NCBI RefSeq assembly: GCF_900109575.1
Contig: NZ_FOAF01000009.1
Location: forward strand, 62,001-126,000
Reading direction: 5' to 3'
DNA length: 64,000 bases
Origin: Olivibacter domesticus
Lineage (GTDB): Bacteria > Bacteroidota > Bacteroidia > Sphingobacteriales > Sphingobacteriaceae
A program made the translations under genes and the position numbers. Below, one piece after another: positions 1 through 64,000 of the stretch. The notes below the pieces were generated by a model that saw only the letters and a list, made by a program, of their open reading frames with translations, was not told the DNA's origin and made no database searches. The stretch's first letter is position 1; each line of letters starts with the position of its first letter.

Positions 1-2
1 CG

Positions 3-1025
3 CCAGATCGTGAAGCGCTTTACAGAAGAGCTGCCAAACGGATTTGTGAAATAGCAAAAGATGAGGCCACAGGTGAAAAATTCAAGTTAAGAAACATACT
101 CAATGAGAATGCCGTAAAAAATGCATTTGCTGTTGATATGGCAATGGGTGGAAGCTCCAATACTGTCTTACATATGCTAGCTATTGCTAATGAAGCAGGT
201 GTTGATTTTCAACTCAAAGACATCAATGAGATCTCTAAAAACGTGTCACATATTGCTAAGATCTCCCCAAGCCTGTCTACAGTCCATATGGAAGATATTA
301 ACAGCGCCGGTGGTGTAAATGCGGTGATGAAGGAAATGACAAAAAGAGGGAATAGCGTTCTTGTAAATAACTTAACGATCAGCGGAGAAACCCTGATGGA
401 AAAGATTGCAGATGCGCAAATCAAGGATAAAAGTATTATCCGTACTGTAGATAATCCATATAGCCAGGTTGGCGGATTAGCAATTCTCTATGGCAACCTG
501 GCTGAGGAAGGTGCTGTAATTAAAACAGCTGGCCTTACGGGTGCAAGGGTATTTACCGGTAAAGCTATGTGTTATGATGGTCAGGATGAAGCTGTCGCAG
601 GAATTCTGATGAAAGAAGTGAAGGCAGGAGATGTAGTGGTAATTAGATATGAAGGCCCTAGGGGCGGACCAGGCATGCAGGAGATGTTAACGCCTACAAG
701 TTTAATTATGGGCATGGGGTTAGGTAGTTCTGTGGCGCTGATTACTGATGGAAGGTTCAGTGGCGCAACAAGAGGTGCATCGATCGGTCATGTTTCGCCA
801 GAGGCGGCAGAAGGCGGTATGATTGGCTTACTTAAGAACGGTGACGAAATCCATATAGACGTAGATAAATACATATTATCTGTCAATTTGGATGATGACG
901 AAATTGCTAAACGGAAAGCAGCATTTGTGCCAATTAAAAAATCTTTGCAATCAAGGTGGCTTGGTCAATATAGGGCATTGGTTACAAATGCTAGCAAAGG
1001 TGCCGTCTTGAAAACAGATCTGTAA
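3..1025 (+). CDS. ilvD: Dihydroxy-acid dehydratase, 3' part (5' end outside window)
   Basis: Dehydrates 2,3-dihydroxy-isovalerate and 2,3-dihydroxy-3-methylvalerate to 2-oxo acids, the penultimate step of valine/isoleucine synthesis; a cytosolic Fe-S enzyme. The reading frame is open from base 3, so the gene starts before the window. About 340 codons are visible. Family hallmarks are [13 protein letters not shown] near the start of the visible part, [14 protein letters not shown] in the middle, and [20 protein letters not shown] near the end, which is the strongly conserved C-terminal IlvD/Edd block. The stop is at 1023-1025. No other ilv gene follows, so the rest of the pathway, if linked, lies upstream. 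Identification is secure from these motifs. Confidence 0.95.
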
Positions 1026-1451
1026 TTGTATCGCGTTTAGATTTAAACAAGGAACAAGTAAATCATTTTGATCACTAGTTCCTTATTTAATTCCTCTCGT
1101 TTGAATTAAAAATAAAACCTTCACTTTCTTTATTCTCTCAATATCTTGCCATCTACACTTCGCGCCCGGAAGAAGTCAGCCGGCTTATTGAAGAGGCCTC
1201 GAGCATTGCCAAATAAGATGTCACATATTAATATGAAGACCACATCAAGACGGGAACAACTTTATAACCGCCGCGCCAAACATTCACCCTTTACTTCTGT
1301 TTCTTGTAAATTAAGTGAAGAAAAAAAGAGGCGCTACAGTAGAAAAACGCGAAGAAAATGCTTCAGCACAGCAGGAGGTTAAATCTCTTGCGGAGAAGCG
1401 AGGCGTAAGCGTTCTAATTGACGTTAATAGGGACATTTAAATTATCACTTC
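1026..1451. other. Intergenic stretch with coding-like debris
   Basis: No complete gene is convincing here. Two short plus-strand frames read like ends of proteins: one ending YTSRPEEVSRLIEEASSIAK-stop near 1212, and one ending EVKSLAEKRGVSVLIDVN..-stop near 1439. They are in different frames and lack clear starts. A 78-codon frame (1146-1382) covers the same bases but is Arg/Lys/Ser-rich and unlike a real protein. The best reading is a decayed gene or genes of unknown family. Confidence 0.3.
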
Positions 1452-1943
1452 ATGGAGCTAGGTATCGAGATTATCAAAAATGATGACGGACAAACCTTAG
1501 GAGTAGCGGGCGGTAACTACAGGATCATTGCATCGGGAGATAAAACCGACAATAAATATGCAGTCATTGAAATGATTGTCCCACCCGGAGGCGGGCCACC
1601 GCCCCATTCGCACCCTGATACACACGAAACCTTTTATGTATTGGAAGGAGAAGTTGAATTTCAGACGGAGCAGGGAAAATCCACTGTCGGTGCCGGAGGC
1701 TTTATAACCATCCCACTTGGGGGAGCCATTCATTGCTTTACCAACACATCCAAGTCGGTGGCCAAACTACTTTGTACCGTAATGCCCGCCGGCTTGGAAA
1801 AGGTATTCGAACTAGTTGGTGCTCCAGTAGGTATGGGTGAATTTGCACCCATACCTGAACTTACAGAAGATCGCCGGGAACTTATGGCACGGATAGACAG
1901 GCAATATGGTCAAAAAACATATCCAAAGGGGTATCTTGATTAA
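1452..1943 (+). CDS. Cupin-domain protein
   Basis: Small single-domain cupin (163 aa). The first cupin motif is visible at about residues 45-70 (PPGGGPPPHSHPDTHETFYVLEGE), with the usual metal-binding His residues (HSH..) and a Glu. The second motif region follows at about 80-105 (IPLGGAIHCFTN). No signal peptide. Proteins of this type bind a divalent metal and are often annotated as quercetin-dioxygenase-like, but the true substrate cannot be read from sequence. It stands alone, and no strong ribosome binding site is visible, which is normal for Bacteroidota. The family call is solid; the function is unknown. Confidence 0.85.
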   Translation: MELGIEIIKNDDGQTLGVAGGNYRIIASGDKTDNKYAVIEMIVPPGGGPPPHSHPDTHETFYVLEGEVEFQTEQGKSTVGAGGFITIPLGGAIHCFTNTSKSVAKLLCTVMPAGLEKVFELVGAPVGMGEFAPIPELTEDRRELMARIDRQYGQKTYPKGYLD

Positions 1944-2066
1944 GCACGAAATACATCATGTAGCAATAAGTATTCTCTTTTACTCAAAGAATGAGGAATG
2001 GTTATCACGTAGGTAACTTCGGGGATGCTTGCCCGAAAACTCTTTGAAATCCCTAATCATATGCGA

Positions 2067-2699
2067 TTAATCGTAGTAACCTGAATGCTCATTATATGTT
2101 ACCGGAATATCCTGTTTGCCCAGCTTTAGTATTTCGCCGAATGCCAGTGCGGCTTTGTGTACCTGTACTGTCCAGTCTTCTGCTGCATTGCCGTCTGCTC
2201 CGTCCGATATGTATTTGAGGCTGAGGAAAGGGATATTTTCTTTCATTGCCACAAGAGCCAACGCGTAGGCTTCCATATCCACCACATTGTAAATAGTAGT
2301 GGAATGTGCCATTTCAAAATTATCTCCCGTTCCGCAAACGGCTTCGGGTAGTCCGTCCATCTGCAAACCGTATTCAAGGATTGGAGGCAATCCCGACAAG
2401 GGGGTTTCGTATTGGTCGTAGCCCAATCCTCTTACATCCATATCCCGTTGTATGAATTTGGAGCAGCAGACTATGTCGCCTTTTTTGTAATGGTTGCTTC
2501 CGGCAGAACCTAAATTGACAATCAATTTCGGTTTTTCCTGCTGTATGGCTTTCATCAGATTATAGGCTGCATTTACTTTGCCAATTCCGCATATCAGGTG
2601 CTTGTAATCCGTAAATACATCGGCTGCTTCAGATGCCAGTGCGAACGTAAACAGTACATCCTCAACAGGAAAAGCATATTTGGGGTTTATGGTAATCAT
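2067..2699 (-). CDS. MTA/SAH nucleosidase-like nucleoside phosphorylase
   Basis: About 210 aa of the PNP/UDP phosphorylase fold. Visible elements are LIVNLGSAGS (ligand-binding glycine-rich strand), DMDVRGLGYDQYETP, VCGTGDNFE, and VVDMEAYALALVA, where the Glu of DMEA binds the ribose. The segment SLKYISDGADG carries the catalytic Asp region typical of MTA/SAH nucleosidases. This enzyme type cleaves adenine from methylthioadenosine or S-adenosylhomocysteine, though the substrate is not proven. The ATG at 2699 is preferred over an in-frame TTG one codon upstream. It lies next to degraded genes and is likely monocistronic. Confidence 0.8.
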   Translation of the reverse strand: MITINPKYAFPVEDVLFTFALASEAADVFTDYKHLICGIGKVNAAYNLMKAIQQEKPKLIVNLGSAGSNHYKKGDIVCCSKFIQRDMDVRGLGYDQYETPLSGLPPILEYGLQMDGLPEAVCGTGDNFEMAHSTTIYNVVDMEAYALALVAMKENIPFLSLKYISDGADGNAAEDWTVQVHKAALAFGEILKLGKQDIPVTYNEHSGYYD

Positions 2700-2990
2700 C
2701 AATTCTTTTTAATGGATTAATACCCTACAAAGTTAAACTTTTAGTGCTAACTGTTCGGTCAACAATGTTACCAAAGCAGATGTAGGGAAAACACCTAACT
2801 GTCTCCACTTTATTTTCCCGTCCTTAAATTATAATGGCAAAATAGGCCCTCATAAAATAGGCCTGGTGGCTCGTTTTGATGGCGTTTGGTACTGTAGGCT
2901 GTGTAATGAATGCATGGAAGATAATAAAAACTTTATCACTCACCTATTTCTTCGATCTGTTAACAAAATTTTAAATAGGGTAAGGAACCA

Positions 2991-3198
2991 ATGGGCCATC
3001 CAGCGATTGAGAGATTATCTGGTTCAGTGTTATGCTATTAATGAAAAACGCTTAGCACAAAAGCAGCAGGAACAAATCTGCGCTTGAACTGCTCAAAGCA
3101 TATAGAACTTATGGAAAGACCAGAAGGTTACCCTAAATATGACTTTGGATACAATTATGATAAATTGCTTCTCTTGTTTGAATATTTGAAAATTGAGG
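2991..3198 (+). pseudogene. RhuM-family fragment, copy 1 (3' part only)
   Basis: The frame encodes WAIQRLRDYLVQCYAINEKR and then LAQKQQEQ. This matches the segment of RhuM-like (KilA-N-related, phage/virulence-associated) proteins that normally reads WAT..LRDYLVQGYA.NEKRL. The frame breaks after QKQQEQ; the second copy (4612-4881) shows that a 2-nt difference causes the shift. Bases 3012-3197 are almost identical to 4755-4942. No start or N-terminal domain is present. This is a decayed duplicate, not a functional gene. Confidence 0.6.
3012..3197 (+). repeat. Direct repeat (left copy) flanking the PD-(D/E)XK gene
   Basis: This 186-bp block matches 4755-4942 with only a few differences: one substitution in ..CAG(T/G)GTTATGC.., a small indel and substitution cluster around the AAATCTGC run, and one T/C change near the end. 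The two copies are in direct orientation and flank the Rpn-like nuclease gene. Confidence 0.85.
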
Positions 3199-3383
3199 GT
3201 GACACAGCTAGGTGCATGATCTTAAATATATTCTCTGGCGTACTGGCAGATTTTAAACTGAAAAAAGAGAAAGATGGCTGGCAAGTGCTATCTTATGGTA
3301 AGAATATGATTTAAAATTTATATGACAATAACTGTCTCCGGCAGAAATAAATGATATTGTCATTGCAATTAACCGCCATAAAA

Positions 3384-3494
3384 ATGGAAGTTCAGGCACG
3401 AAATATTGTAATTAGATTATTCTTTATACTCCTTTTAAGTGCTTTTAACAATACAGCAACAGCCCAGCAAGCTATTAAAGTGAAACGCAGGTAA
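3384..3494 (+). pseudogene. Truncated exported protein (signal-peptide stub)
   Basis: A 36-codon frame starts MEVQARNIVIRLFFILLLS, continues AFNNTATAQQAIKVKRR and then stops. This is a convincing Sec signal peptide with a TATAQQ cleavage region typical of Bacteroidota, but it ends at once. It is probably the stump of a lost secreted protein gene. What it encoded cannot be told. Confidence 0.4.
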
Positions 3495-3577
3495 TTGAAG
3501 ACGAGAGAAAATCTACAACAAAAGCCATCTCTTTAAAAAGAAATGGCTTAAAATATAGTTATATCAGCTGTAAAAGA

Positions 3578-4459
3578 CTACAGCTTCTCTACTACCGTTA
3601 GGGGCAGTTTTAAACTTTCAGCAATGATGTGGTTAGCTACACCCGCTTTTTTTAAAGATTGTGCAGAGACCAATTTCTCTTGATCTGCCTTTGAGCGCTC
3701 TTGTTCAGCTGCTTTTTTCTCAGCAAGCGACATCGCGCTGTTCCACAACCACTTGTCTTGCAAACTTGCTTCGTATGCCATTCTTTCCTCCTTTGTTAAA
3801 TTGGACAATTCTGCTATTTTAAAAATACGCTGAAATATCCGTTTGTTCATGAACGTTGGAATCTTATCCGCTTTACTCAGGTTATTCAATAACCAGAACC
3901 ACCTATCCTTATCCGTTTTGATTTCCTCGTCTTTTTTTGCAAAGTTAGGGAGTTCCAAGAATATATAGCTCAATTTACTGTAAAAAATTCTCCCCGAATC
4001 TTTGTCTATCAGAGAGATACTCTTCAAATACCGTTCCCGTTCCATATCATCCATCCTGAACTCCAATATACCTATGAAAATCACTGCCGGTAGTTCAAAG
4101 TTCCAGTATTCGACCCCTTTGGGATATTGGCTGCTTATAAGCCTTGAAGTGCTGAACATAACCCGTTCCTTGAAATTATCGTGGTTCATGCGTTGCATTT
4201 CCACAATGATTTCTTCTCCGTTATCACCTGTACATCGTAAGTCGAAAATCACTTTCTTCTGATCAGCTGTTTCGCCCAAATATTCTGTAGGGCCATATAC
4301 AAGGTTTTTGATTCGTTTACCACTCCCGATCAATTCATTTAAAAAAGGGATCAATATGTCTTGATGGGCAGGCTTTCCGAACAAAAATTTGAATCCAAAA
4401 TCGCTCCCGGGATCGATAAAGCGACCAACGGTAGGTTTTTCTAGGTTGTTTTTAGTCAT
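3578..4459 (-). CDS. Rpn-like PD-(D/E)XK nuclease / putative transposase
   Basis: A 293-aa member of the PDDEXK_2 (Rpn, recombination-promoting nuclease) family. The N-terminus has FIDPGSDFGFKFLFG, the family signature. The catalytic core follows as KVIFDLRC...EEIIVEMQR at about residues 69-90: an Asp, then E-x-Q replacing E-x-K, as in this family. The C-terminal third is charged and Ala/Lys-rich (AEKKAAEQERSKADQEK). Known family members stimulate RecA-independent recombination and cut DNA; many are short-lived repeats in Bacteroidota genomes. Both sides carry near-identical 186/188-bp direct repeats derived from a RhuM-like gene, so it sits inside a duplicated segment. It appears intact. Confidence 0.85.
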   Translation of the reverse strand: MTKNNLEKPTVGRFIDPGSDFGFKFLFGKPAHQDILIPFLNELIGSGKRIKNLVYGPTEYLGETADQKKVIFDLRCTGDNGEEIIVEMQRMNHDNFKERVMFSTSRLISSQYPKGVEYWNFELPAVIFIGILEFRMDDMERERYLKSISLIDKDSGRIFYSKLSYIFLELPNFAKKDEEIKTDKDRWFWLLNNLSKADKIPTFMNKRIFQRIFKIAELSNLTKEERMAYEASLQDKWLWNSAMSLAEKKAAEQERSKADQEKLVSAQSLKKAGVANHIIAESLKLPLTVVEKL

Positions 4460-4611
4460 ACTTTGATATTTAGGTTATTTACAAATATAGCAAAGCACAG
4501 CTTGATATACTAAAAAAATTAGTTTTTTTGTAAAAAATTGTCTGAAAAATCATGCTTCGAAATCTAATAGGATCGGTTATACCATTTTTCACTACGTAAA
4601 AACCTATTATG

Positions 4612-4881
4612 GATACTGTGTGGCTTAATCGAAATTAATTAGCCGAATTATTTGGTCGCGATGTCAAAACCATTGGCAAACACATAAATAACGTTTTCAA
4701 TGGAGGAGAATTGGATAAAGGTTCAGTTGTCGCAAATTTTGCGATAACTGCAGCAGATTATCTGGTTCAGGGTTATGCTATTAATGAAAAACGCTTAGCA
4801 CAAAAGCAGCAGGAGTGCAAATCTGCACTTGAACTGCTCAAAGCATATAGAACTTATGGAAAGACCAGAAGGTTACCCTAA
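4612..4881 (+). pseudogene. RhuM-family gene, copy 2 (in-frame stop and internal deletion)
   Basis: One frame reads MDTVWLNRN-stop, then LAELFGRDVKTIGKHINNVF and GGELDKGSVVANFAITA, which is the N-terminal DNA-binding-like part of RhuM-family virulence/phage proteins. It then jumps directly to ADYLVQGYAINEKRLAQKQQ and ends LLKAYRTYGKTRRLP-stop. Compared with the family, roughly 50 residues (the YRV.S.RGTQFR.WAT part) are missing at the junction, and a stop interrupts codon 10. It is therefore inactive. The 3' half is duplicated at 3012-3197. Confidence 0.65.
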
Positions 4882-4942
4882 ATATGACTTTGGATACAAT
4901 TATGATAAATTGCTCCTCTTGTTTGAATATTTGAAAATTGAG
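4755..4942 (+). repeat. Direct repeat (right copy) flanking the PD-(D/E)XK gene
   Basis: This 188-bp copy of the block at 3012-3197 has the same orientation. It contains the 3' end of the RhuM-like pseudogene and about 60 bp beyond its stop, so the repeat extends past the coding part. Homology ends sharply on both sides. Confidence 0.85.
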
Positions 4943-5002
4943 TATATGGTGGCATATCTATTCGAGGTATAAATAACTCTTTGAAGGTATTACTTTACTT
5001 TA

Positions 5003-5656
5003 TCAGTAAAGGTTTCCAAACTTGTCTGTATAAATAAGAATCAAGGTGATTGTGTCGAAAGTTGCGTGTGATAGAATAGGTATCCAAAGGTTATTATCGA
5101 ATTTCTTAAAAAGTATAGCCCAGAATAAACCTCCAAAAACAGCCGCAACCATACCGAAAACATCCTGTTGCCAGTGATACAGTCCAAACAGTATACTTGT
5201 AATGATCACACTCCATAACATTGAACTCTTTGTAAGTCGTTTATCCAGCAAAGATTGAATGTAGCCACGAAAAGTAATTTCCTCATAAAAACCTCCTATA
5301 AGCCACGCAGCTATAATAATTATTATCAGTTTTGAAGGGCTCTCTTTAATGAAATTATATTCTGTATAATCGGGAACAACAAAAAAGTACTTTATCGTGG
5401 GAATATAAATAAGTTGCATAAAGCCGACCCATATTAAAGCTGAAACTATCCCAATCAAAACCGCTTTGATAGTTAAGCCATTTTTCGAAAGCCCTAGATC
5501 ACGGAATATTTTAGCTTCCTTGCGCAGAAGGAACCAGATTAAGAGCAGACATACAACGCTGTACGAATAAAAGGGTAATGGAACAAAATGTGGAAATAAT
5601 ATGAGAAAAGCTATAATTCCAATATCCCTAAATAAGAGTAGAGCCTTATTTTCCAT
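5003..5656 (-). CDS. CPBP-family intramembrane metalloprotease
   Basis: A 217-aa hydrophobic protein with about seven membrane segments. It carries all CPBP/Abi (CAAX protease-like) motifs: EEITFRGY (EExxxR, motif 1), LYHWQQ (motif 2, with His) and LSHATFD (motif 3, His plus Asp). The family covers Rce1-type prenyl-protein proteases and bacteriocin self-immunity proteins in bacteria. No precursor peptide or bacteriocin gene is seen nearby, so its role is open. The start MENKALLLF fits, and the gene is monocistronic. Confidence 0.88.
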   Translation of the reverse strand: MENKALLLFRDIGIIAFLILFPHFVPLPFYSYSVVCLLLIWFLLRKEAKIFRDLGLSKNGLTIKAVLIGIVSALIWVGFMQLIYIPTIKYFFVVPDYTEYNFIKESPSKLIIIIIAAWLIGGFYEEITFRGYIQSLLDKRLTKSSMLWSVIITSILFGLYHWQQDVFGMVAAVFGGLFWAILFKKFDNNLWIPILSHATFDTITLILIYTDKFGNLY

Positions 5657-5849
5657 TTATGGTATTCTGATACCTGCTTTATTTATTTTAGTTGAAACTA
5701 GATTTAGTTTGCACAGGATAAAAATACTAAAACAAACGGTCTTTTGCTGAAGCATATAGTTCATAGGGCGGATACGCAAAAGGACAGGAAAGCGATGAGG
5801 AATCCATTATGCCCATGGTTTTGCTCCGAATAATACTTAATTTCGTGAT

Positions 5850-6470
5850 ATGAGTAACCTTAATCCACATTCGCCGTTTTGGGAGCTATTGCCGCTTAAA
5901 GGCTTGGGGCCGATACGGTTTTTGACCAATAAATCGACGATGCAGGCATATCACGGTGAACTCGGTTCGATCACGGCCGAAAGAAACGAAAATTTGGAGC
6001 AGCAGCAACAGGAACTGTATGATACCTTTAATCAGTTCAGCGAATTCTTCAGTCAAGACGATTTAAATAATGTGCTTGAAGCAATGCAGGTTGTCGGAGA
6101 TAGTCGGGATGATATTTCGACGGTGTTCATGGACTCTGGAATATCGCTGGAATATAAAGCCGATCAATTGGTGGAGGTTTTCGCTGATGACAGGGCGAAA
6201 CAGTTGCATTTTCAGGGTATGCCGATTTTTTCTACCGATCCAAAACAATTGGTTATGTACATCAGCAAGCAATTAAATGAAACCCCTTTTATCAAGAGTG
6301 AAGAAATTGCTTTCCCCGTGCACAACCTTTTTTTGTTTTCATTCTTGAGTGAGCAAGCAGGTGGTGCATACCACGACGGGGAAAAGAAGAGTAGAACCGT
6401 TAGCTGGTGGAATACAGCGCGGCCTTACGGTGAGGATTTATCTGCTTATCGTCCCTTAGAACTGATTTGA
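5850..6470 (+). CDS. Hypothetical protein, 206 aa
   Basis: I do not recognise this family. The protein is soluble with no signal peptide. It opens MSNLNPHSPFWELLPLKGLG and has a Gln/Glu-rich stretch (residues 45-60, NENLEQQQQELYDTF) likely to be helical. It contains several acidic segments (SQDDLNNVLEAM; VEVFADDRAK) and ends in a Trp-rich stretch (VSWWNTARPYGEDL). Composition and frame quality look like a genuine gene. Its position, directly beside toxin-antitoxin debris, makes an immunity-like or accessory role possible, but nothing in the sequence proves it. Confidence 0.6.
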   Translation: MSNLNPHSPFWELLPLKGLGPIRFLTNKSTMQAYHGELGSITAERNENLEQQQQELYDTFNQFSEFFSQDDLNNVLEAMQVVGDSRDDISTVFMDSGISLEYKADQLVEVFADDRAKQLHFQGMPIFSTDPKQLVMYISKQLNETPFIKSEEIAFPVHNLFLFSFLSEQAGGAYHDGEKKSRTVSWWNTARPYGEDLSAYRPLELI

Positions 6471-6508
6471 GATGGAGCCTTCGGTGTAAGAAAAGATGAG
6501 CATCTGCA

Positions 6509-6554
6509 AAAAAACATGAGTTCAATCCCTTTGAATGGTTGAAATACACCAAGC
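6509..6554 (+). pseudogene. Possible IS66-type transposase tail
   Basis: A short frame reads HEFNPFEWLKYTKLP, which resembles the NP-[FY]-EWLK-[DY] segment near the C-terminus of IS66-family transposases. It runs straight into the broken zeta-toxin start on the opposite strand, and may mark the insertion or deletion that truncated that toxin. It is only about 15 residues long, so this is tentative. Confidence 0.25.
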
Positions 6555-6591
6555 TTCCGTTTGAACCTGCTATGATATATAGGTTAGGCAC
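6552..6591 (-). pseudogene. Zeta-toxin-like gene, truncated after 12 codons (copy 1)
   Basis: It starts with a GTG that overlaps the stop of the upstream 83-aa gene (TAGTG). It reads MPNLYIIAGSNG, the first strand and first half of the P-loop seen in zeta-toxin/P-loop kinase genes (MPxLYIIAGxNGAGKS). Homology stops before GKS; the sequence beyond (reading MSLVYFN..) is unrelated and opposite-strand debris takes over. It is therefore a dead toxin gene next to an apparently intact partner. Confidence 0.55.
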
Positions 6592-6842
6592 TAAAATAGG
6601 TTTAATTCATTGCGAATTGCTTCTTCTTGCACTTTTGTCAATTCGCGAACGATAGTGAAAGATTTTAAGTTAGGTGAAACCATTACAACCTTAATAGAAT
6701 GATCTGGGTATTCCAGATAACTCTGGTCTTTAGGCAATTTGTTAGACCATATCAAAAAAGGCTTTCCTTGCTCAAGTTTTTGCCTTCTTAATTTTCTTAC
6801 AACAGAATTACCAACTGTTTTTAATTCTTCAATGGTTCCCAT
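6591..6842 (-). CDS. Small protein, probable antitoxin partner of a lost zeta-like toxin
   Basis: An 83-aa protein, MGTIEELKTVGNSVVRKLRR.., with a basic N-terminal helix, a central WSNKLPKDQSYLEYPD stretch and a helical, acidic C-terminus ending EEAIRNELNLF. Its stop overlaps a GTG start of a P-loop toxin-like frame (TAGTG), the classic coupled arrangement of an antitoxin followed by its toxin. The toxin has been lost after 12 codons. The same C-terminus (..IRDELDLF) followed by the same overlap occurs again at 7556-7670, which supports calling this a family with that partner. The function is inferred from context only. Confidence 0.6.
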   Translation of the reverse strand: MGTIEELKTVGNSVVRKLRRQKLEQGKPFLIWSNKLPKDQSYLEYPDHSIKVVMVSPNLKSFTIVRELTKVQEEAIRNELNLF

Positions 6843-6888
6843 TTTGTTTTATTTTTTGCCTAAAACAAAGGTTGATTATTGAACGATA

Positions 6889-7392
6889 CTATAGCGAACT
6901 TGCTTTCTTCTCTGGTGCGTCACCTACGAATGCCTCTATAAAACGGCCTTCTTCCCTGCTGTCTTCAAACACGATTTTCACCAATTGCACGCCGTTGGAG
7001 TCGGCGGAAATGCCAGTAGCGGTGATGGTTAACCTCACTTCTTGCTCTGGTTGGAGCAGGTAGTTCAGGTAGTTTTGCTTGTCCTCAAAACGTACCAGCA
7101 CCCTGCCCATGGAAATTGTTGAAATATAATAGCTATTGCGCTTGCTGTCTACAACCTGCGTACCAAATACATTCAGCCTGAGTTCTCGAGGCACTTCTTT
7201 TTTGTTTAGCAAGGTGAGCGTGGCCTTTGCGGTGTTCGTGGTGGCGTCTAATTGATAATCTATAGCATTGAATTGAATATCATCTACGACGGCGGAACTA
7301 TCAGGTGGTGAAACAGCTAGTTGGGCTGCTTTGCCTGCCGATAGCCCAATGAACAATAAACTGCAAGCCAGTATAAAGGACAGATTCTTCAT
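6889..7392 (-). CDS. Exported hypothetical protein
   Basis: A 167-aa protein with a clear Sec signal peptide (MKNLSFILACSLLFIGLSAG, cleavage near KAA-QL). The mature part is a predicted beta-sandwich-like domain: alternating strands such as TAKATLTLLNKKEVPRELRL, YYISTISMGRVLVRF and EVRLTITATGI. The C-terminus is short and charged. I do not recognise a named family. It is flanked by toxin-antitoxin debris on both sides but is itself intact. It is probably periplasmic or surface-located; the role is unknown. Confidence 0.65.
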   Translation of the reverse strand: MKNLSFILACSLLFIGLSAGKAAQLAVSPPDSSAVVDDIQFNAIDYQLDATTNTAKATLTLLNKKEVPRELRLNVFGTQVVDSKRNSYYISTISMGRVLVRFEDKQNYLNYLLQPEQEVRLTITATGISADSNGVQLVKIVFEDSREEGRFIEAFVGDAPEKKASSL

Positions 7393-7555
7393 GGTGCGAT
7401 GGCTATATGTTAATTTTTGAAACGTATGATTGCTGTATTTTGCTTTTAGTTGTCATGCTATAGATCAAATTTAGTTAATTTATTTGATAAGCTATTAGGA
7501 TGAGCTAACTCGACTAAAAAACGAATACGTCATTTTACTCTAGGTAGATATTCAA

Positions 7556-7683
7556 GCCCAACACCAGATTTTCCAGCTCCTTTTGAGCCAGTGACGATAT
7601 ATAGGCTAGGCACTAGAATAAGTCTAATTCATCGCGAATTTTATTTTGCATTTCGCGATTTGCAAAATGCAAAATACATGTAC
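7556..7683 (-). pseudogene. Second antitoxin-tail/zeta-toxin-head remnant (copy 2)
   Basis: Reading the minus strand, a frame ends ANREMQNKIRDELDLF-stop, matching the C-terminus of the 83-aa gene at 6591-6842. Its TAG overlaps a GTG that starts MPSLYIVTGSKGAGKSGVGL and continues EYLPRVK-stop. This copy keeps the full Walker A motif (GSKGAGKS) but stops after about 27 codons. It is therefore a second, independently truncated copy of the same antitoxin-toxin junction, about 1 kb from the first. Confidence 0.6.
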
Positions 7684-7921
7684 GGATAGATGAGTAGAAC
7701 TGGAAATAAAGAATTATTAAGATGGCAGACCTTGAACTAATAGGCACAGATTGAAGGGATATATCCAAAAAAATTAAGGCCGTCTATACGGGGTTCTTTT
7801 CTGAATGTGTAAGGTTATAGCGTGTTAACGATTGGAAGAAGTTATCCATTTCTTTTGTTTGGTGATTTCGGTACGACTACGAATCTTTGCTTTGCGGAAG
7901 TTAAAACTTATTTTTGTTTAA
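7684..7921. other. Intergenic stretch without recognisable gene
   Basis: About 240 bp between the zeta-like remnant and the HNH remnant. No frame longer than about 25 codons has sensible composition and no clear hairpin was noticed. Probably decayed sequence. Confidence 0.4.
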
Positions 7922-8075
7922 ATGATGCAGCAGTTTCCTACCAGCAATAATCTACCCATTCATCAGCTGGCCGCCTGTTTTAACAATACATCGGCTACTT
8001 ATAAATTCTATTGGCTTTATTAGACGAGATCCAGAACGGGCATTAAGCCGTTAACAAATAACCCTATATGCTATT
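7922..8075 (+). pseudogene. HNH endonuclease, 5' fragment (frameshifted)
   Basis: It reads MMQQFPTSNNLPIHQLAACF, then NNTSATYKFYWLY-stop. The segment (..LA..FNNTSATYKFYW.LALLDEIQNG..) is typical of the N-terminus of a family of HNH-endonuclease-domain proteins in Bacteroidota; in the next frame the sequence continues LLDEIQNGH. The matching C-terminal half (HMERFIPYSFVSHDQIWNLIP) is found at 9810-10067 on the same strand, on the far side of the Fic gene. Together they look like one gene split and partly deleted. Confidence 0.5.
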
Positions 8076-8135
8076 TCGGAAATTAGAGCAACATCCTCTG
8101 TTACCACTGCCCCATATCGCCCCTATTGTAAATCG

Positions 8136-8312
8136 TTAGCAAAAAGCAATTTAAAGATTGCATTAAAAATTGCAATACCTCCTTTGAACAGAAAAAGTCC
8201 ATACGATCCGGATTTCGTCAAGGAAATTCTCGATGGCCGGGAAGATGTCAAAAATGCAAAGGAGTTAAACTGGATTAAACTAAAGTCAAGGCCGGGACAC
8301 AAGAGTGATTAA
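8136..8312 (+). pseudogene. Small antitoxin-like protein remnant (DUF2683-like)
   Basis: A frame without a good start codon reads LKIALKIAIPPLNRKSPYDP, DFVKEILDGREDVKNAKELN and ends PGHKSD. The pattern LKIAIP..KSPYDP.FV..I is typical of short antitoxin-like proteins that precede a RelE-like toxin. No toxin follows: the next gene (Fic) is on the other strand, 3 bp away. It is probably a remnant, or could use an unusual start. Low to moderate confidence. Confidence 0.4.
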
Positions 8313-8315
8313 GTA

Positions 8316-9680
8316 TCAATTCCAATTACTTTTCCAATATTTAAATTCTGAAGGCGATATCCGATAACGCGCAAAATTACCTTCATGCAAAGCTAAAATC
8401 TCCGTTTCAATTGCCTCGATAAATTTGTTGCGATCATTTTCTGGGATTTTTTCCGCCTCCTTTTTTACAAAAAGCACTGTCCCTTCTTTTCCTATTCCAT
8501 TACGAACAATGTTGGAAATAATAACTCTCATCTCTTCTCGATATTTTAAGCGAAATGGGTCAGGTTCTCCCAGCGACTGTTTAATGGCAGCATAGCGCAT
8601 TGCGGATCGCTCATACGCCCACATGAAAACATCTTTGAATAATTCAATTCTATTCAATTCATAGATGCCGAGCATTCCTTTGACATAATATTCTTCCGGT
8701 ACATCGACAAAGGATAGTGGAGCAAGGTTGTTGCTGTTTAATGGGATGTTTGCAGCTAAACGCGAAACCCGCTTATTTACGTCATCAAACGGCTGAAGGT
8801 AAGGCAAATGTATTAAGACAAATAATGACTGTTCAAACGGATTTTTAATCTGCCTTGCCTTTTCTAAAATTAAATCAAAAAATTCAGAAATGAGTTGGGG
8901 TATTGCCAAAGGGGTGAATACCGAATTTGTTATACCAACACCAAACTCCCTTAATCTACCTGAAGCTGCGGGGTTGGACAGCAGGTTATTGGAAAGCAGG
9001 GCATGAAGATTTAAAATGGTATAGCGATTGAAACTCACATCATCTGCTCCCTCAACTAAAAACTCAATCGCATCCTTGTGATTCAATATCATTTGGGTTT
9101 CTTTAGCAGACTTATTCTCGGCAGGTCTGCCACCATGGATCAATATCTCGGTATCCAGCAGCGAATAGGTATTGCCCTCTAAGCGACTGGAATTCCACGA
9201 TAGATCAATTAATAGTCTACCAAGTATATGCTTTGCATAAGTTCCCGCTGCTTGTGCATCTCCCTGTGTTTTTCCGATCAGTGCCAGATGTTCTTTTTCT
9301 GCGTTTGTCAGGTAACTATCCAAATTAGGACGGTAGTTGGCTAAAAATTCCGTTTGATACCCAACTGGCTTTCTTTTTGTCTCAGATCGTGTAACTAGGG
9401 CTAAAACATCTTTTCCTTCAATAGATAACGGAATATCATCTTGTGGTTTTGAGGAACGGTCTTCATCGTGTATTTGTAACTCGGTAATCGTGGGAAAGTA
9501 CTTGGTTGATCTCGAGCCTCCAGTGATCATTACCCGATGATCGTCCGCTAACTTTTTTAATCGTCGTTGCAATGTCCGCCTTTCAATTTGAAAGGGGAGC
9601 CTGGCCATTAACTGATCGATGGATAGCCCATTTTCGTCTAATGATTGTACGATTATGTTTAGTTGTTCCGTTTCACTCAT
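8316..9680 (-). CDS. Fic-domain protein with winged-helix N-terminus and degenerate Fic motif
   Basis: A 454-aa protein. Residues about 1-65 form a winged-helix DNA-binding domain (RRTLQRRLKKL; ITGGSRSTKYF beta-wing). An inhibitory-helix motif SSRLEGN lies at 164-170, followed by the Fic core. The canonical HPFxDGNGRxxR is replaced by QPFDDVNKRVSR (296-307): the catalytic His is Gln, and both Gly of DGNGR are changed. Classical AMP transfer is thus unlikely. The upstream region has a cluster of TTCGCGACA boxes including a perfect inverted repeat, which fits autoregulation by the winged helix. It appears inserted within an HNH nuclease gene. Confidence 0.85.
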   Translation of the reverse strand: MSETEQLNIIVQSLDENGLSIDQLMARLPFQIERRTLQRRLKKLADDHRVMITGGSRSTKYFPTITELQIHDEDRSSKPQDDIPLSIEGKDVLALVTRSETKRKPVGYQTEFLANYRPNLDSYLTNAEKEHLALIGKTQGDAQAAGTYAKHILGRLLIDLSWNSSRLEGNTYSLLDTEILIHGGRPAENKSAKETQMILNHKDAIEFLVEGADDVSFNRYTILNLHALLSNNLLSNPAASGRLREFGVGITNSVFTPLAIPQLISEFFDLILEKARQIKNPFEQSLFVLIHLPYLQPFDDVNKRVSRLAANIPLNSNNLAPLSFVDVPEEYYVKGMLGIYELNRIELFKDVFMWAYERSAMRYAAIKQSLGEPDPFRLKYREEMRVIISNIVRNGIGKEGTVLFVKKEAEKIPENDRNKFIEAIETEILALHEGNFARYRISPSEFKYWKSNWN

Positions 9681-9686
9681 AAAGTA

Positions 9687-9776
9687 TTCGCGACAGTTTT
9701 ACGACAATGATAGTTGTTTTCTGTCGCAAAACAAATTTTCGCGACATAAATTTGTCGCGAATAACATTTCGCGACA
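9687..9776 (-). promoter_or_regulatory. Operator cluster upstream of the Fic gene (TTCGCGACA boxes)
   Basis: The 9-mer TTCGCGACA occurs at 9687-9695, 9738-9746 and 9768-9776, and inverted (TGTCGCGAA) at 9753-9761. The copies 9738-9746 and 9753-9761 form a perfect inverted repeat with a 6-nt spacer. A partial copy (TGTCGCAA) lies at 9722-9729. All lie within 100 bp of the Fic start codon, where a repressor would act. The binding protein is presumably the Fic protein itself; that is inference. Confidence 0.7.
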
Positions 9777-9809
9777 ACAAGCGAACGCTATCTCGTTTTC
9801 CGGAAATTT

Positions 9810-10067
9810 GTATGTCCGGCTAATTCAAAATATAGGACAGTATCATATGGAGCGCTTTATACCCTACAGCTTTGTTTCGCATGATCAGATATGGAACTTG
9901 ATTCCATCAAACAATAGCTTCAACATTAGTAAAAGCAATAAGCCCCAAGCCTAGCCAGAAAAAATCAAACGAGAAACTTTTGGAAGATTATTTTTATATT
10001 GGCACGGATTGGAGAGAAGGGCTATCAAAAGATAATTTTTTTGATGTGATCAATCCTTTTTTTGTGT
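9810..10067 (+). pseudogene. HNH endonuclease, 3' fragment (frameshifted)
   Basis: One frame reads HMERFIPYSFVSHDQIWNLI then PSNNSFNISKSNK. This is the HNH core of the family whose normal form is H[VM]ERFIPWSFV..DQLWNL.P....NSSKS..LP. The frame then shifts and continues LEDYFYIGTDWREGLSKDNF up to a stop at 10067. The N-terminal half lies at 7922-8075. Missing middle and frameshifts make it non-functional. Confidence 0.55.
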
Positions 10068-10073
10068 AGAATT

Positions 10074-11156
10074 TTATTCGTTCCAAAGCGGATAATCAAT
10101 GTAACCATGTTTTCCGCCCCCATACATTGTTGCTCTATCCAGCTCACTAAGCGTGGCATTTTTCTCAAACCGTTCATGCAGGTCGGGGTTTGCGATGTAT
10201 AGCTTGCCAAAAGAAATAAGCTTTGCAATGCCTTTTTCAAGTTCTGCTTCGGCAGAAGCCTTGTCATACCCTGCATTAGCAATAACTGTCTGGCGGATCT
10301 TCCTGCCAAACAATTCAATCTCGTCGTGAGCGGCACCATGTTCAGGCGAAGTGAAATTGGGGCTGCGCCTCATGATTTCCACATAGGCAAAGGCCATTTC
10401 ATTCAATTTTTCGATCAGGTGGGTATAGGTAGCGATAGGGTCGTCCAGTACCATATCACCATAGAAATGGAAAGGAGATATTTTAATACCCACCTTTTCA
10501 CTACCCACCACACGGATCAATTCCTGCATCACCTCCACTACAAAGCGGACCTTGTTAGGAATGCTGCCGCCATAATCATCCGTCCTTTGGTTGGCACTTT
10601 CAGCTAAGAACTGGTTGGGCAGATATCCATTGGCAGCGTGAAGGGCAACCCCGTCAAACCCTGCCGCTATGGCATTTTTTGCGGCCTGGCCATAGTCCTT
10701 TATAGTCTGCTTGATTTCGGGAATCGTCATTTCCTGAGGTATCTCGTAATCCTTCCTGCCCTGAGAGGTAAAATGCTGCATCCCGCGGATAGGCAAGGGT
10801 GATGGCCCAAAAGGGAGCTTGCCGCTCCTGTCTACAGAATGCCCCATGCGGCCGGTATGCCAAAGCTGGGCTATAATAATACCGCCTTTATTGTGTACCG
10901 CCGTTGTAACCTTCTTCCATGCTTCTATTTGTTGACCCGTGAAAATACCCGGAGTGAGCGGACTGCCGGTAGCCTCTTCACTGATCCTGATGGCTTCGCT
11001 AAAAAGCAAACCTGCGCCAGCCCTTTGGGAATAATACGCTATTGTCATATCACCCACTAAGCCATTTACGTCTGTACGACCTCTGGTCATCGCTGCCATG
11101 GCCATGCTGTTTTTTAGGCTGACACCGCCTAATTGTGTTTTTTCTAAAAGTTTCAT
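10074..11156 (-). CDS. Old Yellow Enzyme family alkene reductase (NADH:flavin oxidoreductase)
   Basis: A 360-aa FMN-dependent TIM-barrel enzyme of the OYE/NemA type, reducing activated C=C bonds or nitro-compounds with NAD(P)H. Visible motifs: N-terminal LGGVSLKNSMAMAAMTRGRT, AQLWHTGRM (active-site His region), GFDGVALHAANGYLPNQFL, NQRTDDYGGS and, near the end, SFGKLYIANPDLHERF. It is the last gene of the minus-strand unit that begins at the cobalamin riboswitch, 10 bp after the SBF transporter gene, so the two are surely cotranscribed. A link to the oxygen-dependent MesX/MesD chemistry (as a source of reduced flavin) is possible but only inferred. Confidence 0.9.
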   Translation of the reverse strand: MKLLEKTQLGGVSLKNSMAMAAMTRGRTDVNGLVGDMTIAYYSQRAGAGLLFSEAIRISEEATGSPLTPGIFTGQQIEAWKKVTTAVHNKGGIIIAQLWHTGRMGHSVDRSGKLPFGPSPLPIRGMQHFTSQGRKDYEIPQEMTIPEIKQTIKDYGQAAKNAIAAGFDGVALHAANGYLPNQFLAESANQRTDDYGGSIPNKVRFVVEVMQELIRVVGSEKVGIKISPFHFYGDMVLDDPIATYTHLIEKLNEMAFAYVEIMRRSPNFTSPEHGAAHDEIELFGRKIRQTVIANAGYDKASAEAELEKGIAKLISFGKLYIANPDLHERFEKNATLSELDRATMYGGGKHGYIDYPLWNE

Positions 11157-11166
11157 CCGTAAATAA

Positions 11167-12192
11167 TTATTCGTTAATGTTTTTCTCTTGTCGTCTAGCC
11201 ATACCCTGGGCGATGATGCTGGCGGCGATCAATTGCAAGGCATGGTAAAGCATGAGTGGCAACAATACGATGCCCGTAATGGTACTGTGCTGAAAAAGCA
11301 CTTTTGACATGACCGTGCCGTGTACCAATGACTTCTTAGATCCACAAAATAAGACCGTAATACGATCTTCGTCTGAAAAGCCAAACAAGCGGCTGAGTAG
11401 TCCAACGCAAAAGAATACAACAAAAAACAAGGCCATCATCCCTGCGGCGAGTACGGCAAGTTCAAGGGTGGTGAATCCTTCAAAAAGATGTTCGGAGAAT
11501 GACTTACAAAACGACGTGTAAATGATGGTGAGGATAACTGCCTGATCGAAATGTTTGAGTTGTTTTTTATACTTTTCGGCAATGGCGCCAAAACGGGAGT
11601 GGAGGCTGATGCCGATAATGACAGGTAGCAAGACTTGAAGAATCAACTTGATGACGATATGCGTGATATCAAAATCGCCTGTTGCAGAAGCGATGAACAG
11701 CCCAACCCAGAGCGGCGTAACCACTACGCCGATCAAACTGGAAATGCTGGCATTGAAAATGGCTGCAGGAATGTTGCCCTTGGCGATGGAAACCATGACC
11801 ACGGAAGAGGAAACGGTGGACGGTAAAGCTGACAGAAAAAACACACCCAACCAAAGCAACTCAAAGTCAGTGCCAGTGAACAAAGGGCGAGATGCCAAAA
11901 CGATGAGCGGAAAAAACAAAAAGGTTGTCAACTGCACAACTAGGTGCATTTTCCAGTTGGCAAGCCCTGCTTTTAGTTTCTCAACACTCAGTCGCATTCC
12001 ATAAAACAGGAAAATCAACGACACACCTGCATTAGCAATCTCTTCTAGCGAAACAGGTTCTTTGACCATGCCTGGCTGCGGCAAAAAATAGGCTAGCAGA
12101 ATCATGGTGCCTATCAGTAACAGGAAACTATCGAAACCTGCTTTACTTAATACTTCTAATAACTTCTTCAATATGATCTTACAATATGCCAA
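11167..12192 (-). CDS. SBF-like sodium/bile-acid-type transporter
   Basis: An integral membrane protein of about 340 aa with some ten hydrophobic segments. It belongs to the bile acid:sodium symporter superfamily (SBF-like). Characteristic stretches include VSLIFLFYGMRLSVEKL, LSALPSTVSSSVVMVSIAKG, NASISSLIGVVVTPLWVGLF and FCGSKKSLVHGTVMSKVLF; the SALPSTVSSS and GSKKSLVHG segments are typical of the bacterial branch. The substrate is unknown. The start is unclear: a TTG at 12192 opens the frame and another TTG at 12171 would give the N-terminus LKKLLEVLSKAGFDSF. It is cotranscribed with mesD upstream (81-bp gap) and the OYE gene downstream (10 bp). It may import a compound used by the methionine synthase module. 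Confidence 0.82.
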   Translation of the reverse strand: MAYCKIILKKLLEVLSKAGFDSFLLLIGTMILLAYFLPQPGMVKEPVSLEEIANAGVSLIFLFYGMRLSVEKLKAGLANWKMHLVVQLTTFLFFPLIVLASRPLFTGTDFELLWLGVFFLSALPSTVSSSVVMVSIAKGNIPAAIFNASISSLIGVVVTPLWVGLFIASATGDFDITHIVIKLILQVLLPVIIGISLHSRFGAIAEKYKKQLKHFDQAVILTIIYTSFCKSFSEHLFEGFTTLELAVLAAGMMALFFVVFFCVGLLSRLFGFSDEDRITVLFCGSKKSLVHGTVMSKVLFQHSTITGIVLLPLMLYHALQLIAASIIAQGMARRQEKNINE

Positions 12193-12273
12193 TTTATAAT
12201 TTTGGAAGCCAATTGCCTGATTAGGGAGTTTTTCTTGAAACTACAATCCAGAGAGGCGTCCTATATATGGGGA

Positions 12274-13302
12274 CTAGATCGCAAATTCTTTCCGTATGAT
12301 CTCTGCTCCAGCGCTTAAAGCACTTAACTTACCTCTCGCTACGTTTCGGGATAAAGGAGCCATACCGCAATTCGTACTAGGGTAAAGATCTTTGATATCA
12401 ACAAATTCAAGCGTTTTACGCAGGGTATCAGCTACCTCTTCGGGTGTTTCTATCGTGTTAGATGCCACATCAATTGCACCAACCATTACTTTCTTCCCAC
12501 GAACCAGTTCAATTAAATTTAAAGGCACATTTGAGTTGTGGCATTCTAACGACACGATATCAATAGTAGAAGTTTGAATTTTAGGAAAAATTTCTTCGTA
12601 TTGACGCCAGGCTGATCCCAATGTCTTTTTCCAATCATTATTAGCTTTTATTCCATAACCGTAGCAAACATGTACTGCAGTTTCGCAGTGTAACCCTTCA
12701 ATGGCTCTTTCTAATGCTGCCATTCCCCAATCGTTTACTTCATCAAAAAAAACATTAAATGCAGGTTCATCAAATTGGATAATATCAACCCCTGCATCTT
12801 GCAATTCTCTTGCTTCCTCATTGAGTACTTTCGCAAATTCCCACGCCAGTTTTTCTCTGCTTTTGTAATGGGCATCGTACAAGGTATCAACCATCGTCAT
12901 CGGACCTGGCAATGCCCATTTTATAGGTTTATCTGTCTGTTCACGTAAAAATTTAGCGTCTTCAACGAAAACTGCTTTTTGACGTGTAACCTCACCTACA
13001 ACGATAGGAACACTCGCATCGTAACGGTCACGGATCTTTACGATCTTACGATTTTCAAAATCTACACCACTTAAATGCTCAATAAAAGTGGTTACGAAAT
13101 GTTGGCGGGTTTGCTCACCATCACTAATGATATCCACCCCTGCCAATTGCTGTTCTTGCAAAGAAATACGCAAAGCATCTTGTTTCCCTTCCAATAACTG
13201 ATCGCCGTCTAACTTCCAGGGTGACCATAATTTTTCAGGTGGTGCAAGCCAGGCAGGTTTGGGCAAACTTCCCACAATTGAGGTGGGCAATAATTTTTTC
13301 AT
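12274..13302 (-). CDS. mesD: Core-MetE folate-independent methionine synthase, MesD type
   Basis: A 342-aa protein equivalent to the C-terminal catalytic barrel of MetE only, without the N-terminal folate-binding half. The zinc and homocysteine site is complete: H211 and C213 (VHVCYGYG), E253 (SLECHNSN) and C312 (STNCGMAP). The N-terminus VGSLPKPAWL and the segment GVDIISDGEQTR are typical of the family. It is paired with a DUF1852 gene (mesX) 28 bp upstream, the arrangement described for the MesD/MesX oxygen-dependent, folate-independent methionine synthases. The unit starts at a cobalamin riboswitch, so expression is expected when B12 is scarce. The methyl donor of MesD enzymes is not established. 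Confidence 0.88.
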   Translation of the reverse strand: MKKLLPTSIVGSLPKPAWLAPPEKLWSPWKLDGDQLLEGKQDALRISLQEQQLAGVDIISDGEQTRQHFVTTFIEHLSGVDFENRKIVKIRDRYDASVPIVVGEVTRQKAVFVEDAKFLREQTDKPIKWALPGPMTMVDTLYDAHYKSREKLAWEFAKVLNEEARELQDAGVDIIQFDEPAFNVFFDEVNDWGMAALERAIEGLHCETAVHVCYGYGIKANNDWKKTLGSAWRQYEEIFPKIQTSTIDIVSLECHNSNVPLNLIELVRGKKVMVGAIDVASNTIETPEEVADTLRKTLEFVDIKDLYPSTNCGMAPLSRNVARGKLSALSAGAEIIRKEFAI

Positions 13303-13330
13303 AATAAAATAAATTTAAGGTGTTGTGTAA

Positions 13331-14329
13331 TTAAAGAGAGAAGTTGACAGACCACTGTTCTAAAACACTTTTGTAAGGCTTAATGAAATGCTCGTCTGCA
13401 AATTTGCCTTGCTCGATCGCTAACTGGCTGCGCTCTTCCCGGTTGTATACAATTTTTGTTAAAGAATGGTCCTGATTTTTCAAACTAGGCTTATAGCATA
13501 CTCCTGCAACAGAATTGGCGTTATAAATTTCAGGTCTATAGATCTTTTGGAACGTTTCCATTGTACTAATGGTACTGATCAATTCCAGGTTTGTATAATC
13601 AGCCAGTAAGTCGCCAAAGAAATAAAAGGCCAAAGGCGCAACGCTATTAGGTGGCATAAAATAGCGAACCTGCAAGCCCATTTTTTTGAAGTATTGTTCT
13701 GTTAAAGAAGATTCGCTGGGTTGGTATTCAAAACCTACTATCGGGTGATGGTTTCCTGTACGATGATATGTTTTATTCTCTGCTACACTCAAACAAATAA
13801 CAGGTGGTTTAATAAAGCGTTTTTTGTAAGTTTCTGAATTTACAAAATGCTTAAATATATTGCCGTGTAACTCACCAAAGTTATCAGGAATGCTAAATTT
13901 ATCTTTACCCTTGTTATGCTCTAAAAGCAAGACGCTAAAATCATAATCACGTACGTAAGAAGAAAAGTTATTTCCAACAATACCTTCCAGGCGTTCGCCA
14001 GTTTTATGATCAATAATATGCGTTTTTAAGATCTCAATCGAGGGGAATGTTGTACCACTACCATCGATATCTATATCAACAGAAACAATCTCTAATTCAA
14101 CCGAATAGCGATCGTTCGTTGGATTATCCCAGTTTGCCAGGGTGTTAAAACGATTGTTGATCATATTAATGGTGTTGCGCAAGTTTTCCTGACGACTTGT
14201 TCCTCTTGCCAAGTTAGCAAAGTTAGTAGTGGTGCGCGTACTATTGGACGGTATATAGTTCTCATTGAAATAAATACTCTTTAGTGTGAACACAAAATCA
14301 TTCTTGATGGCATGCTGGATATTTTCCAT
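13331..14329 (-). CDS. mesX: DUF1852 protein, MesD partner
   Basis: A DUF1852-family protein, about 332 aa from the ATG at 14329; the open frame extends upstream to a TTG at 14389, but family members begin at ..DFVFTLKSIYFNENYIPSNS, so the ATG is preferred. Hallmarks are TRTTTNFANLARG, SRQENLRNTINMINNRFN and NWDNPTNDRY. DUF1852 (MesX) is the obligate partner of MesD in folate-independent methionine synthesis and acts with it in an oxygen-dependent manner. Its own chemistry is not known, and no classical cofactor motif is visible. It lies 28 bp upstream of mesD and directly downstream of the metE remnant. Confidence 0.88.
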   Translation of the reverse strand: MENIQHAIKNDFVFTLKSIYFNENYIPSNSTRTTTNFANLARGTSRQENLRNTINMINNRFNTLANWDNPTNDRYSVELEIVSVDIDIDGSGTTFPSIEILKTHIIDHKTGERLEGIVGNNFSSYVRDYDFSVLLLEHNKGKDKFSIPDNFGELHGNIFKHFVNSETYKKRFIKPPVICLSVAENKTYHRTGNHHPIVGFEYQPSESSLTEQYFKKMGLQVRYFMPPNSVAPLAFYFFGDLLADYTNLELISTISTMETFQKIYRPEIYNANSVAGVCYKPSLKNQDHSLTKIVYNREERSQLAIEQGKFADEHFIKPYKSVLEQWSVNFSL

Positions 14330-14408
14330 GTATTTCTTTTTGTTTGTTATCGGATCTTCTGTTATGATCGCTTTTATTAATTGTTGCAATTATTTCCTCG
14401 GTACTTGC

Positions 14409-14534
14409 TTAGCTGATCTTCTCCCGTGCTTCTTTAGCAGCAGCCACCATGTTGATCAAAGCGGCTTTAGCTTCCGGCCAGTTACGGGTTTTTAGACCGC
14501 AATCCGGGTTTACCCAAAGATTTTGCGTGAGCAT
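14409..14534 (-). pseudogene. metE 3'-end remnant (41 codons)
   Basis: The frame reads [20 protein letters not shown] then [21 protein letters not shown] and stops. This is the extreme C-terminus of full-length cobalamin-independent methionine synthase, including NPDCGLKTR with the zinc-ligand Cys. Nothing of the remaining ~720 residues is present upstream; only ~170 bp separate it from the cobalamin riboswitch. It is best explained as what is left of a B12-regulated metE after deletion, now located between the riboswitch and mesX. Whether the 41-codon frame is still translated is unknown. Confidence 0.8.
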
Positions 14535-14622
14535 GTTTTTAACTTTTAAATATTAATGATCATTATAAAAAGTTCTTGGTTATTCCTGACACGACAGGCG
14601 AAGAAGGGTTATAGAGGCGTTT

Positions 14623-14709
14623 TTATATACGAACAGGCGCAACCAAGCCATGAGGGCCGGCACCTTTAAACTGTACAATCTGACCAATGACCTCTTTACG
14701 CGGAAGCAT
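14623..14709 (-). other. Short frame after the riboswitch
   Basis: A 28-codon frame begins just after the B12 box and reads MLPRKEVIGQIVQFKGAGPH then GLVAPVRI. It could be a leader peptide, the residue of the original gene start, or chance. No family was recognised. It is listed because it lies between a riboswitch and its target genes. Confidence 0.25.
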
Positions 14710-14714
14710 CGTCA

Positions 14715-14890
14715 ATTCAGTAAAGGCAGGTATCCTGACTTGTAACGGCTTTTACCAGCCTTCCCGCTTGCGCAGTGACCATGATTGGTAAAGCCTTTGT
14801 GTTACTTACAGTTGCGCGACAGCTCGTGATTTGCACACGATTCCCTATTAATTCACCGTTAAGTAAAACCTTTTCTGATTGCTGAAACAA
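14715..14890 (-). promoter_or_regulatory. Cobalamin riboswitch
   Basis: Read on the minus strand, the region shows the conserved blocks of the AdoCbl riboswitch in order: GGTTTTACTTAACGGTGAA, then ATAGGGAATCGTGTGCAA, GAGCTGTCGCGCAACTGTAA, GCGGGAAGGCTGGTAAAAGC, and finally the B12 box AGTCAGGATACCTGCC (complement of 14725-14740). Order and spacing fit the class. It lies at the 5' end of the metE-remnant/mesX/mesD/SBF/OYE unit and should reduce its expression when B12 is available. A metE gene would be its natural target, and a metE tail indeed follows. Confidence 0.92.
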
Positions 14891-15051
14891 ACAAAGAACC
14901 AATAGTTTTAAACTCTGGTCAAAGTTACAAAAACAGCAATTAAAGCTAAACTAAGGATGTAATTTTAGCTAAAATTACTTTTAATTGATTTTTTATTGAA
15001 TTTTTATGCTGTTTACTTATATTTTTGTATGCTACAACAGTGATTTATGCT

Positions 15052-15513
15052 ATGGAACAATTGGATGAGATCGATCTGAAACTATTAAAAATATTAGGCA
15101 ATGATTCAAGTCATACCATCAAGGAACTCGCAGCGAAAGTAAATTTGACGCCTTCGCCGGTGGTGCAACGCGTGAAACGCCTAGAAACAAGTGGGTATAT
15201 TAAAAAGTATATTGCATTATTAGACCCGCAAAAGTTCAACCAAGGTTTTATCGTTTTTTGCAATATCAAGCTGAAACAGCATGACCGAAATATCGGACGT
15301 AGTTTCGTACAGGATATCCTAAAGATCGACGAGGTAGTGGAATGTTATAATATCTCCGGTGATTACGATTTCTTTCTGAAAGTGTTTGCCCGGGACATGA
15401 AGCACTACCAGGATTTTGTGTTCAATAAATTAGGTTCGGTAGAAAGCATTGGCAGCGCGCACAGTACCTTCGTGATGGACGAGATCAAAAACACGCACAA
15501 TATCAGTTTTTAG
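15052..15513 (+). CDS. Lrp/AsnC-family transcriptional regulator
   Basis: About 153 aa from the ATG at 15052 (MEQLDEIDLKLLKILGND), the usual start of the family; the frame is open a further nine codons upstream. An N-terminal winged helix (TIKELAAKVNLTPSPVVQRVKRLE) and a C-terminal RAM/ligand-sensing domain (GDYDFFLKVFARDMKHYQDF) are clear. Such proteins respond to amino acids and control amino-acid metabolism genes. It is divergent from the riboswitch-led methionine synthase unit, with about 150 bp between them, so control of that unit or of methionine-related genes is plausible but unproven. Confidence 0.9.
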   Translation: MEQLDEIDLKLLKILGNDSSHTIKELAAKVNLTPSPVVQRVKRLETSGYIKKYIALLDPQKFNQGFIVFCNIKLKQHDRNIGRSFVQDILKIDEVVECYNISGDYDFFLKVFARDMKHYQDFVFNKLGSVESIGSAHSTFVMDEIKNTHNISF

Positions 15514-15670
15514 TACTAATCTTTTAATTAAATCGTAAATCGCATGAATTACGGGTAATACCGTCATCGCTCTGATAAATGATGATATCTCTTATAGCTA
15601 CGGAATAGATCAAACCACCCTATTTTTATAATGAAAAAGTTGTTTTCAATAGATCTGTTTATATTCAATA

Positions 15671-15886
15671 TTAACTTGTATGGCAATGAGGGCAGCAGTA
15701 TGCACAGCCATTGATTCTAGCTCCGGGGTATTGTCTTTTAGCTTCTAAAACTGCCGGTTCACAAGTATAGTATCCACCTAACTTTTTAAGATTTGTTGAA
15801 TTTTTGATCCAGTAGCAATCTCCATGATGAACCTCATAGTTGCCATTTGTCTGTTGATTTCCATTTAAGTAATAGGTACGATACAT
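15671..15886 (-). CDS. Small Cys-rich protein, 71 aa
   Basis: The 71-aa product has the C-terminal half CEPAVLEAKRQYPGARINGC followed by AYCCPHCHTS. Six Cys are visible (one in HHGDCYW, one in YYTCEP, then GCAYCCPHC). The pattern EVH..GCywi....n..LG.y..C..AV..Ak......inGC.yCc..CHTS recalls short Bacteroidota proteins of unknown function that may bind a metal. The frame is clean with a sensible composition. Function unknown. Confidence 0.6.
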   Translation of the reverse strand: MYRTYYLNGNQQTNGNYEVHHGDCYWIKNSTNLKKLGGYYTCEPAVLEAKRQYPGARINGCAYCCPHCHTS

Positions 15887-15918
15887 ACTACAGTCTCAAT
15901 TTAAATAGTTTTATAAAA

Positions 15919-15973
15919 GGTAACGCTTACCTAACTCACGCAATGAATGCGCAATCTTTTAGCAAGCGTTACC
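15919..15973. repeat. Nested inverted repeat
   Basis: GGTAACGCTT (15919-15928) and AAGCGTTACC (15964-15973) form a perfect 10-bp inverted repeat. Inside lies a second small hairpin (CGCA-ATGAA-TGCG, about 15939-15951). It is not followed by a T-run on either side, so it is not a standard terminator. It could be a site-specific element or an RNA structure. It stands alone in a ~270-bp gene-free stretch. Confidence 0.5.
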
Positions 15974-16157
15974 TAGCACGGTGCCACGAAAAACAACCTT
16001 TTCTTCACAGAAATTTAAAAATAGGTTTAGGTTGTAATCATCCCATGTGTTAATATTTGAAGTAATTTCGGCACAAAAAAAAATATCCCAAAATTTATTA
16101 CATGAATAGGCTTATTAGATAGATGAATAGAAAGATGGGATACACCAATTGCTTTTT

Positions 16158-16508
16158 TTATTCTATCTTACGGATAAGCGATTTACCTTCCTTGATCTTG
16201 ATAGCAATGACCTCCTCCTGCAAAGCTTTCTCAGGAAAATCAATAGTAGCAGCAATATCGTGACCTGCTTGATTGAGCAGCTTGAAACCAATGGGTTTGG
16301 TATACACCCAACCAAGTGCTTTATAAAGGTCTTCGTGCATTTTTACAGAGGTAAGAAAACTTCTATATGCTTCTAAATAAGCAGCTACTTCTCTTCGTGC
16401 CTTAATGGTTCTGACATGTTTTTCAACGATCGCAAAACGTCCGTACAGCCGGCTTTCTTCTGCTATTTCGATATACGTATATCGTTTTCTCCATTTAAAG
16501 AGGGGCAT
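16158..16508 (-). CDS. Hypothetical protein, 116 aa
   Basis: A 116-aa soluble protein, MPLFKWRKRYTYIEIAEESR.., Lys/Arg-rich at the N-terminus. The middle (IKARREVAAYLEAYRSFLTS) is helical. The end (DFPEKALQEEVIAIKIKEGK) would form strands and a basic tail. No family was recognised. A near-perfect palindrome, TGCGATG-G-CATCGCA (16524-16538), lies 16 bp before the start and could be an operator or a 5'-leader hairpin. Confidence 0.55.
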   Translation of the reverse strand: MPLFKWRKRYTYIEIAEESRLYGRFAIVEKHVRTIKARREVAAYLEAYRSFLTSVKMHEDLYKALGWVYTKPIGFKLLNQAGHDIAATIDFPEKALQEEVIAIKIKEGKSLIRKIE

Positions 16509-16560
16509 ATGTGGGTTGATTAATGCGATGGCATCGCAATAAAGAAATAGTATTTAACTT

Positions 16561-16586
16561 ATTGGGCCTAAAGATTTAGACCCAAT
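16561..16586 (-). terminator. Probable terminator of the 45-aa peptide gene
   Basis: ATTGGG-C-CTAAA (16561-16572) pairs with TTTAG-A-CCCAAT (16575-16586). It starts 11 bp beyond the stop codon of the small minus-strand gene. The following minus-strand sequence is A/T-rich but lacks a strong T-run, so termination efficiency is uncertain. Confidence 0.5.
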
Positions 16587-16597
16587 AGCTGTGTGTC

Positions 16598-16735
16598 TTA
16601 CCTTGTTTTTAGCAGACCGGTCATTGTAACTGTTTGAGAAGTATCTGCCTCGGATACTGTTTTTAGTGTGCTTGCTTTTCTGAACTTTAATAAGTTCTTT
16701 GAAGAAACTGTAATGTTGAATACCTGACGTTTCAT
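16598..16735 (-). CDS. 45-aa peptide gene
   Basis: The frame encodes MKRQVFNITVSSKNLLKFRK, then ASTLKTVSEADTSQTVTMTG and LLKTR. Composition is normal: a basic N-terminal half and a Ser/Thr-rich C-terminal half without Cys. A hairpin lies right after the stop, and the start is divergent from the LytS-type kinase gene 79 bp away. It resembles a short secreted or modified peptide precursor with a leader-like N-terminus and a Thr/Ser-rich core, but no maturation enzyme is seen nearby. It may equally be a small regulatory protein. Real gene status is moderately likely. Confidence 0.45.
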   Translation of the reverse strand: MKRQVFNITVSSKNLLKFRKASTLKTVSEADTSQTVTMTGLLKTR

Positions 16736-16813
16736 ATTTTTTTTTGGTTAATTTGCTACGCCAGTTATTTTTTTGGAAATTTAGTACATCAACACAAATA
16801 TTAGATAGACGAG

Positions 16814-17896
16814 ATGGCCCTTACGATAGATTTACAAAATAAGAAAATGCTACCCTGGCATCTTTTGGGTTGGTTTGTTCTAATTGCTTATGAAATTACT
16901 TTTTTGATGGCTTTAGAGGCTCCGAGAACACCTCTTGGTCTGTTTCTTTCTTACAGCCTCTGCATCATGCTGTTTTACATCCACGCTTATGTGATAATGC
17001 CGATTAAAAACCGCTATTGGCTTATTCTGCTCATACCTTTGGAGATTTTTGTTTTCTATCTAATTGAAATGAGCTTTGAACACATCAAGCTCTTTGTGGC
17101 AGATACGTATAAACTAACTCCTGTTAAAACGCTTCTTATACAATACACGTATAGAGGTATTTACTTTGTTAGTTTCGCTACGGTATATTGGCTTTTTATG
17201 AATGCGCTACAAAGCCGCGACCGCCTCTTGAAATTAGAAAAACAACGTATTGTTGATGAACGTTTACAAACGGATCTAGAAATGAAACTGGTGAGATCAC
17301 AAAATGCAAAACTTCGTTCACAAATTGAGCCGCATTTTATATTTAATACCATGAACTTCATCTACGACTCGGTAGAGAGTGTTTCTGAAAAGGCTGGCGA
17401 AACAATCTTACTGCTTTCGGAAATGATGCATTATGCGTTGCAAAAAACGGATGATGATTATGAAGTGCCTTTACAAGTGGAATTAGAAAATATACGGAAC
17501 CTAATCAGGATTAATAACATAAGAACCAATAATAGGCTGCATGTTAAACTGGAAACAGACCTTGATAGCGAAGACGAAGACCTATTAAAAACGCTCCCGC
17601 TTTTATTTATTACCTTTGCGGAGAACATGTATAAGCACGGCGATTTAACGAACGAACAAACACCGGGAATTATCTATGTTTCTGCTAAGAAGGGTGAACT
17701 ACTCTTTACCACTTGGAACAAGAAACGCCCACATAAAGCAATTGATGGCAACTCAATGGGAATTGCCAATGCCAAGGAAAGGCTACAGAATTTTTATAAT
17801 AAGAAACAGTTTAGCTTATCTATTAATGACAATGCCGAGGGGTATTCGGTTGAACTGAAGATTGAATATGCGTATGACAAGTTGTTATATAATTGA
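16814..17896 (+). CDS. LytS/YehU-type sensor histidine kinase
   Basis: A 360-aa membrane kinase. Four hydrophobic segments lie in the first ~140 residues (VLIAYEITFLMAL; FLSYSLCIMLFYIHAYVI; LILLIPLEIFVFYLI; IYFVSFATVYWLFM). A short coiled coil follows, then the His_kinase domain with the H-box QIEPHFIFNTMNFIYDSVE (His about 178) and an N-box-like FAENMYKHGDL. The ATPase G-boxes are short (NSMGIANAKERL), typical of this family. Its 3' end overlaps the LytTR regulator gene, forming a kinase-regulator pair that also includes the following arr-like gene. Confidence 0.9.
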   Translation: MALTIDLQNKKMLPWHLLGWFVLIAYEITFLMALEAPRTPLGLFLSYSLCIMLFYIHAYVIMPIKNRYWLILLIPLEIFVFYLIEMSFEHIKLFVADTYKLTPVKTLLIQYTYRGIYFVSFATVYWLFMNALQSRDRLLKLEKQRIVDERLQTDLEMKLVRSQNAKLRSQIEPHFIFNTMNFIYDSVESVSEKAGETILLLSEMMHYALQKTDDDYEVPLQVELENIRNLIRINNIRTNNRLHVKLETDLDSEDEDLLKTLPLLFITFAENMYKHGDLTNEQTPGIIYVSAKKGELLFTTWNKKRPHKAIDGNSMGIANAKERLQNFYNKKQFSLSINDNAEGYSVELKIEYAYDKLLYN

Positions 17897-18605
17897 TGAT
17901 GAAGAGGCTTCGATTAGTCTGTTAAGCAAATTCATCACCAAAACTCCAGATTTGAACCTTGTGGGCAGTTCTTTAAACCCCTTGGAGGCACTGCAGAAAT
18001 TTCAAAATAGCAGTATACAGGTAGATATCACGTTTCTGGACATCAATATGCCTGAAATATCGGGTTTAGAACTCGCCAACTTAATTGGTAAATCCACCCA
18101 TATTATCTTTACCACTGCACATACACAGTATGGTTTAGAGGCTTTTGACAGAGATGCTATTGATTACATTGCAAAGCCCTTTAGCTATGAACGCTTCTTA
18201 AAAGCAGTTAGCCGTTACCATAAACACTGGCATAATGCGCAACAACAGTCGCCAAAAAAGGAACATTTCTTTTTTATAAAAAATGACACCAAAGGAAAGC
18301 TTACGCGGATTGTAATAGATGAAATTATTCGCATCGAATCTATGGCGAACTACATCATGATCCACACTACTTCGGGGAAACATATTACTTATCTCACGTT
18401 GACCGAAGCCGAAGACTACTTGGCCCCGTATGGATTTGTCAGAATACACAAATCATCCGTTGTTAACCCTAAACATATTAAAGGGGTAGATGGTAATCAA
18501 GTTAAGCTAATTGACGGCTCAACGATTATTGCTGGGGTGAGTTACAGGAAATTGCTAACGGAAGAAATTGCCAAGAATTTACTGGTTTCTAAAAGACGAA
18601 ATTGA
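17874..18605 (+). CDS. LytTR-family response regulator
   Basis: About 243 aa from the ATG at 17874 (MTSCYIIDDEEASISLLSKF); the frame is open four more codons upstream. The receiver domain has acidic pocket IDDEE, phospho-acceptor Asp in ITFLDINMPEISG and Lys in YIAKPF. A C-terminal LytTR DNA-binding domain follows (RIVIDEIIRIESMANYIMIH; FVRIHKSSVVNPKHIKGVDG). It overlaps the kinase gene by 23 bp and abuts the ADP-ribosyltransferase gene, so all three form one operon. Confidence 0.92.
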   Translation: MTSCYIIDDEEASISLLSKFITKTPDLNLVGSSLNPLEALQKFQNSSIQVDITFLDINMPEISGLELANLIGKSTHIIFTTAHTQYGLEAFDRDAIDYIAKPFSYERFLKAVSRYHKHWHNAQQQSPKKEHFFFIKNDTKGKLTRIVIDEIIRIESMANYIMIHTTSGKHITYLTLTEAEDYLAPYGFVRIHKSSVVNPKHIKGVDGNQVKLIDGSTIIAGVSYRKLLTEEIAKNLLVSKRRN

Positions 18606-18619
18606 TAATAAACCGCAAT

Positions 18620-19363
18620 ATGGAATTTTCACCATTCAACAATGTTGTTAAATACTGCCTTCAAGGTATGGATATGGAAGAAAAAGGCGAATCTGAAGAA
18701 GCAGGTAAACTCTTTCTGCAAGGTTGGGACGAGGCGACAAGTGCCTTTGAGAAATTTCTTGCCGCGCATTATGTAGCCCGGCATCAGAAAACAGTATCAG
18801 ACCAATTAAAATGGCTCGAAACAGCTTTGGAGTATGCTTTAAAAATAAATGATGATTCTGTTAAGAGTGCTTTCCCTGCTCTTTATTTAAACATTGCCAA
18901 ATGCTACGAAACGTTAGGCGACATAGAAAAGTCAAGGAAGCATGCTAACTTGGCTACCTTATTTAAGGACAACCCGTCTGACAAAGGTCCTTTTTATCAT
19001 GGCACGAAAGCGGATTTGCAGGTTGGCGATTTATTGACAGCAGGCGGCAATTCAAACTACCAATCAGACCTCAAAATGAATCATATTTATTTTACCGCGA
19101 TGGTGAATGGAGCAGGGCTTGCTGCTGCATTAGCGAAGGGTGATGAACGTGAACGTGTATATATCGTTGAACCAACTGGAAATTTTGAAAATGACCCAAA
19201 TGTTACGGACAAAAAATTCCCAGGCAATCCTACCCGTTCATATCGTAGCCAAGAACCATTAAAAATAGTTGGCGAAGTAACAGAATGGATTGGACCAACG
19301 CCTGAGAACCTTCAGAAATTCCGTGAAAAACTAGCGAACAATAAAGGAGAAATAATAAATTAA
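18620..19363 (+). CDS. arr: Rifampin ADP-ribosyltransferase (Arr) with an N-terminal helical domain
   Basis: The C-terminal half (about residues 118-247) is a full Arr domain: YHGTKADLQVGDLLTAGG, MNHIYFTAMVNGAGLAAALA, VYIVEPTGNFENDPNVTDKK and FPGNPTRSYRSQEPLKIVGE. The NAD-binding His (YHGT) and Tyr (HIYFT) are present. Arr inactivates rifamycins by ADP-ribosylating a hydroxyl. Classical Arr is about 140 aa; here about 110 extra residues precede it, made of TPR-like helices (WLETALEYALKIND; PALYLNIAKCYETLGDIEKS). Cotranscription with a LytS/LytTR pair suggests signal-dependent expression. The ATG at 18620 is preferred over a TTG at 18602. Confidence 0.88.
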   Translation: MEFSPFNNVVKYCLQGMDMEEKGESEEAGKLFLQGWDEATSAFEKFLAAHYVARHQKTVSDQLKWLETALEYALKINDDSVKSAFPALYLNIAKCYETLGDIEKSRKHANLATLFKDNPSDKGPFYHGTKADLQVGDLLTAGGNSNYQSDLKMNHIYFTAMVNGAGLAAALAKGDERERVYIVEPTGNFENDPNVTDKKFPGNPTRSYRSQEPLKIVGEVTEWIGPTPENLQKFREKLANNKGEIIN

Positions 19364-19383
19364 GTAATGTATTTCAGAAAAAT

Positions 19384-19409
19384 CCGCTCGCCTTGTGCTA
19401 GGCGAGCGG
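19384..19409. terminator. Bidirectional terminator between arr and the GH32 gene
   Basis: CCGCTCGCC (19384-19392) and GGCGAGCGG (19401-19409) are perfect inverted arms with an 8-nt loop. The hairpin sits between two convergent genes, with an A-rich flank on the left giving a T-run for the leftward gene. It is a strong intrinsic terminator. Confidence 0.85.
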
Positions 19410-19418
19410 AGATTATAT

Positions 19419-21065
19419 TCACTTATTCCAGATAGACTGAACGCTTAAGATCTCCAAATCTGCCACTTCAATATTATTTCCCCAAAAATGGAAACCTTCT
19501 TTATTACCGTCTTCCACTTTTCTTGGCAGGTAATACGAATAAGCTCCCCCATCAATGAATACTTCCATACTCGTTTTATCGATGTAAATATCTGCCGAGA
19601 TTTCCATACTGGTTGGATCGTTTGGCGAATAAAACATCCCATTAAGCTTATTATAATTCAGATCATAATCCACAATGCGTTGCCCAAAAAGGTTAAGCCC
19701 GGCAGTAGTAGCATGGGATAACTTAATGGTGGCCTTTAGCCTCAAACCATCCGCCTCCGAATACTTTGCAAGCAATTGATTAGCACGTTCGGCTGTTAAG
19801 TTGGTTTCCTTTTGCACCGATGTAAAAAGTTGTTCCGTTTCTTTTACTGGCCGACTGAAAAGGCGAGGCCCTTCTTTCGTACTGCGCAGCGTCAGTTCTG
19901 TAGGTAACTGCATCATCCCTTTAAAAGGCATATTAGGATGCGTTATTTGCCCCCAACCAATTTGTACCCTTCTTCCGTCAGGCATATCCGTAATGGTTTG
20001 TGCCGCATAGATAGGGCCTGTTGTATAAACATATTTGCCCGCTTCCGGCTTAAACACCTTCCCATCAAAAGAACCCAACATATACGTGCCAGAGGCTCCA
20101 TACATCACCCATTTTGTGTTTTTAGCATTGCCATCTATCGGCAGTTCAAAAAGTTCAGGGCACTCCCAAAAGCCTGTAACATGGCTCTCATATTTCCAAT
20201 CTTTCAGATCGTTGGACGTATAGATGGAATGGCCATCCCGCTCGTTCAGCACCATCACCCAGTGTTTTCCCGGCTTGTACCAAAATACCTTCGGATCGCG
20301 CGTATCCGGGCTGTTCCACTTCTCTTTAGAATCAATGATAGGATTAGCTTCGTATTTTGTAAACGTACGCCCTTTATCGAGGCTATAGGCTATACATTGC
20401 ACCTGCCTATCCGGTCCGGCTGCCGTATAAGCAGCTACCATAGCCGGTGTTTTACCTTGATTATAGCCTGCTGTATTGTTATAATCTATTACCGCCGATC
20501 CGGAGAACATCGTTCCCAGCTTATCCGGATAAAGTGCATCCGGTAGCTCCGTCCAGTGTACCAGGTCTTTGCTCACTGCATGCCCCCAGTGCATATTCTC
20601 CCATTCACTTTCATAAGGATTGTGCTGGTAGAATAAATGATACTCGCCCGCATAAAAAAGCAATCCATTCGGATCATTGATCCACCCCCTGCGGGTTGTA
20701 AAATGAAACTGCGGTCGGTTTTTTTCTTTATAAAGACTATCCTGCCCGGCCAGTTCATCATCCTGATAAATTTTTGCCAACCCTCCTTCATCACCCTCAT
20801 AGCTTATCTTCAATGTTTTTCCTACCAAATCCGAAACGTCTTTAAAAACCCAATAATCTGGCGATGACTTCGCCAGCCGTATCACCACCGAAAGATCAGG
20901 TTTGCCATCCACGCTGAACGTCATCTTCTGGCGCTCTTCTTTATGTGATACCGGAAAGTTAAGGTATCTTTTGTTGATTTTAATTTCAATTTCACCTGCA
21001 CTTAATGAAATATAGTTTACCAATAGCAGGGCAACTGTTAAAAATTTGTTCGCAAAGGTTTTCAT
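19419..21065 (-). CDS. GH32 beta-fructofuranosidase / fructan hydrolase, exported
   Basis: A 548-aa secreted glycoside hydrolase family 32 enzyme cleaving beta-2,1 or beta-2,6 fructosyl bonds of inulin, levan or sucrose. Signal peptide at residues 1-24. A short N-terminal beta-domain (about 25-110) precedes the five-bladed propeller. Catalytic motifs: WINDPNG (nucleophile D131), TRDPKVFW (transition-state Asp about 257) and ECPELFELP (acid/base E301). The C-terminal beta-sandwich includes EVFIDGGAYSYYLP. It is the last gene of the fructan operon, downstream of susD and GH172, so it probably acts in the periplasm or at the outer surface. Endo- versus exo-activity cannot be read. Confidence 0.95.
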   Translation of the reverse strand: MKTFANKFLTVALLLVNYISLSAGEIEIKINKRYLNFPVSHKEERQKMTFSVDGKPDLSVVIRLAKSSPDYWVFKDVSDLVGKTLKISYEGDEGGLAKIYQDDELAGQDSLYKEKNRPQFHFTTRRGWINDPNGLLFYAGEYHLFYQHNPYESEWENMHWGHAVSKDLVHWTELPDALYPDKLGTMFSGSAVIDYNNTAGYNQGKTPAMVAAYTAAGPDRQVQCIAYSLDKGRTFTKYEANPIIDSKEKWNSPDTRDPKVFWYKPGKHWVMVLNERDGHSIYTSNDLKDWKYESHVTGFWECPELFELPIDGNAKNTKWVMYGASGTYMLGSFDGKVFKPEAGKYVYTTGPIYAAQTITDMPDGRRVQIGWGQITHPNMPFKGMMQLPTELTLRSTKEGPRLFSRPVKETEQLFTSVQKETNLTAERANQLLAKYSEADGLRLKATIKLSHATTAGLNLFGQRIVDYDLNYNKLNGMFYSPNDPTSMEISADIYIDKTSMEVFIDGGAYSYYLPRKVEDGNKEGFHFWGNNIEVADLEILSVQSIWNK

Positions 21066-21152
21066 CTGTTTGTTTTTTGTATTATTTACTAAGTCGGGCC
21101 AATAGCCTAATCGACTCCTTATTTATTGAATTTCCTTATCATCTTGTTTACA

Positions 21153-22721
21153 TCAGGGTTTGGCATACCAATAGGTTGTTGCCGCAATATCCACATAACC
21201 ACTATCCCAGCTTAGCATTTCCATATCATATGAAAATTGCTTCCTAAAAGGTATGGCATCCAGTATGCGTGTCCGCGTAAAGGTATTATGCCCCGTGGAC
21301 GACGTATGATCTACCCGCGTTGCATTAGCAAAAGGCGTTTGGTAAATAACCACAGGTGCCCATGAGGTATTGTAATAATCTTCTAATCCGGTACCAAATT
21401 CAGATGGAAAATCTTCGCCATCCACATACGCTTTGGCGTCTCCTTCCCCATACCATGAATGCATATGATTCAGGGTGGCTAAGGTGTTACCAAGATACAC
21501 ACCTTTACCCTTCACATCAATAAAATTCCAGTCAATCGGTGCGCGGTTATCTCCCTTCGGGTTCTTCTCTGGATCATAATCCCATTTGGCATCCCATACC
21601 TGTTCTTCCATTTTCGTGTAGGCATGAAAATACATCGCTCGCTCATCCCATTCAAAATCATCGGTTGCAACAGAAAGCTTTAATTCAACAGGGAAATCAT
21701 TATTATTGATGATGCGTATCGCTGCCGATTTTCGGAAAGGCATTAGCCATCGTGAAATCAGCGTTTTCTTATCTGCTAGTGTTCTATACCAGCTTGCTAT
21801 ATCATTCCCGCCATAGCCGCTACCTATAAAATCACCTAAAGGGCACAACACTGTTTCCTTACCATCAAAGGATATTTTCAGCATCACCTTTCTCCAAAGC
21901 GCTTCCTGATCGCGGTTTAAATCACCTAATTGGATTTTCAGTAGACGAATAGCCTTATTAACGTCTCTTACATCCAGCTCACATTCCTCCGAAGGATTCA
22001 ATCTTTTTGAAATAGAATCTGTTACGCTAAAATTTACCGATGGATGCCAAAGGGTACTTTCCGTATTATCAATTTCCTTTTTTAATTGTTGTAGCTGCTC
22101 AAAAGAAAACGTTTCGGCTTTCACTTTTTTTGGATAGGTTCGGTAGTTGATCTGATAATAATGTGGTTTCTCTTTACTTGCGCTATCGGCAAACTCCCAG
22201 GTTACTTTACAATGCTTCGCATAAACCAAAGGCAAATATAGTGTATTACCGCCCTTTCCCTGCGGGTCATAATTGGTGTGGGGGTTCAACAAGGCAGGAC
22301 CCAAATCCAGTCCTGCTTTCAACAAATCAAATCCGGGAACGGTAATGGTAGGTTCCTTTTTATGATCGAAATAGAAACGCATCGTCCCGGGTTTTTCCAA
22401 ACAGGTCAACCAAAAACGGACAATGGCGCCCGGACCGTCCGCGTCCATCATGACATGCTCTACCCTTCCTTCCTGTTCCTCCTGACGGATAAACTGATTA
22501 AAGTCGCCATTTGCAAACCAACCTGCCCCATTGCGCACGGTAGATCGTCTATCATAGCTACTTACTTGTTTCAATGTATACGCAGGTTCAGGATAACGCG
22601 CAACCTTTTCAATCGCACGCATCTCTTTTAATAGCCGCGCCATATTGACCACCTCCTGGCAATGGCCGTAATGGACAAGACCAATCGTAGCGCAGATTAA
22701 TAAAAATATTTTAGTCATCAT
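21153..22721 (-). CDS. GH172 (DUF2961) glycoside hydrolase, exported
   Basis: A 522-aa exported protein with signal peptide (MMTKIFLLICATIGLVHYGHC). DUF2961 covers most of it. Typical stretches include GPGAIVRFWL, GKGVYLGNTLATLNHMHSWY, GEGDAKAYVDGEDFPSEFGT and GLEDYYN. The DUF2961 family is now GH172, with described difructose-anhydride I synthase/hydrolase and alpha-D-fructofuranosidase members, and related alpha-D-arabinofuranosidases. The conserved acidic residues in EDFPSEFGTGLEDYYN are the likely catalytic ones. Its position between susD and a GH32 gene supports a fructan-related substrate, for example fructose dianhydrides or alpha-fructofuranosides. Confidence 0.9.
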   Translation of the reverse strand: MMTKIFLLICATIGLVHYGHCQEVVNMARLLKEMRAIEKVARYPEPAYTLKQVSSYDRRSTVRNGAGWFANGDFNQFIRQEEQEGRVEHVMMDADGPGAIVRFWLTCLEKPGTMRFYFDHKKEPTITVPGFDLLKAGLDLGPALLNPHTNYDPQGKGGNTLYLPLVYAKHCKVTWEFADSASKEKPHYYQINYRTYPKKVKAETFSFEQLQQLKKEIDNTESTLWHPSVNFSVTDSISKRLNPSEECELDVRDVNKAIRLLKIQLGDLNRDQEALWRKVMLKISFDGKETVLCPLGDFIGSGYGGNDIASWYRTLADKKTLISRWLMPFRKSAAIRIINNNDFPVELKLSVATDDFEWDERAMYFHAYTKMEEQVWDAKWDYDPEKNPKGDNRAPIDWNFIDVKGKGVYLGNTLATLNHMHSWYGEGDAKAYVDGEDFPSEFGTGLEDYYNTSWAPVVIYQTPFANATRVDHTSSTGHNTFTRTRILDAIPFRKQFSYDMEMLSWDSGYVDIAATTYWYAKP

Positions 22722-22782
22722 TTGATTTATTTATTGGTTCCCCTTTTGCAAAATAGATAAATTCGTTTTATACGCAGTATAA

Positions 22783-24504
22783 CTACCAACCAAAGTTTTG
22801 CCTATATAATCCTTGGCTAAAATTAATTTGATTTTGTGGGATTGGTAAATATTCATCTCTGTTTTTCTTGAAGGCGGCGCCCGCCAAATGAGGTGTTCTT
22901 CCTTGCTCTACCGAAAAATAATCGTTGATAAACTCGGCCGCAATCCCCCACCTAACGAGATCAAAAAAACGATAGCCCTCCATGGCAAATTCCAATCTAC
23001 GCTCAAAACGTAGGGCTTTACGCGCAAAATCATTGCTCCAAACGCAATTCACTCCCGGTTGATAGGTATTTATAAAATAACTTGAAGTGGCTGTACCATC
23101 TGCCTGCGTCAATCGGGCCGCACTTTTCTGGGCACGCTGCCTAATCGCGTTAATCAAAGGCAGTGCCTCTTGCTCGCGGCCCAGTTCAATTAAAGCTTCC
23201 GCTTTTATGAGTAGCACATCCGCATACCGAATCACCGGCCAGTCTTTGGCGCTCGACATAAAGGGTGGGTATTTCATAAATGTTGGATCGGTATAGGCTA
23301 CCGTTTCCTTCATACTCATAAAATTGCCATAGGTGGCATTGTCGCGATTCCATGAGGCCTGAAACACCAGGTTTTTTTGGTATTTGTAGGGATGTCCCGG
23401 AATGGCAATGGTATGATCCAGACGTGTATCAAAACTTTGTGTTTTAAAATCTCCAGACGGGACAATATCGTTGGTATTATAATTATCCAGCAGCGGCAAT
23501 CCATTGGCATTCGTTTTAAATGCATTCACCAGATTGGAACTGGGTTGATGAAAACCGCAGCAACCATATTCCTGGTTCATGGGATAATTGGTTCCTACAC
23601 CGGCGTTAATTCTTCCCTGTGGCGTGCCATCGCTTTTTGAGAAGACAATGGCAAAGACAGACTCAGGGCCTTTTTCATATTCGGAAAGAAAATTTTCTGC
23701 AAAATCATCGGATAAGCGATACCTTCCCGAATTAATTACACTATCGCAGTAGGCCACTACCTCATTTAGTTTCGCTTGATCTTTTGAGGTCACATTATGC
23801 TGCTCATCCTGCACATAACTTTGATAAAGCAATGTTTTTGCCAGGTAAGATTGGGCAGCCCCCTTCGTAATACGGGAAGACTCCTCCTGCGTTACCGGTA
23901 AGTACTGCATAGCAAAGCGAAAATCGTCTGCTATTTTTGTCCAAAGCTCCTCGTTACTGTACAGATCATTCCCAATGGTTTGATAGGCCGACTTTTCGAC
24001 ACTTTCGTCTATATAGGGTATACGTTTGAAAAGAACCTTCAATAGAAAATAAAAATGCGCGCGAAGGAAACGTACCTCCGCAGTACGCATCAGCTTCTGC
24101 GGAAAAACGTCATCACCCATTTCATTCAGCAACGCCAATGCTGCATTACACCGCGCTACGCCCACATACAAACGGAACCAAGTACCGTCACTTTCTCCCA
24201 AGTCTACCCGGTTGATGGAAAACAGTTCGTAAGCATGCACATCATTCTGATCACCCGTTCCGCCCCCACCCTTGTAGGCATCTCCGCCGCGTACACTGCC
24301 ATAAGCCCACATGGTGGTATAAGGTACGCTCCAATGATCATTGCCCAAAGCCGAGTAGGCACTGATCACCATAGCCTCCACATTTTCGGGTGTTTTCAGA
24401 TTTTCGTTAAACACAACGCCTTGCGGCAGTTTCTCCAAACTTTTCGAGCAGCCAGAAAATAGGATGGCCGTCAAAACCAATAATATGATAGGTGAATTTT
24501 TCAT
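22783..24504 (-). CDS. SusD/RagB-family surface glycan-binding lipoprotein
   Basis: A 573-aa lipoprotein: signal peptide with lipobox ILFSGCSKS (Cys about 19). It has the SusD-like TPR fold, with N-terminal GVVFNENLKTPENVEAMVIS, WPVIRYADVLLIKAEALIEL and the C-terminal signature ALRFERRLEFAMEGYRFFDL, then VRWGIA. It binds glycan at the cell surface and forms the lid of the SusC transporter encoded just upstream (38-bp gap). In this locus the ligand is probably a fructan or a fructo-oligosaccharide. Confidence 0.95.
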   Translation of the reverse strand: MKNSPIILLVLTAILFSGCSKSLEKLPQGVVFNENLKTPENVEAMVISAYSALGNDHWSVPYTTMWAYGSVRGGDAYKGGGGTGDQNDVHAYELFSINRVDLGESDGTWFRLYVGVARCNAALALLNEMGDDVFPQKLMRTAEVRFLRAHFYFLLKVLFKRIPYIDESVEKSAYQTIGNDLYSNEELWTKIADDFRFAMQYLPVTQEESSRITKGAAQSYLAKTLLYQSYVQDEQHNVTSKDQAKLNEVVAYCDSVINSGRYRLSDDFAENFLSEYEKGPESVFAIVFSKSDGTPQGRINAGVGTNYPMNQEYGCCGFHQPSSNLVNAFKTNANGLPLLDNYNTNDIVPSGDFKTQSFDTRLDHTIAIPGHPYKYQKNLVFQASWNRDNATYGNFMSMKETVAYTDPTFMKYPPFMSSAKDWPVIRYADVLLIKAEALIELGREQEALPLINAIRQRAQKSAARLTQADGTATSSYFINTYQPGVNCVWSNDFARKALRFERRLEFAMEGYRFFDLVRWGIAAEFINDYFSVEQGRTPHLAGAAFKKNRDEYLPIPQNQINFSQGLYRQNFGW

Positions 24505-24542
24505 TTGCTAGTATTTTAATACAATTATGATAGAACAATATG

Positions 24543-27500
24543 TTAGAAGGAAAGGTTAAACCCTAACGTAGCAATTACCGGTACTGGATAGCCATTTCCC
24601 GGATTTTCCGGATCCGGTGCCGTATACGCCCGGTCTTTCCAGCGTAATAGGTTGGATGCCTGCATATATACACGTGCACGGCTCACGTTAAACCTTTCAA
24701 ACGCATCCTTCAGGTCGTATCCGATTTCAATATTTCGCAATTTGAAATAACTTCTTGGCTCCAAAAAGTAGGTTGAAAATCTATTCTCATTATTCGTATT
24801 CACCAAGGTTAAGGCAGGAACGCTTGCTCCCGGGTTTTCAGGAGTCCAGGCATCCAATACACGACTACCCCAGTTTGATCCCGGTGCCAGCGAAGTAAAA
24901 TCAGTCAGATTTTTATAACTATTATTTACCACCCCTCCCTGTATGCCTTGGAAGAAAACAGCAATATTGAATCGTTTATAGCTTAAGGTTAAATTCAAGC
25001 CATAAGTAAAATCAGGATCTGAAGTGCCTAAGTACTGCTGGTCGTTATTATCAATCCGTCCATTCTGATCCAGATCGAGGTAACGTATGCGGCCCAACGC
25101 TTTACCTGGTTGTTCCGGACTACTGTCTACTTCTTCCTGTGTAGTGAACAAACCATCAGCCACCCATCCGAAATGTGTATTTGGCGAATGCCCAATGATG
25201 GTATACGTTGTACCATTGCCCGGATAACCTATAATCGCATTGTTGGGAAGCTTCGTTATCTTTAAGCGATTTCTGGTAATATTAGCCGCCACATCCAAAC
25301 GCATATCATCGCTTAAACGCTGGGTATAATTTATAGCCGCTTCCAAGCCCTTGTTCTGTAGCGAAGCACCGTTAATCCATGTGCTTCCCCCTTCTCCCAC
25401 TACACCCAAATAAGGAGGGCTAATCAGCACATCGTCCGTATTCTTTATATAATATTCTACCGAACCGGTAAGTTGATTAGAGAACATGCCAAAATCTACT
25501 CCAAAGTTAGATTGCGTAGTGGTTTCCCATTTAAGATCTGGATTACCGGTTTGAATGGCCGTATACCCGGCAGGCAATGTACCCGTACCCTGCCCGCCTA
25601 TATCATAGGCACTGCCTTCGCTTGGATCCCAGGTTAGGTCTGTGCCGTAAATGGCGCGGTACAAGGAATAGGTAGCATAGGCCGGAATGCTTTGATTACC
25701 GGTTTGCCCCCAGCTATAACGTAGTTTAAAATCAGAAATAAAATTTATATTATCTTTAAAAAAGGTCTCTTCACTGATGCGCCATCCCAAAGATGCTGCC
25801 GGAAAATTTGCATAGCGGTTGTTGGAACCAAACTTACTCGAACCATCTCTCCGGATCGTGACAGAAGCCAGGTAGCGATCATGATAGTTATAATTTGCTT
25901 TAAAGAAGAATGATTGCAAGGCGTCTGAATTTCCATCACCACGCGCAAGAATATTTCGGGTACCTTGCGTGAGGTAAGCATAGTTTAGGTCTGCAATGGC
26001 CAATCCCTGTGCACTGGCATTAAACCCTTGATTCCTATTATTAACCGTTTCGGAACCTAAAAGCAAATTAACACGGTGCTCATTCGAATTCAGGTCGTAT
26101 GTCAGGATATTTTGCCAGGTTAATGACCCACTGTAGTCAAAGTTGGTATTCACCTGGGTCACATCACTATTTAAAAAACCAGATTGGTAGGGCACCTGTA
26201 AATGGCGATAAAAAGTGCCTGCATAATCCACATTAAAAGCCGTTCTGAAATTCAAGCCCGGTAAAATAGAAAGATCAGCAAACGTACTGCTTAAAATGCG
26301 GGCAAAGTGATTATTATTCTGCCTATTATCTTCAATCAGTCTAAGCGGATTTTGCCGATCGTCCATCCCAGCAACCGGGCCGCCCCAACCACCATCCACC
26401 GTACGAACCGGTAAAATCGGGTTCAATATCAGCGCCAGCGAGGTAACGTCTCCCGTTGGTATTTGCGCGTCTTTGAAATAAGAAAGATTTAGGTTCTCCC
26501 CTATCTTCAGCTTGCCATTAAACAAGGAATGATCTACATTCATCCGTAAGGTCAACCGCTGGCTTCGCGTACGCTTAATGATGCCTTCATTATCATAGTA
26601 ACCCAAAGAAAAAAAAGATGTTCCATGCTGCCCTCCATTTGAGAGCGCAATGTTATATTGTTTAATCTGTGAAACCCGCGAAACTTCATCAAACCATCGG
26701 GTATCCGACGTGCGCATTGACTGTTCGGGATCTACGTATTGCCCCAAAATCACTGCATTCAATTGCGGGTTCGAAAAATCTTTATTCCAATCAAAATCAT
26801 AAATCAAACTTAAAGCAGAAGGGTCCTGCGGATTATTACGGGACGGGCCGAAGCGTCCGTCATTCACGGCAGCCTGCCAATAAGCCCGTGCACGCTCATC
26901 AGTGTTCAGGGTATTGATTTTACTATTATAGAACTGCAGGGAATGTGAAGCATCTACATCAATCCGCCTAACACCTGATTTACCTCTCTTGGTGGTCACA
27001 ATAATCACCCCCGCTGCCGCCCTAGAGCCATAAATCGAAGCGGCCGACGCATCACGCAGTACCTGCATCGACTCGATGTCACTCTGATTGATCTCCTGCA
27101 ATCCTCTTTGCGTCGGCACCCCATCAATGATATAAAGGGGGTCATTGCTAATATTAAGCGTAGTTTGGCCACGCATGCGCACCGTTACACCCCCATTTGG
27201 AGCACCGCTAGCACCAACTTCTACCCCCGGAACCCGCCCCTGCATGGATTTTACAGGGTTGCCCAGCGGCACATTCTCAATATCGGCCATCTTCACCACA
27301 GAGACGGCCCCCGTTAGGTCTTTTTTGCGCTCCGATGTATAGCCTGTTACAATCACGTCTTCCAGCGCATTTAGGCTGATTTTCATGACTACATTGATCG
27401 GATCATCGTTTCTGATCACCATCCGTACCGGCTCGCTTCCCAACATACTAAAAGAGATGCTTTGTCCAACAGCAGATGCAATGCTGTACACCCCCTTACT

Positions 27501-27665
27501 GTCTGTTATAACAGAACCCGTTTTTCCTACAATGGATACCGTAACCCCTTCCAGTGGAGCCGAGCTCGTATCTCGTACTACACCTGAGATTACAACTTCC
27601 TGCGCCGCCACGCGGAGGAAAAAGAACATACTTATACAGCATGCCAACAATACTTCTTTTCTCAT
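24543..27665 (-). CDS. SusC/RagA-family TonB-dependent outer-membrane transporter
   Basis: A 1040-aa protein. Signal peptide (residues 1-21), then a CarboxypepD-regulatory-like Ig domain (VVISGVVRDTSSAPLEGVTV). A plug domain follows with the SusC signatures DVIVTGYTSERKKDLTGAV and DASAASIYGSRAAAGVIIVT. A long beta-barrel ends in the terminal-Phe strand ATLGFNLSF. No N-terminal anti-sigma (STN) domain is present, consistent with control by the hybrid sensor instead of an ECF sigma. It imports oligosaccharides across the outer membrane with SusD, TonB-dependent. It follows the MFS gene in the operon (53-bp gap). Confidence 0.96.
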   Translation of the reverse strand: MRKEVLLACCISMFFFLRVAAQEVVISGVVRDTSSAPLEGVTVSIVGKTGSVITDSKGVYSIASAVGQSISFSMLGSEPVRMVIRNDDPINVVMKISLNALEDVIVTGYTSERKKDLTGAVSVVKMADIENVPLGNPVKSMQGRVPGVEVGASGAPNGGVTVRMRGQTTLNISNDPLYIIDGVPTQRGLQEINQSDIESMQVLRDASAASIYGSRAAAGVIIVTTKRGKSGVRRIDVDASHSLQFYNSKINTLNTDERARAYWQAAVNDGRFGPSRNNPQDPSALSLIYDFDWNKDFSNPQLNAVILGQYVDPEQSMRTSDTRWFDEVSRVSQIKQYNIALSNGGQHGTSFFSLGYYDNEGIIKRTRSQRLTLRMNVDHSLFNGKLKIGENLNLSYFKDAQIPTGDVTSLALILNPILPVRTVDGGWGGPVAGMDDRQNPLRLIEDNRQNNNHFARILSSTFADLSILPGLNFRTAFNVDYAGTFYRHLQVPYQSGFLNSDVTQVNTNFDYSGSLTWQNILTYDLNSNEHRVNLLLGSETVNNRNQGFNASAQGLAIADLNYAYLTQGTRNILARGDGNSDALQSFFFKANYNYHDRYLASVTIRRDGSSKFGSNNRYANFPAASLGWRISEETFFKDNINFISDFKLRYSWGQTGNQSIPAYATYSLYRAIYGTDLTWDPSEGSAYDIGGQGTGTLPAGYTAIQTGNPDLKWETTTQSNFGVDFGMFSNQLTGSVEYYIKNTDDVLISPPYLGVVGEGGSTWINGASLQNKGLEAAINYTQRLSDDMRLDVAANITRNRLKITKLPNNAIIGYPGNGTTYTIIGHSPNTHFGWVADGLFTTQEEVDSSPEQPGKALGRIRYLDLDQNGRIDNNDQQYLGTSDPDFTYGLNLTLSYKRFNIAVFFQGIQGGVVNNSYKNLTDFTSLAPGSNWGSRVLDAWTPENPGASVPALTLVNTNNENRFSTYFLEPRSYFKLRNIEIGYDLKDAFERFNVSRARVYMQASNLLRWKDRAYTAPDPENPGNGYPVPVIATLGFNLSF

Positions 27666-27718
27666 AATTGGTTAATTAATTAGATTTTTTGGTTTATCTT
27701 ATTTGGTTAATAGACAAA

Positions 27719-29059
27719 TTATACTACTGGCTCATTGGTCAGCTGTGATTCAATAGCTTCCAAACTTACCCCCTTCGTTTCGGGCATCCACCAGATTACA
27801 AACACCAATTGTAGCACCATCATTACCGTGAAAAATAAAAAGGTAATCATACCACCAAGGGCCTCTGCCAGTATGGGAAAGGCAAAAGTTACCAGTGCCG
27901 CCAAAATCCAGTGTATAGAACTCCCAAAGGTTTGCCCTTTTGCCCGCACCTGATTAGGAAAAATTTCTGCAATAAAAACCCAGATAACAGCCCCTTGAGA
28001 GAAAGCAAAACAGGCTATAAAAAGCATGAAGTACACTGAAATATACATCCCAGATGATGCTGGATTATTAAACGAAAAAACCACCAATAGCAGGGAAATG
28101 ATAATACCTACAGAGCCAATTTTCATTAACATCCTTCTACCAACCTTATCAATCAATTGGACAGCCAATAGCGTAAACACAAAATTGGTCATACCAATTC
28201 CAATTGTTGAAAGCAAAGAAGAATGAACACCCAGCCCAGCCATCTCAAAAATGCGCGGCGCATAATAAATAATGGCATTAATACCCGAAAGTTGGTTAAA
28301 GAGCGCAAACAACCCTGCCAATACCAATGGCTTGCGATGCGCCTTCACAAAAAGTGCCTGCGTTTGCTTCGTTGGCTTTCGCTCTGTTGTATTTTCGATC
28401 GCAATAAGCTCTTGACGATAACCAAGCGGATTAATGATACTTAGGGTTTCTATCGCCTCTTCTCGTCGTAAACCCTTCATAAGCAACCATCTCGGGCTCT
28501 CGCGGATGAAATAGATGGCTATTAGAAAAAGAAAAGACGGCACGGCTTGAATGCCCAACATTAAACGCCATGATTCATCGCCCAGCTGATTGATTAAATA
28601 GTTTGATAAATACGAGATCAGTATGCCCAACACTACATTAAACTGGAAAAGGCCTACTAATGAACCGCGGCGATCGGGCGGCGCTATTTCAGAGATATAA
28701 ATAGGTGCCGTAACCGACGAAGCGCCTACACCTAAACCTCCTATAAACCGGAAGAGCACAAAAAGATGCCAACTACTGGTAAAAGCCGTTCCAAGCGAAG
28801 CAAAAAGATAGGCCAATGCTACCAAGTATAAGGTTTTCTTACGCCCCAGTTTATCGGAAGGATAGGATCCGAGTAAGGAACCAATAACGGTTCCGATGAG
28901 TGCCACCGAAATGGTAAAGCCATGTTCAAAAATAGTGAGCTGCCAATATTGCTCGATAGCTTTCTCTGCCCCCGAAATAACTGCGGTATCGAAACCAAAA
29001 AGAAAGCCCCCTAAAGCCACCACTACTGACCATAGTTTCACCATGTGATTTTTTATCAT
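27719..29059 (-). CDS. MFS sugar porter
   Basis: A 446-aa inner-membrane transporter with twelve predicted helices. Sugar-porter signatures: GFDTAVISGAEKAIEQYWQL, SDKLGRKKTLYLVA, RESPRWLLMKG, INAIIYYAPRIF, IDKVGRRMLMKIG and C-terminal MPETKGVSLEAIE. It most likely brings fructose (or the monosaccharide product of the GH32/GH172 enzymes) into the cytoplasm for the kinase encoded at 32153. It is the first gene of the leftward operon; its promoter lies in the 29060-29374 intergenic region shared with the hybrid sensor. Confidence 0.93.
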   Translation of the reverse strand: MIKNHMVKLWSVVVALGGFLFGFDTAVISGAEKAIEQYWQLTIFEHGFTISVALIGTVIGSLLGSYPSDKLGRKKTLYLVALAYLFASLGTAFTSSWHLFVLFRFIGGLGVGASSVTAPIYISEIAPPDRRGSLVGLFQFNVVLGILISYLSNYLINQLGDESWRLMLGIQAVPSFLFLIAIYFIRESPRWLLMKGLRREEAIETLSIINPLGYRQELIAIENTTERKPTKQTQALFVKAHRKPLVLAGLFALFNQLSGINAIIYYAPRIFEMAGLGVHSSLLSTIGIGMTNFVFTLLAVQLIDKVGRRMLMKIGSVGIIISLLLVVFSFNNPASSGMYISVYFMLFIACFAFSQGAVIWVFIAEIFPNQVRAKGQTFGSSIHWILAALVTFAFPILAEALGGMITFLFFTVMMVLQLVFVIWWMPETKGVSLEAIESQLTNEPVV

Positions 29060-29193
29060 ATCGATTTATTTTGATTGGTTTGATTTTGCTGTGCAAGATA
29101 GACAGGTAGCTAGAGAAGGGGTTGCTCTCGGAGATCAAATCATTTCATTTTTATAACAAAATTTATGTTTCTGAATATCAAATAATTACAAAT

Positions 29194-29218
29194 ATCAAGA
29201 CCCATTATTTATCTTGAT
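29194..29218. promoter_or_regulatory. Inverted repeat in the divergent fructan-locus promoter region
   Basis: ATCAAGA (29194-29200) and TCTTGAT (29212-29218) are perfect inverted arms 11 nt apart. They lie between the MFS-susCD operon and the hybrid sensor gene. Position and symmetry fit an operator for the hybrid sensor or another regulator, but no copy was noted elsewhere in the locus. Confidence 0.4.
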
Positions 29219-29374
29219 GTTTTGCCAGCGTAACATCTTCTTCAGGTATTATACCATAGGTGTTGAACCACCTAAATGACAAAAATGCTTTTTCTTCCCA
29301 GCCAAAGACGCAATCCCTTATATTTGTCGGGATCTACCATTAGTAATAGGTGGCCCACTAACTGGATTGTAAAC

Positions 29375-32140
29375 ATGAATACCATTTCCCTCAACCGATC
29401 AGGTGTTGTTTTGCTTTTATTTTTGGTCTTCGGGTTGGTCATTTCCTGCAAAACGACTAAAAAGAGCAACAAATTCATTATTGGGTTCTCCCAATGCACG
29501 GGTAACGATCTATGGAGAAGCAATATGCTAGCTGAAATGCTGACCGAGCTAAGTCTTCATCCAGAAGTTGATTTCCATTATTTAGAAGCAGGTGGCAACA
29601 GCGCCACACAACGCGCACAGGTAGATACGCTTATTGAAAAAGGAATTGATCTGTTGGTGATTTCTCCCAATGAGGCCGAGCCCCTAACGGCTGCCGTAAA
29701 AAAGGTAATGGACCGTGGGATTCCTGTCATTGTAATTGATCGGGAAGTCAAAGGAAACGGTTATACGGCATTCATCGGCGCAGACAATGTGAAGATTGGC
29801 GAAATGGCAGGCCAGTACCTGTCGCAGCTTATTGGCAACGAAGGAAACGTTATTGAAATTAGGGGTTTATCGGGTTCCTCTCCGGCTATAGACAGAAGTA
29901 AAGGCTTCGCCAAGGCCATTAAGCAATCAAAAAGTCAAGTCGAAGCCAAAACGGTTTATGGCGATTGGATGGAGGACACCACCAAAAACATCCTGAGCAA
30001 GATACACAGGCAGTTACAGGACATCGATGCCATCTTTGCACATAATGATAATATGGCGCTGGGAGCACGCAAAATTCTCAACAAATATTATCCTGAAAAA
30101 CATATTCCCATTATCGGTGTAGATGCCTGTTTTGGCGAAGGAGGAGGATTGGATATGGTGTACGATGGAAAAATTACGGCCTCCCTGGTGTATCCTACAC
30201 TCGGAAAAGAGGCCATTTGGACGGCTTTGGATATTTTGAAAGGCCTACCCTTCAAAAAAGAGAACAAGTTAAGTTCGATCGTCATTGACTCTACCAATGT
30301 GCGTGTCATGAAGATGCAGGCCGCCATGATCAGTAGTCAGAAAGACGATATTTATAGTCAACGTAAGCTCCTGGACGAACAGAAAATAATCTATAAAAGC
30401 CAGCAGGCTGTACTCAATATCATCATTGTATTGCTTGTATTATCGCTCATTTTTGGAAGCATCGTTGTCATCTTGCTTCGAGATAATAAAAAGATCAATA
30501 AAAACCTGGCCAAAAAGAATGTGGAAATTGACACGCAACGGAAGCAACTTATCGAGATGTCAAAACAAGCCGCCGCCGGTACAGAAGCAAGGTTAAACTT
30601 TTTCACCAATATCACCCATGAGCTACGAACGCCCTTAACTTTGATCTTATCACCCATCGAGGATATGGTAAAAGACACCCGTCTTTTATCACTGGCAGCA
30701 GATAAGATCAAAACGGTGCAGCGAAATTCGGTACGGCTACTGAATATCGTCAATCAGCTACTGGATTTCAGAAAGATAGAAATAGAAGGTTACCTCATAC
30801 AGGCCTCTCCAAGCAATTTGATCTCCTTTGTTCGCGATCTTATAGAACCTTTTAAAACATACGCTTTAAAAAGGCAAGTGCAACTATCCTTTGTTCCCGC
30901 AGAAAAAGAAATATTGGTATGGTTTGATGCCAATATGCTAGATAAAGCGCTATTGAACCTCTTATCAAATGCCTTTAAATTTGTAAAAGCCGGAGGTTTC
31001 ATCAAAGTTTACATAGCACGCTGCGGCACCGATGTAAGCATTCAGATCAAAGATTCAGGTATTGGTATGCATGAAAAAGATATCGCTTTGATTTTCGATC
31101 CTTACTATCAGGCCGACAACTCCCCGTCTAACGGTTTCGGTATCGGTTTATCTCTGGCAAAAGAGATTATCCATAAGCACAAAGGAGAAATACAGGCAGC
31201 ATCCATAAAAGGACAGGGTTCTACCTTCACCGTAACGCTGCCACTGGGAAGCGAGCATTTAAGCGATCGCGAGAAAAGAATTTCCTCTGCATCCTTTAAA
31301 AAGGATGAAAAAGCGGCCATATATGCCATTGATTCAGATGTGCAGATGCAGGATATCACGCAAACAGCACCTTGGGGTTTGAAAGACTATTCGCTACTCA
31401 TTGTGGAAGATAACCCTGATCTTTTAAACTACCTGGTAGCAGAATTGAGCGATGAATACGATGTCATCTTCGCCACCAACGGCCCAGAAGCAATTCAGCT
31501 TGCCAAAGAAAAGGTGCCCGATCTCATTATTACCGATAATGTTATACCCGAAATATCCGGTAAAGAAGTATGTAAGGTTTTAAAAAACGATTTAAAAACG
31601 TCCCACATCCCTATTATACTTCTTACAGCTCAAGCAAGTTCTGAACATCTTATTTCAGGCATGAATGCCCTCGTAGACATGTACATCACCAAACCTTTCC
31701 TGATCAAAAACCTTTCGGCAAGTATCAAAGCCTTAATCAACAACAGAAAGGTATTGAAAAGTCATTTTACCAGCGATATTGAGCTCCCAATCGAAAGTAT
31801 TAAACTCAATCAGCTGGATAAAAAGCTCTTGAACGATTTTTCAAGCGTCGTTGAAGAAAATTTAAGCAATGATCAGTTCTGTGTGGATGACATTTGCCGG
31901 CTTGTTGGCATCTCCCGAATGCATCTGTATCGAAAAGTCAAATCGTTAACAGGGATGACCGTTAACGAATACATATTGGAGCGCCGATTAAAAAAGGCCT
32001 CTTACCTGCTTAAACATGAATCTTTAAATGTTGCAGAAATCACCTATGCCGTGGGTTTTTCTAGCCCCAGCTATTTTTCAACAACTTTTAAAGCCAAATT
32101 TGGTTATTCTCCCAGTCAATATAAAAGCAAAATCAAATAA
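29375..32140 (+). CDS. Hybrid two-component system with periplasmic sugar-binding sensor
   Basis: About 921 aa from ATG 29375 (MNTISLNRSGVVLLLFLVFG), which places a signal or lipoprotein-like N-terminus correctly; the frame is open 33 codons upstream. Domains in order: periplasmic ribose/fructose-binding-type Peripla_BP_4 (FIIGFSQCTGNDLWRSNMLA; DAIFAHNDNMALGARKIL), one TM helix, HisKA (NITHELRTPLTLILSP), HATPase (GFGIGLSLAKEII), receiver (VEDNPDLLNYL; LIITDNVIPE) and AraC HTH (FCVDDICRLVGISRMHLYRK). This matches the B. thetaiotaomicron fructose sensor BT1754 type, so fructose is the likely signal. It is divergent from the operon it should activate. Confidence 0.94.
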   Translation: MNTISLNRSGVVLLLFLVFGLVISCKTTKKSNKFIIGFSQCTGNDLWRSNMLAEMLTELSLHPEVDFHYLEAGGNSATQRAQVDTLIEKGIDLLVISPNEAEPLTAAVKKVMDRGIPVIVIDREVKGNGYTAFIGADNVKIGEMAGQYLSQLIGNEGNVIEIRGLSGSSPAIDRSKGFAKAIKQSKSQVEAKTVYGDWMEDTTKNILSKIHRQLQDIDAIFAHNDNMALGARKILNKYYPEKHIPIIGVDACFGEGGGLDMVYDGKITASLVYPTLGKEAIWTALDILKGLPFKKENKLSSIVIDSTNVRVMKMQAAMISSQKDDIYSQRKLLDEQKIIYKSQQAVLNIIIVLLVLSLIFGSIVVILLRDNKKINKNLAKKNVEIDTQRKQLIEMSKQAAAGTEARLNFFTNITHELRTPLTLILSPIEDMVKDTRLLSLAADKIKTVQRNSVRLLNIVNQLLDFRKIEIEGYLIQASPSNLISFVRDLIEPFKTYALKRQVQLSFVPAEKEILVWFDANMLDKALLNLLSNAFKFVKAGGFIKVYIARCGTDVSIQIKDSGIGMHEKDIALIFDPYYQADNSPSNGFGIGLSLAKEIIHKHKGEIQAASIKGQGSTFTVTLPLGSEHLSDREKRISSASFKKDEKAAIYAIDSDVQMQDITQTAPWGLKDYSLLIVEDNPDLLNYLVAELSDEYDVIFATNGPEAIQLAKEKVPDLIITDNVIPEISGKEVCKVLKNDLKTSHIPIILLTAQASSEHLISGMNALVDMYITKPFLIKNLSASIKALINNRKVLKSHFTSDIELPIESIKLNQLDKKLLNDFSSVVEENLSNDQFCVDDICRLVGISRMHLYRKVKSLTGMTVNEYILERRLKKASYLLKHESLNVAEITYAVGFSSPSYFSTTFKAKFGYSPSQYKSKIK

Positions 32141-32152
32141 ACTCCCAAGTTA

Positions 32153-33058
32153 TTACCATTTAACTTGCTCTAATTGCTTCTGCCACATAAACCGCGCTAA
32201 ATCGGAGCCTTTATAATCTGGATTAGCGCCCGCTTGCGAGGTAACGTAGGCACCAAGTGCTGCCGCATAATCCAATATATCTTCTGTAGATTTTCCCAAT
32301 AACTTCTGCGCTACAAAAGCAGCCAAAAAAGAATCGCCGCTCCCAACCGTATCTTTCACGATAACGGGATAGGCTTTAAAATCATATCGCGCCATGGGTG
32401 TATAATAAGAAGCACCCTCTCCACCTTTGGTTACGATGATCTCTCCAATCCTATATTTATCCTGTAATCGGTTTACACTTTCCTGTTCCCGATCGCCATT
32501 ATCACCAAACCACGATGCAATAATTTGCAGTTCATGGTTATTTAGTTTTACAATATCCGCCTTGTGCAATAGATATTCAATGGTGGCTTGTTCATAATGC
32601 GGCGCGCGGAAATTAACATCAAAAAGCTTCAGTTTCGCGTGTTTAGCCAGCTCATATAAGGTGGCGCGGCTGAGCTCATTGCGGGCGGCCAAACTACCAA
32701 ACACCAGCAGATCAGCTGTTTCAACCAAATTAGCGGTCTTATCATCAAAATGGATAAAATCCCAAGCAACGGGCTGCACAATCTCATAGCTCATCTCGTG
32801 ATTGGCTCCTTCGGTAGCAATCACTTCACTGGTCTTTTGGTGTTTATCCAATTGAACGTACTCGGTAGATAAGCCCATTTTCTTCAAGAAGGTAGTCAGT
32901 TCCTCTCCCAGTGGATCATCTCCAACCCTGCTTACCATATAACTCTCTATGCCCAGTCGGTTTAGGTGATAAGCCACATTCATCGGCGCGCCACCCGGCT
33001 TTTTCCCATCAGGAAGTACATCCCAAAGCACTTCTCCAAAACAAACAACTTTTTTCAT
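32153..33058 (-). CDS. PfkB-family fructokinase
   Basis: About 301 aa from the ATG at 33058 (MKKVVCFGEVLWDVLPDGKK), the usual start; the frame is open 13 codons upstream. Ribokinase-fold motifs: PGGAPMNVAYHLNRLG (substrate lid), IIVTKGGEGASYY and VKDTVGSGDSFLAAF with the catalytic Asp of GSGD. It phosphorylates fructose or a related sugar to enter glycolysis. It converges on the hybrid sensor gene with 12 bp between stops and completes the locus: capture, hydrolysis, import, phosphorylation. Confidence 0.92.
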   Translation of the reverse strand: MKKVVCFGEVLWDVLPDGKKPGGAPMNVAYHLNRLGIESYMVSRVGDDPLGEELTTFLKKMGLSTEYVQLDKHQKTSEVIATEGANHEMSYEIVQPVAWDFIHFDDKTANLVETADLLVFGSLAARNELSRATLYELAKHAKLKLFDVNFRAPHYEQATIEYLLHKADIVKLNNHELQIIASWFGDNGDREQESVNRLQDKYRIGEIIVTKGGEGASYYTPMARYDFKAYPVIVKDTVGSGDSFLAAFVAQKLLGKSTEDILDYAAALGAYVTSQAGANPDYKGSDLARFMWQKQLEQVKW

Positions 33059-33550
33059 CGGATTAAATTTGTTTTTTATCGGTGATGAAGCTTGCATACG
33101 CTGTTTAATCAGGCCCTTTTTTTGAGCGGCAGCTTATGCAGGTTTCATCTGATTAAATTATTTATGCTTGTAAATTTTTCAATGGCCTAAATGAGCTCGT
33201 TACACTCCGTTTGTTTTCTTAATTGACCATCCATTAATCAGCATTTACAGGGCTAAAATTAAAGACATTATTCCAAAAACTTTTTTTATATCGTGCAATT
33301 TTTCTTTAATTCCGTACCATGTGGGCTAATTATTGATAATCCGCTGGCCTAGCATGAAGTGAGCGGATTTCTTTGTTAAGATCATGGTAAATGAAACAAT
33401 CTTTTTGCTCCTTCTGTTTTCTTCAAGCCTCATGTTAGCCTGACTGCTTGCTGAAAGGTTTAAATTTATAAAGAATAAAGTTATATCTAGCCGGGTATTA
33501 TTGATGCTGTAGAATCACTATCTTAGCTCCTTTAGATAGTTTAATTGCTT
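33059..33550. other. Gene-free stretch with a hairpin
   Basis: About 490 bp with no convincing frame. It contains AATCCGCT (33338-33345) and AGCGGATT (33362-33369), a perfect 8-bp inverted repeat followed on the plus strand by TTCTTTGTT, which could act as a weak terminator. It also holds the promoters of the kinase (leftward) and the SMI1/KNR4 gene (rightward). Confidence 0.45.
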
Positions 33551-34132
33551 ATGAATAACATCACAGAAAGCTTTAAGACAATTCTTATCAAGCAGAAGGA
33601 TTTAAATTACCATTTCCCCAATATACTTAGAAAAGCTGCCAGCCTCGAAGAAATAGCAAAAACAGAAAAAGTGTTGGGCTTAGACTTTAATGACGAGCTG
33701 AAAGAACTTTATTTATTTGCCGATGGAACAACTATTGATAGCGAAACTCCTTCGGGGCTCACGGGTCTGATACCCATCCACAACTTTTTATCTTTAGAAG
33801 ATGCGGTTAACTATTATAATCTGAGCATGGAGTTTGAAGAGAGCTTTCAAAATTTGACTAAAGACTTTAAGCCAGCCAGGCAGTTGTATCCATTTTTAGA
33901 GGATGGAGCTGGTAACTGTTATTGGGTTGATCTAAATGAAAAGACCTCAAACTATGGCCGGATATTCTGGACAAATACTTATGGTGTCGATCCTGATTAT
34001 ACTTACAAGTCCTTGACGAGTATGTTTGAGGTTATTGCTGAAGCATATGATACGGACGTTATGTTCTTGGATCGTGATGGTTACCTTAGCTGTGATTTCA
34101 AAGCGTTTGACAAACTTTCTGAAGAAAAATAA
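33551..34132 (+). CDS. SMI1/KNR4-family protein
   Basis: 193 aa from the ATG at 33551 (MNNITESFKTILIKQKDLNY); a TTG two codons earlier is less likely. The SMI1/KNR4 (SUKH) fold is indicated by AASLEEIAKTEKVLGLDFND then ELKELYLFADGTTIDSET, LIPIHNFLSLEDAVNYYN and FLEDGAGNCYWVDL. SUKH proteins in bacteria are often immunity proteins against nuclease or deaminase toxins of contact-dependent systems, and commonly occur as solitary genes. No toxin gene is adjacent. Confidence 0.8.
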   Translation: MNNITESFKTILIKQKDLNYHFPNILRKAASLEEIAKTEKVLGLDFNDELKELYLFADGTTIDSETPSGLTGLIPIHNFLSLEDAVNYYNLSMEFEESFQNLTKDFKPARQLYPFLEDGAGNCYWVDLNEKTSNYGRIFWTNTYGVDPDYTYKSLTSMFEVIAEAYDTDVMFLDRDGYLSCDFKAFDKLSEEK

Positions 34133-34149
34133 TAGGCTTAGCTTTAATA

Positions 34150-34331
34150 AATATTTTCGTTTTTACTATCTCGGCTTATCAAACAAGATCGTTATTTCTT
34201 TGTTGCCCATTCTTTAGGCGGAAACTACGCAATGAAATTTATCTCGGATAACAAGATCATTAGTTTGTCTTCGCTTTATCGCCTAAAACATAAAGAAAGC
34301 AAAGTTTACATTTTAATTAAAGAGAATATTG
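34150..34331 (+). pseudogene. Alpha/beta-hydrolase fragment
   Basis: An internal frame reads LIKQDRYFFVAHSLGGNYAM then KFISDNKIISLSSLYRL. This contains the nucleophile elbow (HSLGG) of an alpha/beta hydrolase preceded by the usual hydrophobic strand. No start or C-terminal part exists. It is a decayed fragment between the SMI1/KNR4 gene and the kinase gene. Confidence 0.4.
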
Positions 34332-34880
34332 ATGAAACAAGGCAGAATTATTATAATAAGCGGCTCGCCGGGGACCGGTAAAAGTACAGCGGCATCAATA
34401 GTTGCTGAGGAATCTACGTTATCAAAGTCGGTACATCTGCACACCGATGATTTCTATCACTACATTCGTAAGGGAGCAATACCCCCATTTTTACCGGAAT
34501 CACAAGAACAAAACTTAATTGTTATTGAAGCCTTTTTGGAAGCTGCAAAACGTTTTGCACGTGGTGGATTCGATGTGATTATTGACGGAATTGTTGGCCC
34601 TTGGTTCTTAGAGCCGTGGTTAAAAGCTGCACAAGACAATTATGAAGTACATTACATTATCTTAAGAGCGACTAAAGAAGAAACAATGAAACGGGCAATC
34701 AATCGTTCCAAATTGGACGACGATGCTAACATGGAGTTGGTAGAAAAAATGTGGAAGCAATTTAACGACTTGGGTCAATATGAATCAAATATTATCGACT
34801 CAACAAATCAATCGATCGAACAGAGTGTTTCAAAAATAAAAGCTGAGATTGAAAAAAAATCTTTTTTACTTACGGCTTGA
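34332..34880 (+). CDS. P-loop kinase (AAA_33 / zeta-like)
   Basis: 182 aa from the ATG at 34332 (MKQGRIIIISGSPGTGKSTA). The Walker A GSPGTGKS lies at about residues 11-18. TDDFYHYI corresponds to the base-binding or catalytic Asp strand, and DVIIDGIVGPWFLEPWL to Walker B. ATKEETMKRAINR is a lid segment. The size fits small AAA_33 nucleoside/antibiotic-kinase-like proteins. The substrate is unknown. No antitoxin gene precedes it, so a toxin role is not suggested. Confidence 0.8.
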   Translation: MKQGRIIIISGSPGTGKSTAASIVAEESTLSKSVHLHTDDFYHYIRKGAIPPFLPESQEQNLIVIEAFLEAAKRFARGGFDVIIDGIVGPWFLEPWLKAAQDNYEVHYIILRATKEETMKRAINRSKLDDDANMELVEKMWKQFNDLGQYESNIIDSTNQSIEQSVSKIKAEIEKKSFLLTA

Positions 34881-35097
34881 TGTGATACAATGGGTGTTTT
34901 AACTTTTGCCTATAGTTGAAAAAATAAGCAAAATGATTTGGCTTATATGCTTATAAAGCTTATATTTGAAATATAGGTATCCCTACGACCGCGAGCCTTC
35001 ATGTTTTTAATCTATTTGTTTTTAATAAAGACCGCTATGTACCAAGGAAAGCGGTGAAAGGAGAAAAGTGAAGAAAAATAATCAATATGTTATAATA

Positions 35098-35736
35098 ATG
35101 AAAACAGTTACTTCTTCCATCTTTAAACTGCTAATTGCTATGTTGGTGTTTTCAGCATGCTCCAACGGGAAAGACCCTGAAAAATATATAGGATATTGGG
35201 TAGAAAACAACAATGATCTGACTATACCAACTGAAATTAAAGAACAAGCTGGTAAGCTCTATATTATAGCAGACAATGACGGCGAAAAAATCGAGATGCC
35301 TGCCACTTTCGATGAAAACGGAAAATCATTACATGCGAAGCATCTTACTCCATCGGGGAGCTTGGACGTGCAAGCTGTTTATCTTGATGAGAGCAAACAC
35401 CTAAAGATAACTATGGCTAATAGCTCCACAGAATTTTCCAAATTATCTGAAACGGAAGCGAAAGAGCGAGCAAAGAAAGTGGAAGCGTTTTATGACCCCA
35501 ATTTTCTTGTTGGCAAATGGATGAATTTAAAAGCTACTGACGCAGATCCTATAGAAATTAGAAAAGACGGTGATAAATATTTCCTCCAAACGGCCCTTAA
35601 CAATACGGAAATAAAATATAACAAACGGGCTTTTGTCTGGTCTTACTTGAACAGCCCATCAAGAATAAGTAGGCTAAAAAATGGAAATCTGCAGTGGGAA
35701 CTTGGCGCACTGCGCACTGAATATAAACGAATGTAA
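35098..35736 (+). CDS. Hypothetical lipoprotein
   Basis: 212 aa from the ATG at 35098 (MKTVTSSIFKLLIAMLVFSA). The lipobox is LVFSAC with Cys at residue 21. The mature protein has two similar halves, each opening with a Trp-containing segment (YIGYWVENNNDLTIPTEI and LVGKWMNLKATDADPIEIRK), suggesting a duplicated lipocalin-like or small beta domain. No family name was recognised. Probably anchored in the envelope. Confidence 0.65.
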   Translation: MKTVTSSIFKLLIAMLVFSACSNGKDPEKYIGYWVENNNDLTIPTEIKEQAGKLYIIADNDGEKIEMPATFDENGKSLHAKHLTPSGSLDVQAVYLDESKHLKITMANSSTEFSKLSETEAKERAKKVEAFYDPNFLVGKWMNLKATDADPIEIRKDGDKYFLQTALNNTEIKYNKRAFVWSYLNSPSRISRLKNGNLQWELGALRTEYKRM

Positions 35737-35851
35737 AATATAGTTGGAATAAAGTGAAGGATATAAATAATTTTTAAAGTTCATCTGTGTTCTGTAACAG
35801 CATTTGTTTTTAGGTACGGGATTGTAGCAATATAAAAAATCCTGATTTTCT

Positions 35852-35974
35852 TTATTCTTTCAATATCTTCCAATAACGACCCTTTATTCCTTCTCGTTGA
35901 ATGTACCTCTTGTCTTTAAGAGTATCTAAAAGCTTTTCATTTATCCAAACCAAGGGGAATTCATAAAAAGACAC
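35852..35974 (-). pseudogene. C-terminal fragment of an unidentified protein
   Basis: The minus-strand frame ends EFPLVWINEKLLDTLKDKRY then IQREGIKGRYWKILKE-stop. It looks like the winged-helix end of a Fic-like or ATP-binding protein, but the rest is missing. The last ~25 bases resemble bases near 1121-1146 (TTTCTTTATTCTYTCAATATCTT). It lies just upstream of the HTH-PIN pair. Confidence 0.35.
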
Positions 35975-36022
35975 AAATGATATCTAAAGCGAATCAATAA
36001 GTAAGAACAAAATATATTTTCT

Positions 36023-36055
36023 TTTCGTTTATTTCGTTTATTTCGTTTATTTTTG
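36023..36055 (+). promoter_or_regulatory. Triple 9-bp tandem repeat over the HTH-PIN promoter
   Basis: TTTCGTTTA occurs three times in perfect tandem (36023-36031, 36032-36040, 36041-36049). It runs into TATTTTTG (36048-36055), which matches the Bacteroidota -7 box TAnnTTTG. The gene starts at 36070. The repeats sit where a repressor such as the HTH antitoxin could bind. Confidence 0.6.
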
Positions 36056-36069
36056 TTGTATTAAACAAA

Positions 36070-36534
36070 ATGAAGATCATGGAAACCTTGGATAGAATAA
36101 ATAGACCCTCTAAAGTTGAACAAAAAGTAGCTCTGGAATCATATGACTCATTGGCTGCTGTCATTGAACAGCTACACGCTGAACAGACTGAAATCGAAAT
36201 AGAGGAAACCAAAGACAAAATCATAGTTCCTTTGCGTGCCCTAAAATTATTCGGAGGTATATTAAAAGCTATGTCCGAAGGAAAGCCGATCTCCATCGTT
36301 CCTTTGGCTACCGAGGTCACCACGCAAAAGGCTGCGGAAATATTGGGATGTTCTAGACCACATTTGGTCAAACTACTAGAAGAAGGAAAGATCCAATACA
36401 CCAAAGTCGGTAAGCATAGGAGAATCCTATTTGAGGATGTGATTGAATACAAGAAACGTATGAAAGATGAACAGAAAAAGCGGCTGATTGATATAATGAA
36501 TTTCGATGAAGATTTAGGCCTTTATGATTCATAG
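36070..36534 (+). CDS. HTH (excisionase-type) antitoxin
   Basis: A 154-aa protein. The C-terminal half has an excisionase/MerR-like helix-turn-helix (VTTQKAAEILGCSRPHLVKL then LEEGKIQYTKVGKHRRILFE). The N-terminal half is helical and acidic (EQLHAEQTEIEIEETKD). The end (KRLIDIMNFDEDLGLYDS) probably binds the toxin. Its stop overlaps the PIN gene by 11 bp. This HTH-then-PIN layout is a type II toxin-antitoxin module; the HTH protein should also repress its own promoter. Confidence 0.88.
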   Translation: MKIMETLDRINRPSKVEQKVALESYDSLAAVIEQLHAEQTEIEIEETKDKIIVPLRALKLFGGILKAMSEGKPISIVPLATEVTTQKAAEILGCSRPHLVKLLEEGKIQYTKVGKHRRILFEDVIEYKKRMKDEQKKRLIDIMNFDEDLGLYDS

Positions 36535-37087
36535 TGTACGTTTTACCGCTGTATTGGATACCAATGTGGTGTATCCTGTGATTATTCGTGATCTGCTATT
36601 ATGGTTTGCTCATTATGATCTCTACACGCCGAAATGGAGTGCCCATATCTTTGATGAATGGCAACGGGTCATGCAACGCAAAGGTATTTCTGAAGAAGAA
36701 GCTGCCAGAAGAACAAAGGCTCCGAATCACGCTTTTCCAGATGCACTTGTTATGAATTACGAAGGCTTGATACCAACCCTTACGTTGCCCGATCCAGATG
36801 ATTGCCATGTATTAGCCGCTGCGATTAAAGCAAATGCCAATCTGATAGTTTCAAACAATATCAAAGACTTCCCAAAAGAATACCTTAGCACATTCGGATT
36901 AAGTGTTAAAACGGCTGATGACTTCTTAACAGATATTATTGATCTCAATCACGAGGTGTCCATCCAAGCTTTTCGGGAAATGGTTCTGCATAAAAAGAAT
37001 CCTAAACTGGATGAATATCAAGTACTGGATCAGCTTAGAAAATGTGGACTAAAAGACACAGCAGATTACCTACACTCCTTATTGTAG
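36524..37087 (+). CDS. PIN-domain toxin
   Basis: A 187-aa PIN-domain ribonuclease. The first catalytic Asp is in TAVLDTNVVYPV. A conserved acidic residue follows in FDEWQRVM, and the second Asp cluster is DPDDCHVLAAAIKANANLIV then SNNIKDFP. The C-terminal ~50 residues form a helical extension. It is VapC-like; family members cut tRNA or rRNA. The partner is the HTH antitoxin directly upstream. Confidence 0.9.
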   Translation: MIHSVRFTAVLDTNVVYPVIIRDLLLWFAHYDLYTPKWSAHIFDEWQRVMQRKGISEEEAARRTKAPNHAFPDALVMNYEGLIPTLTLPDPDDCHVLAAAIKANANLIVSNNIKDFPKEYLSTFGLSVKTADDFLTDIIDLNHEVSIQAFREMVLHKKNPKLDEYQVLDQLRKCGLKDTADYLHSLL

Positions 37088-37345
37088 ACTTCTTCAAATA
37101 CATAGTCGAGTCTCCCGTGTTTAATCATTCCTCAATAAAATTTTTAGATTTATCGAAGTTATTTTCGGCATCATAAAACACACGATATTCATCGAAAAGA
37201 AAGGCACAATCATTAAGATCTATTAAAAAGAGTCAATCTGATGGCAAAATTATGCTAGTTATCACCGTAAATTTGTTCATCTGTATCCAGCCGAACGGCT
37301 TTTACTGATCTTATACTGATTATTGCATCATCAAAACATAAAATT
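37088..37345 (-). other. Gene-free stretch with a possible acetyltransferase tail
   Basis: On the minus strand a frame ends LNDCAFLFDEYRVFYDAENN then FDKSKNFIEE-stop, coding-like but without a start. It could be the end of a lost GNAT-type or integrase-like gene; the assignment is weak. The rest shows nothing notable. Confidence 0.25.
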
Positions 37346-38032
37346 ATGATGATGAATGCAAAAACAGTAAAGCAACGATCTCTAAAGGCCTGCACACTTG
37401 TAGCCGTGGGATTAGTTGTGCTTAGCGGCTACACAGCGGAACCGCAAAAAGGGAGTGTATTCCACGAAATGAGACCGATTCAAACTGATAGCGTATCCTT
37501 GGATGATGTATCTGGGTATTTCCGCTTTCCAAACCGAGTTGCCTGCATCCGTTTTTTTAATAAGGACGGCCAATTCGTAGCGCAGCAGACATGGGATGGA
37601 CGAGTTTATCCCCTACAGCGTACCGGATCGCTCACCTTCCAGTCGCGTGATGAAGCGTACAAGATTGCATTTATCGAAGGCGCTAATGGAAAAATTGACA
37701 AGGCTAAGATCCTTGACCGCTTAATGCTGGAAAAAGTTTCCTACAACCCTACCCAATACGTTTCGCTCACTGTAGACCAACTTACGCCACTTTTGGGGCG
37801 ATATAGGCTCCAAAAAGATAGCAATATGGAAATCAATGTAACACGGCAAGGCAATAAACTTGCTTTAGAGCAATTATGGGATAACAAAACCATGGTGTTT
37901 GATGCTTTCTCCCCTACGGATTTCCTGAATGCGGAACTGTCCTTCCCGCTGACATTCATCGTCTCGAATGGTACAGTCAAAGAACTTATCTGTTTTGAAT
38001 CAGATCGTTGGGAAAGGATAGAACATGAATAA
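37346..38032 (+). CDS. Exported hypothetical protein
   Basis: About 228 aa with an N-terminal signal or anchor (SLKACTLVAVGLVVLSG). The start can be any of three consecutive ATGs (37346-37354). The mature protein is beta-rich (YFRFPNRVACIRFFNKDGQF; LTVDQLTPLLGRYRLQKDSN; LALEQLWDNKTMVFDAFSPT), similar in style to DUF3471-type domains that follow beta-lactamase-like proteins. It overlaps the next gene by 8 bp, so both are cotranscribed. Confidence 0.65.
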   Translation: MMMNAKTVKQRSLKACTLVAVGLVVLSGYTAEPQKGSVFHEMRPIQTDSVSLDDVSGYFRFPNRVACIRFFNKDGQFVAQQTWDGRVYPLQRTGSLTFQSRDEAYKIAFIEGANGKIDKAKILDRLMLEKVSYNPTQYVSLTVDQLTPLLGRYRLQKDSNMEINVTRQGNKLALEQLWDNKTMVFDAFSPTDFLNAELSFPLTFIVSNGTVKELICFESDRWERIEHE

Positions 38033-38912
38033 TCGGATATTCAAATCAATTCTCTTGATCTGGCTACTTATCCCAATTAGCCAGCTATCCGCCCAAAGCG
38101 TTGCTGATCCAGGCTTTCGGTTTGAAACGGAACGTCCCCGCTATAAAAACGGGGAAGGATCTCTTGTTCTCTACGATGAGGGACACAACAACCCTTTCAC
38201 GCTAAAGGGACAGTATGCGGCATTTGCCCAGGTATTGGAAGCAGATGGTTACCGATTGGAGACCAACAGCCAAACCATTACTGCCGAAAGCTTAATGGGT
38301 GCCCGTGTGTTTGTGACCGCCAATGCACTGCACGACCTGGACAATTGGGGTGCCCAGGCAGCTAGCGCCTATACAGACGAAGAAGTGGAAACTTTATACG
38401 ATTGGGTGCATCAGCATGGCGGTTCGCTTTTCCTCATCACGGACCAAATGCCTGCCGCAGGCTCAGCAAGTAAGCTTGCGGCACGCTTTGGGTTTAAGCT
38501 CATTAATGGTTTTGCGCAGCGTAAGGATGGCCAAACGGAGATTTTCTCCCGAAGCAGAGGGAATCTTACGGCCAATCCAGTAACCGATGCAGCAGGTTTT
38601 GCAATAGATAGCATCCGTTTTTGGACGGGAACGGGATTTGTTCCACCGTCGGAAGCCATCATCGTTTCGTCGTTGGGCGAAGACTACGAAGTCTCGCTCG
38701 CGTCTGATGGATCCAAAATATCGGGTAAAGGTTTAGTAAACGGTGCTATTCTACCATGTGGGCGTGGACGGGTATGCCTGATGGCCGATGCCGGTTCGTT
38801 TTACGCGCTTTTAAGAGGGATCAAAAGCGAAAAACGAGGGATGAATCATCCTGACGCAACTGAGAACGCCCAGTTTCTTTTGAACATCCTTCATTGGCTG
38901 GATGAACGATAA
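38025..38912 (+). CDS. Exported DUF4350-like protein
   Basis: A 295-aa protein with signal peptide (MNNRIFKSILLIWLLIPISQ, cleavage at LSAQS). The domain resembles DUF4350 / class I glutamine amidotransferase-like folds: SLVLYDEGHNN, ARVFVTANALHDLDNWG, YTDEEVETLYDWVHQHGGSL and FLITDQMPAAGSASKLAARF. The C-terminal GRGRVCLMADAGSFYALL completes the fold. Probably a periplasmic non-enzymatic sensor or binding domain. Function unknown. Confidence 0.65.
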   Translation: MNNRIFKSILLIWLLIPISQLSAQSVADPGFRFETERPRYKNGEGSLVLYDEGHNNPFTLKGQYAAFAQVLEADGYRLETNSQTITAESLMGARVFVTANALHDLDNWGAQAASAYTDEEVETLYDWVHQHGGSLFLITDQMPAAGSASKLAARFGFKLINGFAQRKDGQTEIFSRSRGNLTANPVTDAAGFAIDSIRFWTGTGFVPPSEAIIVSSLGEDYEVSLASDGSKISGKGLVNGAILPCGRGRVCLMADAGSFYALLRGIKSEKRGMNHPDATENAQFLLNILHWLDER

Positions 38913-38990
38913 AGAATTTCGATTAATTGAACATCTAACGTCCTTCTGAGGCCTAAGACGATTACTGACAAATAATTTGCTGTTTCTTGT

Positions 38991-39066
38991 GAACCAAATC
39001 CGCTAATAATTGACCTAATTCACAAAACGCTTCTATTTTCTGTGTTGCAACTTTGTACGGTCAATA
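38991..39066 (+). promoter_or_regulatory. Shared promoter element A (osmC)
   Basis: Member A of a four-copy set. GAACCAAAT starts at 38991 and AATAATTGACCTAATTCACA follows. The -7 box CAACTTTG is at 39048-39055 and TCAATA ends the element. The distance from CCAAAT (38994) to the -7 box is 54 nt, identical in all four copies. The osmC start follows 47 nt after the -7 box start. Confidence 0.85.
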
Positions 39067-39094
39067 CCGACAATATAATTTAACATATATAGAA

Positions 39095-39511
39095 ATGAAA
39101 CGTACAGCAAAAGCACATTGGGAAGGAAGTGTAAAAGAAGGCAAAGGCAACGTAACGACCCAGAGCGAAATTTTAAATCAGACGAATTATAGTTTCAGAA
39201 CCCGCTTCGTAGGAGATGAGAAGGGAACTAATCCCGAAGAATTATTAGCGGCAGCACATGCAGGCTGCTTTACGATGGCAGTCAGTTTTGCATTGACGGA
39301 AAAAGGAATAACACCAACTTCGCTGGATACGGAAGCAACTGTAATGATGGATGGTGCAGGAATCACCGGAATCCATCTTTTCATTATTGGAAACGTACCG
39401 GATACCAGCGCTGGAGAATTTGAAGCCATCACAAAAGGAGCGGAAGAAAACTGCTTAATTTCAAAAGTTTTGAAAGTACCTATAACTTCAGAAGCAATCC
39501 TGGTTTCATAA
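39095..39511 (+). CDS. osmC: OsmC-family peroxiredoxin
   Basis: 138 aa from the ATG at 39095 (MKRTAKAHWEGSVKEGKGNV); this start agrees with the spacing from promoter element A, whereas 14 codons of open frame upstream would overlap it. OsmC hallmarks: TNPEELLAAAHAGCFTMAVS with the first redox Cys, and EENCLISKVLKVPI with the second. It reduces organic hydroperoxides in the cytoplasm. It is the first gene of the region controlled by the shared promoter elements. Confidence 0.93.
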   Translation: MKRTAKAHWEGSVKEGKGNVTTQSEILNQTNYSFRTRFVGDEKGTNPEELLAAAHAGCFTMAVSFALTEKGITPTSLDTEATVMMDGAGITGIHLFIIGNVPDTSAGEFEAITKGAEENCLISKVLKVPITSEAILVS

Positions 39512-39550
39512 TAACCAGTTATAATCAATAGGTTTTGCATACTGGCGAGC

Positions 39551-39603
39551 AATGTCCCATTCAACATTTTTATCTATATTTGATTGGGTGTTGAATGGGC
39601 ATT
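39551..39603. terminator. Hairpin between osmC and the AraC gene
   Basis: AATGTCCCATTCAACA (39551-39566) pairs with TGTTGAATGGGCATT (39589-39603), a long stem with one bulge and a T-rich 22-nt loop. It probably ends osmC transcription. Confidence 0.6.
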
Positions 39604-39675
39604 CCGTATTTAATTTCATCGACTATCTAAATCAGAATAAATAAATGACCTGCATTTAAACAGAATTAGCTAAGA

Positions 39676-40527
39676 ATGGTTAGTGACTACAAAAAATTTG
39701 ACTTATTCGGGAAGACCTTTATTCAGAAAGTGGATTTAAAACCGCCTTTTGAATTTGCCTTCCCTGTGGCGGAGCAAGCGTGCTTCTTATATATGCTGAA
39801 AGGTGAGATGGAATACCAATCGGCCGGTGATCATTTGAAGGTACCTACTCATCACTCCTTGCTGCTTAACTGCATCAACTCCGGTAAACAGATACATGAT
39901 ACCAGCTCAAATAGCGAAGGCGAGATTGTCATTGTTACGTTCCATCCGGATATACTGAAAAAAGTTTATGATAAAGAAATCCCACTAATCTTTAAGCCAA
40001 CTAACCAGGTAACCAATCAGTGCAGAAAGACAATTAATAACGACTTTTTGATTCAAAAATATATTGAAGGATTGCTCTTCTATTTTGAAAATCCATCTTT
40101 GGTCAATGATGAAATTTTGGTTTTGAAGCTAAAGGAAATCATACTTTTATTATCGCAAACGCAAGATGCGGAAACCATACAAGTCATACTATCGCAGCTT
40201 TTCTCGCCGGCAGCCTATACGTTCAAGCAAATTATAGAAGCCAATCTATTCGAACAGGTTGGTGTAGAAGATCTGGCGCAAAAAACCAATTTGAGCGTTT
40301 CTTCGTTTAAAAGGGAATTTAAAAAATTGTACGACGATTCGCCTGCCAATTATATCCGAACGAAACGATTGGAAAGAGCCGCAGAATTGCTTTTAGTTTC
40401 TCATGAACGTATTACAGACATTGCATTTGATTGTGGATTCAATGACTTGGCAAATTTCACTAAAAGTTTTCATGACCGATATACCGTCTCCCCCTCAAAT
40501 TTCCGCCTAAAAATAAAAGAAGACTGA
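39676..40527 (+). CDS. AraC-family regulator (candidate regulator of the redox regulon)
   Basis: A 283-aa protein. The N-terminal cupin-like ligand or redox domain is 39-120 (LKGEMEYQSAG; PTHHSLLLNCINSGK). The C-terminal double HTH is 180-283 (VEDLAQKTNLSVSSFKREFK; ITDIAFDCGFNDLANFTKSF). It has several Cys (about positions 36, 75, 116), as redox-sensing AraC proteins such as the HOCl sensor RclR do. It is encoded among four operons sharing one promoter element and is therefore the natural candidate for their activator. That link is inference; its own upstream region lacks the element. Confidence 0.85.
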   Translation: MVSDYKKFDLFGKTFIQKVDLKPPFEFAFPVAEQACFLYMLKGEMEYQSAGDHLKVPTHHSLLLNCINSGKQIHDTSSNSEGEIVIVTFHPDILKKVYDKEIPLIFKPTNQVTNQCRKTINNDFLIQKYIEGLLFYFENPSLVNDEILVLKLKEIILLLSQTQDAETIQVILSQLFSPAAYTFKQIIEANLFEQVGVEDLAQKTNLSVSSFKREFKKLYDDSPANYIRTKRLERAAELLLVSHERITDIAFDCGFNDLANFTKSFHDRYTVSPSNFRLKIKED

Positions 40528-40560
40528 GAAAAGGAACGGGCTTTAACATTCCATTCTGGC

Positions 40561-40633
40561 CCAAATAGACAGATTATTGAACTGATTTACAAAATGCTTT
40601 CCTTTCTTGAATTGCAATTTTGCATTGTCAATA
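40561..40633 (+). promoter_or_regulatory. Shared promoter element B (thioredoxin-like gene)
   Basis: CCAAAT at 40561, then TTATTGAACTGATTTACAAA. The -7 box CAATTTTG is at 40615-40622 (54 nt from CCAAAT) and TCAATA at 40628-40633. The start codon at 40662 is 47 nt from the -7 box start, as for element A. Confidence 0.88.
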
Positions 40634-40661
40634 GTGACTTAACGAATTTTTTTATCAGACA

Positions 40662-41066
40662 ATGAAAAATTTAAAATTAGCGATGACAGTAAGCATTTTT
40701 ACTATTCTGTTTTCAGTCAATGCCTTTGCGCAAAACGCTCCTAAAATTATCGCCATCATAAACAAAGCCAATTGGTGCAGTGTATGCAAGGCAAACGAAG
40801 AAAGAGCAATGGCAGCCTTCAATGAAAACAACAAGGATGGAGCCTATCAGTTTGTGGTTAACGACCTCTCTAATGCCGAAACTGCGAAAAAATCGGCAGT
40901 AGCAATTAATCAGCTCGGGCTTACGAAATTAATGGAACCTTATCAGGCAACAGGCATCGTGTGCTTATTTGACGCCAAAACCAAAAAACCAATCAATCAA
41001 TTACTCATGTCTCTGTCTTCTGAAGATATTGGCAGGGCAATGGCCATGCTCAAAAAAGATAGATAA
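40662..41066 (+). CDS. Exported thioredoxin-like protein
   Basis: A 134-aa protein with signal peptide (MKNLKLAMTVSIFTILFSVN, cleavage at AFAQN). The redox motif is NWCSVCKANEE (CSVC). The rest (AYQFVVNDLSNAETAKKSAV; YQATGIVCLFDAKTKKP) follows a thioredoxin-fold pattern but is short. It is probably periplasmic, exchanging electrons with DsbD or an Msr. It is controlled by promoter element B and ended by a strong terminator. Confidence 0.82.
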   Translation: MKNLKLAMTVSIFTILFSVNAFAQNAPKIIAIINKANWCSVCKANEERAMAAFNENNKDGAYQFVVNDLSNAETAKKSAVAINQLGLTKLMEPYQATGIVCLFDAKTKKPINQLLMSLSSEDIGRAMAMLKKDR

Positions 41067-41087
41067 TTCTGTTAATACTCCTCTTGG

Positions 41088-41115
41088 AAAGGCAGCCTGA
41101 AACGAGGCTGCCTTT
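41088..41115 (+). terminator. Intrinsic terminator after the thioredoxin-like gene
   Basis: AAAGGCAGCCT (41088-41098) and AGGCTGCCTTT (41105-41115) are perfect inverted arms with a 6-nt loop; the right arm ends in TTT. It lies 22 bp past the stop codon. Confidence 0.88.
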
Positions 41116-41189
41116 ATAAACCATCAGAAATTCACGCCTTGTTTCTAATTGGTTGATGATAATTTAAAAAAATAAAAAATCAAATAAAC

Positions 41190-42017
41190 ATGAAATTCAT
41201 TAAAAATATAAGTTTTTTATTCGCATTGGTAGTGGCCCTGAATTCTTGTTCAAAGGATAACGATGATTCGGTTAAAGAAGAAAAACATTCAACTTTCGTT
41301 TTGGTACATGGTGCCTGGCAGGCATCTTTTGTATGGGATAAGGTTAAGGCAGACTTAGAATCTCAGGGCAACAAAGTTGTTAAGGTGGAGTTGTTAGGTC
41401 ATGGAGATGATCAAACTCCTGTTTCTGAAATCACTTTTGATGGATATGTTAAACAGGTTACCGATGTTATAAATGGCTTAAATACGCCTGTTGTATTGGT
41501 AGGACACAGTTTGGGGGGAGCAATAGTTACCCAAGCAGCGACAAAGGTGCCGCAAAAAATAGATAAATTAGTATATGTTGCCGGGTTTATTCCTCAAAGT
41601 GGTAGTAGTGTATTTGAGTACTCGGCAATGGATTCTGAAACCTTGATACCTTCGGTACTGGAATTTTCTACAGACCAGCGTACCGTAACGATTGCTAATC
41701 CTAAAGTAAATATGCGAGATGTTTTCTGTCAATATGGTTCTGATGAAGACATAGACTTATTGGTAGAAAAACTTCGTCCGGAACCGGTTGCTGCTGCTGG
41801 CACTCCGCTGAATTATAGTAGTGATATTTATAGTACAATAGCTAATAAATACTATATCTATACTACCGAGGACAAAGCCATCAGTTATCCTTTTCAACAG
41901 CAAATGGTCAACGAAGCTCATATTACAAAAACCTATAAAATTGAATCAGGACATAGTCCTTTTCTCTCCAAACCAACTGAATTAGTTCAGCTCCTTAATC
42001 AGATAACTCAACAATAA
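41190..42017 (+). CDS. Alpha/beta-hydrolase lipoprotein
   Basis: A 275-aa protein. Signal peptide II with lipobox VALNSC (Cys about 20). Alpha/beta-hydrolase motifs: FVLVHGAWQASFVWDKVKAD (oxyanion HG), LVGHSLGGAIVTQAA (nucleophile Ser) and catalytic His in SGHSPFLSKP. It resembles the salicylate-esterase/EstC-like branch (LVHGAWxxxFVW). A paralogue with a similar motif is at 50371-51162. The substrate is unknown. It lies inside the redox region but lacks the shared promoter element. Confidence 0.85.
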   Translation: MKFIKNISFLFALVVALNSCSKDNDDSVKEEKHSTFVLVHGAWQASFVWDKVKADLESQGNKVVKVELLGHGDDQTPVSEITFDGYVKQVTDVINGLNTPVVLVGHSLGGAIVTQAATKVPQKIDKLVYVAGFIPQSGSSVFEYSAMDSETLIPSVLEFSTDQRTVTIANPKVNMRDVFCQYGSDEDIDLLVEKLRPEPVAAAGTPLNYSSDIYSTIANKYYIYTTEDKAISYPFQQQMVNEAHITKTYKIESGHSPFLSKPTELVQLLNQITQQ

Positions 42018-42143
42018 TGATTTGTGCTTTGGAGATTCAATGCTTTTATGGAGGAATTAGGTAGGTTATAAGTCTTATTGTGAAAAATGAAGCTATTCCG
42101 TACTGTTCATTCCTCTAAATAGTAACAATTAAATAATCAGAAT

Positions 42144-44072
42144 ATGTCAGTTATGAAAAGAACAATCGTTTTTTCAATAGTACTTGTATGCCTTGTATTT
42201 ACCAAAAATTATGCGCAGCTACAAGAAAATCCGGTAGGGTGGAAAACAAGTATCCAGCAAGGAAAAGGAGATACCTTATTGGTAAACCTTACAGCAACTA
42301 TAAAAGAAGGATGGCATATCAACAGTCAGTTCAATGCCATTCAGAACGGGCCGCTACCAACAGTTTTTGATTTTGAGAAATCGGAACAATATACTGTGAT
42401 AGGTGACGTAACAGAGCCTAAACCACTCAGCAGAATAGAAGAAGCATACAACAACCAAACATTATATTACTTTGAGCATGAAGTTAGATTCATCCAGAAA
42501 ATTATTCCCAAAACGAATGATAGTCTCGCTATTAAAGTTGCCATAACATATATGTCTTGCAGCAGTACCATGTGCCTGCCACCGGAAACGGAAGAAGTAG
42601 CTTTGCTATACAAACCTCAACATGCACTTACTTTGGCAGATCAGACAGCTCTTTCTGTAAAAGAAACCAATATTGGATGGATTTTTTTAGGTGGGTTATT
42701 GGGTGGATTTTTGGCCTTGCTTACACCTTGTGTATTTTCGATGATCCCGCTTACAGTAAGCTACTTTACCAAAAACGGTGGTTTAAAGAAAGCTATTCTA
42801 TATGCTGTATCTATCGTTGTTATTTATGTCACATTGGGATTGACCATCACACTTACGCTAGGCCCAGATGCCCTGAATGCTTTGGCCAGTAATGGGATTG
42901 TAAATTTGATTTTCTTTCTGATATTCCTGGTATTTGCCCTTTCATTCTTGGGTGCGTTTGAAATAACCTTACCCAGTAGCTGGTTGAATAAATCAGACAA
43001 AATGGCCGACAGAGGTGGGTTTATCGGAATATTCTTCATGGCCTTTACACTGGCGTTGGTTTCATTTTCCTGTACCGGCCCCATTATAGGAAGTTTATTG
43101 GTAGAAGCCGCAATTAATGGAAGCATAGCGGGGCCTGCAGCCGGAATGTTCGGTTTTGCACTTGCCTTGTCTATTCCGTTTATGCTCTTTGCTGCATTCC
43201 CGAGTATGCTGAAAAAGTTGCCAAAATCCGGCAGTTGGTTGGGTAAGGTAAAAGTGATATTGGGATTCCTGGAATTGGCTTTAGCCATGAAATTTCTATC
43301 CACATTTGATTTGGTGTACCAATTAGGCTTCTTAAAACGGGAGGTTTTTATAGCGGTATGGATTGTGATTTTCACCTCCTTCGGTTTTTACATGCTTGGC
43401 AAATTAAATTTTGAGGATGGGGAGTCGAAATCAAAAACATCGATAAGTGGATTTATATCTTCTGTTGTGATCTTCAGTTTTGTGGTGTACCTCATTCCCG
43501 GATTGTGGGGAGCGCCCGTGAAATTGGCAAGTGGCTTTTTACCTCCTTCATTTTATAAGGAATGGAATCAAAATACCCCGACGGCCAATACAAGTATCAG
43601 CACCAATACGATCCCTGCAGAAAAGCATGCGCAACCATGCCCTCAAAATCTGAATTGCTTTCACGACTATGATGAAGGTGTGGCTTATGCTAAAGAAATG
43701 AACAAACCCATTCTACTTGACTTCACCGGGTGGAGCTGTGTCAACTGCCGCAAGATGGAAGATAATGTATGGAGCGACCCAATGGTTTGGGGAAAATTAA
43801 ACAATGACTACGTGTTGATTTCACTCTATGTAGATGACACAACACCTCTACCGGACGACGAGCAATATGCTTCTGAAACTACAGGGAAGAAAATAAAAAC
43901 TATTGGTAACAAATGGAGTGATTTCCAAACGACTAAATTCCGCACCAATTCGCAGCCCTATTATGTTGCTGTCAATACGAAGGGGGAAATGCTTCATGAA
44001 CCCGTAGCGTATGAACCCAATGTAAAAACGTACGCCGCATTTCTACAGGAGGGTGTGGAAAAATTCAAATAA
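42144..44072 (+). CDS. DsbD-family thiol:disulfide interchange protein
   Basis: A 642-aa membrane protein that passes electrons from cytoplasmic thioredoxin to the periplasm. The N-terminal periplasmic domain carries YMSCSSTMCLPPETEE (redox Cys pair). The eight-helix core has ALLTPCVFSMIPLT and SFSCTGPIIGSLL, the two membrane Cys. The C-terminal thioredoxin domain has DFTGWSCVNCRKMEDN (CVNC). An ATG at 42153 is an alternative start. Next door are exported thioredoxins and exported MsrA/MsrB, so DsbD is the likely electron source for envelope methionine-sulfoxide repair. Confidence 0.93.
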   Translation: MSVMKRTIVFSIVLVCLVFTKNYAQLQENPVGWKTSIQQGKGDTLLVNLTATIKEGWHINSQFNAIQNGPLPTVFDFEKSEQYTVIGDVTEPKPLSRIEEAYNNQTLYYFEHEVRFIQKIIPKTNDSLAIKVAITYMSCSSTMCLPPETEEVALLYKPQHALTLADQTALSVKETNIGWIFLGGLLGGFLALLTPCVFSMIPLTVSYFTKNGGLKKAILYAVSIVVIYVTLGLTITLTLGPDALNALASNGIVNLIFFLIFLVFALSFLGAFEITLPSSWLNKSDKMADRGGFIGIFFMAFTLALVSFSCTGPIIGSLLVEAAINGSIAGPAAGMFGFALALSIPFMLFAAFPSMLKKLPKSGSWLGKVKVILGFLELALAMKFLSTFDLVYQLGFLKREVFIAVWIVIFTSFGFYMLGKLNFEDGESKSKTSISGFISSVVIFSFVVYLIPGLWGAPVKLASGFLPPSFYKEWNQNTPTANTSISTNTIPAEKHAQPCPQNLNCFHDYDEGVAYAKEMNKPILLDFTGWSCVNCRKMEDNVWSDPMVWGKLNNDYVLISLYVDDTTPLPDDEQYASETTGKKIKTIGNKWSDFQTTKFRTNSQPYYVAVNTKGEMLHEPVAYEPNVKTYAAFLQEGVEKFK

Positions 44073-44090
44073 ATGCAAGCAAAGCGTTCT

Positions 44091-44166
44091 GAACCAAATC
44101 ACCAAATAATTGGGCTGATTCGCAAAATGCATCTCTTTTTTGTAGTGCAATTTTACCTTGTCAATA
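44091..44166 (+). promoter_or_regulatory. Shared promoter element C (trx-msrA-msrB operon)
   Basis: GAACCAAAT at 44091, then AATAATTGGGCTGATTCGCA. The -7 box CAATTTTA is at 44148-44155 (54 nt from CCAAAT) and TCAATA at 44161-44166. The start codon at 44191 lies 43 nt from the -7 box start. Best conserved with elements A and D. Confidence 0.88.
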
Positions 44167-44190
44167 GTGGCAACAGCTAATCGTTGTTTT

Positions 44191-44649
44191 ATGAAACAGA
44201 TAAAAATAAATACTTACGTCGTATGCTTAGGCTTCTTTTTATTGAGCCTACTGCCATCATGGAGCTTAAAGGCACAACAGAGATCTTCGGAAAATACAGG
44301 GATTATCTTTAGTAACCAGTCGTTCAAAAAGATGCTGGTAATAGCTCGGGCCAGTCATAAGAACATATTTGTTGACGCCTATGCGATCTGGTGCGCACCT
44401 TGTAAACAACTTCAAAAAACGACATTCAAGGACGCTAAAGCAGCGGCTTATTTCAACAAAAACTTCATCAACATCCGTATTGATGTGGAAAAAGGAGAAG
44501 GGATTGATCTGGCTAAAAAATGGCAGGTAGAAGGCTTACCCACACTCCTTATCCTTGACGAAAAAGGTGAAATAATCGCCGATCATACCGGGTATGTTGA
44601 TGGAACGGGTCTGCTTGAATTTGCTAAAGAAGTAACAGGTAAAGAATAA
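44191..44649 (+). CDS. Exported thioredoxin-family protein
   Basis: 152 aa from the ATG at 44191 (MKQIKINTYVVCLGFFLLSL), chosen for its signal peptide and its distance from element C. Motif DAYAIWCAPCKQLQKTTFKD (CAPC) and cis-Pro in VEGLPTLLILDEKG. Probably periplasmic, carrying electrons from DsbD to MsrA/MsrB. It is first in an operon with msrA (16-bp gap), msrB and an outer-membrane protein gene. Confidence 0.9.
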   Translation: MKQIKINTYVVCLGFFLLSLLPSWSLKAQQRSSENTGIIFSNQSFKKMLVIARASHKNIFVDAYAIWCAPCKQLQKTTFKDAKAAAYFNKNFINIRIDVEKGEGIDLAKKWQVEGLPTLLILDEKGEIIADHTGYVDGTGLLEFAKEVTGKE

Positions 44650-44665
44650 ATTCAAAATAAATGAG

Positions 44666-45316
44666 ATGAAAAAGAAAATATTGTTGTTATATGCCTTACT
44701 GTTTTGCTCGGTTTGGGGACGCTCGACGACCCTTTATGGAAAAGCAACCGACAAAACGGATACCGTAACCTTTGCTTCCGGTTGCTTCTGGTGCATAGAA
44801 GCTAAATTTTCACAACTGAATGGGGTTTTGAAGGTAACTTCCGGTTATACAGGAGGTAATGTAGCTAATCCGAGTTATGAGCTGGTATGCACGGGTACAA
44901 CGGGACATGCCGAAGCGGTTAATATTGTTTACAAGCCTGAAATCATTTCATATGATGAATTGCTGCAAGCTTTTTTCTTATCGCATGACCCTACGCAATT
45001 GAACCGTCAGGGTAATGATGTAGGCACACAGTATCGTTCTGCGATATTTTACCATAATGAAACGCAACGTCAAAAGGCGGAATACTACATCGCCGTATTA
45101 ACGAAACAGAAAATTTATGGCAACCCTATTGTAACCGAGGTAAAACCCTTTACAACGTTTTATAAGGCAGAAAACTATCATCAGGAATACTATACAAAGA
45201 ACCCGAACCAAGGTTACTGCCGATATGTGATTCAGCCGCAACTGGAAAAATTCACGAAGATCTTTAGGAATAAACTGAAAAATAAATCGAATCATCATGA
45301 AGAAGATCATTTTTAG
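44666..45316 (+). CDS. msrA: Peptide-methionine (S)-S-oxide reductase, exported
   Basis: A 216-aa protein with N-terminal signal (MKKKILLLYALLFCSVWG). Catalytic motif FASGCFWCIEAKF with C40 as nucleophile. Other signatures: GYTGGNVANPSYELVCTGTT, GHAEAVNIVYKP, HDPTQLNRQGNDVGTQYRSA. It reduces the S-form of methionine sulfoxide. The signal peptide places it in the periplasm, unlike cytosolic MsrA. It overlaps msrB by 20 bp (separate frames), indicating translational coupling. Confidence 0.96.
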   Translation: MKKKILLLYALLFCSVWGRSTTLYGKATDKTDTVTFASGCFWCIEAKFSQLNGVLKVTSGYTGGNVANPSYELVCTGTTGHAEAVNIVYKPEIISYDELLQAFFLSHDPTQLNRQGNDVGTQYRSAIFYHNETQRQKAEYYIAVLTKQKIYGNPIVTEVKPFTTFYKAENYHQEYYTKNPNQGYCRYVIQPQLEKFTKIFRNKLKNKSNHHEEDHF

Positions 45317-45809
45317 CTGTTTACTGGCGATATTTTCTTTCGCCGGTTATGCACAGAATCAAAAATTAGATAAGGGACATGAAAACAATCCCTACTATTC
45401 GACATCGGATACTACCAAACTAAATGTAGCAGATGCTGAATGGAAAAAAGTGCTGTCTGCAGACCTTTACGTGGTAGCTCGGGAAAAGGATACCGAACGG
45501 CCGTTTACCGGGAAATACTGGAAAAGTGAAACCAGAGGTACTTATTATTGTGCCGCTTGCGGAAACATACTTTTCAGATCGGATGCCAAGTTCGCCAGCA
45601 GTTGTGGATGGCCAAGCTTTTATGAGCCGATCAGAAAAAATAGCGTGGAATACGTAGAAGATCATTCCCATGGAATGAACAGAACAGAGGTGCTTTGCGG
45701 TAGATGTGGCGCACATTTGGGCCATATTTTTGATGACGGGCCGGCACCAACCTACAAAAGATACTGCATGAACTCCATTAGTCTTGACTTTGAACCAAAC
45801 AAAAAATAA
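45297..45809 (+). CDS. msrB: Peptide-methionine (R)-S-oxide reductase, exported
   Basis: A 170-aa protein with signal peptide (MKKIIFSCLLAIFSFAGYAQ). Zinc CxxC pairs: YYCAACGN (C85, C88) and VLCGRCGAHLGH (C134, C137). The catalytic Cys is C157 in KRYCMNSISL, and CGWPSFYEPI is the substrate loop. It reduces the R-form of methionine sulfoxide, complementing MsrA. Having both exported, with an exported thioredoxin in one operon, makes a self-contained envelope repair pathway. Confidence 0.96.
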   Translation: MKKIIFSCLLAIFSFAGYAQNQKLDKGHENNPYYSTSDTTKLNVADAEWKKVLSADLYVVAREKDTERPFTGKYWKSETRGTYYCAACGNILFRSDAKFASSCGWPSFYEPIRKNSVEYVEDHSHGMNRTEVLCGRCGAHLGHIFDDGPAPTYKRYCMNSISLDFEPNKK

Positions 45810-45865
45810 TTGAAGAAAAATAGTTAAGCAGCCAATTGTGTGCGATTTTCAATACCCATGATAAT

Positions 45866-46882
45866 ATGATAAAAAACAATATTAAATTTCGGGCCTTCTT
45901 AATAGGTCTGACACTTTGGTCCTGTAGCGTTCATGCACAGAACATGGTCAGTATGTCTTCTTTACATCCAGAGGCGGACACCATCAGTGCAGGTAAAAAA
46001 GAACTTGCTATTCGCTATCCCGATTTAAGACAGTTCGGCGTCTCGTTCAATCATTTCGGCTATAGCGATTTTGATGCAAAATTAAATGATCGGGATTTTG
46101 CCCATGGAAAAATAAGAACCGAACGTATCAGTACTTTTTTCAACTCACCGGCTATCAAATGGAAAAGTAATTCGCTATCGGCCAGCATCTACTATACTTA
46201 CACATCCACCGAGCTGAAAGAGATTACCAATAGACTACCGGATCAAGAGTTAGCAGCGCTAACTACCGATAAAAGTACGTTCGATCTGGCATTGAATTAT
46301 TCACGGTCGGCGACGATATTTAATCGGCCCATCATCTATTCATTGGTAGCGAGAGGAATTACGGATGGTTTAAATGATTTTCGTCGTTTTAATCTGAATG
46401 GGAGTTTCAATTTACCATTGAAGAAAACTGAAAACACCACATTCTCCGTCGGGTTATTGGTTTTAATAGATCCCTCTTCACCGATACCTGTTGAGCCTAT
46501 CATTAACTATTATCATAAGTTCACCTCATCAGGGCTTGAATTGATAGTAGATCTTCCGAACGGTATTAACGTAAAAAAGGGAGTTGCAAAAAATGCTTGG
46601 TTTAAGGTTGGCTCCAATCAACGTTCTTACACAACTTTTTATGACCATCATAATACGTTCTTAGATGGAAAGGTAAGCTATAATACGATTGAACTGAATA
46701 GCGGTGCAGCATTTGAATACCTTTTTGCAGAGAACATGATGCTGACCCTAGGTGGCAGATTTAGTAGTTTTTTATCTGCCAAGCTGTTTAAAGACGGTGA
46801 AAACTACAGCGACGCTTCGTTAAGAAGTGATAACAAAGGGGCTCCTTATCTAACGATTGGTTTGTCGTTATTGACCTTTTAA
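45866..46882 (+). CDS. Outer-membrane beta-barrel protein
   Basis: 338 aa from the ATG at 45866 (MIKNNIKFRAFLIGLTLWSC), giving a clean signal peptide ending VHAQN. The mature protein alternates amphipathic strands (YPDLRQFGVSFNHFGYSD; SLSASIYYTYTST; TFDLALNYSRSATIF) and ends in a terminal aromatic strand YLTIGLSLLTF, typical of beta-barrels (DUF6268-like). It is last in the trx-msrA-msrB operon; a pore for oxidant or product passage can be imagined but is not supported. Confidence 0.7.
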   Translation: MIKNNIKFRAFLIGLTLWSCSVHAQNMVSMSSLHPEADTISAGKKELAIRYPDLRQFGVSFNHFGYSDFDAKLNDRDFAHGKIRTERISTFFNSPAIKWKSNSLSASIYYTYTSTELKEITNRLPDQELAALTTDKSTFDLALNYSRSATIFNRPIIYSLVARGITDGLNDFRRFNLNGSFNLPLKKTENTTFSVGLLVLIDPSSPIPVEPIINYYHKFTSSGLELIVDLPNGINVKKGVAKNAWFKVGSNQRSYTTFYDHHNTFLDGKVSYNTIELNSGAAFEYLFAENMMLTLGGRFSSFLSAKLFKDGENYSDASLRSDNKGAPYLTIGLSLLTF

Positions 46883-46942
46883 ATGCAATTTAATATTTCG
46901 ATAACCATTCGATCTTCTCTTTAAAAGCTACCCCGGTTTTTT

Positions 46943-47017
46943 GAACCAAATTGTCAAATAATTGGACTAATCTACAAATTCACCCTGTTTCGGATAGTGT
47001 AATTTTGCACTATCAAT
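46943..47017 (+). promoter_or_regulatory. Shared promoter element D (four-helix membrane protein)
   Basis: GAACCAAAT at 46943-46951, then AATAATTGGACTAATCTACA. The -7 box TAATTTTG (perfect TAnnTTTG) is at 47000-47007, 54 nt from CCAAAT, and TCAATA at 47012-47017. The start codon at 47044 is 44 nt downstream of the -7 box start. Confidence 0.88.
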
Positions 47018-47043
47018 AAGTGTTAAATTTTAAAATTAAACTC

Positions 47044-47532
47044 ATGGGACTATCACATTTAGGTATTTTTCATACTGTTATAGGTGTTGCAGCTATTATC
47101 GCAGCCATTATATCTTTAATCAGAAGAGGTAAAATAGATCTAAGCCAATTGAGTGGCAAGATCTATTTTTATGGTACCTTAGTTACATCACTAACCGCTT
47201 TAGGACTATCCAGTGTTAAAGGTGTCAATCCTGGGCATATTCTGGCCTTGCTAATTGTTATATTAATTTCGGTGGCTTACTATCTTTACGCAAAAAAAAC
47301 GGGAAACAATCGATCACGTTTTATCGAAAACTTTTTTCTTACGTTCAGCTTTTTCCTGTCCTTGATTCCGACAGTTAATGAAACTTTTAACCGTATCCCG
47401 GTAGGTCATCCTTTGGCCAATGGACCGCAGGACCCATTAATCGGAAAAACCCTGCTCGTACTTTTTGTGCTGTTTGTGATCGGTTCGATCTTGCAATTCA
47501 GAAAGCAAAAGAGCATAAATAAGGTGGTGTAA
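47044..47532 (+). CDS. Four-helix membrane protein of the redox regulon
   Basis: 162 aa from the ATG at 47044 (MGLSHLGIFHTVIGVAAIIA), a start that agrees with promoter element D. Four hydrophobic segments: IFHTVIGVAAIIAAIISLI; IYFYGTLVTSLTALGL; ILALLIVILISVAYYLYAKK; FSFFLSLIPTVNETF; the last (LLVLFVLFVIGSIL) may be a fifth. A conserved-looking NETFNRIPVGHPLANGPQDP loop follows helix 4. Function unknown, but its promoter places it with OsmC, thioredoxin and Msr genes. Confidence 0.75.
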   Translation: MGLSHLGIFHTVIGVAAIIAAIISLIRRGKIDLSQLSGKIYFYGTLVTSLTALGLSSVKGVNPGHILALLIVILISVAYYLYAKKTGNNRSRFIENFFLTFSFFLSLIPTVNETFNRIPVGHPLANGPQDPLIGKTLLVLFVLFVIGSILQFRKQKSINKVV

Positions 47533-47655
47533 ATTTGAGTTTTTTATTGACAAAAGTTTAGAGAGCTTTATTTACTATCCATATATAGGGCGGGATGACA
47601 GGAGGAATACAGGGGCTCTGGAGAATATACTATAGCCAACAGGAAACTGAGAAAT

Positions 47656-47693
47656 ATCAAGCGAAGAGGAATTTCATTCGATCTTCGCTTGAT
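47656..47693. terminator. Bidirectional hairpin terminator
   Basis: ATCAAGCGAAGA (47656-47667) and TCTTCGCTTGAT (47682-47693) are perfect 12-bp inverted arms with a 14-nt loop. It lies between the convergent membrane-protein gene and the NmrA-like gene. Confidence 0.75.
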
Positions 47694-47712
47694 CGGCTTA
47701 TACAGGTTTGAG

Positions 47713-48624
47713 TTAACTTTGCACAGGAAGTATTCTTGTCTTTGCCCATTCTCGGATACCAATTGTCGGTATCCTCTGTTGATAATTAAATGTCTTTTCT
47801 ATCGGCCAAGTTACTCCAGGTTGCGTGAATACCATACGATATTTATTAAAGATATCATCCGGCCTTTGTTCTAAAGCTGAGGACAGGTGTTCCTTACTCC
47901 AAAGAATGCGCTCAAAAGTGGTATTGAAGATGGTTTCTACCTCTTCGGCAATTTGTGTAAAAGTTGCCGTTTCACCGGAAACAAATACAACCTCATTGAC
48001 AATTTCCGGTTGATGAAATAGTATCTCAATGGTCAGTTTTCCGATATCCTCGCAACAGGTTAAGGTCAATGAATGGTTCCAATCACCCAGTGCGTGGACA
48101 ACCTTATTTTCAAGGCTGACGACTCCGAAATCTTCGCGAAACAAGAAACTGGTAATCATGCCAATAGATACAATTACCCATTGTGTTCGGTCTTGGGCTC
48201 GCAGAAGATCTCTGACGTTAAGCTGCTCATCAAAAACCGGCTGTGCGCTTCCTCTTCCGATCTGATCATAATCCGCTCCAAATTGCCAGGGCACATAACG
48301 CCTGACTCCGGCTTGCAGTACAGCCTCGGTAATTTTTATCTGCATACCCTTTCCGATTGAAAAACCACTGCAGCAGATTATGGTATCATAACGGCCAAAC
48401 ACCTCTGCCAATTCGGTCACCGTACTCGTAAGGAGGTCTACCACCTCTAATTTTACATGCTGGAATTGTGTATGTTGTTTGAAATCTTGAACGACCGCTC
48501 CTGAGGGCCGTGCCAACGCGGCAACGGTCAGGTCAAGTTGGTGTGCATCTTGATAATCATGTAAGCCCTGCAACATGGATAGGCCAACTTCGCCCGTTCC
48601 AATTACTAAGAATGAATTTTTCAT
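47713..48624 (-). CDS. NmrA/isoflavone-reductase-like NAD(P)-binding protein
   Basis: A 303-aa Rossmann-fold protein. N-terminal dinucleotide motif MKNSFLVIGTGEVGLSMLQG (GxGxxG). Then VAALARPSGAVVQ, VTELAEVFGRYDTIICCSGF and RRYVPWQFGADYDQIGRG, typical of aromatic-alcohol-reductase/NmrA-like enzymes of the PCBER group. It may be a reductase or an NADP-sensing regulator. An AraC-type regulator gene (48724) is encoded on the same strand about 100 bp upstream. Confidence 0.83.
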   Translation of the reverse strand: MKNSFLVIGTGEVGLSMLQGLHDYQDAHQLDLTVAALARPSGAVVQDFKQHTQFQHVKLEVVDLLTSTVTELAEVFGRYDTIICCSGFSIGKGMQIKITEAVLQAGVRRYVPWQFGADYDQIGRGSAQPVFDEQLNVRDLLRAQDRTQWVIVSIGMITSFLFREDFGVVSLENKVVHALGDWNHSLTLTCCEDIGKLTIEILFHQPEIVNEVVFVSGETATFTQIAEEVETIFNTTFERILWSKEHLSSALEQRPDDIFNKYRMVFTQPGVTWPIEKTFNYQQRIPTIGIREWAKTRILPVQS

Positions 48625-48723
48625 CTTTGATCTATTTACGTATTGAGAATTATTTCTGACGCAAAGTTATCTCGATGAAAAAGGTATCAAGATGCGAGAA
48701 AGCTGTTAATAGCTGCAAAAATC

Positions 48724-49617
48724 CTAGGTCGTTCGATAAACAAGTGGAGTCGTTTTGGTAAGTTTTTTATAAAAATTCACAAAATGGGGTGTTTCCTGAA
48801 AATTTAAACACCAAGCAATCTCTTTTATAGAATAGTTTGTATGTTTTAAAAGTATATTGGCTTCTTCAATAATACGTTCATGAAGGATATCACTGGTTGT
48901 TTTCCCCATTGTCTTTTTAAGTGTTTGGTTCAGGTGATCGACAGTTGTGTTGAGCAAGCCAGCAAAATAGCCCGGTGTTTTACCTGCTAATGGCTTTTGC
49001 AGGCTGATGTCAAAAAAGGCATTTTCGACCAGTTTAAGGAAGCGTTCATCAAGCGTATCCTCCATATACAGAGAAGGAAAATTGTTGCTTTTAATTATTT
49101 TCTGTATGTAATGGATGATATCGAACACACGGTTGCGGATCAGTTGTTCTTTAAAGAAATAATCTGAATCTTTCTCCTGTTCTATTTCCAACATTATTTG
49201 GGACAAAAAAAGGTATTGCTCTTTGCTTAATGGTTGGGCGTAAATCCCTCGATCTTTAAAGACCGGCCAATTACGCAGGTTCAGTTTGGCTGTTCCTTTG
49301 AGAAAACTTTCGCTGCAGACACAATAATCACCAACAAAGTTTTCATCATCGGTCGAAAAGCCGGACCGTGTCATCGGCTCGGTAAAAACAATCGTATAAC
49401 CAGCGATAGGAACTTCCACATTATTAGAATGGTATTTGGCCGTACCATTGAGCAGGGCAATTTTATAAAACGGTTTGCGCTGCAATCGTTCGCAGGCAGA
49501 TAAATCCTTTTTAAGATCCTTCCAATGAAAAACATCGAAATGCCCTAAAAAGAATTGGTCATCGGAATAAGATCTATGAACGTATTCATCATAAAAAATT
49601 TCGATCTCTCTATGCAT
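48724..49617 (-). CDS. AraC-family transcriptional regulator
   Basis: A 297-aa protein. The N-terminal sensor domain includes VPIAGYTIVFTEP and YCVCSESFL. The C-terminal AraC HTH is at about 200-297 (GLLNTTVDHLNQTLKKTMGK; NYSIKEIAWCLNFQETPHFV; NFYKKLTKTTPLVYR). It probably regulates the NmrA-like gene 100 bp downstream; inference from position. Confidence 0.85.
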   Translation of the reverse strand: MHREIEIFYDEYVHRSYSDDQFFLGHFDVFHWKDLKKDLSACERLQRKPFYKIALLNGTAKYHSNNVEVPIAGYTIVFTEPMTRSGFSTDDENFVGDYCVCSESFLKGTAKLNLRNWPVFKDRGIYAQPLSKEQYLFLSQIMLEIEQEKDSDYFFKEQLIRNRVFDIIHYIQKIIKSNNFPSLYMEDTLDERFLKLVENAFFDISLQKPLAGKTPGYFAGLLNTTVDHLNQTLKKTMGKTTSDILHERIIEEANILLKHTNYSIKEIAWCLNFQETPHFVNFYKKLTKTTPLVYRTT

Positions 49618-49689
49618 TGTTTTAAATTATCAATTGAAACAAATAGCACTATGAATGCCTTAAAAACAACAAGATTCCTGCCGCACAGA

Positions 49690-49722
49690 GCTCATTCAAC
49701 TGGTAAATTTAGTTAAATGAGC
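49690..49722. terminator. Hairpin downstream of hxlR-type gene
   Basis: GCTCATT-C-AACT (from 49690) pairs with AGTT-A-AATGAGC (to 49722) with a 9-nt loop. It lies between the HxlR gene and the AraC gene, both minus strand, in a ~260-bp gene-free stretch. Probable terminator of the HxlR gene. Confidence 0.5.
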
Positions 49723-49879
49723 ACGAAATAATATCTGAAAGCGGATTTCACCAAATGATTTTATAGTGTCCATGCTAATATTTTGCTTGTTGATAAATTA
49801 TCCATTTTTAATGCACTTAGTTTTTAATAAAGCTGAAACCGATTGACTTGTCGTCTGACCGACTATGCTAGGTACAATT

Positions 49880-50266
49880 TTAACGGTTGACCGTACAATA
49901 ATTATTGCCCACGGTTTTCCATTTCAATCCCCAGTGATGTAAATCTAAAATGATAGCTAAGAGTTCTCTACCCTTTTCGGTTGTTGCATAGCGAATCTGT
50001 GGCGGTGTGGTTTCCGGAATATCGCTGGCCGTGATGAGTGACTCTGCTCTTAATTCTTTTAACCTTTTGCCCAAGATCTGATCGGAAAGTGTGGGGAAGG
50101 CTTTCTTTAAAGTGGTGAACTGAGCGACACCTTCATTAATACAATATAATATTTGCATTTTCCATCGCAATGAAATATCGGCCAATACGTCATTTACGTC
50201 GCAGGCCGCTGCTAATGTCTGCCGATTTTCACTATTGGTTGATAGCTCTTTTCTGGGTGTTGCCAT
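49880..50266 (-). CDS. HxlR-family transcriptional regulator
   Basis: A 128-aa winged-helix protein. HxlR features: ISLRWKMQILYCINEGVAQF then TTLKKAFPTLSDQILGKRLK ELRAESL and the wing IRYATTEKGRELLAI. The N-terminal CDVNDVLADIS has a Cys near the position used for redox sensing in some HxlR members. It is divergent from the alpha/beta-hydrolase gene (about 100 bp apart), its likely target. Confidence 0.9.
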   Translation of the reverse strand: MATPRKELSTNSENRQTLAAACDVNDVLADISLRWKMQILYCINEGVAQFTTLKKAFPTLSDQILGKRLKELRAESLITASDIPETTPPQIRYATTEKGRELLAIILDLHHWGLKWKTVGNNYCTVNR

Positions 50267-50370
50267 ATGTAGTCGTCATATTCTTTACTCACTTTGGGAT
50301 GAGTTATTGTGTCGTGTAATACGTCACCATACTTTTGTAGTAGTCATTTAATCATACAAATTTATTAAAA

Positions 50371-51162
50371 ATGAAACAGTTTAAAAGCGTAGTATTTCTA
50401 CTATTATTTGTGAGCGTCCATATCTTTGCAATGGCAAAAGCTCCAAAAAATAATCCGATTTTTGTACTCGTTCATGGCGCTTGGCATGGAGGATGGTGTT
50501 GGTCAGACGTAAAGCGAGATCTTACCGGGAAGGGTTATGAGGTTTTTACACCTACATTGACCGGACTTGGTGAACGTAAACATTTGGATAACGAAAAGGT
50601 AAATCTGGATACACATATTGACGATATTGTCCACTTGATAGAGATGGAAGATTTGCACGATGTTTACCTAGTTGGACATAGTTATGCCGGTGCTGTTATT
50701 GCGGGGGTTGCCGACCGTATTCCGCAACGATTGTCGAAATTGATTTTTCTCGATGCCATGATTGTTGAGAATGGACAAAGCGCTATTTCTCTACAGCCAG
50801 ACAATGTGCGGCAGTTGCAATTAAAAAACATCAAACGGAAGGAAAATTTCGAACCTTTTGATGTGGCGTTATTCGGGGTTACAGATACGGTTGTAGCTGC
50901 TTTGGTGAAGAAAAGATTGACACCTCAACCTTTCAATACATTTGCTCAACCACTGAAGCTGAGGCATAAGTATGGAAATGGCTTACCACTAGTGTATATC
51001 GCTTGTACCCACCCACAACTGCCAATTATGAAAGAAATGAGCAGTAAGGTACAAACGGACAAAAACCTGGATTGGCAGCACATCGAACTTCCCACTGGCC
51101 ATGATGCGATGATTACGGCTCCAAACGAATTGACTAACATTTTTGAGGGATTGATTAATTAG
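50371..51162 (+). CDS. Exported alpha/beta-hydrolase (EstC / salicylate-esterase-like)
   Basis: A 263-aa protein with signal peptide (MKQFKSVVFLLLFVSVHIFA). Motifs: FVLVHGAWHGGWCWSDVKRD, YLVGHSYAGAVIAGVADRIP (nucleophile Ser in GHSYAG) and catalytic His in LPTGHDAMITAP. The LVHGAWHGGWCW signature places it with plant-type methylesterases and bacterial EstC-like esterases. Divergent HxlR regulator upstream suggests induction by a quinone or electrophile, as is common for HxlR-controlled genes (inference). Ends at a strong hairpin. Confidence 0.88.
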   Translation: MKQFKSVVFLLLFVSVHIFAMAKAPKNNPIFVLVHGAWHGGWCWSDVKRDLTGKGYEVFTPTLTGLGERKHLDNEKVNLDTHIDDIVHLIEMEDLHDVYLVGHSYAGAVIAGVADRIPQRLSKLIFLDAMIVENGQSAISLQPDNVRQLQLKNIKRKENFEPFDVALFGVTDTVVAALVKKRLTPQPFNTFAQPLKLRHKYGNGLPLVYIACTHPQLPIMKEMSSKVQTDKNLDWQHIELPTGHDAMITAPNELTNIFEGLIN

Positions 51163-51171
51163 TTAGCACTC

Positions 51172-51201
51172 CCCCCTGTTCATCTCTTTTTTGACAGGGG
51201 G
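51172..51201 (+). terminator. Intrinsic terminator after the alpha/beta-hydrolase
   Basis: CCCCCTGT (51172-51179) and ACAGGGGG (51194-51201) form an 8-bp GC-rich stem. It starts 10 bp after the stop codon. Confidence 0.75.
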
Positions 51202-51301
51202 TTGGTTATTCTTCAGTAATTACTTTTCGGTGCTGTTTTCCCCAAACGCTGGTCTGGCGCTAACCGGCAATCAGAGCAAGTGCTTTCCTCGACATTTATC
51301 T

Positions 51302-52204
51302 TTAAGTGGAGCGGAAGGCACGAGCGATGGTATCGCTTATATTTTGGGCGATCTGCCCGGTAGTATCAAAGCGTGGGTTAAAGATGGTAACATCAAAACC
51401 AATGATCCTGCCGGTGCATAGAAGTTGGTTAATAAAATATTCCGACTGTTCAAAATCGAGGCCACCGGGCAGATGATATTCTACTGCAGGGTTCAGGTCA
51501 TCAGCCAATACATCGGTGTCAAAATGCATCCAGTAGCCATCTAAGCTGGGGTCAAGGTCTACTACGGCAGCTGCTGTAACTTGTTTTATACCTTCCTCTT
51601 CTATGTTTTCCAGGTCATAGCGGATGATATTGGTATCCCGGATATCCTGCGAGCCGTATTCTTTTGTCTCCTCCCAATCCCGCTGACCGATATGAATCAC
51701 ATGGTTATCTTGCACATAGGGTTTTGCGTTGTTGGTGTTGGTAAGTATATCTGGTCCCCGGCCGGTAACAATCGCCAGGTCCATATCCGCCACTTCGCCG
51801 GTTACCGATTTTTCGGGTTCGTAGAAGTCGGCATGTGCGTCTATAAAGATCAGCCCATATTTACCACGAGCTTTGAGACCTGACATGATGCCTAGGAGGA
51901 TGCTGCAATCGCCGCCCAGAATCAGCGGGAAGCGGTCTTTATCCAGCAGAAAATTGACGGATTTTCCCAGCTCGATAGAGAAATCGCGCAGTGGTACCGG
52001 GTTGAGGCAGTGGGTATCGGGGTCTCTTTTATCACTGTACTGCGTGTTGAGGGTAGCCAGGTGCAGCACCGGGTGTTCGGGCTGCAGCTGCCGGTCGAGG
52101 CCGGCCTCGAGCAGGGCAGCTGCCAGGTCTTGCACGCCATTTGTGCGGAGCCCTAATATGGAAGGTGCCGCCAGGATCTGTATGTCGAGACTTTGTGTAC
52201 GCAT
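51302..52204 (-). CDS. Arginase/agmatinase-family protein
   Basis: About 300 aa from the ATG at 52204 (MRTQSLDIQILAAPSILGLR). Ureohydrolase metal motifs: LILGGDCSILLGIMSG (the usual GGDH has Cys in place of His), FIDAHADFYEP (DAHxD, complete) and MHFDTDVLADDLNPAVEY (DxD). The family hydrolyses guanidino compounds such as arginine, agmatine or formimidoylglutamate; the Cys variant occurs in some uncharacterised branches. Substrate not assignable. Monocistronic. Confidence 0.82.
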   Translation of the reverse strand: MRTQSLDIQILAAPSILGLRTNGVQDLAAALLEAGLDRQLQPEHPVLHLATLNTQYSDKRDPDTHCLNPVPLRDFSIELGKSVNFLLDKDRFPLILGGDCSILLGIMSGLKARGKYGLIFIDAHADFYEPEKSVTGEVADMDLAIVTGRGPDILTNTNNAKPYVQDNHVIHIGQRDWEETKEYGSQDIRDTNIIRYDLENIEEEGIKQVTAAAVVDLDPSLDGYWMHFDTDVLADDLNPAVEYHLPGGLDFEQSEYFINQLLCTGRIIGFDVTIFNPRFDTTGQIAQNISDTIARAFRST

Positions 52205-52304
52205 ATACGGTATATCACAGCACAAAATTTATTCCAATTCGTATTTAGTTTGAGCTTCCACAAGTATTAGATTTTTATTAATTTAGCATCAAACTTAAAC
52301 CGAT

Positions 52305-52778
52305 ATGTACCTCTTATCCAGATTGATGAACGGCCTGTTTCCTCCTAAAAAAGTGGAACGAGCAGACGCTACGATTTTAGAAAAGAAGGGATTCTTTAAT
52401 TGTATAAAATCCATAGAAAACGGATCAAACAAAATCACTACCTGGGCTTTATCGGTTGTGGGCGGTACTTTTATTATAATATTAACTAGCGACTACCTTA
52501 AACCGGAAAAATTTGAATTTAAACTTGTATATCTTCTGTTTATTGTGGGTTGGATTTTGATGGGTGTTTCTATTTACTGTGCTAAGGAAATTACGGGTAG
52601 CACGATAGCTTCTGAGTTATATAGCGATAATCTGGAAAGCCTCAAAGAAATTTTTAAAAGATGCAATAACTTATATAGTAAACAAATCAGATATTTCAAT
52701 CTTGGGCTTTTAATGTTCGGCATTTGGTTAGTTTTATTTTTGATATGGTGGATATTTAATGGTTATGACAAATTGTAA
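52305..52778 (+). CDS. Membrane protein, 157 aa
   Basis: The soluble N-terminal ~40 residues have NGLFPPKKVERADATILEKK. Three hydrophobic segments follow: TWALSVVGGTFIIILTS, LVYLLFIVGWILMGVSIYCA and LGLLMFGIWLVLFLIWWIF. Between the second and third lies a helical cytoplasmic loop (SDNLESLKEIFKRCNNLYSK). Not recognised. It overlaps the next gene by 20 bp, so the two are translationally coupled. Confidence 0.65.
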   Translation: MYLLSRLMNGLFPPKKVERADATILEKKGFFNCIKSIENGSNKITTWALSVVGGTFIIILTSDYLKPEKFEFKLVYLLFIVGWILMGVSIYCAKEITGSTIASELYSDNLESLKEIFKRCNNLYSKQIRYFNLGLLMFGIWLVLFLIWWIFNGYDKL

Positions 52779-53121
52779 TTACATTGACGATTGCTTAAAA
52801 ATCCCGATAGCAAGCACTTGCCTGGATTTTTGTATGGAAAAGATTCTAAGAAGGCTCACTGTAGAGGAAAAACAGCTTGTTTTCGGATTTGGCAACGAAT
52901 TGGCCAATAATATATATCGTATTTATAATCAATTCGAAGTGAATGACTTTGAAATGCTAAAAAGGCATCTTTCGCAAGAACAGGTTGATGAAATAACCCT
53001 TACCTTTTTAAACATTGGTGACACACAGATCGCTTATTTAAAAGCAGACAGTTACACTAGGCGGAATATGTTAAATGACCTTCGAGAGAATGGCAACCAG
53101 GAAAATGGCTTGTATCTTTGA
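52759..53121 (+). CDS. Hypothetical protein, 120 aa, coupled to membrane protein
   Basis: A soluble 120-aa helical protein: KIPIASTCLDFCMEKILRRL, VEEKQLVFGFGNELANNIYR, LSQEQVDEITLTFLNIGDTQ. An internal ATG at 52765 is possible. It starts inside the 3' end of the membrane-protein gene. A membrane plus soluble partner pair is reminiscent of small effector/immunity or signalling couples, but no family was recognised. Confidence 0.6.
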   Translation: MVMTNCNYIDDCLKIPIASTCLDFCMEKILRRLTVEEKQLVFGFGNELANNIYRIYNQFEVNDFEMLKRHLSQEQVDEITLTFLNIGDTQIAYLKADSYTRRNMLNDLRENGNQENGLYL

Positions 53122-53157
53122 TTCACACCTCCTTTTTGCTACATTTGCATTAATCGT

Positions 53158-53202
53158 ACCCGTCTAGCTTCCCATTTGAACAGCTGGCGGGTCTTCTTTT
53201 TT
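53158..53202 (+). terminator. Terminator after the coupled pair
   Basis: ACCCG..AGCT (53158-53169) pairs with AGCT..CGGGT (53182-53192), followed by TCTTCTTTTTT. Good T-run on the plus strand. Confidence 0.65.
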
Positions 53203-53367
53203 AAGAACAACTACATCACTTCTTAAAACCTTAAATCTATTCGAAAGCACCATGGGAAAGCAACCTAAAACCGTAGATGAACAAATCACAATACCGGAGT
53301 ACCTGTAATCATACAGCGTATATCTTTCTTCGGAATAGACTTAGTCGTCTAAGGTCTACATAGAAAC
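53203..53367. other. Short gene-free stretch
   Basis: About 165 bp. It contains only a tiny frame (53252-53308) reading MGKQPKTVDEQITIPEYL, reminiscent of the start of Abi-type proteins but far too short to call. Nothing else seen. Confidence 0.25.
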
Positions 53368-53409
53368 CGTTTTGGATGTGCAGGTTATAGACCTCACACA
53401 TCCAAAACG
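53368..53409 (-). terminator. Strong terminator of acnB
   Basis: CGTTTTGGATGTG (53368-53380) and CACATCCAAAACG (53397-53409) are perfect 13-bp inverted arms, with an inner AGGT/ACCT pairing extending the stem. It lies 40 bp downstream of the acnB stop. Confidence 0.8.
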
Positions 53410-53448
53410 TATTTTATCTATCTTCATAGCCTAATGAAACCGAGAAAT

Positions 53449-56253
53449 CTAAAAAGAAATCTGATCAGTGGCTAAAGCGCTCGTAGTCATTTTTTTAATG
53501 GGCGGCGAAAACTGCGTTAGCTTAATCCCTCTAACAGCAACTTTATATTCTTCAATGGTAGGGGTTCTTCCAAAAATGGCAGAAAGAACAACCACTGGGG
53601 TAGATGCCAATAATGACTCTCCTTTCTTGCGGTCTGAATCTTTAACTACACGGCCCTGAAATAGACGGGTAGATGTTGCCATTACCGTATCGCCCTTCTC
53701 TGCCTTTTCCTGATTACCCATACATAGATTACATCCAGGCCGCTCCAGGTACAGGATGTTTTCATAAGTTGTACGGGCAGTACTCTTAGGAGCAGCATCA
53801 TCGAATTCAAAACCGGAATACTTTTGCAGCACATCCCAATCGCCCTCTTCTTTGAGTTCATCAATAATGTTATAAGTAGGAGCTGCCACTACTAAAGGAG
53901 CCTGGAACTCAACTTTTCCATATTGTTCCTCCAGATTTTTTAGCATCTTCGAAACGATCTTGATATCTCCTTTATGCACCATGCAGGACCCAACGAAACC
54001 AAGGTCAACATGTTTCTCACCCCCATAATATGTAAGATCTCGAATGGTATCGTGTGTGTAGCGCTTTGATGCATCCACATTATTTACGTCAGGGTCTGCA
54101 ATCATTGGCTCATCAATAATATCCAGGTCAACTACAAATTCTGCATAATATTTAGCATTCTCGTCAGGTGTTAATGGTGGTTTTTTTCCTGACTTGATTT
54201 CATCAATCCTTTTATTGGCTTTATCAATAAGACCGCGAAGTACCTGCTTCTCATTATCCATGCCCTTCGCGATCATGATCTTGATTCTGTCTTTGGCTAT
54301 CTCTAACGACTCGATGAGGGTGTCTGGCTGAGAAATACAAATGGATGCCTTGGCTTTCATTTCTGCAGTCCAATCTGTGAAGGTAAATGCCTGGTCAGAA
54401 AGCAATGTGCCGATATGCACTTCTATCACTCTTCCTTGAAACACATTTTCTCCATTAAATTCCTTTAACATCTGTAATTGGGTAGCATGCACCACATCAC
54501 GGAAATCCAGATGATCCTTCATTTTGCCTTTGAACGTCACTTTTACAGATTCAGGAATGGGCATAGAAGCTTCACCGGTGGCCAGTGCTAGCGCTACAGT
54601 ACCAGAGTCTGCACCGAAAGCAACTCCTTTAGACATTCTGGTATGGGAGTCGCCACCAATAATGATAGCCCAATCATCCACGGTAATATCATTCAGAACC
54701 TTGTGAATAACATCGGTCATAGCGTGATAGGTACCTTTCGGGTCTCTAGCGGTTATAAGACCAAAGTCATTCATAAAACGCATCAACCGGGGAATATTCT
54801 GTTGAGATTTGCTATCCCAAACGGAGGCTGTATGACAACCTGATTGATAGCCTGCATCTACTATTGGAGAAATTACCGTTGCAGCCATTGACTCCAACTC
54901 TTGGGCAGTCATTAATCCGGTTGTATCCTGCGATCCAACAATATTTACCTTTGCACGAACATAGGAGCCTGCATGTAAAGTTGCTCCAGAGGTGCCAACA
55001 GCATTCTTATTGAATATTTTTTCTACGGCGGTGAGGCCTTGACCTTGATGTGAAATTTCTTTGGATGGCGCGAATACAAGTGGAGCAACAATGCCAAGGG
55101 TTTTCGCGGCAAACGTTTGTAGTTTTTTGCCAAATTCGATGGAATAAGAACCTCCGGCTTTCATGAACTCGATCTTTTGAGGAGTGAATGCTGAGGCTAC
55201 ATCCATTATCTCTTGTCCATCTTTATAGAGCTTCTTGGTCTTTGTGTTAACGGTAAGAACGGTTCCGGTATCAATAGAATAGGCTTGTTCTAAAACGGGC
55301 TGTCCCTCAGCATCTACCACAAGCTTACCGTTTTCATCGAACTTTTTAACCCAGTTTTTAAGATCTAAGCCAATCCCTCCCGTTACCCCAACGGTCGTTA
55401 GAAATATCGGAGAAATACCATTGGTCCCTGCCACCACTGGAGCGATGTTAACGTACGGTATAAAAGGACTTGCCGGTTTACCGATCCAAAGAGCCACGTT
55501 GTTTACACCGGACATTCTCGAAGAACCTACGCCCATGGTACCTTTTTCGGCAACCAACATGACCCTTTTGTCAGGATGTTTTTCTTTAAGCGCCTGCAGC
55601 TCTTTTTGTTGTTCTTTGTTGTGCTCAAACATGCACTGGCCATGAAGCTCACGGTCTGACCGGGAGTGCGCATCACTTCCTGGAGAAAGCAAGTCGGTAG
55701 AAATATCACCGACGCCCGCAACGAACGTTACTAACTCAATCTCTTCAGGTATGTCTGGTAACTTGGTAAAGAATTCTGCTTTCGCATAACTTTCAAGAAT
55801 ATCTTTGGCAATTTGGTTGCCATTTTCGAAGGCTTCTGCTAAACGATCTGTATCCGCGTCGTATAAAAAAACTTGGGTTTTCAGTATCTCTGCAGCTTTT
55901 TTTGCGATAGCATGATCATCGCCCAATGCTACATCCAACAAAACCTCAATAGAGGGGCCTCCCTTCATGTGGGATAATTGCTCAAAGGCAAAGTCGGGTG
56001 ATATTTCTTTTACTTTAGACTCACCAAAAATAATTTCCTTCAAAAACTTCGCCTTTAAACGCGCTGCACTTGTGGTTCCTGGTAATACATTATAAATAAA
56101 AAAATGGAGTGAATCTTCCCGATGCTTATGGTTTACATCTTTGATTTGTTCAATAACTTCGTATAGCAATGCTGCATCGTCAATTGGCAATGGGTGAAGC
56201 CCCTGGGCTTCTCTATCTATAATCTGCGTTAGATATTCATTATATCTGCTCAT
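53449..56253 (-). CDS. acnB: Aconitate hydratase B
   Basis: A 934-aa enzyme of the AcnB type (bifunctional aconitate/2-methylisocitrate dehydratase), interconverting citrate and isocitrate in the TCA cycle. N-terminal HEAT-like helical domain (LPIDDAALLYEVIEQIKDVN), then VMLVAEKGTMGVGSSRMSGV and NNVALWIGKP. The middle has GYQSGCHTASVWDSKS (a Cys), IIIGGDSHTRMSKGVAFGAD and FVGSCMVHKGDI. The C-terminal ERPGCNLCMGNQEKAEKGDT supplies the Fe-S cluster Cys. Slightly longer than E. coli AcnB (865 aa), as is usual in Bacteroidota. Monocistronic; start MSRYNEYL. Confidence 0.97.
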   Translation of the reverse strand: MSRYNEYLTQIIDREAQGLHPLPIDDAALLYEVIEQIKDVNHKHREDSLHFFIYNVLPGTTSAARLKAKFLKEIIFGESKVKEISPDFAFEQLSHMKGGPSIEVLLDVALGDDHAIAKKAAEILKTQVFLYDADTDRLAEAFENGNQIAKDILESYAKAEFFTKLPDIPEEIELVTFVAGVGDISTDLLSPGSDAHSRSDRELHGQCMFEHNKEQQKELQALKEKHPDKRVMLVAEKGTMGVGSSRMSGVNNVALWIGKPASPFIPYVNIAPVVAGTNGISPIFLTTVGVTGGIGLDLKNWVKKFDENGKLVVDAEGQPVLEQAYSIDTGTVLTVNTKTKKLYKDGQEIMDVASAFTPQKIEFMKAGGSYSIEFGKKLQTFAAKTLGIVAPLVFAPSKEISHQGQGLTAVEKIFNKNAVGTSGATLHAGSYVRAKVNIVGSQDTTGLMTAQELESMAATVISPIVDAGYQSGCHTASVWDSKSQQNIPRLMRFMNDFGLITARDPKGTYHAMTDVIHKVLNDITVDDWAIIIGGDSHTRMSKGVAFGADSGTVALALATGEASMPIPESVKVTFKGKMKDHLDFRDVVHATQLQMLKEFNGENVFQGRVIEVHIGTLLSDQAFTFTDWTAEMKAKASICISQPDTLIESLEIAKDRIKIMIAKGMDNEKQVLRGLIDKANKRIDEIKSGKKPPLTPDENAKYYAEFVVDLDIIDEPMIADPDVNNVDASKRYTHDTIRDLTYYGGEKHVDLGFVGSCMVHKGDIKIVSKMLKNLEEQYGKVEFQAPLVVAAPTYNIIDELKEEGDWDVLQKYSGFEFDDAAPKSTARTTYENILYLERPGCNLCMGNQEKAEKGDTVMATSTRLFQGRVVKDSDRKKGESLLASTPVVVLSAIFGRTPTIEEYKVAVRGIKLTQFSPPIKKMTTSALATDQISF

Positions 56254-56506
56254 AAATTAATCTTTAGTTCAAGAAGGAATGATAAGTTGTCCAAAACTAC
56301 AAATCTACGCAATTTATCTAAAAAGTAGTAAACAGTGTCTCTACGAATTAGTAGGTACGTCCTATTGGTTGCACAATTAGATCTCATTTTAACTGTTCAC
56401 AGCTTAAAATATCATATTTACACTACAGCAGTGCATTTTTAATTAAAATTTGCACTATCATAGTGCAGAACACTCATCTTTGTGAAAATCATTTTCCATG
56501 GAGAAA

Positions 56507-56770
56507 TTAGCTCTTCGAATATTGGCAATATCCGAGAAACATTTTTTTGAACCAACTGCGAGTTAAACATGAAATTATAACTTCTAGTGTGGGCGACCTT
56601 TAGGTTGGTGATATGGTTTTCGAAATCGGAGGAAAAACGAAAAATCAAAAACAGCTACAAGGTGTTAAAAAAGGTTATGTTATAAAAGACGTATCGAATC
56701 AGGATTTTGAACACCATCCCCCTTTGGTAGCTGGGAATGATTTATTAGCGTTATCAGGAGCGGGAAAATA
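56507..56770 (+). pseudogene. ATP-binding protein (DUF4143) C-terminal remnant
   Basis: Frames read SSNIGNIRETFF, then (after a shift at a T-run) NQLRVKHEIITSSVGDL-stop and VGDMVFEIGGKTKNQKQLQG VKKGYVIKD. The normal family form is NIGNIRETFFLNQL..KHEI....DF.V....FEIGGKNKT..QI.G......VKDDIE.G. A frameshift and an in-frame stop show that it is dead; the ATPase domain is gone. Typical leftover of a widespread AAA-type gene family in Bacteroidota. Confidence 0.65.
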
Positions 56771-56866
56771 ACACAAATCATCGGGCAATTCGTCTATTCT
56801 TATCGGCGCTTACGCATCCCATCTTTGCATCATCAAATTTATTTACAAAATAAAAAACGCAAAAAG

Positions 56867-57400
56867 ATGAAAAATTTTCCCATCCCTACAGCAGAACAAG
56901 TTTCTTCAGCTAACCAGGCATTTTTTGGAAACCTCCAAAAATTAGTAGGCTTTGTGCCTAACTTATTTGCTGTTTTCGCTCATTCCGAAAATGCCTTAGG
57001 AAACTACCTAGCCTTACAAAACGCCAAAACATCCTTAAAAGCCAAGGAACGTGAAGTGGTAAATTTAGTTGTTAGCCAATATAATCATTGTGTATATTGC
57101 TTAAGCGCACATACTGCAATTGCAAAGATGAACGGTTTTTCTGATTCTCAAATATTAGAGATAAGGAAAGCAGAAATTTCTTTCGACCCTAAGCTGGATG
57201 CGCTGGCAAAACTGGTAAAGGGCATTGTAGAAAATAAAGGTCATGCCCCTGCAGCACTCAGCGACAATTTTCTGGCCGCAGGATACTCAAATGGAAACCT
57301 GGTTGACGTAGTAGTTCTGATTGGCGACAAAACAATAACCAATTACCTACATGCGCTTACTGAAGTTCCGGTCGACTGGCCGCTCGCACCCGAATTATAA
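56867..57400 (+). CDS. AhpD/CMD-family peroxidase-like protein
   Basis: 177 aa from the ATG at 56867 (MKNFPIPTAEQVSSANQAFF); the frame is open 14 codons upstream in A-rich leader. Carboxymuconolactone decarboxylase/AhpD fold with VVSQYNHCVYCLSAHTAIAK (CVYC redox pair and downstream His). LYNxxxLxP-like helices precede (KLVGFVPNLFAVFAHSENAL). Known members have alkylhydroperoxidase activity. An AraC regulator follows on the same strand about 190 bp away. Confidence 0.87.
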   Translation: MKNFPIPTAEQVSSANQAFFGNLQKLVGFVPNLFAVFAHSENALGNYLALQNAKTSLKAKEREVVNLVVSQYNHCVYCLSAHTAIAKMNGFSDSQILEIRKAEISFDPKLDALAKLVKGIVENKGHAPAALSDNFLAAGYSNGNLVDVVVLIGDKTITNYLHALTEVPVDWPLAPEL

Positions 57401-57592
57401 ATCGGTGGATGAATTATATCCCGGTGTCCAAAAGGGGGGACATACTGGGATATATTATTCAACAAGACAGACAAACCAATATACTGTTGCATTGCACCAC
57501 CTATTCGTATATTTTTGTGTAATGGAGAAAACAATAAACCAAGCGGAACCCTGTACAGGAAACGTCAACACATACTAATCGAAACCTAAGGG

Positions 57593-58450
57593 ATGAAACT
57601 TGTATATAAAAATCAAACTACCGCAGCCGAGTGTAGGCTTTTAGCAGAAGAAAAAGAATTTGACAGGGCATTTTACGGGAAAGACCGTAAGGATAAATTG
57701 TTGACGATTGCTTGGAATAGAGGCAATTTCCAAACAGTGCATATTGATGGTATTCGGTATGATTTTCCCGAGAACAGCCTATTGTGTTTAATGGTTAACC
57801 AATCTTTTAGTTTTGCTCAAGCTGGCGATATTGTAGCCTGGCAGTTCAATCGGGATTTCTATTGTATCGAGAACCACGACAAGGAAGTTAGTTGTGTAGG
57901 TTTTTTGTTCTACGGTTCCAGTGAAATGATGTTCATAAAACTAAATGAAGCACAACAATACAAGATTGACTTATTACTAAAAATATTTGTAGAGGAATTT
58001 GAAACGATAGATACTATACAAGAGGATATGTTACGGATGCTTCTAAAGCGCCTGATTATTATTGTAACCCGTATTGCAAAAGATCTTTTTGTCGATAAAG
58101 CGGTGACTGATTCAAAACTGGACATTGTACGGCAATACAACTTGTTGGTAGAGCACCATTATAAGACAGAACATCGAGTGAAATTTTATGCGGAACAGCT
58201 CAATCGCTCTCCGAAGACATTGGCTAACTTTTTTGCGCTTTATAACCACAAATCTCCTTTGGCTGTTATACAAGAGCGCATCTTTTTAGAAGCTAAACGT
58301 CTGTTTATATACACGGATAAATCCTCTAAAGAAGTAGCTTATGAGTTGGGCTTTGAAGATGTTGCCTATTTCAGTAATTTCTTTAAAAAAATGGCATCGG
58401 TTGCACCCACCACATTTCGAAAAAACAAATCAACGTTTATTACGGGCTAA
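57593..58450 (+). CDS. AraC-family transcriptional regulator
   Basis: A 285-aa protein. The N-terminal domain has FQTVHIDGIRYDFPENSLLC. The C-terminal HTH spans about 190-280: VKFYAEQLNRSPKTLANFFA, SSKEVAYELGFEDVAYFSNF, FFKKMASVAPTTFRKN. It likely regulates the CMD gene just upstream; unproven. Confidence 0.86.
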   Translation: MKLVYKNQTTAAECRLLAEEKEFDRAFYGKDRKDKLLTIAWNRGNFQTVHIDGIRYDFPENSLLCLMVNQSFSFAQAGDIVAWQFNRDFYCIENHDKEVSCVGFLFYGSSEMMFIKLNEAQQYKIDLLLKIFVEEFETIDTIQEDMLRMLLKRLIIIVTRIAKDLFVDKAVTDSKLDIVRQYNLLVEHHYKTEHRVKFYAEQLNRSPKTLANFFALYNHKSPLAVIQERIFLEAKRLFIYTDKSSKEVAYELGFEDVAYFSNFFKKMASVAPTTFRKNKSTFITG

Positions 58451-58500
58451 ACAATCTATAAACTTCTTATAAAATCACTACTTGGGTTTAGCACCATCGT

Positions 58501-60399
58501 CTACTTTGCTCTTGTCTTCGCCACTTCGGCTGCTGTTACCGCATCAGACTGATTGCCAAAATTTTGCCTTATATAGGTTAACACTTGGGCAATTTGCTCA
58601 TCGTTTAAAAAACTTCCATGTGCTGGCATCACTTCATTATAGGAGACACCCTTTACGGTTATCGGTCCGCTCAGTCCGTTTAAAACCAGCTCGGCCAGTT
58701 TTGTTTTATCTCCGTTTACCCATTCTGATTCTGCCAGCGGTGGAAATCGGGATCCATCCCCCATTCCATTCGATTGATGGCAGGCTCTGCAGTAGGTAGC
58801 ATAAACAGCTGAATTTGTTGCGGCCAGCGCATTTTCCAGGTTATCTTTTTCCCGATCGGGGGCTTTTATATTCGATGCCGTTTGTTTGCGTTTCTCCATT
58901 CCGGCCAACTGTTGTTTGCCAAATGTATTTTTATTTCCCTTAAACATGATCCGCCAGATTTTTCCCTTCTGCGTATCGCCAACATACAGCGAACCATCTG
59001 ACCCTTCGGCCAGCCCCATTGGCCGATAGTTGGCATCCGGTGCCGTTGGTATGGTATCCATCCCGCCAAAGCCATCTGCAAAAATCTCCCAGGAACCTGT
59101 AACAACACCATCCTTCATAGGCACAAAAGCCACGATATATCCTGCCTGTGGGTATGGCGGACGGTTAGTTGATCCATGAAAGGCTATGAAAGCACCGTTT
59201 CTATAACGTGCAGGGAATTGATCTCCTTTATAGAATAACAGACCATTTGGTGCAAAATGCCCGGGAAAGCCAACTAAAGGCTGGCCCGCTGTTGCACCAT
59301 TTCCCGCTTTCTTGCCATCCCCTCCATATTCTGGGGCTAAGAGTTTTTTCTTCTGCATGTGATCATAATAATAGTATGGCCAACCCGCGTCAAAACCCTG
59401 CGGAACTTTGAAAAATTCTTCCGAAGGAAGCATCGCTCCCTGCCAGTAATCGTAATACTCCGGCCAAGTGAGAGCAAAATCATCCGTTCCATGCATCACC
59501 GTATATAATGAATTTGAAGCGTTGTCCCAATTCATCGCGACGAGGCTTCGTAAACCGGTAGCATACTTCACTCCATCGCCCTGATGTTGATTCAGCTTGT
59601 CTTCATCAAACATCCAGATCCCACCGTGATCGTCCAGCAAGGGACAGCCGTTTTCAGCATCATCCGGATCACCCATCCCCTTCGATCCGCTCACCCGGTT
59701 AAATTCCTGGCAACTATTGGACCCAGCACCCCAGCCTACAAACATATGCCCCTTCCCGTCAAAAGCTAGGGGTTTAGTGATATGTTCATGGGGTGGGCCA
59801 TCATCAATAACAATTGTATCTATCTTAGCTTCTGGCAATAATGTTCCCGGAATCAGTTTGCTCCGGAAAACGTATAATTCAGAACTGTAGTAAATGTAGC
59901 CGTTATGGATATTCATCGCATTCCCGTATTGCCCGCTCTGATATTCACCCCAATAGACGATGCTGTCCAACTTGCCGTCTCCATCGGTGTCTCTTAAGGC
60001 CGCATTGGCCTTGCCATTAGGTGTGCTAACCCGCAACTTAACGTAAACATCTCCCTGATTGTTAACATCTATACTCCTTGAGCCGAAATAGTTACGTTGC
60101 GGTTGTCCTATTCTAGGTTTCCCCTGGTTACTCCTGAATGGTTTCGGCTGCTTTCCGTCCGATGAAGGGCGCCTTCCGGCCCATGGATTTTGCTGCGTCT
60201 CCGGCATCGGGCCGCCACCTAAACTATCCACCGCTACCAAGGCTTCAAAGCCCCCCGGCAGATAAAGACCCCCATTATCGCGATCGCCCTCCGGTAACTG
60301 AGGTCTGGAATAACATCCCGCCAAACCAAAACAAATGATCAGTATAAGATTAATTTTCCTAATAAAACGCAGATGTAACAATTGGGGAATAATATTCAT
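58501..60399 (-). CDS. PQQ-type sugar/sorbosone dehydrogenase with cytochrome c domain, lipoprotein
   Basis: A 632-aa protein. Lipobox FGLAGCYSRP (Cys about 29). The main part is a soluble-glucose/sorbosone-dehydrogenase-like beta-propeller: HEHITKPLAFDGKGHMFVGW, GLRSLVAMNWDNASNSLYTV, GWPYYYYDHM, RPMGLAEGSDGSLYVGDTQK. The C-terminal cytochrome c has YATYCRACHQSNGMGDGSRF (CxxCH) and axial Met in EVMPAHG. Periplasm-facing oxidation passing electrons to c-type cytochrome is expected; the substrate is unknown. A CBM9-like protein gene lies upstream on the same strand (60511-61623), so the two probably form an operon. Confidence 0.9.
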   Translation of the reverse strand: MNIIPQLLHLRFIRKINLILIICFGLAGCYSRPQLPEGDRDNGGLYLPGGFEALVAVDSLGGGPMPETQQNPWAGRRPSSDGKQPKPFRSNQGKPRIGQPQRNYFGSRSIDVNNQGDVYVKLRVSTPNGKANAALRDTDGDGKLDSIVYWGEYQSGQYGNAMNIHNGYIYYSSELYVFRSKLIPGTLLPEAKIDTIVIDDGPPHEHITKPLAFDGKGHMFVGWGAGSNSCQEFNRVSGSKGMGDPDDAENGCPLLDDHGGIWMFDEDKLNQHQGDGVKYATGLRSLVAMNWDNASNSLYTVMHGTDDFALTWPEYYDYWQGAMLPSEEFFKVPQGFDAGWPYYYYDHMQKKKLLAPEYGGDGKKAGNGATAGQPLVGFPGHFAPNGLLFYKGDQFPARYRNGAFIAFHGSTNRPPYPQAGYIVAFVPMKDGVVTGSWEIFADGFGGMDTIPTAPDANYRPMGLAEGSDGSLYVGDTQKGKIWRIMFKGNKNTFGKQQLAGMEKRKQTASNIKAPDREKDNLENALAATNSAVYATYCRACHQSNGMGDGSRFPPLAESEWVNGDKTKLAELVLNGLSGPITVKGVSYNEVMPAHGSFLNDEQIAQVLTYIRQNFGNQSDAVTAAEVAKTRAK

Positions 60400-60510
60400 A
60401 TTAGCACATATGATTAAAATTTATTTTTTTACTTATAAAGAAATCCAAAAAACCTTTATTTTAAAACCACAAAGAAGCTATGCCCGTATACGCATTAGCT
60501 CCCGTAAAGA

Positions 60511-61623
60511 TTAAGGCCAATCGAAGAATACTTTTCCGTCCTGATCAACCGCCATCAAAAGGTGATTTTTAGCTGGTAGGTAAGCAACCCAAAACTGATG
60601 GGCATTGGCTTTCATAACCAAGGTCAGGTCTTCCGGAACAGCATCTGCAGGAAAGGTTATATTCAATGTTTTCAGATCACCGGCAAAACATCCGTTTTCT
60701 CTTTTATACATTCCTTGCAGATAATACACTTTCCATACAAGCTCTCTTGCTTTATCCAAGCTATCTAAATACGTCTCAACCTTCTTTATATCCCCCTTCT
60801 CATCGGCAAAAATGAGATATCCCCAACGTTCAGGCATATGCAAATTCACCATACCCTGAGGTGCCCAGACCCAATAGGTTGGCTCTAGGACCTTGCCTTG
60901 TGCATTCGTCTGTTTACTATATATTCCGCTTTCTACTTTCAAAGGCCATTGTACCCGCGACAGGTTCATCCGCCAGATATTTCCGGGAATCTGCTTTTCG
61001 TTCATCCCCATGGTTATACTTTTTAAAGGAAAAGCTAGTTCTATCGACCAGCCTCGATCTTGGTCTTCCGGCCGATTTAAAGAACCCATGAGATGTACTG
61101 CTTTTTTCAATCCCTTCACGTCCCAATCGCTTAAAGGCCTCCCTCCGCTCCGATAAGGCTTGGTCATTAATAGATCCCATACAGTACCTAAAGCATTTAT
61201 TTGAAACTCCATATATTGTTGGCTATCGCCATCCGGATCAATAAAAAGCTCAAAAGCATTTTCCTCGAATATTCGGTTGTCATGATGTTGTAGGGATGCC
61301 CAAAGATGTTGCTCTTTAAACTCAACATACAAGTAAAGGAATTCATCATTCCACAGCATCTTGGCTCGGGTCTCTTCCGGGCGCTGCATGATAGCCACAT
61401 CAGCTATATGTTTAAAAGGGCTAATCCAATCTGCCTTGCTCCACGCGGCTTCGTCCGCCTTTCCGTCGATCTGCAAGGTATCCGCAATCCTAAGCATACG
61501 ATATCGGGGCGGCGCAGTAAACAATTTTTCATTCAGTTGCTGGGCATAACCAGACGACAGGAAAAAAGGCCATATAACATTGTATATTATACAAATCCGG
61601 GTAAAAAAAAGCATCAGCTTCAT
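60511..61623 (-). CDS. CBM9-like carbohydrate-binding protein, exported
   Basis: A 370-aa protein. Signal peptide (MKLMLFFTRICIIYNVIWPF, cleavage near GYAQQ). CBM9_2-type beta-sandwich: LQIDGKADEAAWSKADWISP, KMLWNDEFLYLYVEFKEQHL, RIFEENAFELFIDPDGDSQQ, YMEFQINALGTVWDL. The C-terminal ~90 residues form an extra helical/strand segment. It has no enzyme domain. It is encoded upstream of the PQQ-type dehydrogenase and may present sugar to it. Confidence 0.88.
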   Translation of the reverse strand: MKLMLFFTRICIIYNVIWPFFLSSGYAQQLNEKLFTAPPRYRMLRIADTLQIDGKADEAAWSKADWISPFKHIADVAIMQRPEETRAKMLWNDEFLYLYVEFKEQHLWASLQHHDNRIFEENAFELFIDPDGDSQQYMEFQINALGTVWDLLMTKPYRSGGRPLSDWDVKGLKKAVHLMGSLNRPEDQDRGWSIELAFPLKSITMGMNEKQIPGNIWRMNLSRVQWPLKVESGIYSKQTNAQGKVLEPTYWVWAPQGMVNLHMPERWGYLIFADEKGDIKKVETYLDSLDKARELVWKVYYLQGMYKRENGCFAGDLKTLNITFPADAVPEDLTLVMKANAHQFWVAYLPAKNHLLMAVDQDGKVFFDWP

Positions 61624-62031
61624 CTGCGCAATTTTTTTTATTATATATTATCATGATTTACCTCTGTTACGGGCATCTCATTTTTTTTGTTTCCTAACTA
61701 ATAGAACATTTTCGATTAAAACAGCTATTTAAGTGTTTTAAGTCTCCAGCATTTATGCTAGAATCAGGGAACAAACACCGAAAAAACGTTATTCCCTTAT
61801 GAAAACACCACAAAATAATCTAGGCAAGCTTACGCTGATAGCCAAGCATAATTAGACAGCATGAAAATAACAAAAAAACCTCAAATAATTGATAAAAAGT
61901 ATAGTTTCCATCCACGGCAGAAAAACAAACGTCTGCATTTCTGAATTTGTAACAATTACACTTAATCTTTAAAATTTCCATACTAAAACTGCTTGTATCA
62001 TTTTCAAACTTTATCTACATTTGCTTCAAGG
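61624..62031. other. Gene-free divergent promoter region
   Basis: About 410 bp between the CBM9 gene (leftward) and the next rightward gene. No frame with sensible composition and no strong hairpin was noticed. It is A/T-rich. It presumably holds both promoters. Confidence 0.45.
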
Positions 62032-62454
62032 ATGCAAGGACGATTTCATCATTACATGTTTGGTGTGTTATGCACGATACTTATCAGTTTTGGCTGGTAT
62101 TATGTAGCACCGCAACATTATTCTGCATCCATTAAGTACCATGCTTTCGAACACGTCGATAGGCCCGTTAATAGTGAAAGCCTAGAAACAAAAATCGCTC
62201 GCAAAGGCAAACATCATCGCCGTGAAAAAATCCGGGCTTATTTTCCGGAAAGCGAAAATGAAAACGATAATACTGAAAACGACCCTAATCCTTCTCCGTT
62301 AATCCTATTCATAGAGAATGGTTTCGGAAATTTAATCTCCTATATCTCCACGGATTTTCTTAACAGGCGTACCGCCATTTTACTTGCGAATGCAGAAAAT
62401 CTAAGCTCACGAAAGAACGCACTTTATATTCGCTACAGTGTATTCAGGCTGTGA
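62032..62454 (+). CDS. Hypothetical membrane-anchored protein
   Basis: 140 aa from the ATG at 62032 (MQGRFHHYMFGVLCTILISF). One N-terminal TM segment (HYMFGVLCTILISFGWYYVA), then a basic patch (KIARKGKHHRREKIRAYF) and an acidic Asn/Glu stretch (ENENDNTENDPNP). Not recognised. It precedes the efflux operon by about 110 bp; a role there is unproven. Confidence 0.5.
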   Translation: MQGRFHHYMFGVLCTILISFGWYYVAPQHYSASIKYHAFEHVDRPVNSESLETKIARKGKHHRREKIRAYFPESENENDNTENDPNPSPLILFIENGFGNLISYISTDFLNRRTAILLANAENLSSRKNALYIRYSVFRL

Positions 62455-62563
62455 TTTTGTACTAATTTTTTTAAAAGATGTGAATGGTTTTCAAATTTAC
62501 TTGAGGGCTCGTTACACTATTGTTTAATTTTTTAAAAATTATTATAAAACTATTATCACAGTC

Positions 62564-63643
62564 ATGAAAAACTTCATGTATATAAACTTGTGCCTTATTA
62601 TGGCAGCTACAAGTTGCCAATCTGAAAAAAAAGAAAAGACAGAAGCCGCCCTTTTTAACGTTACCTCTCCATTAGTCAAAGATACACTGGTTAATAAAGA
62701 TTATGTGGCTCAAATTCGTTCCATCAATCATATCGAACTACGTGCCCAGGAAAAGGGCTACATCCAATCCATATTCGTTGATGAAGGACAGTATGTACAA
62801 AAAGGACAACCGCTGTTTAAAATTATGCCTAATCTCTACGAATCTGACGTCAATCGTGCCAGGGCGGAAGTTAAATATGCTGAAATCGAATATCAAAACA
62901 CCCAAAACCTTTCTGAAAAAGACATTGTAGCTCCCCAAGAAGCAGAAATGGCCAAAGCAAAATATGAAAAGGCCAAGGCAGAACTTGCCTCCATGAATAC
63001 ACATTTGAAATTTACGGATATCAGCGCGCCTTTCTCCGGTATCGTAGGAAAACTTCATTTGCGGAAAGGGAGCCTTGTTGATGAAGGTGAACTGATCACG
63101 GAACTATCGGACAATAGCAAGATGTGGGTATATTTTAATGTTCCTGAAGTAGAATATCTCAATCAAATGGAGGCTAAAAAGGATAATAACCCACTGCATG
63201 TTCGATTGAAAATGGCCAATGGGAAGGAATTTGACCAGGAGGGTATCGTAGAGACAATCGAATCTGATTTCAACAATGAAACAGGAAATATCGCTTATAG
63301 AGCTACATTTCCAAATCCAAAAGGACTATTGAGATATGGACAGACAGGGAATATCGTCATTACATCTCCTTATGTGAATGCGCTAATGATTCCTCAGAAA
63401 GCTACATTTGAAGAGCTTGAAAAAAAATATGTATATGTTATAACCAAAGATAATAAAGTAAAAGCGCGAGAGATAATAGTTGCTGCCGAACTACCGCATA
63501 TCTACGTCGTCTCCTCTGGTTTGAGCAAAGACGAAAAGATTCTACTGAATGGACTGCGAATGGTACAAGAAAATCAAACAATTGAATCGAAGTACCAAGT
63601 GCCGGAAAAAGTAATGGCGAACCTAGATTTATATGCAGAGTAA
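62564..63643 (+). CDS. RND efflux periplasmic adaptor (membrane fusion protein)
   Basis: A 359-aa lipoprotein-like adaptor. N-terminus MKNFMYINLCLIMAATSCQS gives lipobox AATSC. Barrel-sandwich halves: IELRAQEKGYIQSIFVDEGQ YVQKG and SAPFSGIVGKLHLRKGSLVD. The alpha-hairpin lies between (ARAEVKYAEIEYQNTQNLSE). Typical HlyD/AcrA fold of tripartite efflux pumps. It is followed 15 bp later by the RND permease gene. Substrate unknown. Confidence 0.93.
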   Translation: MKNFMYINLCLIMAATSCQSEKKEKTEAALFNVTSPLVKDTLVNKDYVAQIRSINHIELRAQEKGYIQSIFVDEGQYVQKGQPLFKIMPNLYESDVNRARAEVKYAEIEYQNTQNLSEKDIVAPQEAEMAKAKYEKAKAELASMNTHLKFTDISAPFSGIVGKLHLRKGSLVDEGELITELSDNSKMWVYFNVPEVEYLNQMEAKKDNNPLHVRLKMANGKEFDQEGIVETIESDFNNETGNIAYRATFPNPKGLLRYGQTGNIVITSPYVNALMIPQKATFEELEKKYVYVITKDNKVKAREIIVAAELPHIYVVSSGLSKDEKILLNGLRMVQENQTIESKYQVPEKVMANLDLYAE

Positions 63644-63658
63644 TTAAAAAGCAGCATT

Positions 63659-64000
63659 ATGTTTAAAAAAGTAATACACCGACCGGTATTTGCTATTGTC
63701 ATATCGGTTGTCATCCTGTTTATCGGCGGGCTGGCCATAAAACAGCTTCCTACCGAACAATTTCCCAAAATTGCTCCAACAACAGTAGCGGTTTCAATTG
63801 CCTATCCTGGCGCAAGTGCTGATGTCCTTGTAAAATCATCATTAATAACGCTGGAAAATGCGATCAACGGCGTGCAGGGAATGCGTTATATCGCAACCGA
63901 CGCGACCAGCGCTGGTGAAGCGACCGTAAATGTCGTCTTTGACCCGGGAACAGATCCCAACGATGCTGTGGTACTGGTTAAAACGAGAGTGGATCAAGTC
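63659..64000 (+). CDS. RND multidrug efflux permease, 5' part (runs off the window)
   Basis: The first 114 codons of an AcrB-type (HAE1) transporter: start MFKKVIHRPVFAIVISVVIL, TM1, then the porter domain with QLPTEQFPKIAPTTVAVSIA YPGASADVL and VNVVFDPGTDPNDAVVLVKT. The HRPVFA and PGASA patterns are diagnostic. The gene continues beyond base 64000. It is in an operon with the adaptor upstream; an outer-membrane channel gene is expected downstream, outside this window. Confidence 0.95.
   Translation, partial: MFKKVIHRPVFAIVISVVILFIGGLAIKQLPTEQFPKIAPTTVAVSIAYPGASADVLVKSSLITLENAINGVQGMRYIATDATSAGEATVNVVFDPGTDPNDAVVLVKTRVDQV

Follow-up and report, generated by a model that had tools for sequence, protein, structure and literature searches.

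The window, a 64-kb stretch of Olivibacter domesticus DNA, carries a cobalamin riboswitch that is likely to have once controlled metE and to lead now the gene pair mesX-mesD, which it would repress in the presence of B12. On the minus strand, the riboswitch is followed by a 41-codon metE scar, mesX, mesD, an SBF-like transporter gene, and an Old Yellow Enzyme (OYE) gene, an order that was proposed in a first-pass annotation and is borne out by the RF00174 and protein profile matches. In the proposed history, a mesX-mesD cassette with a leader of its own, comparable to those of relatives without the riboswitch, would have gained a riboswitch-metE unit directly upstream; metE would then have been lost from this riboswitch-metE-mesX-mesD arrangement through at least two distinct internal deletions, so that the riboswitch would now lead mesXD because the metE between them was deleted. 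The cassette would have entered the genome from outside the genus, whose own riboswitch-metE would have been wrecked separately. With plentiful cobalamin, the riboswitch is predicted to turn the unit off while MetH makes methionine; with scarce cobalamin and available oxygen, MesX and MesD would take over without methyl-folate or cobalamin. A regulatory RNA would thus have outlived its gene and passed to another enzyme that does the same work, the deletion scars still being readable.

The aptamer (14708-14888, minus strand) matches the full RF00174 covariance model (positions 1-189) with 99.5 bits (E 1.1e-23) against a gathering score of 31.5; its consensus and structure are complete, which places it in that family, and it is the sole Rfam match at gathering level within the window. 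Two further helices, picked from the fold of the very sequences in which their covariation was tested, emerge from an alignment of 19 leaders: a covarying hairpin directly 3' of the aptamer (14680-14715, minus strand), in which 98.0% of cells are paired and one pair is A-U in 15 sequences and G-C in four, and a second hairpin (14635-14665, minus strand), in which the outer six pairs are 86.6% paired and two pairs have changed on both sides; one of five covariation measures, the number of pair types, did not rise above its shuffles. The loop of the first hairpin holds CCGCG, which we take to be a candidate partner of the aptamer loop, by comparison with other cobalamin riboswitches. Upstream of the riboswitch lies TAACTTTG (14920-14927, minus strand), the only minus-strand site between 15025 and 14326 that fits TAnnTTTG, presumably the Bacteroidota -7 promoter element; the motif is kept in 15 of the 16 leaders aligned there, the exception being L133 with TACCTTTA. 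Beyond it are a perfect 20-bp palindrome (14959-14978), read from the sequence and a candidate Lrp operator, with related, mostly imperfect palindromes in the equivalent place of the aligned leaders (judged by eye), and a divergent Lrp/AsnC-type regulator gene (15025-15513, plus strand; PF01037, E 1.3e-21).

Between the riboswitch and mesX lies the 41-codon open reading frame (14409-14534, minus strand), which matches TIGR01371 at positions 718-754 of 754 (E 2.2e-15) and PF01717 at positions 292-323 of 324, and because both matches fall at the end of the family it is the end of metE and not a chance frame. An intact MetE would carry its N-terminal domain and its catalytic domain in a single frame, whereas 41 codons are found here. 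The first-pass annotation took these for the last 41 codons of metE; the identification of the metE end stands, but the frame is probably made of the first 6 codons joined to about the last 35, as an internal deletion would leave them. This reading draws on L136, a relative with a metE remnant behind the same leader and with the same starting codons, one silent difference apart, in which about the first 86 codons are joined to about the last 10-12. The two scars differ, yet each has the same leader upstream and the same mesX leader downstream, and two different deletions in the same slot speak for an ancestral riboswitch-metE-mesX-mesD operon. No donor of the scarred metE emerged from the best twelve matches among 30 metE loci and four congeners, which are 68-76% identical to the window's tail and 62-71% identical to the L136 N-terminus.

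The gene mesX (13331-14329, minus strand; DUF1852, a putative oxygenase) begins 79 nt past the stop of the scar frame, and its product matches PF08908 with 599.7 bits (E 1.5e-180). Its start is most likely 14329, which is common to the relatives compared; a TTG at 14389, given in the list of open reading frames, was set aside on this ground. The interval between scar and mesX (14330-14386, minus strand) appears to be the original mesX leader: it resembles the leaders of riboswitch-less L130, L132, L137, and L030 with z values of 5.7, 5.1, 5.0, and 4.3, likeness reached by 0, 0, 1, and 0 of 1000 shuffles, respectively, in a comparison in which the relatives' 60-nt stretches end just 5' of the start codon and the window's at the codon end, a 3-nt offset. 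It is unlike the other three of the seven riboswitch-less leaders tested (L026, L131, and L170). Searched with Foldseek, an AlphaFold model of MesX (mean pLDDT 73.2, pTM 0.76) matched nothing at E 0.001 or below, and in re-alignment of 998 chains none reached a Z of 5, so that the model gave no lead on the methyl donor, although a fold relationship may still exist; a sequence search of the PDB returned a single match at E 0.86. Only 28 nt separate mesX from mesD (12274-13302, minus strand), which is thus adjacent to MesX as in the MesD/MesX system. The 342-aa product of mesD, the putative folate-independent core methionine synthase, scores 673.6 bits against NF006589 (cut-off 392), which we read as the MesD family from the neighboring MesX; it also matches PF01717 (E 1e-36) and reaches 20.3 bits against PF08267, below the cut-off of 27.

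Of the 27 intact mesX loci found across the family, 19 have the riboswitch upstream of the gene (the window, 1/1, and four scans, 3/4, 7/8, 5/10, and 3/4), with riboswitch-to-mesX junctions that are, by eye, of several different kinds. Pieces of metE occur in two of the 19 and are missing from the other 17, so an ancestral metE is shown for two only. No intact metE adjoins mesX in the window or in 26 relatives, and a search of two genus sets, of 145 and 149 genomes and in part shared with a 399-genome set, yielded four new mesX loci, none with an adjoining metE; an intact riboswitch-metE-mesX operon was found nowhere in this material. Lrp, MesX, and MesD give trees that place the window differently among its kin, so the cassette is mosaic and the order of events less certain.

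Several other accounts of the locus were weighed. The one that survives best, although we consider it unlikely, is that the riboswitch is a relic as far as mesXD is concerned, still acting on the scar frame, with expression of mesX independent of it and perhaps governed by Lrp. The scar frame holds the start position that a translation-acting riboswitch would control, and with the scar in place mesX lies about 205 nt farther downstream, so that such a riboswitch, acting on the first reading frame, might no longer reach mesX, whose start lies 79 nt past the scar stop; the palindrome beside the promoter element also suggests a second regulator. Against this, the sole Bacteroidota-type promoter element found is upstream of the riboswitch, and in the 17 loci without a metE piece the riboswitch is followed by mesX with no metE remnant in between. 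Nor did a consensus scan of the minus-strand interval from riboswitch to mesX, supplemented by a motif search, find a terminator-like site, a sigma-70-like site, or a TAnnTTTG element, any of which might have isolated mesX from the riboswitch, a possibility that the first-pass annotation had named as fatal to its own reading. It is very unlikely that a riboswitch-metE-mesX operon never existed and that the metE fragment came later, by insertion into a leader in which riboswitch and mesX were already joined. The many loci without a metE piece are what such an insertion would predict, but L136 has a different and larger remnant in the same slot and start-codon context, both scars keep the metE end and a mesX leader like those of riboswitch-less cassettes, and two independent insertions of both metE ends at one site are improbable.

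Downstream of mesD follow the SBF-like transporter gene (11167-12192, minus strand, with a TTG start as listed; PF13593, E 1.9e-96) and the OYE-family oxidoreductase gene (10074-11156, minus strand; PF00724, E 1.2e-70; 278 bits against NF007899, under its cut-off of 403). Terminator-like hairpins past the OYE gene (9738-9777, minus strand) may mark the end of the unit, in a consensus scan with 10 sites in the region, where chance alone would give 6.1. Matches to both genes adjoin mesXD in 17 of 22 relatives (for OYE, the match is incomplete in L130 and fragmented in L035), and an Lrp match is present in 21 of the 22 (incomplete in L028 and L130, and at a distance of several kb in L030). In the Lrp tree, 17 of 18 riboswitch-bearing rows form one clade (100/99), with L171 outside, and on this evidence the Lrp gene is one that travels with the mesXD cassette. 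These associations would suit a mainly Lrp-controlled methionine/xenobiotic cassette in which SBF and OYE do the main work and the cobalamin link is secondary, but this is very improbable, since five of the 22 relatives keep mesXD with both genes missing and Sphingomonas koreensis MesD and MesX together restore the growth of Escherichia coli metE and metF mutants (PMC7857596). The same five absences, together with an SBF gene opposite in direction to mesXD in three relatives, leave without support the earlier suggestion that SBF and OYE could supply the methyl donor or reduced flavin.

A profile search of the O. domesticus genome found no intact metE and no PF08267 match, PF01717 being matched only by MesD and two metE scars, and metH is present, with a SAM riboswitch where its frame begins; the intact metE elsewhere that would have told against a replacement was thus not found. 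All four congeners have a full-length metE with a cobalamin riboswitch, and none has mesX. The native riboswitch-metE, at the locus syntenic with theirs, has been wrecked separately and lies on a different contig, and with this stretch of the window as query the congeners yielded parts of the cassette and no more. By synteny, the metE deleted beside mesX is therefore not the genus's native copy, and the cassette looks to have been acquired from outside the genus. That the metE deleted here was native, and that native mesXD next to it took over the riboswitch, is, despite the adjacency of riboswitch, scar, and mesXD, scarcely credible, being contradicted by the second wreck and by the congeners' want of mesX. 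Of the first-pass proposal that metE was deleted and its control inherited, the deletion is upheld by the two scars and the native origin of the deleted copy is not; the comparison with metE-keeping relatives that it advised led to riboswitch-metE loci elsewhere in the genome, which differ from the one in the window.

MetH was found in 15 of 16 genomes with the riboswitch at mesX as against two of seven without it (Fisher p 0.003, confounded by kinship), among the 23 intact-mesX genomes scored for MetH and metE, the four from the two genus sets standing outside this count. One riboswitch-mesX genome lacks MetH (G165) and another (G397) has a metE at a separate locus with a cobalamin riboswitch of its own, so mesXD is not always a metE replacement. 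In counting metE, weak or partial PF08267 matches in G325, G376, G263, and G058 were excluded, and the remaining matches were accepted as metE on that basis alone.

Other MesD/MesX members have been shown to make methionine in an oxygen-dependent way that needs neither methyl-folate nor cobalamin (PMC7857596), and the window resembles that system (Price et al., 2021) in having mesX and mesD adjacent with high scores for both families. It differs in the riboswitch in front, a word that occurs 0 times in the main text of that paper. The aptamer belongs to the same family as those of riboswitch-metE leaders, in which B12 shuts off a B12-free methionine synthase, as it may here, but the predicted target is MesX-MesD, which does not use methyl-folate, metE being a scar only. 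Isozymes of B12-dependent enzymes are a known class of cobalamin riboswitch targets (PMC3766115); mesXD was not met as such a target in the accessible text of the literature searched. In Acinetobacter baumannii, B12 strongly lowers the RNA-seq level of a DUF1852 gene, a mesX homologue (log2 fold change -8.33 and -8.07; PMC12892962), a response like the repression predicted here, and the word riboswitch occurs 0 times in the available text of that paper. The one Acinetobacter mesX locus scanned, from another species (L106), has no cobalamin riboswitch within 6 kb, so the mechanism of B12 repression there may differ.

MesX-MesD is predicted to be a B12-repressed backup in Mucilaginibacter and relatives, and growth with and without B12 and oxygen would be a simple handle on this pair, although the finding itself does not name its methyl donor. 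More speculatively, and with a low probability, the riboswitch leader and Lrp gene could form a transferable control module that passed from metE to mesXD through several metE deletions and that in some relatives lies near a second cobalamin riboswitch before queH (a B12-free epoxyqueuosine reductase), the whole being a mobile island for "life without B12" by which a cell could turn from folate-dependent MetH to oxygen-dependent, folate-free MesXD and back, MesX being assisted by SBF and OYE.

Farther afield, the riboswitch was found at mesX in none of 11 loci (eight of Flavobacteriaceae, two of proteobacteria, and L038 of Sphingobacterium) and in none of 11 further proteobacterial loci. L038 was left out of the trees as a duplicate of L130, and L037, whose range held stops, was left out of alignment A1. 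A mesX-like fragment below the cut-off in G280 was left out of the intact set, which includes G376 despite 9% contamination and a MesX that falls close to those of proteobacteria. From a wider search, 22 of 80 related loci were covered by the covariance-model scan, and a rough riboswitch pattern run over all 80 picked out only L040, a Mucilaginibacter locus identical with L027 (M. aquatilis); a cobalamin riboswitch was present elsewhere in the genome in 40 of the 42 of those loci's genomes tested.

The mesX-mesD (mesXD) unit lies on the minus strand (14927-10074) in the order promoter element, riboswitch, metE scar, mesX, mesD, SBF and OYE; from the riboswitch onwards this arrangement was proposed in the first-pass annotation and is confirmed in the window by covariance-model and profile matches. 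At its upstream end lies a candidate promoter element starting at 14927, which fits the Bacteroidota -7 motif TAnnTTTG. It is followed by a full cobalamin riboswitch (14708-14888, 99.5 bits), the 41-codon scar, which matches the MetE profile (14409-14534), mesX (13331-14329, a profile match with the start compared with relatives), and, by profile matches, mesD (12274-13302), an SBF-like transporter gene (11167-12192) and an OYE-family gene (10074-11156). A divergent Lrp-type gene (gene listing and profile match) begins at 15025 on the plus strand, and between it and the promoter element, just upstream of the latter, is a perfect 20-bp palindrome (14959-14978) that, judged from sequence, is a possible second control layer. 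Related palindromes occur in relatives. Recurring A/T-rich motifs, e.g., AATAATTATCTGATTT, seen by eye in the riboswitch-less mesX leaders of L026, L030, L131, L132 and L137, are possibly operators of the nearby Lrp.

MesD and MesX (DUF1852) have been described previously (Price et al., 2021; PMC7857596), in a paper whose available portions do not contain the word riboswitch, and no paper on the riboswitch-mesXD arrangement was found among the matches listed in the openly licensed literature. According to the accessible parts of the sources, the Acinetobacter baumannii DUF1852 gene is strongly repressed by B12 (PMC12892962), MesD is insensitive to nitrous oxide (PMC13059711), and riboswitch targets include isozymes of B12-dependent enzymes (PMC3766115).

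The scar had been described as the last 41 codons of metE. The end of metE is indeed present, as the ORF aligns to the final 37 positions of the MetE profile, but its first six codons are those that begin a metE remnant in the same leader of a relative (L136), and congener MetE starts (MLFTNNLGYPRIG, MLLTNNLGYPRIG, MLRTNNLGYPRIG) resemble the start of the scar. Given the MetE-end match and the shared start, the most plausible reading of the scar is not a plain tail but an internal deletion from which roughly the first 6 and the final 35 codons survive; similar sequence at the two ends may have mediated it. The L136 remnant continues for about 86 codons and then skips to the final 10-12 of metE. 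The two loci carry different metE deletions in one slot, with the same riboswitch leader upstream and a similar mesX leader downstream.

When the 60-nt stretch where mesX begins in the window was compared with the leaders of relatives (z-scores against 1000 shuffles), resemblance was found in L136 (z 8.9), in the riboswitch loci L134 and L028 (8.4 and 5.6), and in riboswitch-less L130, L132, L137 and L030 (5.7, 5.1, 5.0 and 4.3; equalled by no more than 1 in 1000 shuffles). In this comparison the riboswitch-less L026, L131 and L170 leaders were unlike that of the window (z 1.5, 1.4 and 1.3), and L029 and L032, in which little separates mesX from the fused riboswitch leader, gave no leader match (z 1.9, with 42/1000 shuffles as good, and z -0.7). 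The simplest order of events is that mesX would have had its own leader, a riboswitch-metE would have been gained upstream, and metE would then have been lost. The earlier proposal that deletion of metE handed the riboswitch to mesXD is supported for the metE of this slot, which left two different scars; it does not extend to the native metE, a separate wreck on another contig (C2). By eye, the window and L136 (larger remnant) each form their own junction class; metE is gone and the mesX leader kept in L028 and L134; the fusion point is some 14 nt upstream of the mesX start codon in L029, L031, L033, L034, L035, L135, L138, L171, L172 and L173, and at that codon itself in L032 and L036; L027, L133 and L037 have diverged too far to class. 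Some junction types could be further erosion of a single deletion.

A search for other methionine synthases in the genome, as the first-pass annotation had suggested, found metH and no intact metE: PF08267 has no match, and PF01717 matches only three sequences, namely MesD, the 41-codon scar and another metE tail, on C2. The latter belongs to the native riboswitch-metE locus (L003:1501-1827), syntenic with congeners, which has lost everything between the middle of the aptamer and a point late in metE; an aptamer remnant (30 bits, below gathering) and an open frame of the end of metE are left. A SAM riboswitch lies at the 5' end of the metH open frame (locus L176), and since the listed frame begins upstream of it, the true metH start must be later. 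All four congeners have MetH and full-length metE with a cobalamin riboswitch, and none has mesX. In the alignment of window 4000-22000 to them, the cassette region (about 10.1-15.5 kb) gives only an OYE-like stretch (68-71%), the riboswitch core, a metE-tail piece and short pieces, and in the closest congener, G063, both flanks (window 4000-4579 and 19419-22000) match a single contig, at places some 118 kb from each other. Acquisition of the cassette, within an accessory region, is therefore the most likely explanation. Although contamination of the assembly is rated at 4.17%, the 86-87% identity of the flanks to G063 argues against a contaminant contig.

Consensus scanning found no promoter- or terminator-like site on the minus strand from riboswitch to mesX, the kind of site that, by isolating mesX from the riboswitch, would have refuted the first-pass reading. 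A weak promoter-like site lies between mesX and mesD (13329-13301); the region has 8 promoter-like sites vs 11.5 expected by chance. Directly 3' of the aptamer, a hairpin with CCGCG in its loop is kept across 19 leaders, with 98.0% of its cells paired and one pair A-U in 15 sequences and G-C in 4; another hairpin pairs less regularly (86.6%). Four of five covariation measures beat all 500 shuffles, and the number of pair types was reached by 475/500. Under translational control, the start codon on which the riboswitch acts could now be that of the scar ORF.

Intact mesX occurs in 23/399 family genomes, including that of the window, with one further fragment, and two genus searches added four loci (n=27). 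A cobalamin riboswitch lies upstream of mesX in 19/27, degenerate in L037 (38.7 bits), and is absent there in L026, L030, L129, L130, L131, L132, L137 and L170; in L030 one lies downstream of the cassette. None of the 27 has intact metE beside mesX, and two have metE pieces. A strong PF08267 match is found in 5/23 genomes with intact mesX vs 259/376 without (Fisher p 9e-6, kinship ignored). Among the 23 genomes, MetH is present in 15/16 with a riboswitch at mesX vs 2/7 without (p 0.003, confounded by kinship): five Sphingobacterium genomes (G136, G276, G294, G297, G376) have neither, and another member of that genus, G165, carries the riboswitch without MetH. This fits retention of the B12 riboswitch in genomes with a B12-dependent enzyme able to step in, with kinship as a confounder. 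At metE, Sphingobacterium loci L145, L150 and L161 carry a SAM riboswitch, and all three scanned loci of another genus (g14; L143, L168, L174) a cobalamin riboswitch. Riboswitch-mesX and riboswitch-metE can coexist, since G397 has both. In G280, a short mesX-like fragment (L139) scores 21.4 bits, under the cut-off, contains one stop and may be a chance match; full-length metE lies there behind a cobalamin riboswitch.

The suggestion that SBF and OYE serve MesXD, as source of methyl donor or reduced flavin, is unsupported. Both match beside mesXD in 17/22 relatives with long flanks, but both are missing in five (L027, L028, L037, L129, L133), and SBF is reversed relative to mesXD in L026, L131 and L132; the OYE match is partial in L130 and in pieces in L035.

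By MesX phylogeny, the window clusters first with Mucilaginibacter L027 and L133 (99/81), then with riboswitch-less Sphingobacterium L130 (93/89). The Lrp tree places its Lrp among riboswitch-bearing loci of the other MesX type, and the MesD tree is poorly resolved. From these sequences, the regulatory and coding parts of the cassette have probably been reshuffled. Family MesX forms two deep types (62-68% vs 84-90% identity to that of the window), with L129 apart, each found with and without riboswitch; MesD is uniform (84-94%).

Near the cassettes of three relatives a second cobalamin riboswitch precedes queH (L138:3342-4261, L031:8599-9517, L030:10110-11132), the gene of a B12-free epoxyqueuosine reductase. 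PF02677 identifies it in L138 and L030, and similarity only in L031. QueH is a cobamide-independent alternative (PMC6461909), and the accessible portions of that source hold no link between QueH and a riboswitch. A Fic-domain gene (PF02661; window 8299-9780) adjoins the cassette, and its 96% identity to sequence on another contig of G063, far above the 86-87% of the flanks, suggests recent transfer.
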